A stretch of DNA of 64,000 nucleotides from Gracilariopsis chorda (Eukaryota > Rhodophyta > Florideophyceae > Gracilariales > Gracilariaceae), in the NCBI GenBank assembly GCA_003194525.1, contig NBIV01000185.1, positions 108,595 to 172,594 on the forward strand, read 5' to 3'. Positions 1-64,000 of the stretch are shown one piece after another (positions within the stretch are counted from its first letter, which is position 1; every line of letters begins with the position of its first letter). The notes under the pieces are model-generated. The model had not been told where the DNA came from. It saw only the letters and a program-made list of their open reading frames with translations, and made no database searches. Both the position numbers and the translations under genes were made by a program.

Positions 1-2043
1 GAAACGGACCTATTTCTCGCCCAATACAAACGAAAAAAAAACGCCAAAGGCTTTCACAAAAGTCATAAACTTCGACAAGCTATGCGCTCTAAGGGAGGTG
101 GGTGTTCCAATACGGTTTCGCTGCAGTGGTTCAGTTACACCCAAGAACAGTTCGTACTTTTTCTGCGGCAGTAAGTGGTGATGAGGGCTTTAAAATCTTC
201 AGTAGTCAGCACTATAAAGGGCTAAAGGGGAAGCAGTAAAAAGCGTTGAAGACTGGTGAAATACACTCTAGATATAGTCGATGAGTGTTCTGCGTATATC
301 TTTGGTATTACTGATCCAATCATTTTTCTGTTTAAAGCTTTTGAAAGCGTAGATTGAGCTCTACAACTTTGTTTTTGGTCGAAAAGACAAGTTCTGGCAC
401 CAACTTGACGATATTTCAGTTCATTCGAGAGTACTATTTGGTATATTTGGTATGAAACGGTACACATATGTGTCCATAAGACATGGTGAGATCTGCAATG
501 GAATCAAGGGTCGTCAAAAGTTCACAGAAGAGTTGTCGGTCCCGTGGAACACACAGAACGACACTGGGCAGCAGCGCAGCACTAACGGGCATATTCTGCT
601 CCTACTTTGGGTACAATCCGCTAAGCCTAGAAGAGTTTAAGCGTAGAAGCTGTTTGAAAGACTGCCCCTTCTCTCCCAATCGTTGTAGAAGTACCCCGGG
701 GTATTGGAACATGTCTTGGACGACTTCATCCTTTAGGTAGCTGCGTAGCAGCCATTTTATAGCGTCCGGCCAACTCTTGATCCTTACCGATGAGGCATGA
801 AGTGCATCGAGATGTAGAGTGATTATGTAGTCGATGAGGCATTTCTTTACAAACACTTCGACAGATTCAACTTGCCCTTCCCCTCTGGGATGCCTTTGTT
901 GCTCACATAGCATTTGAATGGGGCATCCAATGGCAGTATAGACATAGGGTCCATAAAGTTCAATCGACAGTGGACCGTGGTGGTCTTGAAGCGCTTGGAC
1001 ATGGATGCAACACATCGCTTTACATTCGAGCTCTCGCTAGGGTTAAGGTTATTCAAGTGGTATGTCTTCTACGACAAGAATTTCTTAAAATGGCTATTAG
1101 CTCGGTTAATCTCAGTGAGATTGTATTTGCGCAAGCCAAGATCCTACTTCAAAGAAGAAGGTATTCCATCATGCGGGGAAGAAGAATAGGATCAGATTTT
1201 ATGTTCTTGTTGGAGCGCCTGCGCTACCTTGTGGCATTCAAAGCCCAGATTTTCCGTGAGGGAATCTAACTATCGTGCATAGAAAACCCAGGCTTCTTAA
1301 GAAAAACTCCTGGCTTCTCAGTGCATGATTTTCAAACTCCAGATGGTCGAACCTCTGGTCGTGCTCAACTATCTTCGCCTCCACTTCGTGAAGCTCTCTT
1401 GTATTTGAAAGGTTTTTTTTTGCTGTGTCACGTGCGACGCCAGGACGGGAATCTCACTTGCAAGAATCCACTGTATTCCTGTTTGCATTGCAACCTGCGC
1501 GTGGTCTGCGACCTTAACGACCAACCCGTTTATTCAGGCTTTAACACGCGATTCGCGACTCAAGGGCACCTTCTGCCGAGGAACTTCAGAAAGCCCAAAA
1601 ATCAAGATCCTTTCGGAGCTCCACAATTTTTACACCGTTGCAACCATCTCGGCCAGTAGAATGCGCCTACAGAGCCGCAGACCAATCGGAAGAAAGTGTG
1701 CTGAGATATTGGCGCTTGACCCGCACCGCTTCAAGCCAAATGTGGTCATGATTTGGCGCTGTGATCACCGTAAAAAACAATCATAAAATTAGTATTTTCC
1801 ATCTTGCGCAGCACATATTTACCAACAGAGCTGGACCTCACCACGCTTTCCCATACCCCATGATCAGCAAACCGCGCTCGTACAGGCAATACCAACATAC
1901 TCCTACCCAGACTCTGAACCCCGTCCTCCTGTATCGCTGCCCTGCCCATCGAACGATATAAGCCCATACCCCTTCAGTTCAACACCCACCCTTCCCCGCC
2001 CGCTCCGCTTTGGCACTAGCAGTTTGGAGTTTTTAAGTGTTTT
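1..2043. other. No assignable gene
   Basis: Short open frames occur on both strands (for example 602-1015 on the minus strand, about 137 codons) but none carries a motif I recognise, and overlapping frames are of similar length, which is typical of non-coding or long-decayed DNA. No RNA gene or clear repeat boundary is seen. Confidence 0.4.
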
Positions 2044-2406
2044 ATGCAGGTCTTCGGGGATCGATTTGACATCCCGTCAGAGATGCAGCTACAAAGAGCC
2101 ATCAATACAATGTTCCAGCGGCATAAAAAGGTAGGATCAGGCCGGAATAGGGAAAGGAGTCAGCAACGCCTTGGAGATGTATACAAGGACACAATCGATG
2201 GTATTTTGTTGGCGCACGACTTCAACATTGCCCCCTCCGCCGTAGTGCGAGAACTTCGAGAGAGGTTTACCGTGAACGGTGCTCTACAGAGTGACTTCCC
2301 ACCGGAGAAACAAGTGAAGAACAGAGTGTCTTCCCAGAAGGGCAAGCATAAGAGGGAAACGACGCTCCCGGCCGACCCCCTCGAGCCGAGCACACAAGGC
2401 GTTTGA
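2044..2406 (+). pseudogene. Possible transposase N-terminal fragment
   Basis: A 120-codon frame begins with an ATG. It is rich in Arg, Lys and Gln and contains a stretch reading 'VVRELRERF...FPPEKQVKNRVSSQKGK'. This resembles the helical segment after the zinc-finger part of Mutator-like transposases, where a short helix precedes a 'P...QV.N' motif. No DDE domain follows within the next 340 bases before the gypsy LTR. The assignment is a family-level guess from pattern; the frame could also be a non-coding chance ORF. Confidence 0.25.
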
Positions 2407-2744
2407 TTGGCCATGGGTCTAGAAGTAGGAAGGTGGCGACAGTAATGACAGCAATGATTGATTTTTTGGTATTTTTATCGGTGATCTTCGCGCCAAAACA
2501 GCCTTATTTCGACCTTACATATCTCCGTAACCGTTCGTGCGCTTTCTAATCCAAGCGTGCCAATCGATTCAGCGTACTCGAAAATGCCAACCTACTGATC
2601 GTCGTGATTGGCCGAAGAAGGGAAGTATTTTCAGGCGTTCGAATGTTCCTCAGGACAGGGGTCCAAAAAGGCCCCTTGAGTCGCGAATCGCGTGTTAATA
2701 GAATCCTTCCAACTCTGCGACAACTCGTTAGCCCATAGGGTACC

Positions 2745-3774
2745 TGTGGGCGCCATCACGGGACGGTGACGCAGGGGGCCAAAAAGTTGTAATAATAAAA
2801 GCCAAAAGGGTGCTCTTCGTAGCTAAAAGCCCCAAAACAAGTTGAAAACAGTGGGATCAAAAGAACTAAACCCACTCGATGAAATAAAACAACACTAAGG
2901 AGAGCAAGAGGCTCAATCCCCAAGTAAAACTTCTTAACTTCTATGTTGAAACGGCGCGCAACCCAAAAATTATGTCAAGGATCACTAAAGGTCAGACCCT
3001 CGGCTTCCGGTCAGACACTCCGGATTTGAAGTGGATTATGCAGCCTACCTACCTCTGCACTAACCAGAAGCAGGCGCATACAATCCTTACAGGGCTTCCC
3101 GAGGAGAGCTACTAACAGCGGGATATGCTTTCACTCTATACCCAAGCTGGCCCTTTGCAGGAAAGGTTGTACGGCACGTCGCCTGCGGATAGCTTCCCGT
3201 CAAGTACTTCCGTCCGGAAATCACCAGGTCTTTCGACTGACACCGGTGTCCGAGCAAAGCTCCGGTGGGGCTCACAGACGACAGAAACACCTTTGGTACA
3301 CACTACCCGTCTCCCGTCCACGCCTAAGGCGCTTCAACCGGTCTTAGCGACGGTACTTCCCCACCCTATTGGACAACTAGCGGCACACGCCTCACTGACT
3401 GTTGATGATAGTTGAATTGGCTGAAGGTTGATAGGGGGTGGGGCTTAGATGTTGGTCGATTGTTGAGGTGAGTTCAGACCGAAGTCCGAAGCTCAGAACC
3501 TCTTTTTATAGTGTTTAGAGGCACTACAAACGAGCTAAATACGCATTTCTACTTGCTAGTTACTCATGTGTGCGTCTAGGTTACTCCATTGGCTTCTAGA
3601 GACCTCTGGAGCTGCACACTAACCAATAATAAAGCGAAAATTTGCGCCAGCATCACTAAAATACTGTAGTCTTTCCTGGGCCAACAAAGCGTGCAATGTG
3701 CTAGAAACTACTGGAACATTCTACACGTGTGTTCCAGCAATTTCTGGCACATTCCGCAACATTCGCGACTGACA
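2745..3774 (-). repeat. 3' LTR of gypsy copy 1
   Basis: 1,030 bp, colinear with 8391-9420 and with 59320-60378. In element sense it begins TGTCAGTCGCG and ends GGCGCCCACA. A TATA-like box (CTATAAAAAG on the minus strand) lies near 3507-3518. The roughly 96-codon open frames within it recur in every LTR copy and look like shadows of conserved repeat sequence, not genes. Confidence 0.93.
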
Positions 3775-3797
3775 CAACCGCAACCTCAAGGGTTGCC
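3775..3797 (-). other. Polypurine-tract-like site of gypsy copy 1
   Basis: Immediately before the 3' LTR in element sense the sequence is G-rich with interspersed T (GAGGTTGCGGTTG; GAGGTTGGGGTTG in copy 2). It sits where the plus-strand primer of LTR elements is expected. It is not a clean purine run, so the assignment rests on position. Confidence 0.4.
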
Positions 3798-3869
3798 ACG
3801 CCGCGGCAATCTGAAAACCTAACCTTCCATCGGGCGCGCAATATACTTCGTCAAACGACGGGCGTGTAT

Positions 3870-6800
3870 TCAATGGCGAGTGTACCGGTTGTGTGGAGAA
3901 ACCAACGTGTACCTTGGATAGTGAGCCCTCACCACACGACATGGGCCAAAGTACTTAGAGGAAAAAGCAGGCCATTTCATGGTAGTGTTCAGGGCCTTTC
4001 CACGAGCCACAAGGACCAGATCACCGACTTCAAACTTCGTAATGGAGACTGCATCAACTTCCTTCAAAGGCCTCTGAGCAAAACGTTTAGCTCTATGATT
4101 CCTTGATGCGAGCAGCTCCACTGAGCGGAACCGGTCGGAGGAGTCCACAACTCGTGCCACGACACCACCTTCATCGGAGGTCATACGTGGTTTCACGCCG
4201 TAAAGCAACTCGAACGGAGAGATCCCACTGGCAAGATGTCTGCGCCGGTATCCGTACCGAACCGAAGGCAGGTGTTCGTCCCAACTTGAACGATTATCCA
4301 GAGCTTTCTTTCCTATTGCTCTTTTCAGAGTACCAAACATCCTTTCAGCTCGGCCATTGGACATGGGGGCGTACGCCAAGACCGTTTTCCATTTGATACC
4401 ATGGTCCTCCATGAATGAGAACAGCGACTTAGAAGTGAAGCATGTAGCATTGTCCGACACCACGATACGAGGGAAACCAAACACGGCAATGATCTCTTTT
4501 CTCACGAAGTCTATGACCTCCTGTGACGTAGACCATTTTGACGCTACGGCAAGTGGCCAACCAGTCAAATGCTCAACACAAACCAGAATGAAACGGTTTC
4601 CGGATTCGGTAGTCGGAAGAGGACCTGCAAAATCAATCGAGAAGACGTCAAAGAGAGAGGAAATGGGAGTCCGAAGGTTGCTGTAATACCTTGGTAGTGG
4701 TGCGAGTCTCTGGCATTCGTCACAACTCTTGACGTAGTTGCCGATATCTTCATGCATAGTGGGCCACCAGTATCTCTCAGTGATGAACTTCCTTGTAGTC
4801 TTCAAATCCCAGTGTCCAATCTCATCATGAAATGACTTGATAATGATCTGTCGCCGACCAATAACAGGAACAACTCGCAGTGCGTTTGGCATCCTTCTGA
4901 ACAATTTTCCTTCCCAGACCAGGAATTTCTTCGCATTTCGTCGGATTGCTTGGCGGAGACGTGCATCAGTGTCGTCTGTAGGCAGACCACACAAGAAGCG
5001 CGCAATGTTTGCGTAGTATGGTTCAAGACCGGAGAAGTCGTCAGGCTCAACAGCCATACAAGCAAGGTCGCCTTCATCTTCTAACGGCTCGACCTCGTCT
5101 CCGTGGACTATCCTTGACAGATAATCTGCTGCGCCATTCTCCTTGCCTGCGCGATACACTATTTCAAAGTCATACTCGGCCAGAAAGTCTAGCCAGCGAG
5201 CTAAGAGTCCATGTATATCGCGCTTCTGAAATGCATATCGTAAAGCCATATGGTCCGTGATTACCTTGAATGGAACAGACGAGAGTAGATACAATCTGAA
5301 CTTCCTGAGAGCAAAGATAACTGCCAATGCTTCTCTTTCACATGCCGAGTACTTCTTTTCCGCAGCGGTCATAGTACGACTGGCAAACTGCAGAGGATGT
5401 ATCTTCCCATCTTCCTTTTTCTGAGAGAGAACTGCGCCGAGTGAAACACTAGAGGCGTCCGTTTCCACAATGAAATGCTGCTCGAAGTTTGGAAATGAAA
5501 GTACCGGAGGCTCAGTCATCTTTTTCTTCAGACCGTGGAAAGCTTCTAGCATCTCTCCGGTCCAACTCAGCTTCTTATTCCCCGAGGTAGCACTGTGAAG
5601 CACGGCGGAGGTCTCAGCAAAGTTTCTGATGAACCTTCGATAGTATCCGGCTAGTCCCAGAAAAGATCGTAGTTCCGTAGTGGTGGCAGGAATTGGGGCA
5701 TCCTGGATCTTAGCAATCTTCTCCTGGTCCACGTGCACTCCATCTCCGTTGATGACATGGCCTAGAAGAGACACCTCCGGTAGTGCAAAGAAACATTTGG
5801 ACAGTTTGAGCTTCAATCCATGCTTCGCAATCCGACCAATCACAGCCTTCAAGTGAATCACGTGCTCTCTGAGGCTTCTTGAGAATATGACAACGTCATC
5901 AATGTAAACCCGAACGAATGGAAGTCCTCTTAGCACATGATCCATCATCCGTTGAAAGGTGGAAGGGGCATTCATGAGACCAAATGGCATGACTTCGAAC
6001 ATGAAAGTTCCGTATCTGCACACAAAGGTCGTCATCTCTTTGCAATCCTCAGACATCTTGACTTGCCAGTATCCAGAGAACAGGTCGAGCGTAGTGAAGA
6101 CACAGCAACCTCCAAGTTCGTCAAAGATCTCTTCCATGCGTGGCAAAGGCCAGCGGTCAGCTTTCATGACTCTGTTCAGCTCTCTGTAATAGACACAAAA
6201 CCTTGCGCTTCCATCTTTCTTCGAGGCAATGACAATTGGAAACGACCAAGCAGAGGCTGAAGGGTTAATGATACCAGCTTCGAGAAGAAGATCAATCTCC
6301 TTGCGTACGAACTCGTTGTGCTTCGGCGACATCCTCCTGGCTCTGAAGTAGATTGGTTTGTCAACTGTCAACTCGAAAGAGTGAGAAACAGGCACATCGG
6401 CTGGGCGTAAGTCTTTCAATGACCAAGCAATTACATTCGAGTCCTTCAGACAAGAAACCAAGTCGTCTCTTTCATCCTCTGAAATGTGCGAGAGTTTTGA
6501 AAAGAGTAACTTCTCGTGCTGCTCATCGGTAGTGATGTCCAATTGCGGGATCATTTCGGGAGTCTTGCCATGGTTCTTTTCTGTTAGAGCAACCACGAGT
6601 TGTTCGTCATTTTCAGAAGCAGTATCAGAGTCAATAGCGGCGTCAGAATCTGAAGTGAATTCGTCGCTATCCGTCTGGAAACCCTCTTCGTCTGAAATCT
6701 CGACGCGAGCATAGTCAAAGCCAAGTGTTACTCTTTTTCCATCAATATTCATCTTCACGTGCTGATTTCCGAGGTCAAGGCAGGCTTGTAACGATTCAAG

Positions 6801-8402
6801 TGTTGGACAACCCACAATGATGTCGAATGGCGGACCATCAATAACAAGAAAGTCTAATGGAACGGAGACGCCCCTGAAGGATATAGGGATATCGAATAGT
6901 ATTCCTCTGCACACGGCGCTCTGTCCATTGGCAACAGTTATCTTCTTCGTCGTATGCTTGGGTTCCAGTGCTATCCTGTCACACAGCTTGGTTGACATAA
7001 GGTTTGGAACAGCTCCAGAGTCGAGCAAAGCTTCAGTCTCAGTCCCATATATCATAACGGGGACCGCCTTAAGACGTCTAGGCTGCTTACCGACTGGCCC
7101 AACAAAAGGGCGTGGAACATTGCTTTTGCGACCGATGAGCTTACGAATCTCTTTCTTCGCATCATCTGCGTCTCCTCTGATAAGTTGTACAAAGGTTAGT
7201 CCGGAAGAGGCATTCGCGAGCTCAGTGAGAACGTTATATTTGCTTGCATGGTCTTGAAGACTCTGCTTCTTCGACTTCCTCTGTTTTGGCTTCTTGACTT
7301 TCTGTTCATGAACCTCAGGTCTCCGAACTCTCTCTTCGTATCTTGTTGGATTGAGCAAAAGCGGGATGGGTGCACCACCGTCTGAACGGCGCTGTTTGGG
7401 CAACGCTTCACCGTCAGCACTTCTCTTGGTTGTGGCGACTACATCAGCATTCCCGGCGTTTTCGGTGACAATTGATACGGGTTTGGATCCTTTCTGAAGA
7501 TTAGATGCTGACTCTTTAGATTCCTCATTGGTATCCCATACTTTGCGGGTCTCTTCGGGTCTGATTCTTCGCCAACAAGTGATCTCTGAGTGTCCAATTT
7601 TCCCACAACGCGGGCATCGCCTATCTCGGTGCGGATTAGAGTCACATTGTGAAGCATAATGTCCGGGCTTCTTGCAGTATGAACAAACCTTTTCGTAGTC
7701 TCGACGCTCCGTCTGTGTCTTCTTAACCATTAATGACAGCTGAGCAAACTGCTCAGAGAGTTTGTCGACCTTAGACTCCAAAGCATGAGAGATAGTTTCT
7801 TCAGAAGACCTGTGGTTTTGGACAATACGCTTAGGTGGGGTACTTAATGAAACGTAGTTTCCCATTGCTTTCCGGGCAGCATCGAAGGCTTTCACTTGAA
7901 CCTTCAACTCATCATAATCATCAGCGCCACGGAAAACAACGAACTGGGCTAGATCAGCGTATTCCATTACAGCTTTCTTCAAAAGACCAAACTTAGCCTT
8001 AGCGTTGAATCCTGCCTTTAAGAAGAGGTTGTCCATATAGGTCAAGGAACCAACCAAGTCTGCATAATCCAATTTAGCAGAAATTGCAAGGCTTATATCT
8101 TCCTCAGGCTCCTCGGCTTTTCCAAAACGATCGATGAAAGCTTGCTTAACGGAGCGGTAGTCCTTTGCTTCTTCCGAAAGTGAACCATTAACAGCATAAG
8201 AATCATAGTAGAACTCAAAGGCTTTGTTCTCAAGGAAACCAAGCAACTCAAGTGCCATGTCCTCGTCAGTCCTACCTGTCATTGCAACATTCTCAAAGTA
8301 AAAGAAGAACTTTACGACGTCAATAGAAGAACCGTCATAAGAAGTAAAGGCAGCGTTAGAGTCAGAAGAGCGCCCTCCTCGAGAGTACCATGTGGGCGCC
8401 AT
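3870..8402 (-). CDS. gag-pol polyprotein of gypsy element (C-terminally truncated)
   Basis: A single frame of 1,510 residues. In order: gag (about 1-235); two CCHC knuckles (CSYC...GHYASQC and CPRC...GHSEITC, about 240-280); aspartic protease with DSG near residue 461; reverse transcriptase with the YIDD box near 833; RNase H starting around 'ETDAS'; integrase with an HHCC finger (H-x4-H, C-x2-C, about 1185-1225) and the DDE core. There is no gag/pol frameshift or stop, so products must arise by proteolysis. The ATG at 8402-8400 lies inside the 5' LTR, 12 bases from its end; no earlier ATG is in frame. Odd points: codon 738 is Tyr where copy 2 and the family have Asp (VDYR), and GGA has become TGA at 3870-3872, removing 17 C-terminal residues present in copy 2. 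Confidence 0.93.
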   Translation of the reverse strand: MAPTWYSRGGRSSDSNAAFTSYDGSSIDVVKFFFYFENVAMTGRTDEDMALELLGFLENKAFEFYYDSYAVNGSLSEEAKDYRSVKQAFIDRFGKAEEPEEDISLAISAKLDYADLVGSLTYMDNLFLKAGFNAKAKFGLLKKAVMEYADLAQFVVFRGADDYDELKVQVKAFDAARKAMGNYVSLSTPPKRIVQNHRSSEETISHALESKVDKLSEQFAQLSLMVKKTQTERRDYEKVCSYCKKPGHYASQCDSNPHRDRRCPRCGKIGHSEITCWRRIRPEETRKVWDTNEESKESASNLQKGSKPVSIVTENAGNADVVATTKRSADGEALPKQRRSDGGAPIPLLLNPTRYEERVRRPEVHEQKVKKPKQRKSKKQSLQDHASKYNVLTELANASSGLTFVQLIRGDADDAKKEIRKLIGRKSNVPRPFVGPVGKQPRRLKAVPVMIYGTETEALLDSGAVPNLMSTKLCDRIALEPKHTTKKITVANGQSAVCRGILFDIPISFRGVSVPLDFLVIDGPPFDIIVGCPTLESLQACLDLGNQHVKMNIDGKRVTLGFDYARVEISDEEGFQTDSDEFTSDSDAAIDSDTASENDEQLVVALTEKNHGKTPEMIPQLDITTDEQHEKLLFSKLSHISEDERDDLVSCLKDSNVIAWSLKDLRPADVPVSHSFELTVDKPIYFRARRMSPKHNEFVRKEIDLLLEAGIINPSASAWSFPIVIASKKDGSARFCVYYRELNRVMKADRWPLPRMEEIFDELGGCCVFTTLDLFSGYWQVKMSEDCKEMTTFVCRYGTFMFEVMPFGLMNAPSTFQRMMDHVLRGLPFVRVYIDDVVIFSRSLREHVIHLKAVIGRIAKHGLKLKLSKCFFALPEVSLLGHVINGDGVHVDQEKIAKIQDAPIPATTTELRSFLGLAGYYRRFIRNFAETSAVLHSATSGNKKLSWTGEMLEAFHGLKKKMTEPPVLSFPNFEQHFIVETDASSVSLGAVLSQKKEDGKIHPLQFASRTMTAAEKKYSACEREALAVIFALRKFRLYLLSSVPFKVITDHMALRYAFQKRDIHGLLARWLDFLAEYDFEIVYRAGKENGAADYLSRIVHGDEVEPLEDEGDLACMAVEPDDFSGLEPYYANIARFLCGLPTDDTDARLRQAIRRNAKKFLVWEGKLFRRMPNALRVVPVIGRRQIIIKSFHDEIGHWDLKTTRKFITERYWWPTMHEDIGNYVKSCDECQRLAPLPRYYSNLRTPISSLFDVFSIDFAGPLPTTESGNRFILVCVEHLTGWPLAVASKWSTSQEVIDFVRKEIIAVFGFPRIVVSDNATCFTSKSLFSFMEDHGIKWKTVLAYAPMSNGRAERMFGTLKRAIGKKALDNRSSWDEHLPSVRYGYRRRHLASGISPFELLYGVKPRMTSDEGGVVARVVDSSDRFRSVELLASRNHRAKRFAQRPLKEVDAVSITKFEVGDLVLVARGKALNTTMKWPAFSSKYFGPCRVVRAHYPRYTLVSPHNRYTRH
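8374..8390 (-). other. Primer binding site of gypsy copy 1
   Basis: In element sense the bases directly after the 5' LTR read TGGTACTCTCGAGGAGG. The TGG start matches the CCA end of a tRNA, as LTR elements require. The primer tRNA is not identifiable from the window. The same bases are translated as residues 5 onwards of gag, so primer site and coding sequence overlap. Confidence 0.6.
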
Positions 8403-9420
8403 CACGGGACGGTGACGCAGGGTGCCAAAAAGTTGTAATAATAAAAGCCAAAAGGGTGCTCTTCGTAGCTAAAAGCCCCAAAACAAGTTGAAAACAGTGG
8501 GATCAAAAGAACTAAACCCACTCGATGAAATAAAACAACACTAGGGAGAGCAAGAGGCTCAATCCCTAAATAAAACTTCTTAACTTCTTTGTTGAAACGG
8601 CGCGCAACCCAAAAATTATGTCAAGGATCACTAAGGGTCAGACCCTCGGCTTCCGGTCAGACACTCCGGATGTGAAGTGGATTCTGCAGCCTACCTACCT
8701 CTGCACTAACCAGAAGCAGGCGCATACAATCCTTACAGGGCTTCCCGAGGAGAGCTACTAACAGCGGGATATGCTTTCACTCTATACCCAAGCTGGCCCT
8801 TTGCAGGAAAGGTTGTACGGCACGTCGCCTGCGGATAGCTTCCCGTCAAGTACTTCCGTCCGGAAATCACCAGGTCTTTCGACTGACACCGGTGTCCGAG
8901 CAAAGCTCCGGTGGGGCTCACAGACGACAGAAACACCTTTGGTACACACTACCCGTCTCCCGTCCACGCCTAAGGCGCTTCAACCGGTCTTAGCGACGGT
9001 ACTTCCCCACCCTATTGGACAACTAGCAGCACACGCCTCACTGATTGTTGATGATAGTTGAATTGGCTGAAGGTTGATAGGGGGTGGGGCTTAGATGTTG
9101 GTCGATTGTTGAGGTGAGTTCAGACCGAAGTCCGAAGCTCAGAACCTCTTTTTATAGTGTTTAGAGGCACTACAAACGAGCTAAATACGCATTTCTACTT
9201 GCTAGTTACTCATGTGTGCGTCTAGATTACTCCATTGGCTTCTAGAGACCTCTGGAGCTGCACACTAACCAATAATAAAGCGACAATTTGCGCCAGCGTC
9301 ACTAAAATACTGTAGTCTTTGCTGGGCCAACAAAGCGTGCAATGTGCTAGACACTACTGGAACATTCTACACGTGTGTTCAAGCAATGTCTGGCACATTC
9401 CGCAACATTCGCGACTGACA
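8391..9420 (-). repeat. 5' LTR of gypsy copy 1
   Basis: 1,030 bp, the upstream LTR in element orientation. It carries the promoter; a TATA-like box is at about 9147-9158 (minus strand). Its last 12 bases supply the gag-pol start codon. It is about 98% identical to 2745-3774 by eye. Confidence 0.93.
9147..9158 (-). promoter_or_regulatory. TATA-like box in 5' LTR
   Basis: CACTATAAAAAG on the minus strand, conserved at the equivalent place in the other two intact LTRs. Transcription would be expected to start about 30 bases further along in minus direction and to give a leader of roughly 700 bases before the gag start. Confidence 0.5.
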
Positions 9421-12400
9421 GTAACGATTCAAGGCACCAGGTTGGTGACCTCTGCGATATAAAGTTGATTGACGTCTGCGGGAATTGCGCCCATTGGGCG
9501 TACTGAAGATGAAGGCTCATGTAATCGGAGAGAAACCTTCACAAGCACCCGTTAAGCCACGCCAATCTTCACTTGCTTGGCTACCTGCTGCTCTCCGCTA
9601 CCAGTCTTTCTCGATTGCTAGGCTGGATTCTCCCATAATGGAAGAGAGAGTGGTGTGAACTCTGCTTAAGACAGAGCAGCGAAGAGCGCTCCGGTCAGAG
9701 CCTTCATCGGAGCGATTGGATCATATGTGGCCTATGAAAAGCGCTCTTACACCAGTGCTTTCCCAGATGACGAGGCAGCGCCTCTAACACTCTCCGACTG
9801 CAAAGTTTCGGGTGTTTGTCCATGGCCCAACTGAACAACTCGGAACATTTTAAGTTTCTTAGGTTCACTAGAACTCCCATCAAAGTTCTTATTAGAATTC
9901 GACTTACAGCAGCTGGGCAAAATGGACAAACTATCGTTTAGCTTTGGACGCTGGTATGACCTACCCGATTGGACAGACATCTCAGAAAAATGGAACAAAG
10001 GGCAAATACTGCAAAGAAAAGACTTTTTTAGAATAGAAGACCAAGGGTATCAGGATCCTTGGTCGGTAGAATGAAAAAGGGAGCCAAATGCGCTATTTGG
10101 GAGACCACCAGCTCTCAGCGAAGCAAACAGCATGCACAAACTCGAATGAAGACTCTAATAGTCCCAGAATACTTCGAATGCAAAGCTCAGTTCTATGCGT
10201 TCAACGGAAGTATTAGTACTGGGCGATACCCACAGATACCAAAGGAACCAGCGTGTAGTATAAATACAACCAACGTGTCGGACTCTATGAAAGAAATATT
10301 GGTGGAGCAGGAACGTCGTGTGGTGACGGAAAACGTGGGCAACACTGTGACATTGAACCAGCGCCTGGACGAGGGCCTATGCTTACGTCGCGTACAGCGT
10401 TTTGACCGAACATCCAACGGGGAACAAAAGAAGAGCATGGTATCGCTCAGATTGTATCAGAGCCCAGAAATATATGTCTGCCGTGATTGCACCATCTGGC
10501 ACTCAGATTCAACGATGCTCACAAACCGGGGTTCGCCGCCGAGCCCAAGTGTCGGGGTTGACACAACAGGTTGGCTGTCTATTGAGACGGCGTGGTTGCC
10601 AGTAGCCCAGCAAGCTAAGCGACAGTGCAACGCACACTATCGTGGCCAGAGACCGGTAGCAACAAGGAATGAATGGATAATATCAGGCAGGTGTGGGACA
10701 TGAGCTAGACCTCGCATATAGTTGCGCAGAATATAAACTGTATTGCTGACGTCAATAAGTTAGTAAATCTGGAACGAGATATGTCGCAATACCGGTACTG
10801 AAGTTCTGAAGCCAAGAAGCGTCCGGTGGAATTCACTTAGAACATGGAGGGTGAGCTTAGCGGACTAATATCGCCGGCCTATACGACAGCTGTACTGTTC
10901 TATTGAAAACCTTTTCTTAATTGTACAATTCTACAGGCGCCCGCACGCTGCAGTCAGCCGAGAGCAAGTTCCAAATGTCGGAACACCACTCCCGATGTGT
11001 GCCAAGTGCAGGGCGGCAAGGCCGCTAAGAACTAAAAAATTCAGAGGACCGCCCTCGAAACTAATAGTGCACTGCACCGTAGCGATAAGGCGTCTGTTTT
11101 CTATAGAAAGGCAAGAATCACTGCGCTACACTAGATACACCGAATCTAGGTTGAGAGGTCACTCGTGGGGCATCGTCTCTTGATGGGAACCCCTCCTAAG
11201 ACGTTCGCGGCTTTGCCTCGTTGTGAGGTATGCTCAGCCATATAGCCCTCCGTACCACACGGTGCTCGGCTCTACATCCAACGTGGCTGGTCGCTACACC
11301 TACTGAGATAATACTAGGAATCAGTCAACCAGGTGGGTGGCTTGAGGTACAAATCCGCGTAACCGGTGTTTCTGTTCGAAGAAAATCCAAAACAAGAAAA
11401 GAGGAAAAGGAAAATGGACAAAGGGAAAAGCTAACAACCAGGTGGATTGTGCAGAAAGCAGAAGGAAAAAAGGCAGTGATAGTGATGCTCAACCAAGCGG
11501 CTGGATAAAACGCAATACTGAGTAGAACAACTCTTTGTCCCCAGGATAATACAGATAACCAACACAGTAATAGCATGCAACCCGGGGCAAAACCAAAGAG
11601 AAAACCAGATCGGAGGTCCTGACAGAAACTGTGTGTGGGTGAGTAGAACGAAGCTGGATGCAGTGAAACTCGGGGAGATGTTATTCAGTTCACACAGGCA
11701 ATATACTCATAACCGACTCACATCTTACCTTCATATCAGGGTAGAATGGCAGGGCCATTCTATCTTAACTATTATTCGGTTATCTTACCTATCTAACGAT
11801 TTCTCTGACAACGAGCTGGATGAACCCTTATAATAAATGAACAAACGCACATTTACTTCCCTCCAAACGACTAACCCATGGTAATCAAACGATGTGACCT
11901 ACTGGCACAAGTCGTTCGAGCAGGTGTAGGATCTGTCACTCCGGACAGCCTCAAATTCTTTCAGCTAGTCGAATCCGTCCCACACAAAGATATCTCTGAG
12001 GGTCAAAGAACAGGAAAATCCTCATTGCGTCGAATCAAGTGGTATTCTTCCAATTTTGTGTACATGGTGTCGATCTTTGGGCCAACGGAGGACAAAATCT
12101 CTTCCAGAAAAGACCAACTTAACGTACCACGGTGCAAATAAATGTGCTTCAATCCAGTTTTTACTATGCACAAATTTCCAATAATGTGCAAAAGCGCAGT
12201 AGAATAGAACCCTTATGGACACGGGAGTGGCATAATTGCAGGTAGCGAACCTCTGCTTGGTATATATCAGCGATGGTTTTAGATGTTCTTTGACACGAAG
12301 AAGCAAGAAAAGTGAAATAGGTTGCAGATGGATGCCTGAAGAAACGTTTTCTGCAACTTTAGAGTACATTCTAGCTTAAATAGAAAATCGATAGCACATT

Positions 12401-12434
12401 AGACAATTAGTAAAATAGAAACGTATCTTATTCA
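9421..12434. other. Unassigned interval
   Basis: Apart from the open frame at 10071-10703 described separately, I see only short frames without motifs. A purine-rich patch at 11390-11480 and AT-rich stretches near 12240-12430 are unremarkable. The interval lies between the gypsy element and its solo LTR and is probably old intergenic or transposon-derived sequence. Confidence 0.4.
10071..10703 (+). CDS. Hypothetical ORF, 210 codons
   Basis: The longest open frame in this interval, with an ATG at 10071. The translation is polar and contains a C-x2-C pair (VCRDC) but no recognisable domain, signal peptide or membrane segment. A minus-strand frame overlaps it for 80 codons. No neighbour suggests a role. 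It may be a chance frame in decayed DNA. Confidence 0.2.
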   Translation: MKKGAKCAIWETTSSQRSKQHAQTRMKTLIVPEYFECKAQFYAFNGSISTGRYPQIPKEPACSINTTNVSDSMKEILVEQERRVVTENVGNTVTLNQRLDEGLCLRRVQRFDRTSNGEQKKSMVSLRLYQSPEIYVCRDCTIWHSDSTMLTNRGSPPSPSVGVDTTGWLSIETAWLPVAQQAKRQCNAHYRGQRPVATRNEWIISGRCGT

Positions 12435-12660
12435 GATAACAAAAAGAGTTACGTACAGTACCACCTACGTATACACTTCTATCAAAGATAATTATAGTTT
12501 ACGTAGTGCATACGTAGGCTGCACAGTACTGCAAACGTATACCATTCTAATAAAAATAGTTCTAATCTCTGTAGTGCATACATAGTCTGCGCAATACTGC
12601 AAACGTATACCACTCAAACAAAACTAGTTGCAAGCAATGTAGTGCATACGTATGCCACAT
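12435..12660. repeat. 68-bp tandem repeat, about three copies
   Basis: The phrase GTAGTGCATACGTAG... begins at 12503, 12571 and 12639, exactly 68 bases apart, and a diverged partial copy precedes it (CAGTAC at 12456 matches 12524). Each unit carries GTGCATACGTA and CTGCAAACGTATACC, both partly palindromic around ACGTAT. No coding frame spans the units. Confidence 0.85.
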
Positions 12661-12809
12661 ATTATTACGAAGGTAGACTTCTTAAAGAAGAATAGAAATC
12701 AACTATACGCTGCAAAGGTAGGTAAAACCGTCCTCTATATGTATTGACGTCTGCAACCAATACTAAATAAGAATACAATCCATCTGTACCTAGAACAGTA
12801 CTAAGTATG

Positions 12810-13870
12810 TGTTGGTCGCGAAACGAGTAGAATGTTCAGGCGCTGCTGAAACACACGTGTAGAGTTTTCCAGCAGCTCTTAGGGCATTATTAGCTTCGCT
12901 GGTGCAGCAGTGCTACTGTATTTCAATGATGCTAGTATCAGAAGACGGAGTTTTATTGGTTATTTTGCAGCTCCAGAGGTTGTTAGAAGCCCATGGAGTA
13001 ACCTTGACGCACACGTGAGTAAGTAGAAAGTAATAATATGTTTCTGCGTTGTTTTGAGTCACTTTAGACGCTACAAAGAAGCATGCTGATGCCCGGACTT
13101 CGGCCTGGACTCAATTAGACAACAGATCCACATACAAACCTCCCCCCTCAACCTTTCCCATTCTTTCTATCAAACATTCAACTGTTGTTTGCATCTAGTG
13201 AGGCATTTGCCGCTAGGTGCATTCTTGGGGTGGGGAACTACCGTCACTAAGACCGGTTGAAGTGCCTCACGCATGGACAGGAGACCGGCGTTGTGTACCA
13301 AAGGTAATTTTGTCGTCTGTAACCCCCACTAGAGCTTTGCTCGGATAGCGGTGTCGGTCGAAAGACCTGGTGATTTCCGGACGGAAATGCTGGACGGAAA
13401 GGCATTCGCAGGCGATGTGCCGAGCAACATTTTCTGCAAAGGGCCAGTTTGGGGACAGAGTGAAAGCATATCCTGCTTTTATTAGGTCTACTTTAGAAGC
13501 CCTGTAAGGATTGTACGTGCCTGCTTCTGGTTAGCACAAGAGTAGATACGCCGCAGAAATTGCTTCACATCCAGAGTCTCTGATTGGAAGCCGGGATTCT
13601 GACTTCTAATAACTATTGACATAAGTCTTTGGTCACGCGCCGTTTCAAAAACCTTGGAAGAAATTTTCTGGGATTGAGACTCTTTCTTTCCTTTTGTTTT
13701 CATATTTTCTTAGCAGGTTGAGTCATTTTTGTCTCTGCATTTCCATTTCGTCATGCTTTTTCTATATCATTTTCATCTCTACGGGGCTTTTAGCTACGAT
13801 TACAGCCTCTATTACCTACTTTATTGCTTAGTTTGGCCCCCCTGCGTCACCGTCTGTGATGGCGCCCACA
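12810..13870 (+). repeat. Diverged solo LTR of the gypsy family, opposite orientation
   Basis: Starts TGTTGGTCGCGAA and ends GATGGCGCCCACA, matching the ends of the 1,030-bp LTRs read in element sense. The middle (13240-13470) matches the reverse complement of the segment at about 3170-3345. Flanks are GTATG (12805-12809) and TTATG (13871-13875), four of five bases alike, as expected for a target duplication. No internal coding region is attached, so it arose by recombination between LTRs. Divergence is visibly greater than between the LTRs of copy 1. Confidence 0.88.
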
Positions 13871-14518
13871 TTATGTACACCATCAACGTAAAGCTGGTGT
13901 CAGGAATATCTTGAGACCTTGAGAACAATAAGAACAATAATTATACGTATCTTATGCCGGAAAGTATTATGCAACACCAGTTCCCTACTTACGTGACAGA
14001 GATGGTACATATCTCATCGACAGGTGATCAACTAATCTGTCAGGTTCTCTCCGCTTTCTGCAATCGGACATGAGTTTCTTCGCATCGGCGGCCATGAAAA
14101 CGTTGTGGGCCCCAGTGGAGAGCAGATGTTCGTACAAGAGAGAGTACGAAGCCCGTGTATCATTGAGACAAACCGATTAGCTTGGGCAGGTGAACTAAGG
14201 AACTAGAACTGAGCTTGCCCAAAACGGTATGGAACCTCATAACCCTGTAGAGATGCACTTGAACTCCTCTCAATCTTCCTGCATTCAACAGGAACGAGAT
14301 AGGACAGCTATGTGGTTCGCTGAACTCTTCAAGGCACTCACTATGGACCAAAATATGTCTGGGATGCAAGGGCCGAAAATATTTGTCATGGCCTCGCACG
14401 TCCAATTTCTTCACATTCAGAGTACCAACCAATCACTAGCACACTTGAAGCTTATTATGGAACGTGCGGGGCAAACGTTCACCGAGCAACTCCATGTCCT
14501 CTCAAAGATTCGAGGCGG
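13871..14518. other. No firm gene; Helitron upstream region
   Basis: Short frames on both strands (for example 14160-14432 minus) lack motifs. By position the part after about 14000 may be the decayed 5' end of the Helitron that follows, but no end signal could be fixed. Confidence 0.35.
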
Positions 14519-16320
14519 GTGCTTCGTATTCGTATGTGCAAATATTGTGGCGCTGTTCTGTTTGGTGACGAGACGGAAGGAACATGCTGTGGTTATAAAA
14601 GCTCCAGATCGCTTGGATTTTCTTTAAGACGAGTGCATATCAATTCGAAACGTGAAGACATATATCGCTTTCTCTCATTTCAAACGCTATCAACACACTT
14701 AAATGTGTTATTTGCAACCATTGTGACATTCATGGATATGAACGACGTTCGGGGTGGAGGTCCGTCATTTTTTCGACTTAAAGGCAATGTGTCTATTTTC
14801 GTTCCACGCCAGGACGTGCGCTACAAATATTTGTGGTCGGGAGGTCCACCCAGTCGTAATTTACGGGATTATTCTTCTTCTTCGTTCACGAAAAGAAACG
14901 AGTCTAACCCGAATATTCGATACTTGGTTCCGACGTTATACGATCTTATGCAACCAAGACCAGACATTTGCTGACAAACGTATAGAAATTTGTTCAGACA
15001 AGAGGAAATTGTTCGGAGGAGATCAAACGCAGACGAATCTACTCTGGACATCTTTGCAGACTCTGTTCAGGAAAGAATACTTGTCTGGAAGTATCAAGGT
15101 GCCCATGAAGCCCGAATTAAGGTGAGCGTCTTTGCTGGATCTTTACCAGAAAACAGTCGAGGCAGAACTCTTGCGATGAAAGTTTTCGTCTTAGATTGAA
15201 ATGGACTGTTCAGTTTGAAAACCCCAGTTAACTAGCTGGTTGGTGGAGGAGAACACCTTCCCATATCAATTGGAAACCTTCGCCATCGACTTGTCAAGTG
15301 CAAGTGGTTGAAGCGTGATTCAATGGGCGCTGAGAAATGGACTTTTTCACTGCTCTTCCCCTACAGTGAGAGTCATGCCCCGTATGATACAGCAACATAT
15401 ATTTCATCCATAGATGTAAACAACCAAGACGAAAGGGGTCCAACATGGGCAGAACACTCTAAGCGAAGACTGTATACCGATAATGTGCTGCTGAGCGCTG
15501 GCACTCTTCTTCGGCAATGGTAGTTTCGTACTAGCACAAACATTGAAGACTTGAGACTTCGCTACCTGGAAACAGAACAAATGAGAATGGTTGAAGAACG
15601 TGAGATGCGGGCAGGAACCTACAACAGAACAGATGAACTCGGCCCTCCCTGTAAACTCTTCCGTCCAGGCAATCACAAAACCTCTCCAGCGTACTGCAGA
15701 CAAAAACGACTGGATGTGCAGTCAATGGTCACTCAACTGCTTTCCCAGATGCTTTTTGTCACACTCACAACGAACGTATGTCCGGGAGATACGAAAATTC
15801 TTAGTATAGACAACGAAATACCGGAGCATTTTCTCCAGGGGGAGACAGAAACCGTCATGTTGATAGGCCACATCTCATAGCAAGAGTGTACAACTGGTAT
15901 GCAAATTTAATAATGAAAGATCTAAAAGTAATTCAGAAGAGCTATTTGGCTGGACGTGCACTGGGATTGCCGCCAAATTTGAGTTGCAGGAGAGAAATAC
16001 TCCACATCATCTTATTCTTCTTTGGTTGCATGGGGGTGCACTTGAAGGTCCTGAGATCATGGAAAATTTGATCAAAGGCGAACTGCCTCGAGGTGACTCG
16101 CCTGAAGACAAGAAATTCCGAAAAGTGGTGAAGAAAATCAATATGCACGGACACTCCCCAAATTGCCGTGGTCGTACCTCTGGCAGGAGGTGCCTATTTG
16201 GGTATGATAGACAAGAAAATGTTGGCAAAGACAAATAGAAATGATTACGCGAACCTAGTGACCTATCGAAGAAAAAGGACAGAAGATTTGAAAGTGGTTC
16301 CGTACGATCCGGATCCCTCA
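14519..16320 (+). pseudogene. Helitron Rep (Helitron-like N) region, decayed
   Basis: Fragments in changing frames follow the order of Helitron proteins. First a zinc-finger-like start (CKYCGAVLFGDE...TCC, about 14534-14590), then 'GGGPSFFRLKGNV' (14755), 'FSLLFPYSES' (about 15350, matching 'YPLLFPYG'), 'LRYLETEQMRMVEE' (about 15550, matching the 'RL.YIR..Q..LR' segment), 'LLSQMLFVTLTTN' (15745), 'MHGHSPN' (16143) and 'YRRKRTEDLKVVPYDP' (16265). Rolling-circle Rep proteins of this class nick and rejoin DNA. At least five frame changes or stops separate the pieces, so no product can be made. The HUH and Tyr motifs could not be placed with confidence. Confidence 0.82.
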
Positions 16321-17185
16321 ATGAAGTAAAAGGCTCATATCAACGGTGAAAGAACCGAAGGTGGCAACAGTGTACCATAACTGATGAAATATGCTTTCGA
16401 GAGTGCTAAAGAACAGGGTTTGGTTGTATCAAGTCGAACTGAAAGCCAATCAAGTGCCCAGAGCGACATGCGTCAAAATGAGATCAGGGTGTACATGAGA
16501 GCGAGAGCGTTGGGTGCAGTTGAAGCTGCATGAAACCTCTCTGAGTTCAGACTTGTTCTCATCAATCCACCTGCACAGGTACTTCACATACACCTCCGCC
16601 GAGAGCGACAGGTTTTGATTCGAAACGTAAGACCTCCTAGAGGTCTGAAGTCTTCCCTGCTGGAAAGATATTTCAAACGACCCTCCCGGTATATGGAATT
16701 GGGGTAAATGACATACTAAGAGACTGTACGTGTATACGATAAGCTACCGCGCTCTGTACGAGAGCCTGACTCTACTCGGGATGGAGGAAGTTTACGAATG
16801 TACGTCGTCCCATGATCCGAAAATGATCGAACTGTGACTCGAACTAGATTTTCTTCTCCCAAAAATCCCGAACTCTTTGCTCTTCAAACATTGCTCATGA
16901 AATCTGCATTCAGCTCCTTCGATGATCCGAAAAGTGTTGGGAGCGAATCTTACTCAACTGACAGAGACGCAGCAGTAGCCGGTGGACTATATATCTATGG
17001 TGACGAGTACGAAAAGGCAGGCTTTTGATGAGGCAGTAAGATACCAATCTAATCCTGCTGAGCTGCGTTCTTTGGTCGTCACTTCCTTTCAACAAGGGGT
17101 ATATCCAAAAACTGTGATTGAAAAGCACGAAAGAGCTCTAACTACAGAAGTACCCGAGGGAACCTGAGCACAAGGAAGAGAAGAA
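16321..17185 (+). other. Decayed middle part of the Helitron
   Basis: The Rep-helicase linker expected here is not readable in one frame. Short plus-strand pieces (16834-17028, 16982-17167) are open and may be its remains. 'FQQGVYPKTVIEKHERALTTEVPEGT' near 17090-17165 has the character of the region before the helicase. Confidence 0.4.
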
Positions 17186-18780
17186 TTGCTTCGAAGAATC
17201 AATGAGATTTCGGAAAGACACGGCGGTCCGCTTACCAGAAAAGATTTATTCTTTCATCATATTGTACCTCAACTTCATCTCAGAAAAATTAAACTCCAAT
17301 TAGCAGAAGAACGAGCTCACATACGTCTCCGCTCTTCTTCGAGGTCCAGGCGAGTGAAAGAGCGATATGAATGTCTGAAAGAAGGCCAGAAGCAAGTTTT
17401 TGACAAACTAATGAGAGAAGTACAATACCGAGAGAGAATGGGAGAGTCTGAAAGAGTCAATACACACGGATGCGTTTTTTTCCTACATGGACCAACGGGA
17501 ACAAGGTAGAACTATCCCCTATCCTTGTTAAAAAGCATTGTTGAGCACGAAGGGCTATTTGAGAAGATGAAAGCCACGACAGGTATCGCTGCTGCACTAC
17601 TTGAAGGCGGAAGAACTTCGCATAGTTTTCTGGAAGTGGCAGTCTATGACAACAAAGACACGAAAAGTAGAGAGCTTCGGAAAGTTTCCCAGTACTCACC
17701 GCAATCACAGGGAGCAGAACTAGCCAGGAAGACTGTTCTGCTGGTAATTTCTGAACCTTCAATATGCCCGAAAATGCTCTTTACGATCGTCAAAAGCGTA
17801 TTGAAGGACTTAGAAAAGTCTACCAAAGACTTTGGAGGCATGGTCGTAGTTTCGGCCGTCTACTATGTTCAACTGCTTCCAGTGGTTCCAAGAACTAGAA
17901 AAGTATCCGGAAGAGATAGAATAGTTCGTATTATTCCAGTGATTCTCCTACGGTAGCTTCCATGGTACTCTTGCGAGCTTTGTGACAGAACTTTGACAAA
18001 GTTCTTCGCCCCACAGAACAGGTTCGTCAACAAGATGATCCAGTTCTTGCCAAAGTGTTTCTCATTTTTGATTGTGGGACGTCTCCAGCAACTTCAAGGC
18101 CTCTACTTATGTACATCAGTTGTACACGAGGCATAAAAGTTGTTGGGGAACTAGTTCACAACAGGAAAAACAAAGAGGTCAAGTGCAACAGATTGATTGT
18201 TGCCTCAACATATTAATAAGTGGAGACAAATAACCGTAATGCATTGGAGTAGTTACCAGAGAGTATGTTTGAATTGAAGGCTGCGACGATAATCGTTCCC
18301 AATCGAGATCAAAACGATGAGAAGGCTCATACAAATAATATCATTGGATGTGAAATGACGTATACTCACGCTCCAACTGGAGTCCTGCACCATTATTGGA
18401 GACTGAAGTTGGGTGTTTTTGTTATGGTTGTTCGAAAAACATTTCATATACACTTGCGGGATGGAAGGATGTTCAACTTTACTAGCTTTTCTCCAAGATT
18501 TATTGGCCTGTCGAGCTTCGAAGAGCTTAGGGAAATTTAGAAAAGCGTTTTGCTGCACTGCATTGACTTTGTCTTTGAGTGTGCAGATTTAAAACGTAAA
18601 CAACGACAGTGTCCAATCAGATTAGAGTTTCAAGCAGCTGTGCATAAAAAGAAGGGTCAAACGGTGCAGAAAATGATAATTGACTTTCGAGAAAACCTTT
18701 TTTATGGCCGGCTCAGGTTTATGTTGGACGTATGCGTGTGAGAACATCTGGTGATGTGTTATTGCTTCATATTGAAGACG
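17186..18780 (+). pseudogene. Helitron Pif1-type helicase region, decayed
   Basis: Helicase motifs appear in order on the plus strand but in several frames. 'QKQVFDKLM' and the Walker A remnant 'FFLHGPTGT' lie at 17390-17505; the terminal GKT is lost at a frame break. 'ATTGIAAALLEGGRTSHS' (about 17575) and 'FGGMVVVS...QLLPVVPR' (about 17835) match Pif1 motifs Ia and III. 'LRLKLGVFVMVVR' (about 18395) and 'KRKQRQCPIRLEFQAAVHKKKGQT' (about 18590-18665) match the C-terminal part, where functional proteins have 'INKSQGQT'. Together with the Rep region upstream this identifies a Helitron, not a cellular Pif1. It is broken beyond function. Confidence 0.85.
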
Positions 18781-19018
18781 AAACGCTTGACATGGGCACA
18801 ATTTTCATCCAATGCTAGTAAGCATCTAAAAACTTCTTTTCAGAAAGCTATAGATTCTTTATACAGCCGTCATTCATTCGATTCTGCGGCAAAAGACCCC
18901 TTTTCATTTTATAAAAAATTAGGATAAGACTACTGTACTAGAAAACGGTTGTGGTCCACATATTTGTGTCACTGGAAGGCACAGTTGTCTACGGCGCAAG
19001 GCGACATGTATGAATCAG

Positions 19019-19023
19019 GCCAG
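19019..19023. repeat. Target site duplication (left) of copia element
   Basis: GCCAG directly before the 5' LTR, identical to 26191-26195 directly after the 3' LTR. Confidence 0.9.
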
Positions 19024-19167
19024 TGTGAATGGCTGTACCAGCCGTTCAGTGAAACGTGTAGACGTACACGTTTCACTGAACCTGACGGTCAGAGTATCAA
19101 TAAAACACCGCCGGCGGCTCTGGCTGACCTCGTGCGGGTCAAGCCGCCAGACACTACCCGTTTTTCA
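19024..19167 (+). repeat. 5' LTR of copia element (144 bp)
   Basis: Starts TGTGAATGGC, ends GTTTTTCA. It contains GGCTG-TAC-CAGCC (19031-19043), a perfect 17-bp stem with a 4-base loop (19044-19081), AATAAA at 19099-19104, and a nested pair GGCGGCT...AGCCGCC enclosing TGACC...GGTCA in the last third. Nearly the whole LTR is therefore self-complementary. About 95% identical to 26042-26190. Confidence 0.92.
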
Positions 19168-19185
19168 TGGTAATATCGCGGTGAA
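19168..19185 (+). other. Primer binding site of copia element
   Basis: TGGTAATATCGCGGTGAA follows the 5' LTR without a gap. The TGG start fits pairing with a tRNA 3' CCA end. The matching tRNA is not determinable here. Confidence 0.6.
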
Positions 19186-20942
19186 AAACTCCCACCCTGG
19201 GTTCTCACTGCGCTTCCCTTCCACTTTCCCTTTTTAATTCCCTGGGAGAGCACACACGCACCCCACACGACGCGTCCCCAACCGTTCACCGGCTTTGAGA
19301 ACTTTCGTTCGCGAGCCTTTTAAAACTAAATCAGCATTAGTGCACCCCTTTGCGACAGCACTACGTCATTTATTGCGCTCCAGTTTGCGTCGCAAAGCAA
19401 ACTCACGTCTGAACTTGTGGGCAATCTTTCCCCGAAACCCCGCAGTCATCAGCTTCCCATTTTCATTCAACACATCGACGTGCTCTCGGACTTGCCTTTT
19501 TTTTGGAGTTGGCTTTTAATTCACAACCTCACTTGCAGAATTGGGGGAAACATTCCACCATTTCTGCAGGCTCCAAGTAGACTCCGAAGTAACGATGAGT
19601 AGCCTTGATCTGGTAACCTTGGTAACCCCTTTTGGCAATACTGCGCCGGACCACAACCCCCCTTACTGGCAGTAATTATTTGACTTGCAGACTTGGGGGA
19701 AACATTCCGCCATTTCTGCAACCTACGGACTTCGTCTTCTTTCGAGAACATCTACCGACCTCGCCCACTGCAATATTTGGCGCGAAAACGTCTTGAGTCT
19801 TGCCACTACCTCGGGTATTGCGCATTACTGTTGCTACTGGACTTTCGCCGCGGTGGTGAGGAAGTGAAACAGTCTCTCCTTCGCGCTCACGTTTCATCTT
19901 CGCAGTTATCCGTTGCGCTTAATCTGATCGCCTTTCCCCTTGGGTCTCGCGCATCCCTACCGCGTACGTTGCCGAGAGCCACACGACTTCTCAGCAAACT
20001 GGACGTTGTGTTTCCACTCTTGCTCTTCAACCACCGACGGAACCTCGTGTAATTGTTATCACCCGGAAAGAAACCCCTGCTCCCTTCCCCTCGTCCCGTG
20101 CTGCGTAGACGCGTGTAGGCTAGAGGCTTCTTGAACATCCCCGTGTCGTTGAACAACCCTTGCCATTGGCTTGGCGTCTGGACCGACCACCTTGAGCCTT
20201 TACGCTGAAACTCTTTGCTACTACTACATGCTCCGCACCCCCGCGCTGAACTAACAACTATACACCCCCGCCGTTTGCGTACGCATTGCGAATCGGCGTT
20301 ACCTCCCCAACATAGAAACTTGGGTTGAGACGAAAGTCCCGCCACTCCACCGGAAGCCGCATGGAAGTGAGCATTCACCAGACGGGAAGCTTGCGTCTGT
20401 GATTAAGGGCTTCTGTTGCCACTACCCTTACGTGGAAGTTGGCACTCTGACCGCCGATATAGTTCGAAAGCTGAGAACCGGGAGGGAATCGAGTGGGGAC
20501 TTGAACTAATCTGAGAACTAGTAATCACACCGTATAACCGGCTCTGCTGGGGTGTGCGCTGCGAATCCTCGGAGACAGGGGTGTCTCATCGTTCAGCCCG
20601 GACTAAATCGTGGTTAGTGATAGCAGGGAAACCTTTGCCGAGCAAGCATCCACAAGGAACTAGAGGAGGTTTACTGGTGAAAACATATCCCCTGTTAGTA
20701 ACCTCTCCTGGACGTTCCGTAGGAAAGCGCGAACCAAGTTCTGGTTTGTGCAGAACTTGTAAGGCCGCAGCAAATCACAACTCATCGGGAGAGTCTAACC
20801 CGGAGTCAGAGGTCTGACCTTTAGGGTTTTCGGAGACAGCATCTCCTCCCAGCGTCCCCGCCAAGAAGAATCCCTCGCCCGGTAGGGAACCAGTGAAGAT
20901 AACAAACTACTACTCTCCTCTCTCACTGCCAGTCTCTCAGTG
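19186..20942 (+). other. Long untranslated leader of copia element
   Basis: About 1.75 kb without a recognisable gene. A 38-bp motif beginning ACTTGCAGA and ending CATTTCTGCA occurs twice in the same orientation (19531-19568 and 19683-19720, three mismatches or fewer by eye). Its ends TGCAGA and TCTGCA can pair, giving a stem-loop each time. Further hairpins: GAGAC...GTCTC (about 20572-20587), GGAGA-CAGCA-TCTCC (about 20832-20846), TCCCT...AGGGA (about 20871-20888). A 163-codon minus-strand frame (19887-20378) lacks motifs and looks fortuitous. Confidence 0.6.
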
Positions 20943-22391
20943 ATGGATGGGGATCGAGTTACAGATACAAGGCACGTCCCCCACTTACAAGGGAACGCAG
21001 ACTACTATACTTGGCGTATATACGTTCGAGACTTGATGCACGCCTCACAAGCATTCTTCGTGCTCAGTCAAGAGCGACCCATAGAGGGACAAAGTGCCGC
21101 CCAAGCGCGAAAGCGCTGGGATGATGCCGATAGGAAAGCACGTCCTATTATCGTGCAAACCTTAGGTACACAACCCATCGTCGCCGTCTCAGACCTACCT
21201 GAACGAGAGCATTGCACCTCATTAAAAGTATGGTCGAAGTTCGAATCAACCTATAAGAAGGACAACATCCAGTCGAAGATGAACCTCCGTCAACATCTAA
21301 GCAGTATGATATTCCATGATAGTGACGACATACAGAAGCACCTACACGACATGGAAACCATCTTCTTAGAGCTTGCACGCTTAGGAGATCGACTACCTGA
21401 TCCCGAACGCAGCGCTTGCCTACTTAGAACACTCCCTGAATCTCTAATGGCGATCAATCTCCTAGCTGACGCCAATAACATGGAATACGATCAAGTAGTT
21501 TCCCTCGTACGTTCTGAAATGGACAGAAGAAAGCATCAAAAGTCCGCAACTACCTCTGAGGCACAAGAAAAAAATAAAGCGCGACAACATCCGTACCCCG
21601 CAGCCCAGAGCTCTCACGCCGGACCAAAACAAACCACATTCAAATACAAGAATGTCAGATGCAGGAACTGTGGTAAAATAGGACACATTCGCGCCGAATG
21701 CAGAGCAAAAAGAACGATTGACCGCGAAAATAACAGACATCCTAAACGCGGAAGAAATCGCTTCCCCAGGAGAAACAAGAACAAAAAGCAAGAACCATGG
21801 GACTCAAACAGGCATGAACATAACCCACACCGAAACAATAGCCAACGATATAAAACTGCACAAGAGCCACGAGGTTTCGTTGCAATTGCTAAGGCTATGT
21901 CTTCCTGCTTTGATATTAAAGTCAACACATGGCTCGACTGTGGTGCGACACATGTCTTTGTCAACGACAAATCATTGTTCTGGGACTATCACCGTACTGG
22001 AGACCAAACAGTGCGCACATGCGACCGCCAGTCTAGGATCGAAGGATACGGAACAATAAGAATCCCACTGGGAGATGGATTGAGTCTTCCCGCAAAAAAC
22101 ACACCATCCTTCGACTCTAACCTCATTTTCCTCTCAATCCTCGCACAAAATACTTGGGTAAAATTCTTGAACGACTCAGATTCCACGTGCTTCATCATCA
22201 AACATTCGAACTCTGGCGATGTACTCTACCGATCACAACAGAGGGACGGAGTATATCCGTTTCCGAACCCTATTCCCCCGCCAGAGCACAAACGGCAAAC
22301 CCGTTCCCAGGTGACACCGCCAAAGACTCTCACGACAGACTTGGTCACACAGGAAAGGATAGGCTCTTGTCCTGTTCGAAACAATCGATAG
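20943..22391 (+). pseudogene. copia gag and protease
   Basis: The frame of about 482 residues starts at the ATG at 20943; the preceding GTG is not needed. It opens with a gag region of the UBN2/retrotran_gag type ('LQGNADYYTWRIYVRDLM', 'VWSKFESTYKK'), followed by one CCHC knuckle (CRNCGKIGHIRAEC, about residue 239) in a basic stretch, then a protease with 'WLDCGATHVFVND'. The protease motif has DCG where the family normally has DSG or DTG, so the catalytic Asp is kept but its neighbour is changed. After about 22318 the genuine frame continues in another register, so the tail of this ORF is out of frame. Gag binds and packages the RNA; the protease would process the polyprotein. Confidence 0.85.
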
Positions 22392-23650
22392 GGATTCCAA
22401 ACCTCTAACACTCCGAGGTATATAAAATCCCATGCTCAGACTGCATTGAAGCAGGGAAAAAACAGTCTGCCGTGGAACCCTCATCGTCAACGGCCACGAA
22501 GCCCCTAGAGCTGGTGCATACAGACCTTACTGGTCCGATTACCCCACCTTCATTACAAAGCTCGAGGTATATGCAGGTTCTCCTTGATGACAACACAAGG
22601 TCGTCATCTATATACTTTATGGATAGGAGACGGCAGTTCTTCCCTTCCATAAGATGGTACAAGGCGCGCGCAGAGAACGAGTTACGAGGCCATAGACTCT
22701 ACCGCGTTCGCCTTGACGGGGTGGGTGAGAACCGATCTGACGACTTCATCGCATACGCGTCAGAAAACGGAATTGTCCTCGAGTACACTCCGCCATACGC
22801 CCACCAGTCGAGTGGAGCAGCAGAAAAGATCATCCAAGACCTTTGGAAAACTGCAAGGACAATTCTGCACGCTTCACAACTCCCTCTAGAACTATGGGAA
22901 GAGGCGATATCTCACGCGAACTGGATACGTAACCGCCTACCAAACTCCCGTGTAGGTATGCAGATTCCCTACAAACTATGGTTCAAGAGAAAGCCAGACC
23001 TCTCGAGACTTCTGAAGTTTGGACAAAAGGGACATGCATTTATCTACAGGTCAGAGACTGTTTCCAACAAAAAGCTCTTGCCTCGAGCACTTTCCGGACA
23101 CTTTGTTGGAATGCAAAGCCTACGCACTTTGTACCGGATCTATATTCCTTCGCTACGCAAGGTAGTGAAATGTAGACAACAGGACTTCACGGTCACAAAG
23201 AAAAGACTCCCTTCAATCAATCAACTGATTGATTTCTCCTCATTGAAACGAAAAGAAGCCGAGAGCGATATGCGAGATGCCGACGAGGAACATTTGGACG
23301 CATCTCTAGCTCAGTGCTTGGTATCAAGGGCAAGGTATGACAACGAGGAACAGGACCTCACGGTTCCAAAGACCTTTAGAGATGCACGCAACATTCCAAA
23401 GTGGGCCGATGCAATCGATAGGGAGCACGAGGCTCTAACCAGCAGAAAGACGTGGAAGCTGGTGCACCGGAAACCTGATATGAAACCACTGCCATTCCTG
23501 TGGACGTTCATCGCGAAGCAAATAACCAGCAAGCCACTGAAGGTACTGCCAAAAACTCGATGTGTGGTCCGAGGAGACAAACAGTTGCCGTATTTGGATT
23601 ACGATCCGGAAAAGTTGTACGCTCCCGTAGCACGGCTAGAGAAAATCTGA
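22310..23650 (+). pseudogene. copia integrase and start of reverse transcriptase
   Basis: The integrase finger reads 'HDRLGHTGKDRLL' then, after a TAA at 22406-22408, 'CSDCIEAGKKQ'. The catalytic core follows: Asp in 'LVHTDLTGP', Asp in 'RLDGVGEN' and Glu in 'SSGAAEKI'. All three acidic residues survive. The ORF runs on through the GKGY-like linker into the first part of RT ('WADAIDREHEAL...KTWKLV', 'KTRCVVRGDKQ', 'YAPVARLE') and ends at TGA 23648-23650, inside RT. The frameshift near 22318 separates it from gag-protease. Confidence 0.85.
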
Positions 23651-24888
23651 ATTGGGCTGGCAAAAGCGGCTGCAAAAGGTGTAATAGTGGAAAACTTGGA
23701 TATAAGTAACGCTTACTTATACGGAGACCTGGACGAGCCACTAATAATGGAACAGCCTACCAATGCGTCGGGCTCGTCATATCAACATGGAAAGGTCTGC
23801 CTACTACTGAAGTCGATGTATGGTGCGAAACAAGCCGGACACATCTGGGGATCGCTATTCCATTCAGAGCTGCTAAAGCTAAAATTTCGGCAGTCGCGAA
23901 CGGACAGCCGACTGTACATCTACATGTCGAGTATTGGGTTTATTATACTCGTGGTTGTAGTAGACGACGTACTAATGTTGTCAGACTCAAGATCTCTCCT
24001 GGAATTCTTTAAGGAAGAGATGAAGAAACTCTTTCAAGTGAAGTCTCTTGGTGAAGCAAAGTCTTTTATTGGGATGGACATCGACAGGGACAGAAAAGGC
24101 ATTTGGGTATCACAAGAAAGATACGTCGTGAAGACGTTAGAGGAGTACGGATTAGTGAAATCGAATCCTGCGCAAACTCCGTTGCCTACTCCTTGCGATC
24201 TGACGGATCTAAAGGACGACGAAGAAGGTCTGTCCACTGTGTTTCACGCCCGATACCAAAAACTGGTAGGGCATTTGATGTACTTGGCTGTGACGTCAAG
24301 AACTGACATCATGTTCGCAGCTTCAATGCTAGCGATGCAAGTGCATGCTCCTGGAAAGAGACATGCTGGACTTGCGAAATGGGTGTTAAGGTATCTGAAA
24401 GGTACGAAGGACTATTGTCTCCACTTCTCATCAAGCACCAACGTGCCGATGGAAGCGTATTGCGATGCAGAGTGTGCTGGTTGCAAGGACACCAGGAAGT
24501 CTACAACAGGTTTAGTGGTAAAGGTAAACAAAGGACCCATCCTTTGGACTACAAAGAAGCAGACGATAATTGCGCTATCGTCTGGAGAGGCTGAATACAT
24601 CGCACTGTCCTAATGCGGAAAAGCCGTGACATGGCTAAGGAGATTGTTTTGAGAAATGCTGAATGAAACCATCGTTGAAGATGAACTGGAAGACATGTAT
24701 CCCATCCCGGTATTCAATGATAGCTCCACCGCGTTTTCAATCGTCCAAAATGCCCGGATGTCAGGGCATAACAAGCATATTGCTCTGAAGTTCTACCATG
24801 TTAAAGAATTGGTGACGAATGGAATTTTTCACATGGAATACGTGCGAACTGAACGCAGCCTGCCGATGTGTTTACTAAGTCTTTGACG
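23651..24888 (+). pseudogene. copia reverse transcriptase and RNase H
   Basis: In the same frame as the integrase piece, this continues RT with 'LDISNAYLYGDLDEPLIMEQP', 'LLKSMYGAKQAGHIW' and the catalytic box 'VVVDDVLML' (Val replaces the usual Tyr of YVDD). RNase H follows: 'TDIMFAASMLA', 'YCDAECAGCKDTRKSTTG', 'KQTIIALSSGEAEYIALS', then a TAA at 24611-24613 and TGA at 24650-24652. The tail 'HIALKFYHVKELV' leads to the family's 'ADVFTKSL' end, but this last motif reads only after a shift near 24850. Decayed, not functional. Confidence 0.87.
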
Positions 24889-25500
24889 TGTGGTGCAATG
24901 CCCCAAAGGGGAAAAACACCGAAAGACGTTCGGGATCTTCCTCTCACGAGGTGAACCCAGTTGGGTAGAGCCCTCCAAGAGGTATCACGGCGAAGCCGGT
25001 TTGTAAGACCAGGGACACCTGTCGCGACTCGCGCAGGGAGGTGAAGGCGAAGAATCGGTATCCGCGTGAGCGGGGTGTGATCCTCAGTAGAGGTATGTTT
25101 CCACGTAAGTGGGGGTGTCTGAGCGGATGCGCACACGAGGGCCGCGGGTAGCGGGAGGTGCTACCCTAGAAAGGGGAAAAAAGAAGGGCGAAGAGGAGGA
25201 AGAGAGGACGAGGTGAGTCGCGAGAGCGACGGGAACGAACGGCGATGCCGGTAACAATATCCCTATACAGGGCGAAACACCAATGCAATTGGAATAATAT
25301 GACTCCCAGTGATGGGCCCCTTTAGATGTGCAAGGGGGTTAGATGTCCCGTGGTTCACGGCGTTTGCCTCCAAGGAGGAGTAGAGCACGCGCGCAAGCGG
25401 CAACAACTAGAGCCAATTCCTCAGGTTGGGGTCCTTTGTTGGGGAAGGTTTACTGGTGCGACGGCAGTGCGCCGTCGCACTAAGTACTAGCTTCCCAGAA
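24889..25500 (+). other. Stem-loop-dense trailer of copia element
   Basis: About twenty short perfect hairpins follow one another here. Examples: CCCC-AAA-GGGG (24901-24911), CCGAA-AGACG-TTCGG (24919-24933), CGGC-GAA-GCCG (24988-24998), CCGC-GTGA-GCGG (25062-25073), CCAC-GTAA-GTGG (25101-25112), GGGTAGC...GCTACCC (25146-25166), GTCGC-GAGA-GCGAC (25217-25230), CGGC-GAT-GCCG (25240-25250), CCAAT-GCA-ATTGG (25280-25292), CCCA-GTGA-TGGG (25305-25316), CCGTG-GTT-CACGG (25348-25360), and a 10-bp stem GTGCGACGGC-AGTGC-GCCGTCGCAC (25456-25480). Several loops are of the GNRA type. No coding frame explains the sequence. Confidence 0.8.
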
Positions 25501-26041
25501 ATGGGTGTGAAAATAATAAATAATATTAACTAAAATACTCCACATTTCGTGGCAACATCCACTACTGTGGCCAACCGCAAATTGACCCAAAACCGTGTCC
25601 CACGTGTCCATATCCACCATAGTGGGGCGTAGTTCATATACACACTACACAACCGATAATATCGGGAAAGCGTTCAAGTACCAAGAATCCCTCCCTGAGG
25701 GCGTTGCAATACATGACGCAAGACCGTCTGCAAAAATTGGGTTTAATTTGTGGCGTACATCGCCAATTCTTATTTTCTTTTGACAAAGTTTTTAAACGCT
25801 TGTGTGTTTCTACGTGTGATTTTGTTTTTCTTTGACTTTTGAACCATAAATAAGAACCCGTAGTACCGTTATACGGATCAAAGTAGAATGTAACTTGCTT
25901 TCCCTTTTCTTTTGGGGCAGAGTTTTACTACAAGGTTTTGCTGCCCAAAAGATTTTTAACGGTGGCAAACTTAGTCAATTAATCGAGATAGATACTAATA
26001 GTACGCAATCATGATACTTTGTTCATAACTGCGAGGGACCG
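25501..26041 (+). other. AT-rich distal trailer of copia element
   Basis: No gene seen. A/T-rich sequence with short hairpins; it ends in GCGAGGGACCG, a weak purine tract at the place of the plus-strand primer, directly before the 3' LTR. Confidence 0.5.
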
Positions 26042-26190
26042 TGTGAATGGCTGTAGCAGCCGTTCAGTGGAACGTGTACACGTACACGTTTCACTGGACC
26101 TGACGGTCAGAGTATCAATAAAGCACCGCCGGCGGCTCTGGCTGACCTCGTGCGGGGGTCAAGCCGCCAGACACTACCCCGCGTTTTTCA
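26042..26190 (+). repeat. 3' LTR of copia element (149 bp)
   Basis: Matches 19024-19167 with about six substitutions and small insertions (GGGGGTC for GGGTC; CCCCGCG for CCCG). The central stem (26062-26099) is kept with two changed pairs. AATAAA is at 26117-26122. Confidence 0.92.
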
Positions 26191-26195
26191 GCCAG
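26191..26195. repeat. Target site duplication (right) of copia element
   Basis: GCCAG, identical to 19019-19023. Confidence 0.9.
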
Positions 26196-26573
26196 CAGTG
26201 AATGAATAATCGCACACTTGCCAAGCGTCCATATGTTCCAGATATCATATTCTTCACCTGAAACGCCATTTGCACCGCGGACGTGACGGTCAATTGATGG
26301 AAATCTTTTGACCATCAAATTAACAAAATTACACCCACCGCAAGATGATGATGAAAATTTGTTTTCATTTTGGATCGACATCGTGATAAAAAATGACCCT
26401 GCTTTAATCCCCATTTTGATGGAAGTTGAAACGTGGGAAACCCCATCAACGAAAAGCTTTGACGCTCCAGTGGCGCCAACAGCAGAAGACCGAAACAGCG
26501 GTACGTCATTAAATATGACTTGTACCCTTTATGAAACATATATCGGACGCTTTATCAGCTGATTAGTTGTCTT
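26196..26573. other. Unassigned segment after copia insertion
   Basis: An 84-codon plus-strand frame (26308-26562) is acidic and without recognised motifs; it may belong to the Harbinger accessory gene that follows, or be noise. No other feature. Confidence 0.3.
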
Positions 26574-27375
26574 TTGCGCTCATTGTTCCAATTGCTCAGT
26601 ACCACGGATACTGGAAAACCGTGGAACAAACGGGAAAGAGCTTTGCTGGCAAGTGCATGGATATATGTCTCTACAGACGCCGCCATAGGAAACGATCGGA
26701 AAGGAAAGCAGCTTTTCGAGAAGGTGTATATTCGATTCAAAAACTACGCTCCAGCAGTACGAAATGCATCATGAATCTCAGAGAGCTGCCGTCAAAAGTT
26801 TTCTGACATCTCAGCAGACTGTCTTAAGTTTAAGCTTGCGCTTCGCAAGATAAAAATATTGACTCCAACTGTAGTTGTAGAGGACGAAGTCATTTCTCTG
26901 GCAGTGGCAGTACATTTGTCTTTAGTTGCGAAGATGGACTACGAATTACGTAACGTTCATCATGATCGATAGATTAATTGTAGGGCGTAGAAGGTTTTGA
27001 GATCGTATAGGAAATGGGAATGTGATATCTCGACGGAGATAAAGCGTAAGACAGTTTTGAATTTGAATGAGTCAGCTGCTGCAAATGGCAGTAAGAAAAC
27101 AACTTCCAACAATCTTGTTCCTCACAACTCTGAAGATGGCAAAGTGGAGAGTCTTCGTGCTCTAATGAACCCGAAGAAGGGGGATGGTTTTTGAATATGT
27201 TGGGCGAAACAGAGCCAAGCGTCAAAAGAAAGAAGAGAACGTTTTTCTGAATCTGCGGGATGTTGCTTCTGCAACGAACCGAAAAGTTGATGTTATGGAA
27301 GAGCGTAACGTGAGATCTTTGTTCATGGATCCCAATGCAGAGCTGGGCAGCGAAGAAGACAAGCGCAATTCCTAA
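26574..27375 (+). pseudogene. Harbinger-type Myb/SANT-like accessory protein, decayed
   Basis: The first readable piece contains 'ALLASAWIYVSTDAAIGNDRKGKQLFEKVYIRF', the pattern of the Myb/SANT-like proteins of PIF/Harbinger elements ('AW..VS.D...G..QKG..FW.R'), where aromatic residues space the helices. A stop at about 26772 and frame changes interrupt it. Later plus-strand pieces (26997-27194, 27184-27375) are Lys/Glu-rich and fit the C-terminal part. The initiating codon is lost. In active elements this protein binds the terminal repeats and brings in the transposase, whose relic lies convergently just downstream. Confidence 0.7.
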
Positions 27376-27763
27376 TGGTTACATTTGAACATCGCGAAGG
27401 TTATGCTTGCAGCGAATGAAGAAACGTCTGCAGGCTGGAGGTGTGAGTGGCACGGTTGAGCAAGAAATTGTGAGGACAAATCAAGATGGTTCTGGACGCA
27501 GCACCAGTGATGCAAAAAGTGACACTGCAATGGGTACTGAGAGCAAGCAGAAAGAGGATGTAGAAGACATCGTTTGAAGAATGGTACTTAATTCACTCCC
27601 TTGAATGCAGAAGAGCGTATTGCAGTGGATGTTTTAGTCATCAATTGACTTGTGAAAGGCTTTCATATCGCGACTTCCTTCGCTAAGCACCCTCCTCGCT
27701 TCGCTCTTCAGGCATTTTGCTACGGACTTTACGCTCGTGCACGCGATTCGCGATTGAAGCCTT
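27376..27763. other. Short spacer between convergent Harbinger genes
   Basis: About 390 bases with no supported gene; likely the 3' ends of the two relic genes. Confidence 0.4.
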
Positions 27764-29063
27764 TCACGCGAGACGGAACTTCCAAATATGCTGTACTAAG
27801 TCACTTTTCAGAGCAATATGACCTACGCTCTCCATTAAGATCATCTCTCTATTGTGCATAAAATCGGCAAAGCTGTTCTGCGGCGTGTAGGTGACATGGT
27901 TCTGTAGATCCCCAAACCAAATAAAACTTCCCATTCCTATGTAGGTTACAAATTCTTGATCAACGCACTGCATCTCTCCACCAATGACGCCATCGCGCCT
28001 TTCCTCTACTACCATAATGTAGATACACACGCAAGCTCTCATAATCAACTCCATTTATGCTCTGCTCCACAACCTTGCAGGCCTGTCAAGTATGTGAAAA
28101 CGCTGCACTAACACACCAAAAGCTCTCTCAGCATCCTTTCGTGTTCCTTCATGAGAGCATGCATATTTCTTTTCCTTTCTGTTGTATGGCTACCGTGCTT
28201 TGAATGATGTGCCAGTCGGGGTATATTCTGTAGCCAAATTGGTACAGCATGTTGCGCTCTTTGTTGTTCACTTTGTACTCAAAGAACGGGTGGAACGCTG
28301 CCTACATTATGCCTTGAATAGTAGTAGACGAATTCAATATATCGATGTCGTTAAGACTACCAGGGAACCCGAAAGCTAGATGCCATATCCAAAGTTCAGA
28401 GCCTGCAACATTTGCTTTTAACACCACAATAGGTTTTCCTACCTTGCCACTAAACATTCCAGCCATTGACATCGGCCTGTTTGCCCATCTCCAATGCTTG
28501 CAGTCTAGACATCCAATGCATCCTGGGAGTCTGTTGCTAGAGTACCATGTCATAATTCGGACAAGATCTACATTACTCGGTTGACGCAAGTACTCTTTGC
28601 CAAATGAACTGAGCAGTACACTACAAAATCCTTTCACTGATACCATAACATAGGTTTCAGACATAGCGCAATACTCATGTACACTCTCGGCTGAACTTCC
28701 AAGTGATGGGAATCAGAAGACAGCCAAAATGCGTTGCAACGGATGTATTCCTTCCTTGCCAACAGCGTCTTTTCGTTTTAAAAAGATACGTTGCCCGTCA
28801 TGCGCTTGATATATTTTGTTAAAAAATGAGGGGGATATTCTAAAGCGTCGTTCACATTGCTTGTCGGAGTATGTGCAGTTGTCCGCATAATAATTTTTGA
28901 CAATGCGTTGATATGCATCTTGAAAGTTACGCGCGCAATTTGGGCACCCATCAACAGTAGAGCCTACAAAAGGTCAACTGGGCTCCAGGAAGTCTTGAGC
29001 AAAAGCAAGCGCATGTCTGACTATTTCATCATCGTCAGAGTCGTCGCTGAACAGAGACTGCAT
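27764..29063 (-). pseudogene. PIF/Harbinger DDE transposase, decayed
   Basis: Read on the minus strand from ATG 29063-29061: 'MQSLFSDDSDDDEIVRHALAF' (N-terminus), 'RIFLKRKDAVGKEGIHPLQRI' (about 28760), 'VHEYCAMSETYVMVSVKGFC' (about 28660), the first catalytic Asp in 'CIGCLDCKHWRWANRP', the second in 'PGSLNDIDIL' and the third acidic residue in 'TRKDAERAFGVLVQRF' (about 28120). Last comes the C-terminal 'MVVEERRDG' and 'HIALKSDLVQHIW'. Motif order and total span (about 430 codons) match the superclass nuclease. Stops and frame changes near 28700, 28300 and 28060 make it a pseudogene. DDE nucleases of this class cut and paste the element. Confidence 0.88.
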
Positions 29064-32000
29064 TATTCAGTGACTTTAAGAACGAAGAATCTTTGTTTGT
29101 TCTGAAACAAAGATGCTGCTCCGCTCGGTTAGAGCAGTGCGGTGGGAGGCCTACTGCAGATGATCATCAGTCCGTTTTTTTTGTGTTTATGAGCAGGTTA
29201 TAAGGCTACAAGTGGGTCGCTTACCTTATCCATCACAGCGGTGGAAGTGGCCTAAAGGTACTAAAGCATCGAATAAAATTCAGGCTGAATTTCACAAGAA
29301 CTTGTAAGGGTCCAATCATATCTGATTTAAACTGATGCCACGTTGTTAAGTCATCATCCAAGATTCACGTCGACTAAAAGACATGCAAACCCCATTATTG
29401 TACAATTAAGACTGACGCAGAATTCGAAGAGTGAAACAAATCGTAACAAAGCCTTGCCCGTTCAGGAACTTTTTTAGAATGTGTACAACTGCATTGCAGG
29501 AAGCCACGGAGAGCAACGAGATTAAAATTGCTGCCAGGACAACTAAGGTGCTTGACATGATATGCTGCGGGTAGAATTGGCGCTGCGTACTGGTTGTAAC
29601 TGCACAACGCTGTCGAGAAAATATTGAAGTTTGCAGCGGAAGACTCGAAAGCGTTTTCAACTGCATGTGACTAGAAACATAATCGTATAGTCCACATTGA
29701 AATCGAATTGAACGGCGTGGACGCACGAATGAAGTGGGTACCGATACTAGGCTTTTTTGGAAGAGGCATGTGACTGGAGGATGTCGCAGACTCTAGTGAT
29801 ACACTAATGCTGGTGGTAAAGAATCAGTACAGTGTCATAAACCGAGTGAACTCGTTAACAGCGGTGAGGAAAAGCTGCCGTGTCAATGGAAAGAACCTCA
29901 AAAGAAATAGAGTGAATGAAGCTGTGAAACGCTCTTTGAATAGTGCGATGCATAGAACATTGGAAGAATAGTGCCTTCCGGAAGAAGCGAGACGCATGTA
30001 CAGCAAGAGCGATACTCTTAAAACATTATCGACAGTAGTCATTGCGATATAGGAAAAAACCTTTATATTTGAATATGCAGAACTTGTAATAGAACACAAC
30101 TACTGGTCATCTTTAATGAACAATGCCCTCCGAGACTTGCTCATGAGGGCAGTGCTAACATATCTTAGCAGAAAGGTGATCCAGGCCAGTAGGGCTGTTC
30201 CGAAGGAGAAGCACTGCCAGCCACCCAAGTGCAAAATTAAGCACATTGCGGCTTCAACAGTAAGAGTGAAAATTGGGACTACCTTCCACCCAAACATCGA
30301 AGGTGAACAGGACCAGAAAATACATATTAATAAATTCCAGACTCTGCACTGGAGGTCTATGGAAATCCGCTATGGACACAGGACTTTTTGTTGGTAACCA
30401 ATCTTGTGTCCTTTCCTTCTACGAAGCGCAAAGCGACAGCAGACGCGCGAACGATCAAAAAAGTGCTGTGTTGGTTACGACAGGGAGGCGGAAACGGGTA
30501 GTTGCACTACGGGAGAGTTTTTTGGGACGCCAGGCCAAGGAACAGGCACAAGACCTCAGACGTTTGTCCGAGGATGTCTCCGGTCTCAGATTCTATTGCT
30601 AGAACCGGGTACTTGTTTTACCTCCTCTGGGCAGCTCTTCTAACGTAAACTACGTATTTTTGCGTCAATGTCACCCGCGTACAATTGGTAACAGCTCTCA
30701 AACCCGCAGTGGAGATCTATCTACCATAACCTGCTACCTACAAAGAATTCAGGCATATATGCGTCTCACACATATTGTGCAATCAACATTGGTATCGGGA
30801 CCTGTTATCCGCAAGAAAAGAACAACAAATAACAGCAGTATCCATTGCTCTGATGGACATTCCAGTAACCTGATGATCCCCTCTGGAGGGCGCATATGCG
30901 CCTACGGGGCGCCGTGCATGATTCCTGAAGTTCGATGAAAATGGGCAAGCAGCAGTTTGTATCTAGCTTAAAAAGTAGGTAGTCTATTTAGGATCACAGA
31001 GTTTGGATGATAATCATCACTGGTGATTGCAAACTGGACATCAAAGGGGTGGAAGTGGTTAAGACTTGCCACCACGGATCAAGAGCAAACGGGACGAGCC
31101 CATCCCGTTTGCGGAGGTTAGACCCCCAAATCCTCCATATAAGGGAGGTGCGATAACGTCCCAGAAGTAAAGCAAAGTGGCTAAGCCTCAACAATCTATT
31201 GTCCTACTATCCCTCTTTTACTTGTACTTGCTACTGACAACTACAATAACATCCATCAGAAGCACAGACAGAGAAAAACGCCAATGCGCATGCACTTCGC
31301 GTATCACAGAGCATACTGCTTGTTTTGCTTCCATTAGAGATGTGTAGCACCCGCTGTTCGCAATATGTGGTGCATAGGGCACAGGGAAAGTACTCTGACC
31401 GTACCGTTGCGTTACAGTAGAGAAGTAGACTCCTCACCGTATTCGTCGCACCAAATGCTCAGTACAAGCCCGATGATCACTTTCAGCTTACTCTCGTCTA
31501 CAGCACAAATGCAACGGATCAATGTGTAACACTCTACCCTGCAAATGCTTTCCGTAAACTACGGCCCCTTCCAATGGGCCTGCTTCTCCAGCAGATATGA
31601 GACAGAACCCTATCATTCAGCAGAACACAATATGGCTTACAACACAGGTGCCAGCGGTCAATGTACTGCTTGTTCTTTCTTTTAAATCCACCTCCACAAG
31701 CAATCTGAAACGAACCCGCAATCTGTCCCCTGAACCTGCACAGTATTAGCTACTTTAGTGTTCAACTTCTCGAATTCGTTTCCAAACAACCGTCTAATTT
31801 GTCCAATTCGTTTCCAGACAACCGGCCATTTTCTCCAATTCGTATCCAAACAAGAGGCGAAAAGCCTCCAGCAAGCTATTTTCAATCTGTCTGCTGTCTC
31901 TCCCCACGTGGTTTACAGACAAATTGCCCAGAGGATGAACAACACTGCTTACAACGTATCTTTGAAAGACCGATATCTACATGCACTCTCAGTCACGACA

Positions 32001-33053
32001 TGCCCACCATCAACTCATCGCATTAGCTTATTCGAACTATCCGTCTGTAGCGGTGAAGAAGATGATGTGTTAATGCAAGTCATCAAGTTCTGCGCTGGAC
32101 ATTCTGTTTGCAAAGATTGATGCCTTAAGCAGCTACGCAAAACCTTGACCTTGCTTTTTTCTCTCTGCTCTTCCGAACGAGTACTTCACATTGCTCAGAA
32201 AACGCGTGTTGCTGCTCTATAGCTTTGTTCCGGAAGAGCTCTTAGGGGATCCCCTGTTGCGGTTTTTTAATCATCCACCCTACCCACTGGAGCAGCTCTT
32301 TGTCCTAAAGGGATACTTGCATCAAGTTCCACTGAAATAAATGCTACGCCAAGTTTCCACCTGGTAGCTACTCTACAAAATTCAGTAAAGAGTTGCGCGG
32401 ACAAGGAGCTGCGATGCATAAACAGCTCAAGAATGGCGTCTCACTTCTACACGACGCCCGACGTGTCGATATCATTCGTTTGGGATGCCCACGATTGCAG
32501 CGAAAGCAATAGCGGCCACGTCACGCTGAGACATTTCGTACCTGTCCAGTGTTATGTCACGGTCATGAAAGCGTATAATATATCCAAACGCCACAACTCT
32601 TTTATACCGAACCCCTCTCACATCTGATCTTTGATGGCGAAACTGGATGAATCCATGGGAATTGAAACCAGTTTTCTTTTCAATTCAAAAAGATACCAAG
32701 TTGCTGAGATGTATACGAGGATACTGTCGGTACTCATTTAATTCCAAACCCACCCCGCTCCGTAAGAATAGATTTCCCTCTCGTCATTTCTAAATGCTTT
32801 CCAATTTGTCAGCCACGTACTCGATGCAGCATGACTTGAATGCCTACAGGCTCCAGTGTTAGTCTGAACTGATTGACGGGTAACGTTGGTCAACTCTCTT
32901 CCGGTGAGCACGGCATGATCTGCTATTCTTGCGCAAATCTCTTTGAACACATTTGGCCAAGACAATTCTCTTTTACGATTCTCTGTATCTCGCATTGTTC
33001 CTACAGTGTACTTTGGTTAGAACCGTATTGTGTCTTTACTTGAAAAAAATTCA
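29064..33053. other. Long unassigned interval
   Basis: About 4 kb with only short frames. The largest, 31758-32120 (+, 120 codons) and 30116-30397 (+), have no motif I recognise. A degenerate 32-bp repeat (CAATTCGTTTCCA...) occurs three times at 31773, 31805 and 31837. The last few hundred bases before 33054 are the presumable promoter of the next gene. Decayed transposon sequence is likely, but no family could be named. Confidence 0.45.
31771..31858. repeat. 32-bp direct repeat, three units
   Basis: AATTCG(T)TTCCA(A/G)ACAA recurs at 31773, 31805 and 31837 with spacing 32. Small, no function seen. Confidence 0.6.
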
Positions 33054-35414
33054 ATGGATGCAAGCGCGGGAATGAATCCGACCACTGAGAGCGAGGCAGC
33101 CAATCTTGTCTCTCTCTCGGAGCAGAACAAAGAGGATGTGAAGCTTCCGAGCCCAGAGGACATCTTTTTGCAGAAGATGATGTCTAATGTCTCGCAAAAC
33201 ATGGATTTGCCAGGGAAGTTGCACTTTGATCCAGTCGCAGATATCCAGGAGCTCGAGCGTCAACAATCGATTATGCGGGTTTCGGAAGGCAGAAAGAAGA
33301 GCTTGGCAGCCCCAGATAAGAACAATGTTTCTGAATCTCTCACCCAGAATCATGGATCAGAACAGAGTTTAAAGAAACCCGTGGGAACCAACTGCACTGT
33401 CAGGAATGCGAACACTCAGACCAAGATAAACGAAAGTAGTCAAGACAAGCATGGCAGTACAACCATGTCGAATGATCCTCAAGATTCTGACGCAGTTACA
33501 CTTGCAAACCTCCAATTCTTGAAAGGATTTCTGGATGACAACGGGAACGTGAGATCCAAAAACCAAGCACAACTCACGAATCCAGGTCAAGCAAACAAAC
33601 CTCCAAGATATTCAGCACGAAGCTTGCAGAAAAAGGATTCCAGAAAGGGGTCCTCACTCAATCATCCAAGAAAACCGTCGGGGATTTCCAAACCCAGAGG
33701 AAATGAGAAGCGGCAAGAGAGGGGTGCTCCAATCCCGGGGACACACAACAATAACTTAAATCCCAAGAACACACATACACATAGGGCCGGAAAGAACAGG
33801 TGTATAGACCGCAATGTGGTCGAGCAGGTTCCGTCACGAGGCCAGATTGCCCTTCTACATAATGATGGTGCGTATGAACAAGCCATGAAGTTCCTAGATA
33901 CTAAATGGCTCTCAAATGGGCACGCTGCAGCTGGAACACCTTCGAACGTGCAAGCTCGACCTATACCAGCTGCTGCACCAGACGCAGCAAAGCGTGAAGT
34001 GGTAGGATTATGGAACGATATCGGAACCGCTATTCCGATAGTGAATAATCGCAGATTGAATTCTTGTCCGACCCAATCATGGGCGCCCCCCCCAGCCCAA
34101 CATGTTGCATCAAGGCCTTTGGAGACCAGTGACGATTCTGGTCCACATTACGTACAAAATCCATCCTTTCGTGCAGTGTCGGCCTTGATGAACGATGAAG
34201 TTTACGACAGCGCAATGAGAGCCTTCGAAACTCTCCAATCAACAGCATGGAGAAATGCAAGTGTTAAATGTCGAAACGGAAGGCAGAATGCCCACAAAGC
34301 ACAAGCGCGCTCAACTGAGACCCCTTCAAAGAGGATTGGGATACCGAAAAGCCGCAAACAAGTCCGTCGTTCTTCATTTTTTTGCGAGTCCGCAGGTGCC
34401 GGTAGTACAAAACCTGCTGCTCGCGCATCTCATGGAATCCGTACAAAGCTGCCTTCAGTAGACCGAACGCGTTCAACGCCACAAGCTCAGTCGGTTCGTA
34501 GCAGGTTACATCGGCCGCTTGTTAATAACGAAAGGTATCATCCCGAATTGCAATCTGCTAGCAACTTTCATGCAACTGGAATTCGTGCGACTCAACCTTC
34601 GCTAACATATCCCACTCAGCCTCGCCACTCCCATGTCCCTCAAGCACTCCATCTGGCACCGGGAATGGAGGCAGCCTCTACACCATATGCTTGTCTTCGA
34701 AGCACGACTGTCGGGCATCCTTCGGCATCGAACGGTCAACACAACATCGCTTTTCCAGCCCAGTCATTTATTCCTTGCAATACAATAGCAACGGGTCAAT
34801 ATGCGCAGTCCACAAACATACCCACCACACACTTTTATCACACTGTACCTCATCTGTCTTCTTTCAATACTGGTCACGAGCCTATTCTTCAGTTTAATAA
34901 TACTATTCCTTCCACCTCGGCTGGAACTGATCGATATGTCCAAAACTCTCCATACCTCCCCGTACCGAACTACCAGCAGCCTCTCCACAATGTGAGTGCA
35001 ATTGCTGCAAATCAACATTACAATCGAGCCATTGATACGAATCTCATTCCAGCTTACAATGCAACTGACAGCGCTCAAAACGCGCAGACTCTGCAAGCTG
35101 CATCTACAACAAACTACCGTTGGCGTCAAGAGTACGAACAAACTGTGCCAAACGTGACGTTGCCTACGGTTCCGGCACATATACCACTCGATCGGATTGC
35201 TCAGATGAATCAAAGCGCTACTCAGCATATATCTAGTGGCAATCGACTTGCATGGGCAGATCAAAACAAAGCCACAGCAAACTCACCACCACCCGTGCCC
35301 GACCTGCATGCATTTCTTACAAACTTGCAACAGAGTCCACAAACTACCGGCAGCATTCCTGCCGCTCAAACAAAACAAGCCGCGAATGCTTACAAACCAC
35401 ACCAACGTGGTTAG
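33054..35414 (+). CDS. Low-complexity protein of unknown function, 786 residues
   Basis: A long intact frame; the ATG at 33054 is the first in frame, and the open frame before it starts only at a GTG. The N-terminal part is acidic and helical ('LPSPEDIFLQKMM', 'VADIQELERQQSIMR'). The middle is basic and Ser/Arg-rich. The last 300 residues are rich in Gln, Asn, Thr, Pro, Ser, Ala and Tyr and predicted to be disordered, of the kind found in RNA-granule proteins. A motif of about 20 residues occurs twice, 'LLHNDGAYEQAMKFLDTKW' (about 266-284) and 'ALMNDEVYDSAMRAFETLQ' (about 377-395). No signal peptide, membrane segment or known domain is visible. A role in mRNA metabolism is only a guess from composition. 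No paralogue elsewhere in the window. Confidence 0.75.
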   Translation: MDASAGMNPTTESEAANLVSLSEQNKEDVKLPSPEDIFLQKMMSNVSQNMDLPGKLHFDPVADIQELERQQSIMRVSEGRKKSLAAPDKNNVSESLTQNHGSEQSLKKPVGTNCTVRNANTQTKINESSQDKHGSTTMSNDPQDSDAVTLANLQFLKGFLDDNGNVRSKNQAQLTNPGQANKPPRYSARSLQKKDSRKGSSLNHPRKPSGISKPRGNEKRQERGAPIPGTHNNNLNPKNTHTHRAGKNRCIDRNVVEQVPSRGQIALLHNDGAYEQAMKFLDTKWLSNGHAAAGTPSNVQARPIPAAAPDAAKREVVGLWNDIGTAIPIVNNRRLNSCPTQSWAPPPAQHVASRPLETSDDSGPHYVQNPSFRAVSALMNDEVYDSAMRAFETLQSTAWRNASVKCRNGRQNAHKAQARSTETPSKRIGIPKSRKQVRRSSFFCESAGAGSTKPAARASHGIRTKLPSVDRTRSTPQAQSVRSRLHRPLVNNERYHPELQSASNFHATGIRATQPSLTYPTQPRHSHVPQALHLAPGMEAASTPYACLRSTTVGHPSASNGQHNIAFPAQSFIPCNTIATGQYAQSTNIPTTHFYHTVPHLSSFNTGHEPILQFNNTIPSTSAGTDRYVQNSPYLPVPNYQQPLHNVSAIAANQHYNRAIDTNLIPAYNATDSAQNAQTLQAASTTNYRWRQEYEQTVPNVTLPTVPAHIPLDRIAQMNQSATQHISSGNRLAWADQNKATANSPPPVPDLHAFLTNLQQSPQTTGSIPAAQTKQAANAYKPHQRG

Positions 35415-35874
35415 ATCATTGGTTCGCAACCAGTTGCCGCTGCATTTACGTCAATAGCACTAATTGCAACTGCGCGTGAAAACGGCTCACCGCCGATAAA
35501 CACGTATCGTGTAATCTCGGTGCTGAGCAAAATCAGGACCACGAATGAATCCACTACTACGAAAATCGAGACTTGTACGTGTGACGTGCTTAAGAGTAGA
35601 GGAGCGCGTGCGAAGACCTTTTGGAGGCAGATACTGCAAAGCAATTTGTAAAGCACTGAAACGAAACTGCGGAGTATCCATGAACACGGACAATGTCCCA
35701 AGCGATGTTTGACGTGGTGTAGTAGAATGACATTGTATTTCGGTCGCTTAGTGTTTTTGTGGTTGCATCGAAATGAGTTCAAAATGGCTGAGTTGTGCAA
35801 GATGCAAAATTCCTAGCCGAATCTTGCCGTTGCTTTAAACACATTTTGTTGTAGAACTTATGTACAAATATGTT
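35415..35874. other. Unassigned; 3' region of the low-complexity gene
   Basis: Minus-strand frames (35411-35800) overlap this span but lack motifs. No repeat recognised until the inverted-repeat arm begins near 35.88 kb. Confidence 0.4.
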
Positions 35875-35879
35875 TCGGA

Positions 35880-37200
35880 TCATGACCGTTTTCAAGCACC
35901 CGTATGTTATCAGTTCACAGCGGCAGGCCAAGGGTTATCAAACGATATCAACCGGTAAGCTACTTTCGTACCTTGGGTACGTTGGGAGTTAAAATTGGAA
36001 TCACTCGTGAAGCTTCTCAGGGAGATCATCTGGCTTACAGCCTCCCACAAAAGAATTGAAAATCTCATGGCATTGTGTTGAAGGATTGTGAAGGAAAATA
36101 CAGTGATGAAATCCACAGAAGTCAGTAACATGTCGCAGAGTTGTCAGAACTCTGCATTTGCGTGACCTGCGAGACCAGAGTAACGAGGTATGGTTTGAAG
36201 AGGACAACTTCGGGTTACGAAATGAGATTCCCCTTACACGCTTCCTTTGATAATATGTAACTAACCCGGAAGAAAGGCCACATGCTCGCAGTCTGCCAAT
36301 GAAGAGACACCCGTCACCTCCCAAATCCAGAAAGTTGTAGCCGCTTTTAGTATAAGACAGAAGAACGCGCAACCGAAAACAATTCAGTAGCTTTTTCAAT
36401 TACAATCAAATGAAAAGTGCTGCGATAAAAGCTAGAAAACTGCTGACACGTAAGCATTTGAGTGCTTCACCAACGCCAGCTGAACTCATTTTCTAGCTGA
36501 CACTCTCCACTTGTGCTTGGAACACTTCAAGAATAACATGGAAAAGTAAAATTGAACGCACATATTCCAAAAGTAAGCTCATTCTCCGACAAGTCGGGGT
36601 TTAAATAGCGTGCCGGAATCGATTGCAGCCGGGCGGGGGTTGGTGCATCAGCCCCCGCCCAGTGGGAAGCTCTGCGAGGATGGGTGCGGGAGTTGGGGGT
36701 TCGATTCCCAGGAGTTGAAAACCGTAAACTGCACTCATCACTCGCTTGGAATTGGAAGCAGGGTTGGGGAGTGATGCCCCTGGTCCTTGGATACGGGCAC
36801 TGATCCCCCTGGTCCTAAAAGAAGATGAAGGTGAAGAGGGTTGGGGAGTGGCGACCCCAGTCCTAGGATACGGAGCATTGATACCCCCGGTCCTGAACGG
36901 AAACTGGGGCTCGGGGGGTTGGTGCCCCCAGTCCTTGGAGTACCGAGGGAGTGGCGCCCCTCGGATCCTAAATTTTGTTTTTCGTTTTTTTGTTAGATTT
37001 TCCATTTTTGGTTTTTATCACGTGGACAGCATGGACACGAGTGCCATACATAGCTACATGTGGAGTATCCCTTTACCTAGCGCAGTATGTATAGTTCTGG
37101 AGAGGCTTTCGCAAGCGGTGGCGCGGAGTTTCTGAACAAGCATCGAAGGCTAACTTTGCGCGGAGCAGCGGGGATGACGGCCATTGTGGCCTCTTCACAA
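35880..37200 (+). repeat. Left arm of long inverted repeat around the Sel1 nest
   Basis: This segment matches the reverse complement of about 46880-48140. The match is patchy (very roughly two-thirds identity) from the outer end to 36.47 kb, nearly perfect from about 36483 to 36990, and diverged again to about 37200. Landmarks in order: CAGTAACATGTC, TGCATTTGCGTGACC, TTTGAAGA..ACAAC.TTCGG, CTTTGATAATATG, CCAGAAAGTT, then the core. The outer part is open on the minus strand (36001-36399, 132 codons) with 'LLWSRRSRKCRVLTTL', faintly FLYWCH-finger-like, so the arm may include a transposase gene remnant. Exact outer ends and flanking duplications could not be fixed. Confidence 0.8.
36483..36990 (+). 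repeat. Near-identical core of the left inverted-repeat arm
   Basis: About 510 bp pairing with 47082-47589. In the central 370 bp I find a single one-base length difference (CGGGCAC against CGGGGCAC). It contains a 9-bp GC hairpin GGGCGGGGG...CCCCCGCCC (36631-36660), a tRNA B-box-like GGTTCGATTCC (about 36705) and four variants of a GG(A/T)CC...GG phrase. Long minus-strand frames here (36601-37005) mirror those of the right arm and are probably composition artefacts. Confidence 0.88.
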
Positions 37201-37528
37201 CAGAAAAGGTGAAAGAAGCTTTTCTCAGCGAGCGCCCAAGGTTCCCGCCCATGGCAGTAGGCAGTAGCCTGGGCGCTTGCTGAGATAGGTGTCTTGACCT
37301 TTGGTTTCTGGCAAACACATTAAGCCTTCTTCTTCTACTGTGGGCCCCTGATGTCTAACGACAACATAAGAGTGAAACATAAGTCATTTTCTCCCAGCAG
37401 GACAAAAAGAATTTCAGCGGCCACATTAAGCTTTTGTTGGTCATTTCGTGCATCGAATGATCACTGCAGGCATGGACTTCACAGTCGTTGCCGCATGAAT
37501 CATATATGTCTCTGATAATTCTAGGGGC

Positions 37529-38563
37529 ATGGTGACAGCGTCAGCTGTACACCTTTTCTCACGCCTTCATCTCCGCCATGATCTGCGTGCAGGACACTCC
37601 GACGACGTATTGCAACGGCACCGCTTCCCATCTCGATGGCCAGCTCGTATAGGGCAAAAGCGATCCGCCTTCACGTGGTGTGCCTGTCTTCCCATTGCTT
37701 TAGGGACGCGAAACGATCTGCGGATGGGTCTCAACGGAGACCAGCATAACTAGTGTACGCATAACAGAGAGGGAGAGAGCTCGTATAACATTTCTTTTGT
37801 ACATTTCAGCATTCCTCTCAGCCCCGTCCGCTCCAGATTCTAGCAAAACGCCCAAACTGTAGGTGGCCGCCCTCTCTAATAGTTTGTTCAAACATATTCC
37901 TTTGCTCGTAATCTATCATCGAGAGACCGGCTTCGCGCTCCCGGCAGTAAAAGAGCTCAGCTGCTCCTTGTAGCAACGGTACCACAGCTGTTTCACCCGC
38001 TTAAGGTCTTCAGCAGCTCTTGGTTCTCCATTCTCTAGTGGAACACCCACCCCACACTCACGCCTGCGCTCAGATCCTTAGTCTCTCCAACTAGTTCTCG
38101 TACAAACGCTTCGCAAGCTGCACGTCCTTCTCAATTCTGTCCGCTCTTACGAACGAGTTACCCTCACCGTTGCATCAAGTGCCTGGGCTTTGTTCACGTT
38201 CTACGGAATCCTAAGCATGTCATTCTCTGAACAGATCTCTGTTCCCACCTCTAATACCTCTGCCCTGCTGACAAAATCTCGATTCAAAGCACCATATTCG
38301 GCTTCCATGACCGATCCCTCGTCGCGCTGTACAAGTTCCTTATGTGATGCACTACTGAATGGTAGAGATTGCCCGCCCTCCATCGCTTTCTCAAGTGAAT
38401 CTCTCTTCACCATTCGCCCTAAGTTCATGATGGATCTTTCATCCCACCCATTCCATATCATTGGGCCCGTCGTACCACGATTCCTGTCTCTATCTGTCTC
38501 TGCTAGCGCATCGCATCTCCCAGAATATCCTCCTGGTGCCGATAACGCAAGGCAACGTATCAA
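37529..38563 (-). pseudogene. Sel1-family protein relic (leftmost)
   Basis: Minus-strand pieces. At 38563-38201 a block with 'GPMIWNGWDERSIMNLGRMVKR' and 'LEKAMEGGQSLPF' aligns with the junction of the first two ORFs of the neighbouring gene at 42.0 kb. At 37891-37700 one Sel1 unit reads 'YSLGVLLESGADGAERNA'. Nearly all of the protein between these is missing, so this is a deleted copy. It points towards the left inverted-repeat arm. Confidence 0.7.
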
Positions 38564-38949
38564 CTTCTTACAAGATGCTGCGCTGCAGTTCCGGGAGACA
38601 TCTTACTCCCGGGGAGATGTATTCCAATTATGATTTCTATCAGTCATTGGGTGAGACGGGAAGTCTGGGTGTAGCGGCGGTTATGACATGGGCATTGACG
38701 AACTTGCACGCACTGAGGACGACCGTCACCGCCAGGTTCCTGCGCCTATAGTCAAAGCTGCGGTTTCGGATAGTAAAGCAGTGAGCGTAGAAGTGCAGCG
38801 GTGAGCAGATATCATGAAGCGATCAGTGTAGCTAAAAGGGTCGGCAAGACGGTGTGGCCAGCAGAGATGACAAAGTGTTTTGGCGCTAGAACGCAGATGT
38901 GATAAGGGGCGTCAAAGTTGTCGTAGCCCATATGGAACCACGATGCTAA
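38564..38949. other. Spacer between Sel1 copies
   Basis: No feature recognised beyond short frames. Confidence 0.35.
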
Positions 38950-40609
38950 ATCGCTTTGCGTGGATACCGTTGTGGATACCGTTGTGGTGAGGGACCACTG
39001 CAAGGTAGCGAGTCCCGCTCAGGGCACATGCAGTTCCGCCCGTCGAGGTGTGCCGACCTTCCGAAAAGGCTACGCCAGATGAGGAAGCCAAATGGCACAG
39101 CATCAACCGCCACTCCTTCCGCTCCGTTCACCAGCAGATTTCCAAGATTGACATCGCGCTAACCTTCCCGCCCTCCTCAATGGCCCTTTCGTATAGACCC
39201 TTTCCACGCACAGCATCAACAGCAACTCCTTCCGCTCCCTCCATCAGCAGATTCCCCAGATTGACCATTGCATTGACATCCCCGCCCTCCTCGATGGCCT
39301 TCTCGTACAGAATCTTTCCACGAACGGCATCAACCGCCACACCATCCGACCTATCGACCAGCAGAACGGCCAGATGTACCATTGCGTTCGTGCTACGTCC
39401 TTCTTGGTGAGCCCGTTCGAGCAGCCTTTTTTCGTATTTTCCGTTCTGGGCAGAGAAATCTCTTTCATTGACGTCAGAATCATTGTGACCTAATCTTGAT
39501 CCCTCTTCCTCATCCCCGTTTCTTATTCTATTTGTACCGAGATCCCGTTTCATAAACTTCTTGTTTAAAGCCGCCCCCCCTGCAAGAGTTTTGCGGGTGC
39601 CCTTGCTCTGACAGAGTCTGTAGACGCGGTAGAAACGGGCATAATCGACAACCACGTCCATCGACTGAGAGCAACTTAATATCACCTTCATCAAATTCCA
39701 AGCCTCATATATTTTCCTGTTTCCTCCAAATCGTGAAACTAATAACAGCATCTTCGTTAATCTGGACACTTCCATCTTTCTCTCACATCGATAAATAAGC
39801 TTCTCACAAGTCTTTAACACAACTCCTCTTAGTGCCAGCAACACCTCTGGACTTATTCTTGATTCAGTGAGCCGGCCAAACGGAATAATGTGTCCAACGA
39901 ATATGTCTAACAGTTCAACAGCGAGTATGTCCGGTAAACTCTTACGACATAATATCATTTCGACGCCCTTCTCCAGTGCTTCCGTGCTACCAAACCCACC
40001 TACAGCCGCCTCGTACAACAGCAGCGCCCTCTCGACTTCACTGAAGTCTCCTCTACTCAACAGGTCTGCGTTCTTCACCAGATCTCTTCCCATCGATTCC
40101 TCTCCGTCTCCGTCGATCCTTTCTATTTCGCTTTCTTCAATCCTATACCCTTCCCGAATCGAGTCTCGAATCAGGTTCATCACATGAACTACTATAAGCA
40201 TCTCTGCATCGCTATACGATACAGCTGTCCTCTCATGCTTTGAAAACCCAAGACCTATCAACACGCTTCCTAATTCAAGATTTGGTGATCCCTTCCATAT
40301 CATCCTTCGACTTTCCTTCAGAAGTCCACTTCGTTTCACTTCAAATAGACAAAACTCAACTCGAAACGGCCGCCATCCCCTCCAAACCAGGAACTTTTCG
40401 TTGGTCAAAGTTTTGTACATCTCGAACTCAGTATCCATTGTCCCATTCGATGGTATCACGTCCAGTGAACTCTCCATGTTGTGTTCTCTTTGCCTTTCCT
40501 TCATACCCTCCAGTCGACCAGTGAATGCATCCCGCCACCACTGCCACACAAACTCTCTTTCATCTCCGAAAGACAGCGAATCATCTGCATTAATTCTTCC
40601 ATCTAACAA
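38950..40609 (-). CDS. C-terminal Sel1-repeat part of a large Sel1-family gene
   Basis: A 493-codon frame (40609-39128) opening at a TTG; the first ATG lies 35 codons in, so the real protein begins upstream. The first two-thirds is unassigned but conserved in the copy at 45.7 kb ('FVWQWWRDAFTGRLEGMKE', 'NEKFLVWRGWRPFRVE'). The C-terminal part holds Sel1/TPR-like units ('AMVHLAVLLVDRSDGVAVDA', 'AMVNLGNLLMEGAEGVAVDA') of about 36 residues with the G/A-A/L-LG pattern. Sel1 units form alpha-alpha solenoids used as protein-binding scaffolds. After 39128 another unit ('NGAEGVAVDAV') reads in a different frame to about 38950, so the 3' end is also broken. Confidence 0.7.
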
Positions 40610-40682
40610 AATGCTAGCAAACCGAACTTGAATTCAACAACATTGCGGTGCACAAACTGGTTCAATCACAACTATGCTGCTG

Positions 40683-42071
40683 TCAATTTGTATCGTCTGT
40701 CGCCACCCTATTTCCAAGTTGTTGTTCAGAGCAGCATCCAATACAGATCCCGTACCAATCTCTCGTTCTCACAGCCGGGCACTCCACTCCGCTTTCGTCT
40801 TTCACCTCTACGCTTAGGGATGAAAATGAAAGAACACACAGGGCTATAGCCTCAAACATTTCTGGACCATATTGTGGAGTAGTTTTCTTGTTACATTCTC
40901 CCTGAATTTGTACGGACTCTTCAAAGTGCTCCTGTAGTTCCCACAATAAACGAACTTGAAATTGTCGTGATCTCAGAGTTGATTTCATAGCTCCGTATTT
41001 GAAAGAACGTGATAACGTGTCGCTCAACACGCATGATTTGCTCATACTATACACCCCGTTTTCAGTATCTTCAAGGCTTTGTCGAAATCTCGAACTGCCG
41101 TTTCGTTCGCTGTCAACCTCGCCCCTAAGTTGATATACCCATTCTGCAAGGTGCGATCGAACAGTTTCCATCTTATAGCCCATAAACGCCATCCCGTAGC
41201 TCACACCCCAGGTACACTTGCAATCATCATCGCCAAACTGGTACCTCAATCTCAGCTTCCCTAATTCCTTGTGTACATTTTGCAAACGAACGTCGCAGCT
41301 CTGCGCCGTATGGCCATCGCTGTTTTCAGTTTTTGTGCTTCGATCCGAAGCATCAGCGTACTTGACCTGACCAACGTCTTCATATTTTCTTCCCCTGCAA
41401 AGCACAGACCATTTCTCATTCAACTCCAACACGAATCTCAATCCATCTCCGGCTATAATTTCTAGCCACACATCCACAACTTCTAAAACGTGACTGTTTC
41501 TAGAAATCACTCCTCTCCAATTCGTCTGGAAGGGGAACGATGGCAAAGCTATTTTCTGTTCACTTTCATTGCCTTTCTCATTATCTTCGATCCCTGAATG
41601 ATATCTAACGGGGCACGAAAGCTGCTCCCTTAGGTTCCTCATTGCTTGGTCCAGTGACTCATCATAAACAAGTCCATCGTCAGCAGCGGAACCATCTGCG
41701 CTGTGTCCACTGTCAGTTCCCTCTTTTCCGTTAGACTTTTCATGCTTCTCTAGATGCTCTTCTCGCAGCTTCACAGATCTTCGTCCCATGTAAATTAATA
41801 TCGTCAGCCATTCAAGCATCTCCACGCCCAGTTGCTCAGTTTCTGAACAAAACTCCTTCCGCACTAGTAGGTTACTTACTTTGCTTAATAATTGCCGACT
41901 GAACTCGCGGTACCCCACGCCCATGTCTGATTCATCTTCGACCTGCACCAACGCCATGTGCGCTACAACAAATGGCAAACCCTCTCCGCTCTCCATTGCT
42001 TTCTTCAATAACCCTCGCTTCATAATTCTTCCGGAGTGTACATAGTCGATGTTTCGTCCCATCCACTCCAC
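40683..42071 (-). CDS. Middle part of the Sel1-family gene
   Basis: A 462-codon frame whose first codon is GTG, not ATG; it overlaps the preceding ORF by about 50 bases in another register. Its opening 'GRIMKRGLLKKAMESG' is the direct continuation of 'LWSGWDET' at the end of that ORF, as shown by the relic at 38.4 kb where both motifs sit in one frame. So one base was lost near 42030. The protein segment is acidic-basic mixed with no named domain; two weak hydrophobic stretches occur. Its end ('GICIGCC...ATDDTN') is likewise followed, one register away, by sequence leading to the next ORF. The whole is most simply one gene of about 1,300 codons broken by two or three small lesions. Confidence 0.65.
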   Translation of the reverse strand: MEWMGRNIDYVHSGRIMKRGLLKKAMESGEGLPFVVAHMALVQVEDESDMGVGYREFSRQLLSKVSNLLVRKEFCSETEQLGVEMLEWLTILIYMGRRSVKLREEHLEKHEKSNGKEGTDSGHSADGSAADDGLVYDESLDQAMRNLREQLSCPVRYHSGIEDNEKGNESEQKIALPSFPFQTNWRGVISRNSHVLEVVDVWLEIIAGDGLRFVLELNEKWSVLCRGRKYEDVGQVKYADASDRSTKTENSDGHTAQSCDVRLQNVHKELGKLRLRYQFGDDDCKCTWGVSYGMAFMGYKMETVRSHLAEWVYQLRGEVDSERNGSSRFRQSLEDTENGVYSMSKSCVLSDTLSRSFKYGAMKSTLRSRQFQVRLLWELQEHFEESVQIQGECNKKTTPQYGPEMFEAIALCVLSFSSLSVEVKDESGVECPAVRTRDWYGICIGCCSEQQLGNRVATDDTN

Positions 42072-43009
42072 AGCATTGGTTCCATTCTCTTCTTTTCACC
42101 TTGCAGTTCAGGCCACAACTGCATGATACAGGTTGATAGCACTTCCGATGCAAAGTATGATGCGCGTTTCTCCCATTCTTTTAATCCTTTTCTACTCTCA
42201 TCATGCTCCTTTCGATCTCTGGGGTTTGCCAAAACACTGAACTCCGACATCCAGGCCCGCAGTCCTTGAGCCGCAAAAACAATTGCCCAGTTTATCCATA
42301 CTTCAGCCGGGCGGTTTGGGACTTGACGCAGTTTCCCAGCTGGTCCAATCCCAACGCTAAACCGCAGACTGTCGCATAACATAACCCCCACACAGAAGAT
42401 TGTCTTTGCCAAGAACAAAAACCATTCCCACATTAGATGGACGACTCCCAACCAGGTAAAGGTGTCCGGCATCCTTTGAGTTCTCAATTGTATGGCATCG
42501 CCATACTGCACATGGCACACCGTGTCACCATGTATGATTTGGTTGTCAACGATGCTGTCATTCACCAGCATCTCATCCGACATTTCCCTAGCACTTCGGC
42601 AATTTTTTTCTACGCGATGACGTCGTTCCTTATCCGAGAAAATGAACGTTATTCCCATTGCCTCCAGTGCATCAATACTCTCAGCGCACCATGTGCGGAA
42701 CACGTAAAGCTGCCACAGTCCCCACGCAGACCGAGCGCCATGCAGCAGCGCAAACAACAGCGCTGCGATGGCAGCACTTCCTTCTTGCCAGTCATTTGCG
42801 GTATACTGAGTTGTGGCGTAAAACAAGATGTAGATGGCCGGAATTATGGAACAAAGCAGATTGATGTACCCGTCAGTGCGTGTGCGACGAACTGTTTTCC
42901 ATTTGTCGCTAATGAAGTCCTTGGTGCTGAAGGCAGTCCATGGCATAAATGCAGCCACGTACGCCGGGATTACGATGTACCATTTGTCGCTGAGCGCTGC
43001 GATTTTCAT
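42020..43009 (-). CDS. N-terminal membrane part of the Sel1-family gene
   Basis: 329 codons from an ATG at 43009-43007. Hydrophobic segments: about 10-25, 50-66 ('INLLCSIIPAIYILFYATT'), 79-95, 190-215 ('VVHLMWEWFLFLAKTIFCVGV') and 240-255, giving perhaps four or five membrane passes. No family is recognised. Together with the ORFs downstream it would form a membrane-anchored protein with a C-terminal Sel1 solenoid. ER-resident Sel1L of the ERAD pathway combines a membrane anchor and Sel1 units, but there the order is reversed (solenoid first), so homology is not claimed. Frame is lost at the last codons (see 42071). Confidence 0.65.
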   Translation of the reverse strand: MKIAALSDKWYIVIPAYVAAFMPWTAFSTKDFISDKWKTVRRTRTDGYINLLCSIIPAIYILFYATTQYTANDWQEGSAAIAALLFALLHGARSAWGLWQLYVFRTWCAESIDALEAMGITFIFSDKERRHRVEKNCRSAREMSDEMLVNDSIVDNQIIHGDTVCHVQYGDAIQLRTQRMPDTFTWLGVVHLMWEWFLFLAKTIFCVGVMLCDSLRFSVGIGPAGKLRQVPNRPAEVWINWAIVFAAQGLRAWMSEFSVLANPRDRKEHDESRKGLKEWEKRASYFASEVLSTCIMQLWPELQGEKKRMEPMLWSGWDETSTMYTPEEL

Positions 43010-43561
43010 ATTGCTTTATACAGGGTAAGGAAGAGGACAGCAACACTCTGTGAATTGTGGCCTAACTTTGAAACAGCAGATTTCGACAATCTCAGATGAG
43101 GACTGGGAATTGTCAAAGCCAAGGATGGCAAGGTGGTGATCATTATCGCGGAAGGGTTTATGGAACACGGTGCCTTGCTAAATAGCGACCGATCGACGAA
43201 GTGTGCAAGTGTGGTGGACTGTTGGTGATCGCACTTTCGCTTCGTCGTTTTCGCCGTAGTCCTGGTCCTTGCTTGCGACCAGAACGCTCTCTGGCATTTA
43301 AGATCAATCGAGGAAGAATGAACACACTACAGGTGTAGATGGGTATTCTTGGTAGCAATGTTACCCCTTTTCCTTTGGTAGCCCTTCGGCGTATAGCCCC
43401 CGATAGAGCTCATCCAGGCCATTTGATCAGTCAGGGCCAACCATCCCGTTCTTCGACATGCTGTTGGGATACACATTAAATCTTGACGAAAGTCATCATT
43501 GTGCTGGAGCAGTCTTGGAACCTTGCGAGATTTCTCGATCAAAGCACCCGTTCACTAGAGT
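43010..43561. other. Spacer upstream of the Sel1-family gene
   Basis: No supported gene. By position it includes the promoter of the minus-strand gene starting at 43009. Confidence 0.4.
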
Positions 43562-45722
43562 TCAAAACTGCGGCATGAAGAACAATGCGTCCGGCAATTG
43601 CGTGCCGGAAGTCTGCTCACGCACATCAGCTATTCTGGTAACTTTGTCAGACCGCGAAACAAGACGCAGTGGGACGCGAAGAATTCCCGGATTGAAGCCC
43701 CTAAAAAGCAGTACGCTTCGCCCTCTCCTAAACAGAATGCCCACGCTCAACATCCTGCGGAACGCCTTCAGCTCCTTTCGAGAGCAGCTCTCCAAAGCAA
43801 AATATCGCATGCACACTTCCGCTTTTCTACAGTGCACGCACAAAGAGATCTGGAGCATGAAGTGCATCCGTTGCAATTCCGTCCGCACCTTTCGCGACAA
43901 GCTTACCAACACGAACCATTCCATTCACATCCCCGTCCTTCTCAATCTCTTGTTCATACATCACCTTCGCCCGAGCTGCATCTCTCATCACCTACCCTGC
44001 TCCACTGTCCAGGACGCAATCAAGGTTGTACATTGCTTCGGCACGGCCTGCTTTCTCGATTGCCCCTTCATGTAGCTCCATCGCTCGTAGTGCGTCCCTC
44101 TCGACACCGTCTGCCCCTCTTTCCAGTACAAATCCAAGATCATACATTGCAATTGCCTGCCCGCCTTTTGCAACTGCATTCTCAAGCAACTCTTGCACTA
44201 ATCACATCTTGTCCAACACTTTCTTCTGTGAACAGCAAAAAGCTAAGACCATGCATTGCGTACGCTTTTTCGCCTTCTTTTAACGGGTCGTTCATACAGC
44301 GCCTTCTCATGGATCGCATCTTTCTGAACCCCATATTCCCCACTGGCCAGTATATAAACAAGATTGAACATTGCTTTGACATGCCTGTGCATAGTGGCCA
44401 TATCAAACTGCTCATGGCACCCAGATGTGCAGCAATCTTAATGGCAGTTTTGGACAGATGCTTTACACGCATAGCATCCCTCTCAGCTTCATCTGCTCAA
44501 TTGGTTCGTAGAAGAGCGAGCTTGTACATTATTGCCATGGCATCTCCCCATTCGTTGATAGCTGTTTCGTGTAGAATCCATGCGCGCTTTTCATCTTTTG
44601 AAACCCCTATCGCTTCAACCCCAAACAACACTCCGGTGCGCCCGGATTGCTCGCTCATGAACTCATAGTCTGTTACTTGCGTCCTGTACAACTTTGTCGA
44701 GGTTATGATGGGAAAAACTGCCACTATTAGTGTCCTCGACATCAAGAGCCGTGTAGACCTTACGTTTCATTGCGCTTTCCTTTTCGTCCACCGTCTTTCG
44801 GAACAATCGGTTACCTTCTGTGCTGCGAACGAATTGTAGCAATCTAGCGCACATCCTCGTCACCTCAAACCATTCAAAATAGCACTAAACAATCTCCGCT
44901 TGGTTTTGAGGCACTTTCTCTCGTCTTCCTCAACGAAAAGTGATAGCAGTAGTATCTGGGATATTGTCGCCATCAACAACATTTTCAATACAACCGCAAA
45001 CAAGCTTCACACATGCTCTCTGCACAATTCCCATCAGCTTCCCCAGCGTTCGTGAGTCCGCTCTTGGTCCAGTCATTGGCCCAAACGGAACTATGCATCC
45101 AACGAACAGAGCAAAAAACACAAGAGCTCGCCTATCTGCTATGCTTCTACTGTTCAGTAACACTTCAGCATCCTTTTACAGTGCCTCTTCGTTTCCAGAC
45201 ACCCCTACCCAGTATTTCTGCGTTCGTCATGAGATCACTTCGCTTGGACTGCTCTCCATCTCGCTTCATATTCCGTATCTCTTTCATTGACCGTCCACTC
45301 TTGCGTAATCGAATCCCAGATAAAACTCATGGCATGTAGTACTACATGCGACAGTGCTTCTTTGCAGGATACACCTTGATTGAAGTACTTCGAAACCCCA
45401 AAAGACCTTGAAGTGTACCCGAACTCTATGTTGGTTGATGCCAGTCATCGTATCTCTCGACTTTCCTTGAGAAACTTACTTCGTTTCATTTCAAACATTC
45501 AAATCTCCATCCGGAACGGTCTCCACCCTTTCCAAACCACATACGTCTCGTTTGTCACGGGTCCTGCACGTCTCGAATTCGGCGTGAATGAGACCGTTTG
45601 ATGGTATCACATCAAGCGAAGCATGCATGCAGTGGTCGGCCTGCCATTCCTTTATACCCTCCAGTCGACCAATAAACGCATCTCGACACCATTCCCAAAC
45701 AAACTACGTGTGCTTTGGTCGC
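43562..45722 (-). pseudogene. Second copy of the Sel1-family gene (3' part), decayed
   Basis: Minus-strand sequence from about 45720 reads, over several frames, 'FVWEWC.DAFIGRLEGIKEWQ', 'SLDVIPSNG', 'VVWKGWRPFRMEI', 'FLKESRE', all colinear with 40.57-40.30 kb of the first copy. From 44750 to 43562 at least five Sel1 units follow ('AMYDLGFVLERGADGVERDA', 'AMYNLDCVLDSGAG', 'GKLVAKGADGIATDA', 'GELLSKGAEGVPQDV'). Frequent stops and shifts. More Sel1 units survive here than in the first copy, so the ancestor had a longer solenoid. Confidence 0.8.
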
Positions 45723-45867
45723 TGTGAAAAGGAAAACAAAGATTCGTATGGCTTGCACGCTTATGGCTTTAACTGTGCGTGTGCTCTGCCTGAAGGCCCT
45801 AACATGTCGCAACGGCGTTTAGCAACGCTTCTGGAATAAACAGTTATAGCTAGCGCTCAACAGATCT
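45723..45867. other. Junction between back-to-back Sel1 copies
   Basis: Short spacer; to its left Sel1 copies read on the minus strand, to its right on the plus strand. Confidence 0.4.
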
Positions 45868-46813
45868 GTGATGACAAGGGCGCCTTGCTTCTGTGCGCTA
45901 ACAAAGAACGGCGTCGGTCGCACAGGAAAGCTTCGGAGCCTACAGAAGCGAGGAAACGCGGAGGGACAGAGCGAAACTGCAATGTCCAGTCTACCCCTGC
46001 TACTTCAACTTGGAGCAGAAGGCGCAGAAAACGACGTAGAGTGTACTCGGAGTCTACGTCAGAAAGCCATCGGAACGTTTGGGCATACACGTGCAACGGT
46101 GAATCTGGGACTTCTACCGGTCAACAGAGAAAGTTTAACTCCAAACAACGCGACAAAAGCCAAGGTACTGTTCGAGATGGCCATAAAGGAGAGCAACGAT
46201 GCGGATGTTATGGTGAGAATTGATAGTTTGTTAGCCCGAGGAAGGGGGAGGGGGGGTGGGTGTTGAGAGGGACGAGCACCTTGCAAAGCGGTGTACGAGA
46301 GATGAGAGATCGTTAAAGAGACCAGAGATCTGAGCGCTATGGTTCGTGAGTGTTCTATAGAAGAAAAGAGCCCCTACTAGAGTCGAGTGAGACGTAGAGA
46401 GTGCAAAACAGCTGTACAAGTCTGCTGTTAGAGAGGTTGGTCGAGCTGATGCAATGACAAATGTAGCGTTTCTGCTACTGGGAGTTCCAAGTCGCCTTGT
46501 TCATAATGACACACAGCGCGAACGGAATCTATCTTGGCAAGCCATCGGATAGGGGGCTAATGCGAGCGCGATATGAAGTTTGGGCGTTTTGCTAGAGTCT
46601 GTAGAAGACAGGGTTGAGAGGAATGTTGAGGAAGCAGCGAAGTTATTCGCACAGGCCATCGTAGATAAAGGGAAGAAATGCAAACGTAATGATTCGTCAG
46701 GTTGGGTTGATTGGAAGCAGTGGTGGAGACAAAATTGCAAGTTCATAGAGCCCATCGTGGGCGATAAGCTTTTTGACCCTGGAGTTCAAATTACTCGGGA
46801 GATGCTCATGTAG
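45868..46813 (+). pseudogene. Sel1-repeat relic on the plus strand
   Basis: Pieces: 'LLLQLGAEGAENDVECTRSLRQKAI' (46005), 'TRATVNLGLLPVNRESLTPNNATKAKVLFEMAIKE' (46090), 'DAMTNVAFLLLG' (46445) and 'SLGVLLESVEDRVERNVEEAAKLFAQAI' (46570), then a hydrophilic C-terminal tail ending at 46813. Each is a Sel1 unit. Stops near 46266 and 46550 interrupt the frame. Its 3' end abuts the right inverted-repeat arm, just as the minus-strand relic at 37.5 kb abuts the left arm, so the region is symmetrical. Confidence 0.75.
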
Positions 46814-46879
46814 CGAGGTCTATCGCGCATTGATGTTAAGCGACGCATAGGTTCAAAATGATTACGTCAGGCGTAGTGT

Positions 46880-48140
46880 GTGAGGGGGCCACAGTGGAAG
46901 TCATCTTCGCTCCGTAACCTTTCTTCAATCCTTAGTAAACTCGTATCACGACCGACGAAGGTAGAGACCGCGAAGCTGTACGGTAGTACGCTTGGTAAAC
47001 ATGGACATGAGCACCAAAGATATGCCTTAGTAATCGTGTCCATGTGGTCCACGTGTTTAAAACCAGAAATCGAAAATCTAAAAAAAACGAAAACAAAATT
47101 TAGGATCCGAGGGGCGCCACTCCCTCGGTACTCCAAGGACTGGGGGCACCAACCCCCCGAGCCCCAGTTTCCGTTCAGGACCGGGGGTATCAATGCTCCG
47201 TATCCTAGGACTGGGGTCGCCACTCCCCAACCCTCTTCACCTTCATCTTCTTTTAGGACCAGGGGGATCAGTGCCCCGTATCCAAGGACCAGGGGCATCA
47301 CTCCCCAACCCTGCTTCCAATTCCAAGCGAGTGATGAGTGCAGTTTACGGTTTTCAACTCCTGGGAATCGAACCCCCAACTCCCGCACCCATCCTCGCAG
47401 AGCTTCCCACTGGGCGGGGGCTGATGCACCAACCCCCGCCCGGCTGCAATCGATTCCGGCACGCTATTTAAACCCCGACTTGTCGGAGAATGAGCTTGTT
47501 TTTGGAATATGTGCGTTCAATTTTACTTTTCCAAGTTATTCTTGAAGTGTTCCAAGCACAAGTGGAGAGTGTCAGCTAGAAAATGAGTTCAGCTGGCGTT
47601 CGTGAAGCACTCAAATGATTGCGTGTCAGGGTCGGTATTTTCCAGCCTTTATCGCAGGACTTTTTGAAAGAGCTATTGAACTGCATTTGGTTTTGTCCTT
47701 TTTTTTCCTTTAAAACTGGAGATCGGCAATAACTTTCTGGAATTCTGGAGATGCCGTCTCTTCGCTTACAGGCTGGCAGCACGTAGCTATCTGCCTAGTT
47801 GTTTATTCACATATGTTATCAAGGGGAGCATGCAAGGAGAATCATTAATTTCGAATCCGAACGTTGTTATCTTCAAACTCGGCACCACTATTCTGGTCCG
47901 ACGGGTCATGCAAATGCACATTTCTGAAGGTTCGGTGACATGTTGCTGATTTCAAGAATGTCATCTGTTTATGTTACATGGCAGCAGAGCGCAAAAAATG
48001 AAGAATTTCTTTTTGGGATGCAGTGCCGTATCTACTGTTGGTACCAACGGTACCGCTGTACCTGTGATGCTGATATCTCCAAATGTACGTTCCAAATGTA
48101 CGGGTGATGGTGACGTTATACATGCACATGATAGGAGAGT
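46880..48140 (-). repeat. Right arm of long inverted repeat around the Sel1 nest
   Basis: Reverse complement of 35880-37200 (left and right coordinates sum to about 84,070). Inner part diverged (46880-47080), core nearly identical (47082-47589), outer part diverged to about 48.1 kb. The mirrored hairpin is at 47412-47441. Confidence 0.8.
47082..47589 (-). repeat. Near-identical core of the right inverted-repeat arm
   Basis: Matches 36483-36990 in reverse complement. The plus-strand frame 46880-47545 (221 codons) lies across it, with Pro/Gly/Arg-rich 'RTRGI', 'YPRTG' phrases that reflect the DNA repeats; I do not accept it as a gene. Confidence 0.88.
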
Positions 48141-48416
48141 CTACCCTTTGTAACTTAGCGTATCGACGAGCCGACTCCGGTTGTGAAACGAGACTGACGA
48201 TGCATACCTATCCGAAGGAGAGATTCATTACGGAAGGGCCAAAAGGAACTGGTTTAAAGATATCGTTTATCAAGGGGGGTCAGGCTGTAGCGACACAGCC
48301 GGTAAAAAGCCAGCGCGCACACAAGAGACTCGACCAGCACAGAACTCCCCCATCCCACATAAACTATCCATAAAAGAAAAAAACGTTCCATGTCCATGCC
48401 CGCACCCGCGCAAAAG
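48141..48416. other. Intergenic, 3' of the aminotransferase gene
   Basis: No gene. Includes the 3' non-coding region of the minus-strand gene. Confidence 0.4.
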
Positions 48417-49772
48417 TCACGCTGCAACGTCGGAAAGCACAGTCTCAAATATGCTGAGCACGCTCTCTACTTGCTGGTGTGAGATGACCAACGGAGGGAC
48501 AAATCGAACTACATGCTTACCAGCCGGTACCAACAAAAGGCCGCGATCCATAGCCTTAGCAACAACATCAGATGCGGCAATACCCTGCAGCTCCACACCC
48601 AGGATGAGTCCCAAACCGCGCACCTCCTTCACGACGCTAGAGAACTTCCGGGCCAAATTTTGCAAGCCCGTCATCAACTGAGCGCCCCGCTGCTCTGCGT
48701 TCTGCAACACGCCAGAATCAAGTTGGTTCGCGACGGCGAGACCGGCCGCAGTTGCCAATGGATTGCCGCCAAACGTACTAGCATGATCTCCCGGTTCAAA
48801 CACATCGCACTTGGCCGTGCAACACATGGCACCGATAGGTACACCTCCGCCCAGTCCCTTTGCTAGCGTGAACACATCCGGTTGTACACCGGTGTGGTCA
48901 AAGCCCCACAGCTTGCCTGTGCGACCGACGCCAACTTGCACTTCATCACACATGAGCAGGGCGCCTGTGTCATCGCAGATCTGTCGGGCGGTAGCGAAGA
49001 ACTGTTTGGAGGCTGGGTGAATGCCACCCTCGCCCTGACATGCCTCCATGAGAATGGCTGCAAGATTGTCTCCGATGGAGTCGGCAAGCTGTTTGAGCTC
49101 TGCTGCATCGTTGTAGGTGACGTACTGAAAGCCCGGAACAAGCGGCCACCAGTTGCGGTGATACTTGGGCTGTCCTGTAGCTGTGAGCGTGGCAAGCGTT
49201 CTACCGTGGAAGGATTGGTGCGCAGTGATGATGACGGGGATATTAGTAGGATCAGAGCCATGTCTGATGTGCCAATATTTCCGCGCAAGCTTAATAGCGG
49301 CTTCATTGGCCTCCCCTCCAGAGTTGCAGAAGAACACCTTGTCGGCCGGCGAGTTGGACACGAGCCAGGCTGCCAACGCGGCCTGCTCGGGGATGTAATA
49401 GAGGTTGGATACGTGGTTGACACGGGACATTTGATTGGTGACAGCTTTGATGAGGGCGGGATGAGCATGACCGAGGGTGCAGGTCGCTATGCCGGCCACG
49501 CAGTCGAGGTATCGTTTGCCGCGCGTGTCGAAGAGCTCTGCGCCGTTTCCATGCGACATGGCGACTGCGTAGCGCGCGTAGGTGTTCATGACGACGGAAT
49601 CCAGGTCTGGCGGAGCGGGGCTCTGCTGCGGCTGGGCTGCGACGGCCTTGACCGGGGCGCGGATCGCGGCCGAGCGAGGGCTTGGCTGTCGGGGTGCGAA
49701 CGGCGACGAAGCGCCTGAGACGAGGAATGGACGCGCGGCAAGGGGCGTGGAGAGACTGAAAGCGAGCGCCAT
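48417..49772 (-). CDS. argD: Acetylornithine aminotransferase, plastid-targeted
   Basis: Class III PLP aminotransferase of 451 residues; converts N-acetylglutamate semialdehyde to N-acetylornithine with glutamate as donor in arginine biosynthesis. Residues about 1-50 (MALAF..., rich in Ala, Ser, Pro, Arg) look like a plastid transit peptide. The mature enzyme starts near 'NTYARYAVAMSHGNGAELFD'. Signatures: 'FCNSGGEANEAAIKLARKY', 'HGRTLATLTATGQPKY', 'ILMEACQGEGGI', 'LLMCDEVQVGVGRTGKLWGF' and the PLP lysine K305 in 'TLAKGLGGGVPIG'. These favour ArgD over ornithine or GABA transaminases. The open frame extends 152 codons upstream, but the extension is a Pro/Cys/Ser low-complexity reading of a hexanucleotide repeat, so the ATG at 49772-49770 is chosen. 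Divergent from the CCA gene. Confidence 0.95.
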   Translation of the reverse strand: MALAFSLSTPLAARPFLVSGASSPFAPRQPSPRSAAIRAPVKAVAAQPQQSPAPPDLDSVVMNTYARYAVAMSHGNGAELFDTRGKRYLDCVAGIATCTLGHAHPALIKAVTNQMSRVNHVSNLYYIPEQAALAAWLVSNSPADKVFFCNSGGEANEAAIKLARKYWHIRHGSDPTNIPVIITAHQSFHGRTLATLTATGQPKYHRNWWPLVPGFQYVTYNDAAELKQLADSIGDNLAAILMEACQGEGGIHPASKQFFATARQICDDTGALLMCDEVQVGVGRTGKLWGFDHTGVQPDVFTLAKGLGGGVPIGAMCCTAKCDVFEPGDHASTFGGNPLATAAGLAVANQLDSGVLQNAEQRGAQLMTGLQNLARKFSSVVKEVRGLGLILGVELQGIAASDVVAKAMDRGLLLVPAGKHVVRFVPPLVISHQQVESVLSIFETVLSDVAA

Positions 49773-50035
49773 TGCGGGGATGGAGGACGGAGAAGGGGAC
49801 GGGACCGGGGGACAGGGACAGGGACAGGTACAGGGACAGGGACGGGGACGGAGACGGGGACGGAGACGGAGATTGGAACAGAAAACAGGAAAGGACAGAG
49901 GAGAGATAGATGACGGCAGCCGACGTGGCGCAGAGATGCGCCCGGGATGCGGCGCTGGCAGGCGGAGATATAATAAATAGCCTTTGATGAGGCGCACTGT
50001 AGACGGTAGCAGCCGCCAACGCGAGGGCAGCGACG
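49773..50035. promoter_or_regulatory. Shared divergent promoter region
   Basis: 263 bp separate the start codons of the aminotransferase (minus) and the CCA enzyme (plus). It includes the GGGACA-type repeat on the aminotransferase side and a 'TATAATAAAT' stretch at 49969-49978, roughly 200 bases upstream of the aminotransferase ATG and 60 bases upstream of the CCA ATG. Confidence 0.5.
49797..49881 (+). repeat. GGGAC(A/G) hexanucleotide microsatellite
   Basis: Imperfect tandem GGGACA/GGGACG/GAGACG units, about 13 copies, within the presumed 5' untranslated region of the aminotransferase gene. Confidence 0.85.
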
Positions 50036-51742
50036 ATGAAGTCGCGGCCAAGTGAACTGCTGTTCTGCGCGTCGTTCGCGCCGGTGCGCCGCGGTTCGCG
50101 CGGTCCGCTCCGCGCCGCAGTCCGCATGAAGCGTCCGCGTTCGCCGTTCGCCAGCAGCAGCAGCACCATGAGTCCGCCCGAGCCCAACGCCTCTCGGGTT
50201 CGTCGCACGCCGCCTCATCGTCCGTCACACCCCGTCGTCGCGCTCTCGCCGCTTGAAACTCGCCTGTTTCACTTGCTGCGTTCCGTCGCGGACAGCGTGC
50301 ATCCGCAGCCCACTTTGCGCGTCGCCGGCGGCTGGGTGCGTGATAAGTTGCTTGACCCTTGCTCCGTCTCCGAGCACGTTGACATTGACATTGCGCTTGA
50401 TACGATGCTTGGGATTCATTTTGCGGAACGTATAAACCGTTATCTTGACGAGCATCACATGCCGCACGCTTCTGTCGGCCTTATTCAGAAGAACCCTGAC
50501 CAGAGCAAGCATCTGGAAACTGCGACGATGCGCGTCATGGACGTCTGTCTCGACCTGGTTAACCTGCGTACCGAGACGTACTCGCACGATTCGCGCATTC
50601 CCAACATCCGAATAGGTACCCCGTACGAAGACGCCATGCGTCGAGACCTCACAATCAACGCCCTCTTCTACAACATCAACACCCGCTCCGTCGAAGATTT
50701 CACCCATCGTGGCATGGATGACATTCGCGACCGCATCATTCGCACCCCACTTCCGCCTTTAACCACCCTGTTAGATGACCCGTTGCGTGCGCTTCGCGCC
50801 ATTCGCTTTGCTTCCCGTCTCAATTTTAGTTTCGACGCCCCGTTGTTCGACGCCTGTCGCAACTCGCGCGTCCACGATGCGCTCGGAGCAAAGGTATCAC
50901 GCGAACGCATTTCCCATGAAATTGACCGAGTTGTTGCCTGCGATAACGCGCCCCATGCAATCGGTTTACTGGTCGAGCTCGGTTTGTTTCCGATCGTCTT
51001 CCGTCTGCCCCCGCAACGAAACATCCTCAACGACGCACACGCGCCGTCTGATTTTCCCACCTTAGCGCTTGGCGCTTTGCTCAACTTACACACCATGAAA
51101 CCGCCCGATAACTGTGCTGCCCCACGCAAGGTTGTGCGCTACGCCGCACTGCTCTCCCCGCTGGCCACGGTCAAGTGTTCGCACGTTCAGTTTGGCAAGA
51201 AGAGGAAGAACGTGCCTGTCGCCCAGTACATTTTAAGACATGAACTTCGCCTCGGCGCGAAGGATGTCACCGAGGTGTGCGCCCTGCATGCGGCTGCACT
51301 CAATTTGCAGAAACTTGTACACAACGACTCCGACAAACTTGACAGGCTGCAGACCGGCCGGGTCATCAGGGCGGCCGGTCCGTTTTGGCGTAGCGCCCTT
51401 CAGATTGCGCTCGTCATGGAACTGCGTCCCGCAAAGGCGGAGAACACTTTTGCCGCTGGCATGGGAGAACCCTCTGATCAGATGGGCAAAGACTGTCGGA
51501 TGCTCGTCGATACCTACCGCTCCTTTGGAGACAAGGTCGAGAGCATGGGCCTGGAAGGAGTATGGAACATCAAGCCCATTATTGATGGAAATGATTTGCT
51601 CAAGTTGTTACCGCGTCTGAAGAAAGGTCCGCTCGTGGGTACCATTATGAAGGAACAGATTGACTGGATGGTTAAACACCCTAACGAGGGCACTGCTGAA
51701 ATCTCGGACAGGATACTGCACCAGTATAAACAATACCGATAA
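50036..51742 (+). CDS. CCA1: CCA-adding tRNA nucleotidyltransferase
   Basis: 568 residues, class II CCA-adding enzyme that builds the 3' CCA end of tRNAs. Motif A: GGWVRD (98-103) and the metal-binding D116-x-D118 in 'HVDIDIALD'. Then 'RRDLTINALFYN' (202-213), the DP-x-R-x-x-R segment 'DDPLRALRAIRFASRLNF' (247-264) and 'KVSRERISHEI' (about 290). The C-terminal half is the helical tRNA-binding part and is larger than in bacteria, close to the fungal length. Met1, Met31 and Met45 are all in frame before the domain; residues 1-30 are Arg/Ser/Ala-rich and could target an organelle, while the later starts would give nuclear or cytosolic forms, as known for yeast CCA1. The use of alternative starts here is inference. 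Confidence 0.95.
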   Translation: MKSRPSELLFCASFAPVRRGSRGPLRAAVRMKRPRSPFASSSSTMSPPEPNASRVRRTPPHRPSHPVVALSPLETRLFHLLRSVADSVHPQPTLRVAGGWVRDKLLDPCSVSEHVDIDIALDTMLGIHFAERINRYLDEHHMPHASVGLIQKNPDQSKHLETATMRVMDVCLDLVNLRTETYSHDSRIPNIRIGTPYEDAMRRDLTINALFYNINTRSVEDFTHRGMDDIRDRIIRTPLPPLTTLLDDPLRALRAIRFASRLNFSFDAPLFDACRNSRVHDALGAKVSRERISHEIDRVVACDNAPHAIGLLVELGLFPIVFRLPPQRNILNDAHAPSDFPTLALGALLNLHTMKPPDNCAAPRKVVRYAALLSPLATVKCSHVQFGKKRKNVPVAQYILRHELRLGAKDVTEVCALHAAALNLQKLVHNDSDKLDRLQTGRVIRAAGPFWRSALQIALVMELRPAKAENTFAAGMGEPSDQMGKDCRMLVDTYRSFGDKVESMGLEGVWNIKPIIDGNDLLKLLPRLKKGPLVGTIMKEQIDWMVKHPNEGTAEISDRILHQYKQYR

Positions 51743-53400
51743 CTCTGCACCAAGAGCCCAGCTTCTCTTTTTCCGCTGGAGGTACCCCGTAGGACGGAAA
51801 GATCATTTCATTCCCTTTTTGTGTGTACGAGAGTGGTGGTCTTGTACCGACTTCCTCTTGGATTTCTGCTCGAGTGTTCTAGGTGAGAACGTACCTTCCG
51901 TTTGCACACCGAGAAGAGCACTCGCACCATAGGCCGGTGGATCGGCAAGCCATAAACTGGTGTTGGTCCTCTGGAATCTTTATGGACTGGATGACACTAT
52001 CCGCGGAGCAACGGGAGTGAGAGACTATAAGAGACTACACGGTACAGATCTTCTTGTATGGAGCAAGAAGAATGTCGGCGTTACAGCTGTAAACAAACAC
52101 CACCCTTTACACTCTATGTTACGAATAAGGAGAATCTTTACGCGCCAAGTAAGGGTTAACCGGTACCTTTGTAAAGCATGAACCATTTCCTTCTCGTCAT
52201 CTCAGGCGGGGCGTATTTTTATTCTGAGGAGTGACACAGAACTGCCTTGTACTAAACTATGTATGACACCGCGCACTACGAAATGAAGAGGAAGGGTTAG
52301 CAGACAGCTGAGGGTGTAAGTACCCACGGTGCTCGCTCTGGTTGATCGCCTACGCGAACGGTGAGCTGCTCGCTTGTTTTTGTGATGCGTGGATTGACCA
52401 TCTCACATGTAATGCCGAGTACTTTGCCGTTGTTCATAGTTCTAGGTGTGATATTATTCATAAGCGCAAACAGAAGCATGTTCTAAGAACATCCGACACT
52501 GAATACAAGGGCAAATATGCAAGCATGCTTATATGCAACGAAGTAAAAAGAGAAAAGCCGCGGTCTTTTCATTATCATTGCAAAGTGAGCAGAGTTAACA
52601 AGCTGCATCATGAACTCATCCTCTAAAATTCTTTCAAAGTCTGAATCTGCTGATGACTCTGTCTCTACAATTGTGCTGCTTCGGTCTCCTGTTTGCTCTT
52701 CGCACAGCCCGAAGGTCTCATCGAGCTATAAAGCATCTTGGAGGCCGATCTCACCGGAACGTTGATAAAGTTGTTTTGACTGTTGAAGATATGCCCCGTG
52801 CCAAACCTACCAAAGCTACTGACGGTACTTGTCATGTAGAAGGTGTAGTTGAGAAGCACTGTTCGAGAGGCAAACCGCCGAGATACCCTAAGTGCCGGAA
52901 AACAGACCATTTTGAAAAGGTGACACAACTGATCCCCCTGAGACATTCTTCGCTAAAAAGTGAACGAGGACATGAGCAATCCGCAGAATCTCGCCAAGTC
53001 CTTGTCCGCAGTTCTGAGCAAAATGAAGCAAGTTGCAGGTCCGAAATCGAGTCGTATTCCTGCCAGTTTCAAGATCGGCACAGAAAGAGTGAAGAATAGT
53101 ATTGGATTTCATAGCTCAGCACTTGCTTCGACTATGTTCGGATATCTGTCACTGAAGCGCTATCCGGAAGAAACGAGGCCAACATCAAAGAAAGTGCTGT
53201 ACGTGCGGTAAACAGTATCTATCACATTTGGGCCCATTGCAGCCAGCTACCAATAAACATGGTTTTGGCCTTCTAGCAGAAGAAAAAGCTTCTTGCAAAG
53301 TACAAATTCGGCGTTTCTGCGCGCCCATATGTTGTAGGAGGGCGTCTGGCTTCCGTCTTCATCTACTCTGTCACCTAGCACAGGAATAACTATTAAAATG
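51743..53400. other. Unassigned intergenic interval
   Basis: About 1.65 kb. Plus-strand frames at 52653-53099 and 52960-53211 are open but unrecognised; the first has 'HCSRGKPPRYPKCRKTDHF', suggestive of a broken zinc knuckle. No RNA gene seen. Confidence 0.4.
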
Positions 53401-53645
53401 GTTGCCCTTGGATTAATTTCAGGATACTTTTTCCGCTTTTACAAGGTGGAATGTTACAACAGGGATATCCCTATAACCCTTACCCTTGGTACCGTTGGTA
53501 GTTAGAAAGCTGGAAGATTTCCTACCTGCCATAAAGAGCTTCACTGCTCCATCATGGAATTCACATGGGGCATGATCATGGACGAAGCCTGATCTCAATG
53601 CCAAGCTCACCAGGTACGAGGTCGTTTCAAGCATGTAATTTTTTT
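53401..53645 (+). repeat. Possible third relative of the inverted-repeat outer arm
   Basis: The phrase 'CCTTGGTACCGTTGGTAGTTAGAAAGCTGG' resembles both 35975-36000 and the reverse complement of 48035-48060, and minus-strand translations share an F..G.(K/S)...(T)TNGT-like pattern. The orientation equals the left arm. Similarity is low, so this is tentative. Confidence 0.35.
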
Positions 53646-53919
53646 CAAATATGTGTCGGAAAAGGAGTGCGGAAGCGGGCTGGGCACCAGAGCATCTCGA
53701 TTGCTAAAATAGGCGTCCCATAGAACGCGGCAGCTCGAAGAAAGGTAGCGAAATTCGCTGCGGCCGCAGAGCAATACGGGAGCCTGCGGTCCGTCCTAGA
53801 ACGGTTCATGATACGAGGGAAACAAGCCTGAGCCCGAGCCTTCTTGTCTCGTAACCGAGGAAGTTCGCACTCAGGTAGCTTGCGCGGCTTGAGCTTCACT
53901 GGACTCCTTTGCTAGCAAT

Positions 53920-54615
53920 ATGTCGGCGGTCGCGTTCCTCAGTTCGAGCGTCGTGCGGCTGTGTTCTCAACAGGTAAAAAGTTCCGTCTGCCGCAGACAT
54001 CCACATTATCTTATGTCTGGAAAGGGATTCGGGACGAAACCGAAAAAGGAGAACAACCAACGTTCAAACAAGCAGCCGTCCACGAACTTTTCGACAGAAT
54101 CTCCCAAAGACTCTCCTCAAGACTCTCCCCAATCCTCTTCTCCGTCTCCAAATACCATACCGTTTACTCCTCGTGGACCGACTTTAAAGGGAGAATACGA
54201 GAGGCGAGGGCTTATCGAACCCTCCTCAAGCCCTGACGCAGGAACTCTTCCTGAGATAGTTGCCAATAGGATGCTACGTCGTATTCTTGGTTTTGGAGGA
54301 GTGCCATTTCTGGGTTTGTTCATGTTCTTTGGCGCGTATTTCCTTCTTAAGTATAAGTACGACATCACCGTTCTTCCAGTTGTTGTTGCGTATACGACCC
54401 TCGGCACCATAGCGTTCGCCACTTTCGGGATCACCTATGGCATATTCTCAAGCAGCTGGGACGAGGATATCGAAGGAAGCTTTTTAGGATGGGAAGAAGC
54501 CACCACGAATTTCATACGTGCGAAAGACGGGTTGTTCGGAGCACGTCAGCGAGAGTTAAAAGAGGAGGAGCTGGCAAGGATCGATGAACTGTCAGAAAAT
54601 GACTCTAAGAGTTAA
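53920..54615 (+). CDS. PAM68: PAM68-like plastid membrane protein
   Basis: 231 residues. Residues 1-50 are Ser/Arg/Lys-rich with Phe at position 6, fitting a plastid transit peptide. A Ser/Pro/Gln linker (50-85) precedes the conserved part: 'LPEIVANRMLRRILGFGGVPFLGLF' (110-134), two membrane spans (about 125-143 and 151-172), then 'GITYGIFSSSWDED...GSFLGWEEATTNF', the PAM68 signature 'YG..S.SWD....G..LG..E...N'. In plants and cyanobacteria PAM68 proteins assist photosystem II assembly in the thylakoid membrane. A charged C-terminal helix follows. Neighbour on the opposite strand is convergent, 125 bp away. The specific function is inferred from the family. Confidence 0.88.
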   Translation: MSAVAFLSSSVVRLCSQQVKSSVCRRHPHYLMSGKGFGTKPKKENNQRSNKQPSTNFSTESPKDSPQDSPQSSSPSPNTIPFTPRGPTLKGEYERRGLIEPSSSPDAGTLPEIVANRMLRRILGFGGVPFLGLFMFFGAYFLLKYKYDITVLPVVVAYTTLGTIAFATFGITYGIFSSSWDEDIEGSFLGWEEATTNFIRAKDGLFGARQRELKEEELARIDELSENDSKS

Positions 54616-54740
54616 ATGCACCAGAACTTGCTGAGACGAGGATCCAAAGAAGGATCCTTCTTCGTAAACGGGCTGAAGTAATCTGCGTTCTTATCGTGTT
54701 TGCATCTATACTATATAAAGCTAAACTACTGGTTCAACGG

Positions 54741-55991
54741 TTACGGATTTCGGCTCAAAACCCGTCCTTTGTGTAACGTTCTTCTTCGGTCAATGTACGC
54801 ATGAGAATCCACATACATCTCTGCCAAGGTGAGCTCTCTCTCATGTGCGGTGGAGTGCTTCATCAAATTGATGTACTGTCCTTGTGCATTTCCTGCTGCT
54901 TGGTTTTCTGCTACTTTGACGGGTTTTCTACAAGCGGGACAGGTTGCCTTCTCCTTCGTTCGAACATAAGCCTCGATGCAAAGCTTGTGGAAGTTTTTGC
55001 CACAAGCTCTGCAGAAAGTGGTGACATCCTCAGGGCGTGAGATATCAGCTCCTTTTAGGTCTTGAAAGCAAACAGGGCAATCTCCTTGGACGGGGTTTCT
55101 AGTCTCCTCGTTTCTGGTAGAGTGATATAGAGCTCGCACCCGCTCATCAGCTACAACAGATTCGTCACATTGGGGCATGTTTTCCAGTACTTGCTTCAGT
55201 TCGGACGGCAGCAGTCTTATTTGCCACCAAATGCTGTCATCTACGGCGATTCTAAACACGCGGTGGAAGAGGAATATGAGATGTTTGCAAGGACCTGGCT
55301 TTCCCCCCTGTTTTCGTTTGGTGAAATCAGGGCAGTTACATTTCGGCTCCAAGCACATATTAGCGTGGTAGATGTTTCCATTTGTACCCATGACGGCAAA
55401 TCGAATATTGTCACTTCCGATATGGTGCTGGTCGACAAGAAACAGTCGAAGATTAGACCTCTTCAAACGATCAAGGACGTTCTTTGAGGGCAGTGGCCGA
55501 AAGCGTTCACCTCTCACTTCGTTTGGAGCAGTTGGTTTTCTAGGGCGCTTGGTTGCCCTAGAAGAACTGGCGCGCATTGAGCGCTTTGAACCACATGGTG
55601 CTGTTTGGAGACTAGATTCGGTTTCCTCTGGAAAGGACACTCCCCTTGATCTTGATAAGGAACCGGGACACAGTTTCTCTGTTCCAACTGAGAGAGGCCG
55701 GTCTAAGTCCAGAATGTCACCTGAATCATTGACTTCTAAGCCATTTAGTGTTTGCTCCGCATCTCCCGAATCCACGCGTCCTTTCTGCGATCTTTCCTGA
55801 GTCCTTTTGGTTTTTGTTCGAAGTGATACAGTGGTGGTAAGAGAGGGGGCCACGCTCTTGAGAAATACATTCGTGAGAAGCACGCGGCGTTGGTCTGTCA
55901 GATTGACGTTGGGTGACGGACGTCCTTTTTGAGCATCCCGTTTGTGCAGTGCCAGAAGAATTGTGTGCATGGTTTCGAGAGACGCTTCCAT
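54741..55991 (-). CDS. SWIM and RING finger protein, ZSWIM2-like E3 ligase candidate
   Basis: 416 residues from the ATG at 55991-55989; the frame extends ten codons further to a GTG, not needed. The N-terminal 150 residues are Ser/Thr-rich and basic, with a possible nuclear signal near 'ATKRPRKP'. SWIM finger: C218-x-C220-x14-C235-x-H237 ('CNCPDFTKRKQ...CKH'). RING finger: from C305 ('CPVC') through 'CRACGKNFHKLCI' to 'CPACR' (about 352), with the usual alternation of Cys and His. The SWIM-then-RING order is that of ZSWIM2/MEX, a ubiquitin ligase; plant and algal homologues exist. It probably transfers ubiquitin to unknown targets. Convergent with the PAM68-like gene. Confidence 0.88.
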   Translation of the reverse strand: MEASLETMHTILLALHKRDAQKGRPSPNVNLTDQRRVLLTNVFLKSVAPSLTTTVSLRTKTKRTQERSQKGRVDSGDAEQTLNGLEVNDSGDILDLDRPLSVGTEKLCPGSLSRSRGVSFPEETESSLQTAPCGSKRSMRASSSRATKRPRKPTAPNEVRGERFRPLPSKNVLDRLKRSNLRLFLVDQHHIGSDNIRFAVMGTNGNIYHANMCLEPKCNCPDFTKRKQGGKPGPCKHLIFLFHRVFRIAVDDSIWWQIRLLPSELKQVLENMPQCDESVVADERVRALYHSTRNEETRNPVQGDCPVCFQDLKGADISRPEDVTTFCRACGKNFHKLCIEAYVRTKEKATCPACRKPVKVAENQAAGNAQGQYINLMKHSTAHERELTLAEMYVDSHAYIDRRRTLHKGRVLSRNP

Positions 55992-56561
55992 TGTCACAGA
56001 GCAATGGTCTATATCTTCCACAGCTCCTATTCAGAGTACCGCGTAACACTGATGGCAGGAAGCATGAAACAGATGGCGTTGACGAAAAGAATGGCGCGGA
56101 AAGGCCATGGTCGTAGGTGCGACCTTGTCCTGAAAAAAAAAGCTCGTTCTGCATGTCAGTTTGTTAAATTTGAATAATTCTCGCGTAGAGCTTGCCTTTT
56201 CTCCGAAGACCTTGCGAAGGCCCATCCCGTTCGGAGTCGAAGGCTGGCAGAGAGCCTGAGCAGAGATCTAGAGTTCGCGATCTCCATTTACAAGGTAAAG
56301 GGTTAGGAAGGCTAGCCTTTTACCTCTGGTATCCTTACATCCCCCAATCCGTATTGGTCGCACACACTCTTCGCTAGGACTCATGATACTGCCTCCTTGA
56401 CAAACCCTCATGATATTAAGTTTCGAAGTCTCCAACACGAAGATCACCTAAGTTTCAAGAAGGCTGAACCCAGGATTATCATCAAGCAGAGAAGTGCTAC
56501 GAAGCATACAGTTCAATTCTTCGGTTTTGCCTCATGCTGAAGACTCTCTGGTGCTGATGCG
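55992..56561. other. Divergent intergenic region
   Basis: Between the SWIM-RING gene (minus) and CSN4 (plus). Overlapping short frames only. No intron or RNA gene recognised. Confidence 0.4.
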
Positions 56562-57866
56562 ATGGAATCAAACGCAATGGATACCCCGGAAATCACGCCA
56601 TCAACAGACGTTGAAGCACTGCGCACGGAAAACGTAACAATGACCCATCCCGACATACAGCAACAGCAAGAAGTTTATTACAAACACCTTTGCAGTCTTG
56701 CCGATCCCCCAAGAGCATCTTCATACACTCCGTTTCTCCAGAAAGCTATCGCAACTCATGACATCCCACGAATTACAGCCCTTGCCACTTTTCTATACTC
56801 CCCAACACTCCCTCTTCCGACTGCACGTTCTGTGTACTCTGCCTTGGCAAACGCAATACTGAACCTGCCTTCCGAACAGTTTGATCAGGGCGTATCCGCT
56901 CTTTTGACAGTCCACAATTCTGTTGCCCGTGCTTTTGCTTACGAATCAGCGCTACTTCCACTTCGTGAACGGCTTTCGGCCGAGTATGAGGCACGAGGAC
57001 TGTTTGTCCGCGCCGCAGTGGTATTAGTATCCGTTCCCACCGAAACGCGACAGAGTCTTCCAGAGTCTTCGCTACTTCGCTTCAACCTAAGAGTCGCGCG
57101 CCTTTTCGCTGCGGCAGGTGAAACGACTTGTGCTGAACGATTCCTGAGTCGTGCGGCTTCACAGCTTCCTACTTGTACAGATGAACCTCTAATGCTTCAG
57201 CATCGCGCTATTCATGCGCGCCTGTTAGATGCCAAAGGTCGTTTTGTGGATGCTTCCATCAAGTACTACTCTCTATCTCAGGTTGCGGAGTCTGCTCAGT
57301 ATCTGGATGTCATGGCGGATGCATCGCCTGCACTTGTAAGCGCGGTGACATGTGCTATCTTGGCGCCGGCCGGCCCTCGCCGTTCAAGAATGCTTGCAGT
57401 CCTGTACAACGATGAGCGTTCTCGGACTCTTGATCTCTTTCCTCTGTTGGAAAGTATTCATATGGGTAGATTGCTGCGACAGGAGCAACTTGAGAAATTT
57501 AGACCAACTTTACAACCTCACCAGGTGATGCGGTTGGCAGATGGTGATACAGTGCTTGATCGCGCAGTCATGGAACACAACATGCTAGCTACCAGTCGTC
57601 TATATGAGAGCATCGGTTTTAAGGAGCTCGGGGAACTTCTTGGAGTTAGTGCTACGAAAGCGGAAACAACGGCTGCAGACATGATCTATGAGGATCGGAT
57701 GAAAGCAACCATCGACCAAGTGGAAGGACGGCTTCAGTTTGCTTCGACGTCTAGCTTAATTGAGCGATGGGACGCGCATATAGCCTCGCTTTGCACTGCA
57801 GTTGATGACTGTGTCGAAGCAATAGTGAATAACTTTCCTCAATTCACTAATCACTTGGAAACTTAG
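56562..57866 (+). CDS. CSN4: COP9 signalosome complex subunit 4
   Basis: 434 residues, near the usual length (about 400). N-terminal helical TPR-like repeats lead to a C-terminal PCI/winged-helix domain (about 300-420). Diagnostic segment: 'LQPHQVMRLADGDTVLDRAVMEHNMLATSRLYESIGFKELGELLGV' followed by 'AETTAADMIYEDRMKATIDQVEGRLQF', which matches CSN4 ('TILDRAV.EHNLL..SKLY.NI.F.ELG.LL') better than proteasome lid Rpn5. The COP9 signalosome removes Nedd8 from cullins and so controls SCF-type ubiquitin ligases. A second ATG at residue 6 could also serve. No intron. Confidence 0.93.
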   Translation: MESNAMDTPEITPSTDVEALRTENVTMTHPDIQQQQEVYYKHLCSLADPPRASSYTPFLQKAIATHDIPRITALATFLYSPTLPLPTARSVYSALANAILNLPSEQFDQGVSALLTVHNSVARAFAYESALLPLRERLSAEYEARGLFVRAAVVLVSVPTETRQSLPESSLLRFNLRVARLFAAAGETTCAERFLSRAASQLPTCTDEPLMLQHRAIHARLLDAKGRFVDASIKYYSLSQVAESAQYLDVMADASPALVSAVTCAILAPAGPRRSRMLAVLYNDERSRTLDLFPLLESIHMGRLLRQEQLEKFRPTLQPHQVMRLADGDTVLDRAVMEHNMLATSRLYESIGFKELGELLGVSATKAETTAADMIYEDRMKATIDQVEGRLQFASTSSLIERWDAHIASLCTAVDDCVEAIVNNFPQFTNHLET

Positions 57867-59319
57867 ACTTGGGCGTTGCTACCGTTTGTTTTTGTTTTGG
57901 GGAGTTGAATTGCTTGATGTTTTGTTTCTCGCCCTGGCGCCCTTATTGGCATGCGTCGCGGGAGAAGAAAGTTGAAGTGGAAGAAATCCATAGCTAGACG
58001 TGACGAACTGAGAAACAGAAGGTGTCACTTGCAGAAAGAATTACGTATGCTATCGTAGTTTAGATTTCTTGGTTAAAGTCAAACTGGGACTAGACCCAGT
58101 TTACGCAGTGGAAAGAAGTTACGGCTCTTAGGCCGCAGAAATTGGTGTATTAAAGAGGGATGCACTAACGGAAGCACCAGATACATGCAGAGTATTGAAC
58201 TATTTGGTGTCAAAGGTCACGTGTAGGAAGCACTTCATGAAGAATCTTAGCCCTGGACGTTGCTGGAAAACGAATGAAGAGGGCATGTTTTTAGGTTGCA
58301 TTCGTTCAATAAGAATTTCCGCGTGTCGGTAGGGTTCCAGTATTAACTGGCTGTGAAGACATGGTCCTGCCATGATGCTCATCTCTGTACATTGAAGCGC
58401 GCGTCAGAGTCGACGATGTGCCGCGCCGCCCGATGAAGTGCATGGCCGAGTTATTGCATGAGAACATGCGACATCTACCCCAATACTTCGATTACGCATA
58501 GAAATCAAAGAGCTGAGATATCCGGTCCGGATCTGGATAGTTCAAGAGAGAGAGAGAGAGAGACGTTTCAATCCAAGAAGACGCACCACTCTGCGAACTA
58601 CGTCAAGATTAACACAAGCCTTAGCCTTGAAGGCCAAAAGATTAGCGGACTGCTACCCCTGTAGCTACAGTGCGCGAAATATCTATACGACACCCCCCTA
58701 AAATGACAACAATGAGCTTTCTGTAAACATTACAAGCTTGAAACTTTGTCCAGTTCCTCTACATCTGGAATCAAATAAATGGACACACTTTCAAATAAAA
58801 CAGGCAAACACAAACTTACTTTACTTTAAAAAGGCTACCTGAGACAGCGCAATCCCTATACGACAGGTGTGCACGTAGCAACGTTTCGAACATCAAGGAA
58901 CAAATCTAGTGTCTATCCGACCGCTGACCTCATATGAGGTCAAAACAATCAACTTAACCTTTAATTTTAGTTATTTTGATCGGGTTTTTTTCGCCGTTTG
59001 TAGTCTGTATAAGTTATGCAACTTGTTTTTGTATTGCAAAAATTCTGAGCTTCTGTTGTTTATGCTAGGTGAGAAGCCGAAACATAAGACAAGCAGATGG
59101 TTTAATAGAGATTTGCTCGTAAAATGTGTCTAATTTACTACAAAGCTTTAGAAAACCGGCTTTTTTGATATCAAAAACGTACTTTTGATTCAAAAACACC
59201 GTTTTTGATGCGTTTATGAAAGGTTCGAAACCTTCAAAAAATAATCATTTGGCAACATTTCATCCGGGCGGATAGACACTAGTAGTCTGTTTTCATTCCC
59301 TGTCTCTCTAAGACAGTAG
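57867..59319. other. Intergenic region before gypsy copy 2
   Basis: No supported gene. An (AG)n run lies at 58545-58563. At 59160-59220 the phrase TTTTTGAT recurs four times on alternating strands, including the perfect palindrome TTTTTGATATCAAAAA (59162-59177). The remaining ORFs are short and without motifs. Confidence 0.45.
58545..58563. repeat. (AG)n microsatellite
   Basis: Uninterrupted AG dinucleotides, about nine to ten units. Confidence 0.9.
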
Positions 59320-60378
59320 TGTGGGCGCCATCAAGAGACGGTGACGCAGGGGGCCAAAACGTTGTAATAATAAAAGCCAAAAGGGTGCTCTTCGTAGCTA
59401 AAAGCCCCAAAACAAGTTGAAAACAGTGGGATCAAAAGAACTAAACCCACTCGATGAAATAAAACAACACTAGGGAGAGCAAGAGGCTCAATCCCTAAAT
59501 AAAACTTCTTAACTTCTTTGTTGAAACGGCGCGCAACCCAAGAATTATGTCAAGGATCACTAAGGGTCAGACCCTCGGCTTCCGGTCAGACACTCCGGAT
59601 GTGAAGTGGATTCTGCAGCCTACCTACCTCTGCACTAACCAGAAGCAGGCGCATACAATCCTTACAGGGCTTCCCGAGGAGAGCTACTAACAGCGGGATA
59701 TGCTTTCACTCTATACCCAAGCTGGCCCTTTGCAGGAAAGGTTGCACGGCACGTCGCCTGCGGATAGCTTCCCGTCAAGTACTTCCGTCCGGAAATCACC
59801 AGGTCTTTCGACCGACACCGTTATCCGAGCAAAGCTCCGGTGGGGCTCACAGACGACAGAAACACCTTTGGTACACACTACCCGTCTCCCGTCCACGCCT
59901 AAGGCGCTTCAACCGGTCTTAGCGACGGTACTTCCCCACCCTATTGGACAACTAGCGGCATACGCCTCACTAGAAGCCCTTTATCCAGTGGCGAACGCCT
60001 CACTGGTTGTTGATGATAGTTGAAGTGGCTGAAGGTTGATAGGGGGTGGGGCTTAGATGTTGGTTGATTGTTGAGGTGAGTTCAGACCGAAGTCCGAAGC
60101 TCAGAACCTCTTTTTATAGTGTTTAGAGGCACTAAAAACGAGCCAAATACGCATTTCTACTTGCTAGTTACTCATGTGTGCGTCTAGGTTACTCCATTGG
60201 CTTCTAGAGACCTCTGGAGCTGCACACTAACCAATAATAAAGCGACAATTCGCGCCAGCATCACTAAAATACTGTAGTCTTTGCTGGGCCAACAAAGCGT
60301 GCTGCTAGACACTACTGGAACATTCTACACGTGTGTTCCAGCAATGTCTGGCACATTCCGCAACATTCGCGACCGACA
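59320..60378 (-). repeat. 3' LTR of gypsy copy 2
   Basis: 1,059 bp, matching the 1,030-bp LTRs but with a 33-bp insertion at 59972-60004 whose end repeats CGCCTCACT from just before it, and a short deletion near 60301. A TATA-like box is at about 60108-60119 on the minus strand. Confidence 0.92.
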
Positions 60379-60422
60379 CAACCCCAACCTCAAGGGTTGC
60401 CACGCCGCGGCAACCTGAAAAC

Positions 60423-63400
60423 CTAACCTTCCATCGGGCGCGCAATATACTTCTTCAAACGACGGGCGTGTATTCCATGGCGAGTGTACCGGTTGTGTGG
60501 AGAAACCAACGTGTACCTTGGATGGTGAGCCCTCACCACACGACATGGGCCAAAGTACTTAGAGGAAAAAGCAGGCCATTTCACGGTAGTGTTCAGGGCC
60601 TTTCCACGAGCCACAAGGACCAGATCACCGACTTCAAACTTCGTAATGGAGACTGCATCGACTTCCTTCAAAGGCCTCAGAGCAGAACGTTTAGCTCTAT
60701 GATTCCTTGATGCGAGCAGCTCCACTGAGCGGAACCGGTCGGAGGAGTCCCCAACTCGTGCCACGACACCACCTTCATCGGAGGTCATACGTGGTTTCAC
60801 GCCGTAAAGCAACTCGAACGGAGAGACCCCACTGGCAAGATGTCTGCGCCGGTATCCGTACAGAACTGAAGGCAGGTGTTCGTCCCAACTTGAACGATTA
60901 TCCAGAGCTTTCTTTCCTATTGCTCTTTTCAGAGTACCAACCATCCTTTCAGCTCGGCCATTGGACATGGGGGCGTACGCCAAGACCGTTTTCCATTTGA
61001 TACCATGGTCCTCCATGAATGAGACGAGTGACTTAGAAGTGAAGCATGTAGCATTGTCCGACACCACGATACGAGGGAAACCAAACACGGCAATGATCTC
61101 TTTTCTCACGAAGTCTATGACCTCCTGTGACGTAGACCATTTTGTCGCTACGGCAAGTGGCCAACCAGTCAAATGCTCAACACAAACCAGAATGAAACGG
61201 TTTCCGGATTCGGTAGTCGGAAGAGGACCTGCAAAATCAATCGAGAAGACGTCAAAGAGAGAGGAAATGGGAGTCCGAAGGTTGCTGTAATACCTTGGTA
61301 GTGGTGCGAGTCTCTGGCATTCGTCACAACTCTTGACGTAGTTGCCGATATCTTCATGCATAGTGGGCCACCAGTATCTCTCAGTGATGAACTTCCTTGT
61401 AGTCTTCAAATCCCAGTGTCCAATCTCATCATGAAATGACTTGATAATGATCTGTCGCCGACCAATAACAGGAACAACTCGCAGTGCGTTTGGCATCCTT
61501 CTGAACAATTTTCCTTCCCAGACCAGGAATTTCTTCGCATTTCGTCGGATTGCTTGGCGGAGACGTGCATCAGTCTCATCTGTAGGCAGACCACACAAGA
61601 AGCGCGCAATGTTTGCGTAGTATGGTTCAAGACCGGAGAAGTCGTCAGGCTCAACAGCCATACAAGCAAGGTCGCCTTCATCTTCTAACGGCTCGACCTC
61701 GTCTCCGTGAACTATCCTTGACAGATAATCTGCTGCGCCATTCTCCTTGCCTGCGCGATACACTATTTCAAAGTCATACTCGGCCAGAAAGTCTAGCCAA
61801 CGAGCTAAGCGTCCATGTATATCGCGCTTCTGAAATGCATATCGTAAAGCCATATGGTCCGTGATTACCTTGAATGGAACAGACGAGAGTAGATACAATC
61901 TGAACTTCTTGAGAGCAAAGATAACTGCCAATGCTTCTCTTTCACATGCCGAGTAGTTCTTTTCCGCAGCGGTCATAGTACGACTGGCAAACTGCAGAGG
62001 ATGTATCTTCCCATCTTCCTTTTTCTGAGAGAGAACTGCGCCGAGTGAAACACTAGAGGCGTCCATTTCCACAATGAAAGGCTGCTCGAAGTTTGGAAAT
62101 GAAAGTACCGGAGGCTCAGTCATCTTTTTCTTCAGACCGTGGAAAGCTTCTAGCATCTCTCTGGTCCAACGCAGCTTCTTATTCCCAGAGGTAGCACTGT
62201 GAAGCACGGCGGAGGTCTCAGCAAAGTTTCTGATGAACCTTCGATAGTATCCGGCTAGTCCCAGAAAAGATCGTAGTTCCGTAGTGGTGGCAGGAATTGG
62301 GGCATCCTGGATCTTAGCAATCTTCTCCTGGTCCACGTGCACTCCATCTCCGTTGATTACATGGCCTAGAAGAGACACCTCCGATAGTGCAAAGAAACAT
62401 TTGGACAGTTTGAGCTTCAATCCATGCTTCGCAATCCGACCAATCACAGCCTTCAAGTGAATCACGTGCTCTCTGAGGCTTCTTGAGAATATGACAACGT
62501 CATCAATGTAAACCCGAACGAATGGAAGTCCTCTTAGCACATGATCCATCATCCGTTGAAAGGTGGAAGGCGCATTCATGAGACCAAATGGCATGACTTC
62601 GAACATGAAAGTTCCGTATCTGCACACAAAGGTCGTCATCTCTTCGCAATCCTCAGACATCTTGACTTGCCAGTATCCAGAGAACAGGTCGAGCGTAGTG
62701 AAGACACAGCAACCTCCAAGTTCGTCAAAGATCTCTTCCATGCGTGGCAAAGGCCAGCGGTCAGCTTTCATGACTCTGTTCAGCTCTCTGTAATCAACAC
62801 AAAACCTTGCGCTTCCATCTTTCTTCGAGGCAATGACAATTGGAAACGACCAAGCAGAGGCTGAAGGGGTAATGATACCAGCTTCGAGAAGAAGATCAAT
62901 CTCCTTGCGTACGAACTCGTTGTGCTTCGGCGACATCCTCCTGGCTCTGAAGTAGATTGGTTTGTCAACTGTCAACTCGAAAGAGTGAGAAAACAGGCAC
63001 ATCGGCTGGGCGTAAGTCTTTCAATGACCAAGCGATTACATTCGAGTCCTTCAGACAAGAAACCAAGTCGTCTCTTTCATTCTCTGAAATGTGCGAGAGT
63101 TTTGAAAAGAGTAACTTCTCGTGCTGCTCATCGGTAGTGATGTCCAATTTCGGGATCATTTCGGGAGTCTCGCCATGGTTCTTTTCTGTTAGAGCAACCA
63201 CGAGTTGTTCGTCATTTTCAGAAGCAGTATCAGAGTCAATAGCGGCGTCAGAATCTGAAGTGAAGTCGTCGCTATCCGTCTGGAAACCCTCTTCGTCTGA
63301 AATCTCGACGCGAGCATAGTCAAAGCCAAGTGTTACTCTCTTTCCATCAATATTCATCTTCACGTGCTGATTTCCGAGGTCAAGGCAGGCTTGTAACGAT

Positions 63401-64000
63401 TCAAGTGTTGGACAACCCACAATGATGTCGAATGGCGGACAATCAATAACAAGAAAGTCTAATGGAACGGAGACGCCCCTGAAGGATATAGGGATATCGT
63501 ATAGTATTCCTCTGCACACGGCGCTCTGTCCATTGGCAACAGTTATCTTCTTCGTCGTATGCTTGGGTTCCAGTGCTAGCCTGTCACACAGCTTGGTTGA
63601 CATAAGGTTTGGAACAGCTCCAGAGTCGAGCAAAGCTTCAGTCTCAGTCCCATATATCATAACGGGGACCGCCTTAAGACGTCTAGGCTGCTTACCGACT
63701 GGCCCAACAAAAGGGCGTCGAACATTGCTTTTGCGACCGATGAGCTTACGAATCTCTTTCTTCGCATCATCTGCGTCTCCTCTGATAAGTTGTCCAAAGG
63801 TTAGTCCGGAAGAGGCATTCGCGAGCTCAGTGAGAACGTTATATTTGCTTGCATGGTCTTGAAGACTCTGTTTCTTCGACTTCCTCTGTTTCGGCTTCTT
63901 GACTTCTGTTCATGAACCTTAGGTCTCCGAAACTCTCTCTTCGTATCTTGTTGGATTGAGCAAAAGCAGGATGGGTGCACCACCGTCTGAACGGCGCTGT
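60423..64000 (-). pseudogene. gag-pol of gypsy copy 2, frameshifted and partial
   Basis: 60423-63002 is one open frame covering RT (with the family's normal VDYR and YIDD), RNase H and integrase, and ending 'RRLKKYIARPMEG' with the authentic stop that copy 1 lacks. An extra A in the run at 62990-62993 breaks it from the protease part (63660-62965, with LLDSGAVPNLMS). A missing T near 63905 breaks that again from gag. The first residues of gag lie outside the window. Copies 1 and 2 carry different lesions, so they arose from a shared functional source. The missense and stop in copy 1 are absent here. Confidence 0.92.

Follow-up and report, generated by a model that had tools for sequence, protein, structure and literature searches.

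The window analyzed here is a stretch of 64,000 nucleotides from the red alga Gracilariopsis chorda (contig NBIV01000185.1, hereafter C185, positions 108595-172594, forward strand). It contains a nest of Sel1-repeat copies enclosed by two inverted arms. To the left of the nest lies a 797-aa frame with no match in Pfam or NCBIfam, and a short structured element sits within each arm (Table 1). The window is of eukaryotic character: it also carries LTR-type retrotransposons in which Pfam recognizes reverse transcriptase, RNase H, and integrase domains, and from the domain order we take them to be of the Ty3 type. Elsewhere in the genome there is one weak match to a phycobilisome family (28.1 bits), which suits a red alga.

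Table 1. Features of the Sel1 nest and its surroundings (positions within the window).
Feature	Position	Strand	Remark
797-aa frame	33021..35414	+	downstream flank = left arm
Left arm	36118..37040	+	797-aa gene downstream flank and structured core element
Putative exchanged (gene-conversion) tract	36454..36991	+	left arm; inner end uncertain
Structured dispersed element, left copy	36602..36991	+	390 bp, sharp ends
Motifs of the left copy	TATA-like 36602-36607; A-box-like 36656-36666; B-box-like 36698-36708	+	T-run at end
Sel1 relic 1	37739-38464	-	residues 338-416 and 1442-1560 of the 2081-aa relative; tblastn
Sel1 copy 2, longest	about 39066-43015	-	residues 26-1468, broken into three frames
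Sel1 copy 3	43719-45703	-	C-terminal half, residues 851-2075, broken
Class-III aminotransferase fragment, inverted, abutting relic 4	45838..45932	+	75.5% over 98 nt to 48910-49007
Sel1 relic 4	45928-46672	+	residues 1307-1548; sister of relic 1
Right arm	47034..47953	-	inverted copy of left arm
Structured dispersed element, right copy	47081..47470	-	

The Sel1 copies were mapped by tblastn with an intact relative on contig C57 (2081-aa open frame) as the query, a 1343-aa part of which matched PF08238 in 11 stretches (Pfam, E 4.2e-66). Four copies or relics of this one family were located between the arms, in agreement with the original prediction of at least four, and none of the four is an open full-length gene. 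Even the longest, copy 2, scored under the Pfam cut-off for Sel1 (27.9 bits against 30.7; E 3.2e-06). As had also been predicted, relics 1 and 4 each turn their 3' end to the nearer arm, an arrangement expected by chance for two relics about one time in four. The two relics aligned with each other at a local score of 156, whereas either of them against copy 2 or copy 3 gave 42 to 55; the shuffle maximum across these five comparisons was 36-43 (20 shuffles each). Copies 2 and 3 are mutually closest (score 121). The spacers between relic and arm aligned modestly, with a score of 47 versus 36 for the best of 50 shuffles. Because relics 1 and 4 are sisters and the spacers align, the mirror symmetry reflects real homology. 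The mirrored order of arm, spacer, and Sel1 relic aligns on both sides, as in an inverted segmental duplication, and the mirror unit of Sel1 3' part, spacer, and arm (about 36118-38134 and 46263-47953) reaches further inward than the arms themselves. The fragment abutting relic 4 has its source in the neighbouring class-III aminotransferase gene (assigned by Pfam), which shows a history more complex than a single duplication.

Self-comparison with blastn of this region revealed a single strong inverted match, 86.2% identical over 943 columns. Inverted arms of 1.2-1.3 kb spanning 35880 to 48140 had been proposed; the arms are real, but the end points of the left-right alignment set their length at about 0.92 kb. 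The identity varies strongly along the arms. In bins of 50 columns it does not exceed 56% before about 36107, lies at 46-72% between that point and 36440, reaches 90-100% over 36441-36990, is 86% up to 37040, and stays at or below 52% beyond. The outer flank (36118-36440) is 65-74% alike between left and right, whereas the middle (36441-36991 versus 47081-47631) is identical in 542 of 552 columns (98%), including ungapped blocks of 355 and 197 nt at 98%. The arms also match over 36118-36601 and 36992-37040, so the alignment does extend beyond a core of about 500 bp.

We searched the genome (91.3 Mb, 1081 contigs) for the structured element at the core of the arms. A 30-base hairpin pattern with up to three mismatches was found at 14 places; being almost self-complementary, it was read on both strands at each of them. 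The same 14 places were hit by a 3'-end pattern allowing one mismatch, and 13 of them by a B-box pattern allowing two, whereas reversed-pattern controls had no matches genome-wide. No decayed or truncated copies were detected within these limits of three, one, and two mismatches, and more decayed ones may exist. Viral contigs had no matches to the hairpin. Six copies are located on C185, two each on C18, C66, and C55, and one each on C214 and C421. They form two subfamilies: copies of the same subfamily are 87-100% alike, and copies of different subfamilies 70-74%. The two copies on C18, on either side of a Utp14 gene, are 97% alike over 424 bp and their loci align solely over the element, which indicates that the unit disperses with exact ends. 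A coding role for the element was rejected: two frames that overlap it had no Pfam match, and several of the gaps separating the subfamilies have lengths not divisible by three.

All 14 copies start with a TATA-like AAATA motif, which the script demanded and found in each, about 54-63 nt ahead of an A-box-like motif. The spacing from the A-box-like to the B-box-like motif, 42 nt in 13 copies and 41 nt in the other, is tRNA-like; the A-box-like letters deviate in the two C55 copies. The TATA-, A-box-, and B-box-like assignments are putative and follow the general consensus and spacing of such motifs. A consensus RNA structure was derived from nine of the 14 copies, the remaining five being 99-100% alike to one of the nine. 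In this structure 67 pairs were counted and 98.2% of 603 cells are paired, as scored on the same alignment that yielded the structure. Compensatory changes support conserved pairing, with seven of the 67 pairs altered on both sides (19 such cells). None of 500 shuffles equalled the percentage paired, the cell count, or the covariation score, and 17 equalled the number of pairs altered on both sides; the measure of further pair types points the opposite way, as 497 of 500 shuffles were as high. Sliding the partners by one column lowered pairing to 61-62%. Pairing was 98.2% on the plus strand versus 81.9% on its complement, and single-sequence folding likewise gave z -3.45 on the plus strand (none of 100 shuffles as good) versus -2.21 on the other (three of 100). 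In the window, Rfam gave nothing above the gathering score (best of five sub-threshold matches, E 0.32), and ARAGORN detected no tRNA.

The left arm runs unbroken into the flank of the 797-aa gene, three further copies of which, 99% identical, were found on C185 among the matches listed. Two adjacent units of this tandem array are 8.8 kb each and 99.9% alike, and the third interval is longer (14.4 kb). The match between window and array spans 31251 to 36985, at 98.9% over 31251-35781 and at 87% over 35781-36985, where the array carries about 380 extra bp. The sequence upstream of the first array element (about C185:29051) is unrelated, and the repeat unit begins exactly there (C185:29052); this is the arrangement to be expected had the array arisen by unequal exchange between element copies. 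A Sel1 search of two array pieces, C185:27551-53000 and 59237-62946, had no match at E 1e-3; the interval between them, 53001-59236, also belongs to the array region. Some 17 kb ahead of the array, at C185:12228-12467, there is an N-terminal Sel1-like relic.

Using the array copy as the sole reference, we determined which two of the three sequences agree at informative sites. Among the 97 sites in 36118-36440, left and array agree at 70, left and right at 12, and right and array at 15. This relation is reversed in 36441-36601, where the corresponding counts are 4, 37, and 1 (42 in total; Fisher p 1.4e-16 between the two segments), and in the core (36602-36985) they are 2, 18, and 0. The best switch of relatedness across the whole aligned stretch lies between 36451 and 36457, and none of 2000 permutations was as strong. 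At this switch the left-array identity drops from 0.88-0.91 to 0.68-0.83, and the left-right identity climbs to 0.94-0.96. Because the former drops where the latter climbs, the left arm appears to have received right-arm sequence; such a switch against a third copy is the pattern of gene conversion.

The high identity of the middle could also have arisen within an inverted duplication by constraint on the element and its promoter, with no conversion. The right arm and the array are 93-96% alike in the core (36602-36991) and just 68-73% in the flank, and pairing is conserved in nine copies, both of which fit constraint. The core is thus conserved in other copies too and would not by itself prove conversion. 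However, the segment 36441-36601 lies outside the element, and there the left-right excess over left-array identity does not fit a constraint common to these copies; we therefore regard constraint without conversion as improbable. The conversion claim rests mainly on these 150 bp, and the identity of the core could reflect constraint or homogenization. Independent insertion of two 390-bp elements in opposite orientation, with nothing but the elements alike, would be in line with the occurrence of the element at unrelated sites, such as those around the Utp14 gene. This explanation is very unlikely, as the arms align on both sides of the element and the homology continues into the spacers and relics further inward.

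The original prediction had offered as one interpretation a large DNA transposon with long terminal inverted repeats and Sel1 genes as cargo. The enclosure of the nest by two inverted arms suits such a transposon, as does the observation that intact Sel1 genes elsewhere are near-identical yet have unrelated upstream flanks. The left arm, however, is not an end but runs on into the sequence flanking the 797-aa gene, and the identity of the arms peaks in their middle, not at the outer tips. Both the core and the left-arm flank occur elsewhere in the genome, 12 of the 14 core places being outside the arm pair, and the array pieces searched had no Sel1 match; the refuting observation named in the original prediction, arm sequence found singly and without Sel1 genes, holds for the core and the left-arm flank. 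In a model search covering the window and 45 of 77 loci, the element was present at none of the 27 Sel1 loci, each taken with about 1.5 kb on either side. Pfam detected no transposase in 16 nest or arm frames among the 20 scanned (18 of the 68 frames listed for 35000-50500 were taken), a scan that covered the longer frames and that broken relics may escape. No convincing target-site duplication was seen by eye at the flanks of the 14 element copies, and the nest has no defined outer ends. We consider a Sel1-carrying transposon extremely unlikely. The other interpretation, an inverted duplication of a Sel1 gene together with its downstream sequence, is upheld by the sister relics and the aligned spacers.

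We therefore favor, as the likely history, an old inverted duplication around a decaying Sel1 cluster with a later conversion of about 540 bp from the right arm to the left, both the conversion and a possible flip of the nest being deduced from the sequence of one assembly. The duplication would have copied the 3' part of a Sel1 gene, a spacer, the 390-bp element, and some of the sequence downstream of the 797-aa gene. The mirror copies, left on either side of the decaying cluster, have drifted to about 62-74% identity, except that some 540 bp around the element would later have been overwritten by conversion between the inverted copies. Similar pairing between element copies probably produced the tandem array of 8.8-kb units found elsewhere on C185. 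A crossover between inverted copies turns round whatever lies between them, so the prediction is that the nest of 10 kb may also occur in the opposite orientation in other individuals. The Sel1 genes would be passengers of these rearrangements. Duplication plus conversion is ordinary in kind and well known, and it replaces the reading of a transposon with Sel1 cargo.

Regarding the element itself, it may be a T-tailed SINE-like repeat or a member of an undescribed Pol III-type RNA gene family, and to us the chances of the two are about even. tRNA-derived SINEs have T-rich tails and A and B boxes at tRNA-like spacing; Pol III RNA genes of the U6/SNR6 type combine a TATA motif with internal A and B boxes. 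The element resembles the SINEs in its size (about 290-390 bp), its exact-ended dispersal, its boxes 42 nt apart, and its T-run end, and differs from them in that each copy has a TATA-like motif at its 5' edge. The many copies, decayed copies, and target duplications of a SINE were not seen, as 14 copies were found and no clear duplications were recognized by eye. With the U6/SNR6-type genes it shares TATA-, A-box-, and B-box-like motifs, a T-run end, and conserved RNA pairing, and unlike them it lacks an Rfam match and is dispersed with exact ends; it is known here from sequence alone. The small copy number, the absence of decayed copies at the mismatch limits used, and the TATA-like motif inside the unit together with conserved pairing would suit an RNA gene family, whereas exact-ended dispersal and the tRNA-like box spacing would suit a SINE-like repeat.

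A more specific proposal, which we put forward tentatively and hold to be somewhat doubtful, is that the 14 copies constitute an undescribed Pol III-type family of structured RNA genes (about 290-390 nt) that spreads whole, complete with a TATA-like start, and drives rearrangement in its surroundings: inverted copies would convert and flip the Sel1 cluster, and direct copies would amplify the 797-aa array. The element is placed at three kinds of rearrangement, namely the inverted arms, the tandem array, and the dispersed copies. It is possibly new as a 14-copy structured element, a candidate RNA family with covariation and no Rfam match. Should it be transcribed, it would represent a new family of RNA genes; as a retroposon, it would be a SINE of very low copy number whose copies are unusually intact. 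We recognized no account of it in the open-access literature searched on red-algal Sel1 proteins, SINEs, structured RNAs, and Gracilariopsis repeats.

Inversions mediated by inverted repeats have reportedly been found in humans, and the sea urchin Sp185/333 genes are said to form a rapidly rearranging, repeat-rich immune gene cluster. The Sel1 nest is like the latter as a clustered family with repeats and duplication; the immune role belongs to Sp185/333, and the nest is described from its sequence. In yeast, the middle segment is reported to be inverted in half of the recombinants between inverted repeats (PMC8748988). The nest resembles such human and yeast systems in its inverted copies kilobases apart and its tract of raised identity within diverged flanks, and differs in that a small structured element lies at the centre of the tract, which is known from one assembly. 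Sel1-repeat proteins of another red alga, Asparagopsis, are listed among 'potential pathogen receptors' (PMC12115072). We considered the Sel1 repeats as a fast-evolving recognition surface and rejected this, as pN/pS among 19 repeats of the C57 gene was 0.52, with no sign of diversifying selection, in a test biased by a picking pattern that fixes 24 of 38 residues.

The searches for Sel1 and the 797-aa gene gave at least 26, at least 105, and at least 11 matches. On C18, C66 (2.4 kb), and C185, elements are found no more than about 20 kb from Sel1 matches, and C55, C214, and C421 are absent among the Sel1 matches listed. We treat the association of Sel1 genes with the element as regional, not functional, the contigs being too few for a good test. 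A common palindromic layout for all Sel1 genes was also rejected, since the inverted pairs on C275 and C6 face their 3' ends inwards and the 27 Sel1 loci mentioned above had no element. These near-identical pairs could be assembly errors: the pair on C275 (23033, plus strand; 59292, minus strand) is 99.97% identical over 3579 bp and 99.94% over 5238 bp, and that on C6 (463442, plus strand; 587945, minus strand) is 99.5% identical over 3990 bp.

Three Sel1 genes on contigs C57 and C38 (L018, L019 and L020) were 97-99% identical to one another and shared a sharp 5' edge about 235 bp upstream of the open frame, beyond which the sequences were unrelated. The 3' flank was common to two of the three, and the similarity of the third ended near the stop codon. 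The C57 gene, with an open frame of 2081 aa, carried repeats of 38 residues that were almost identical to one another and numbered 19 or more. Its paralogues had frames of 1552 and 1591 aa; therefore, the number of Sel1 repeats probably varies among them.

Two inverted Sel1 gene pairs, on C275 and C6, are either true palindromes or assembly errors. Duplicates of at least 1.7 kb occurred on C66 and C185, and an edge of this duplication lay within a Sel1-like N-terminal relic. A further cluster on C18, combining a relative (38%) of the 797-aa gene that neighbors the left arm, two copies of the arm core element and a broken Sel1 gene, is possibly an old paralogous region. The 797-aa gene itself formed a tandem array on C185 with a unit of 8.8 kb, the start of which coincided exactly with a copy of the arm core.

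Self-comparison of the window revealed an inverted piece of the neighboring class-III aminotransferase gene inside the Sel1 nest, adjoining Sel1 relic 4. It also revealed two copies of an LTR retrotransposon; the direct terminal repeats of the first were 1.04 kb long and 98.2% identical.

Coordinates of Sel1-associated and other repeated features
Feature	Location	Identity
Sel1 gene (L018, L044, L071)	C57:11970-18215	
Inverted Sel1 pair	C275:21533-61370	99.9%
Inverted Sel1 pair	C6:461942-590434	99.5%
Duplicates (L041; L042)	C66:288612-290345; C185:12234-13967	99.5%
Further cluster	C18:483863-517053	
797-aa gene array (identity of the 8.8-kb unit)	C185:27551-62946	99.9%
Aminotransferase fragment; gene	window 45838-45932; 48910-49007	75.5% over 98 nt
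LTR retrotransposon copies	window 2737-9420; 59320-64000	97.5% over 4.7 kb
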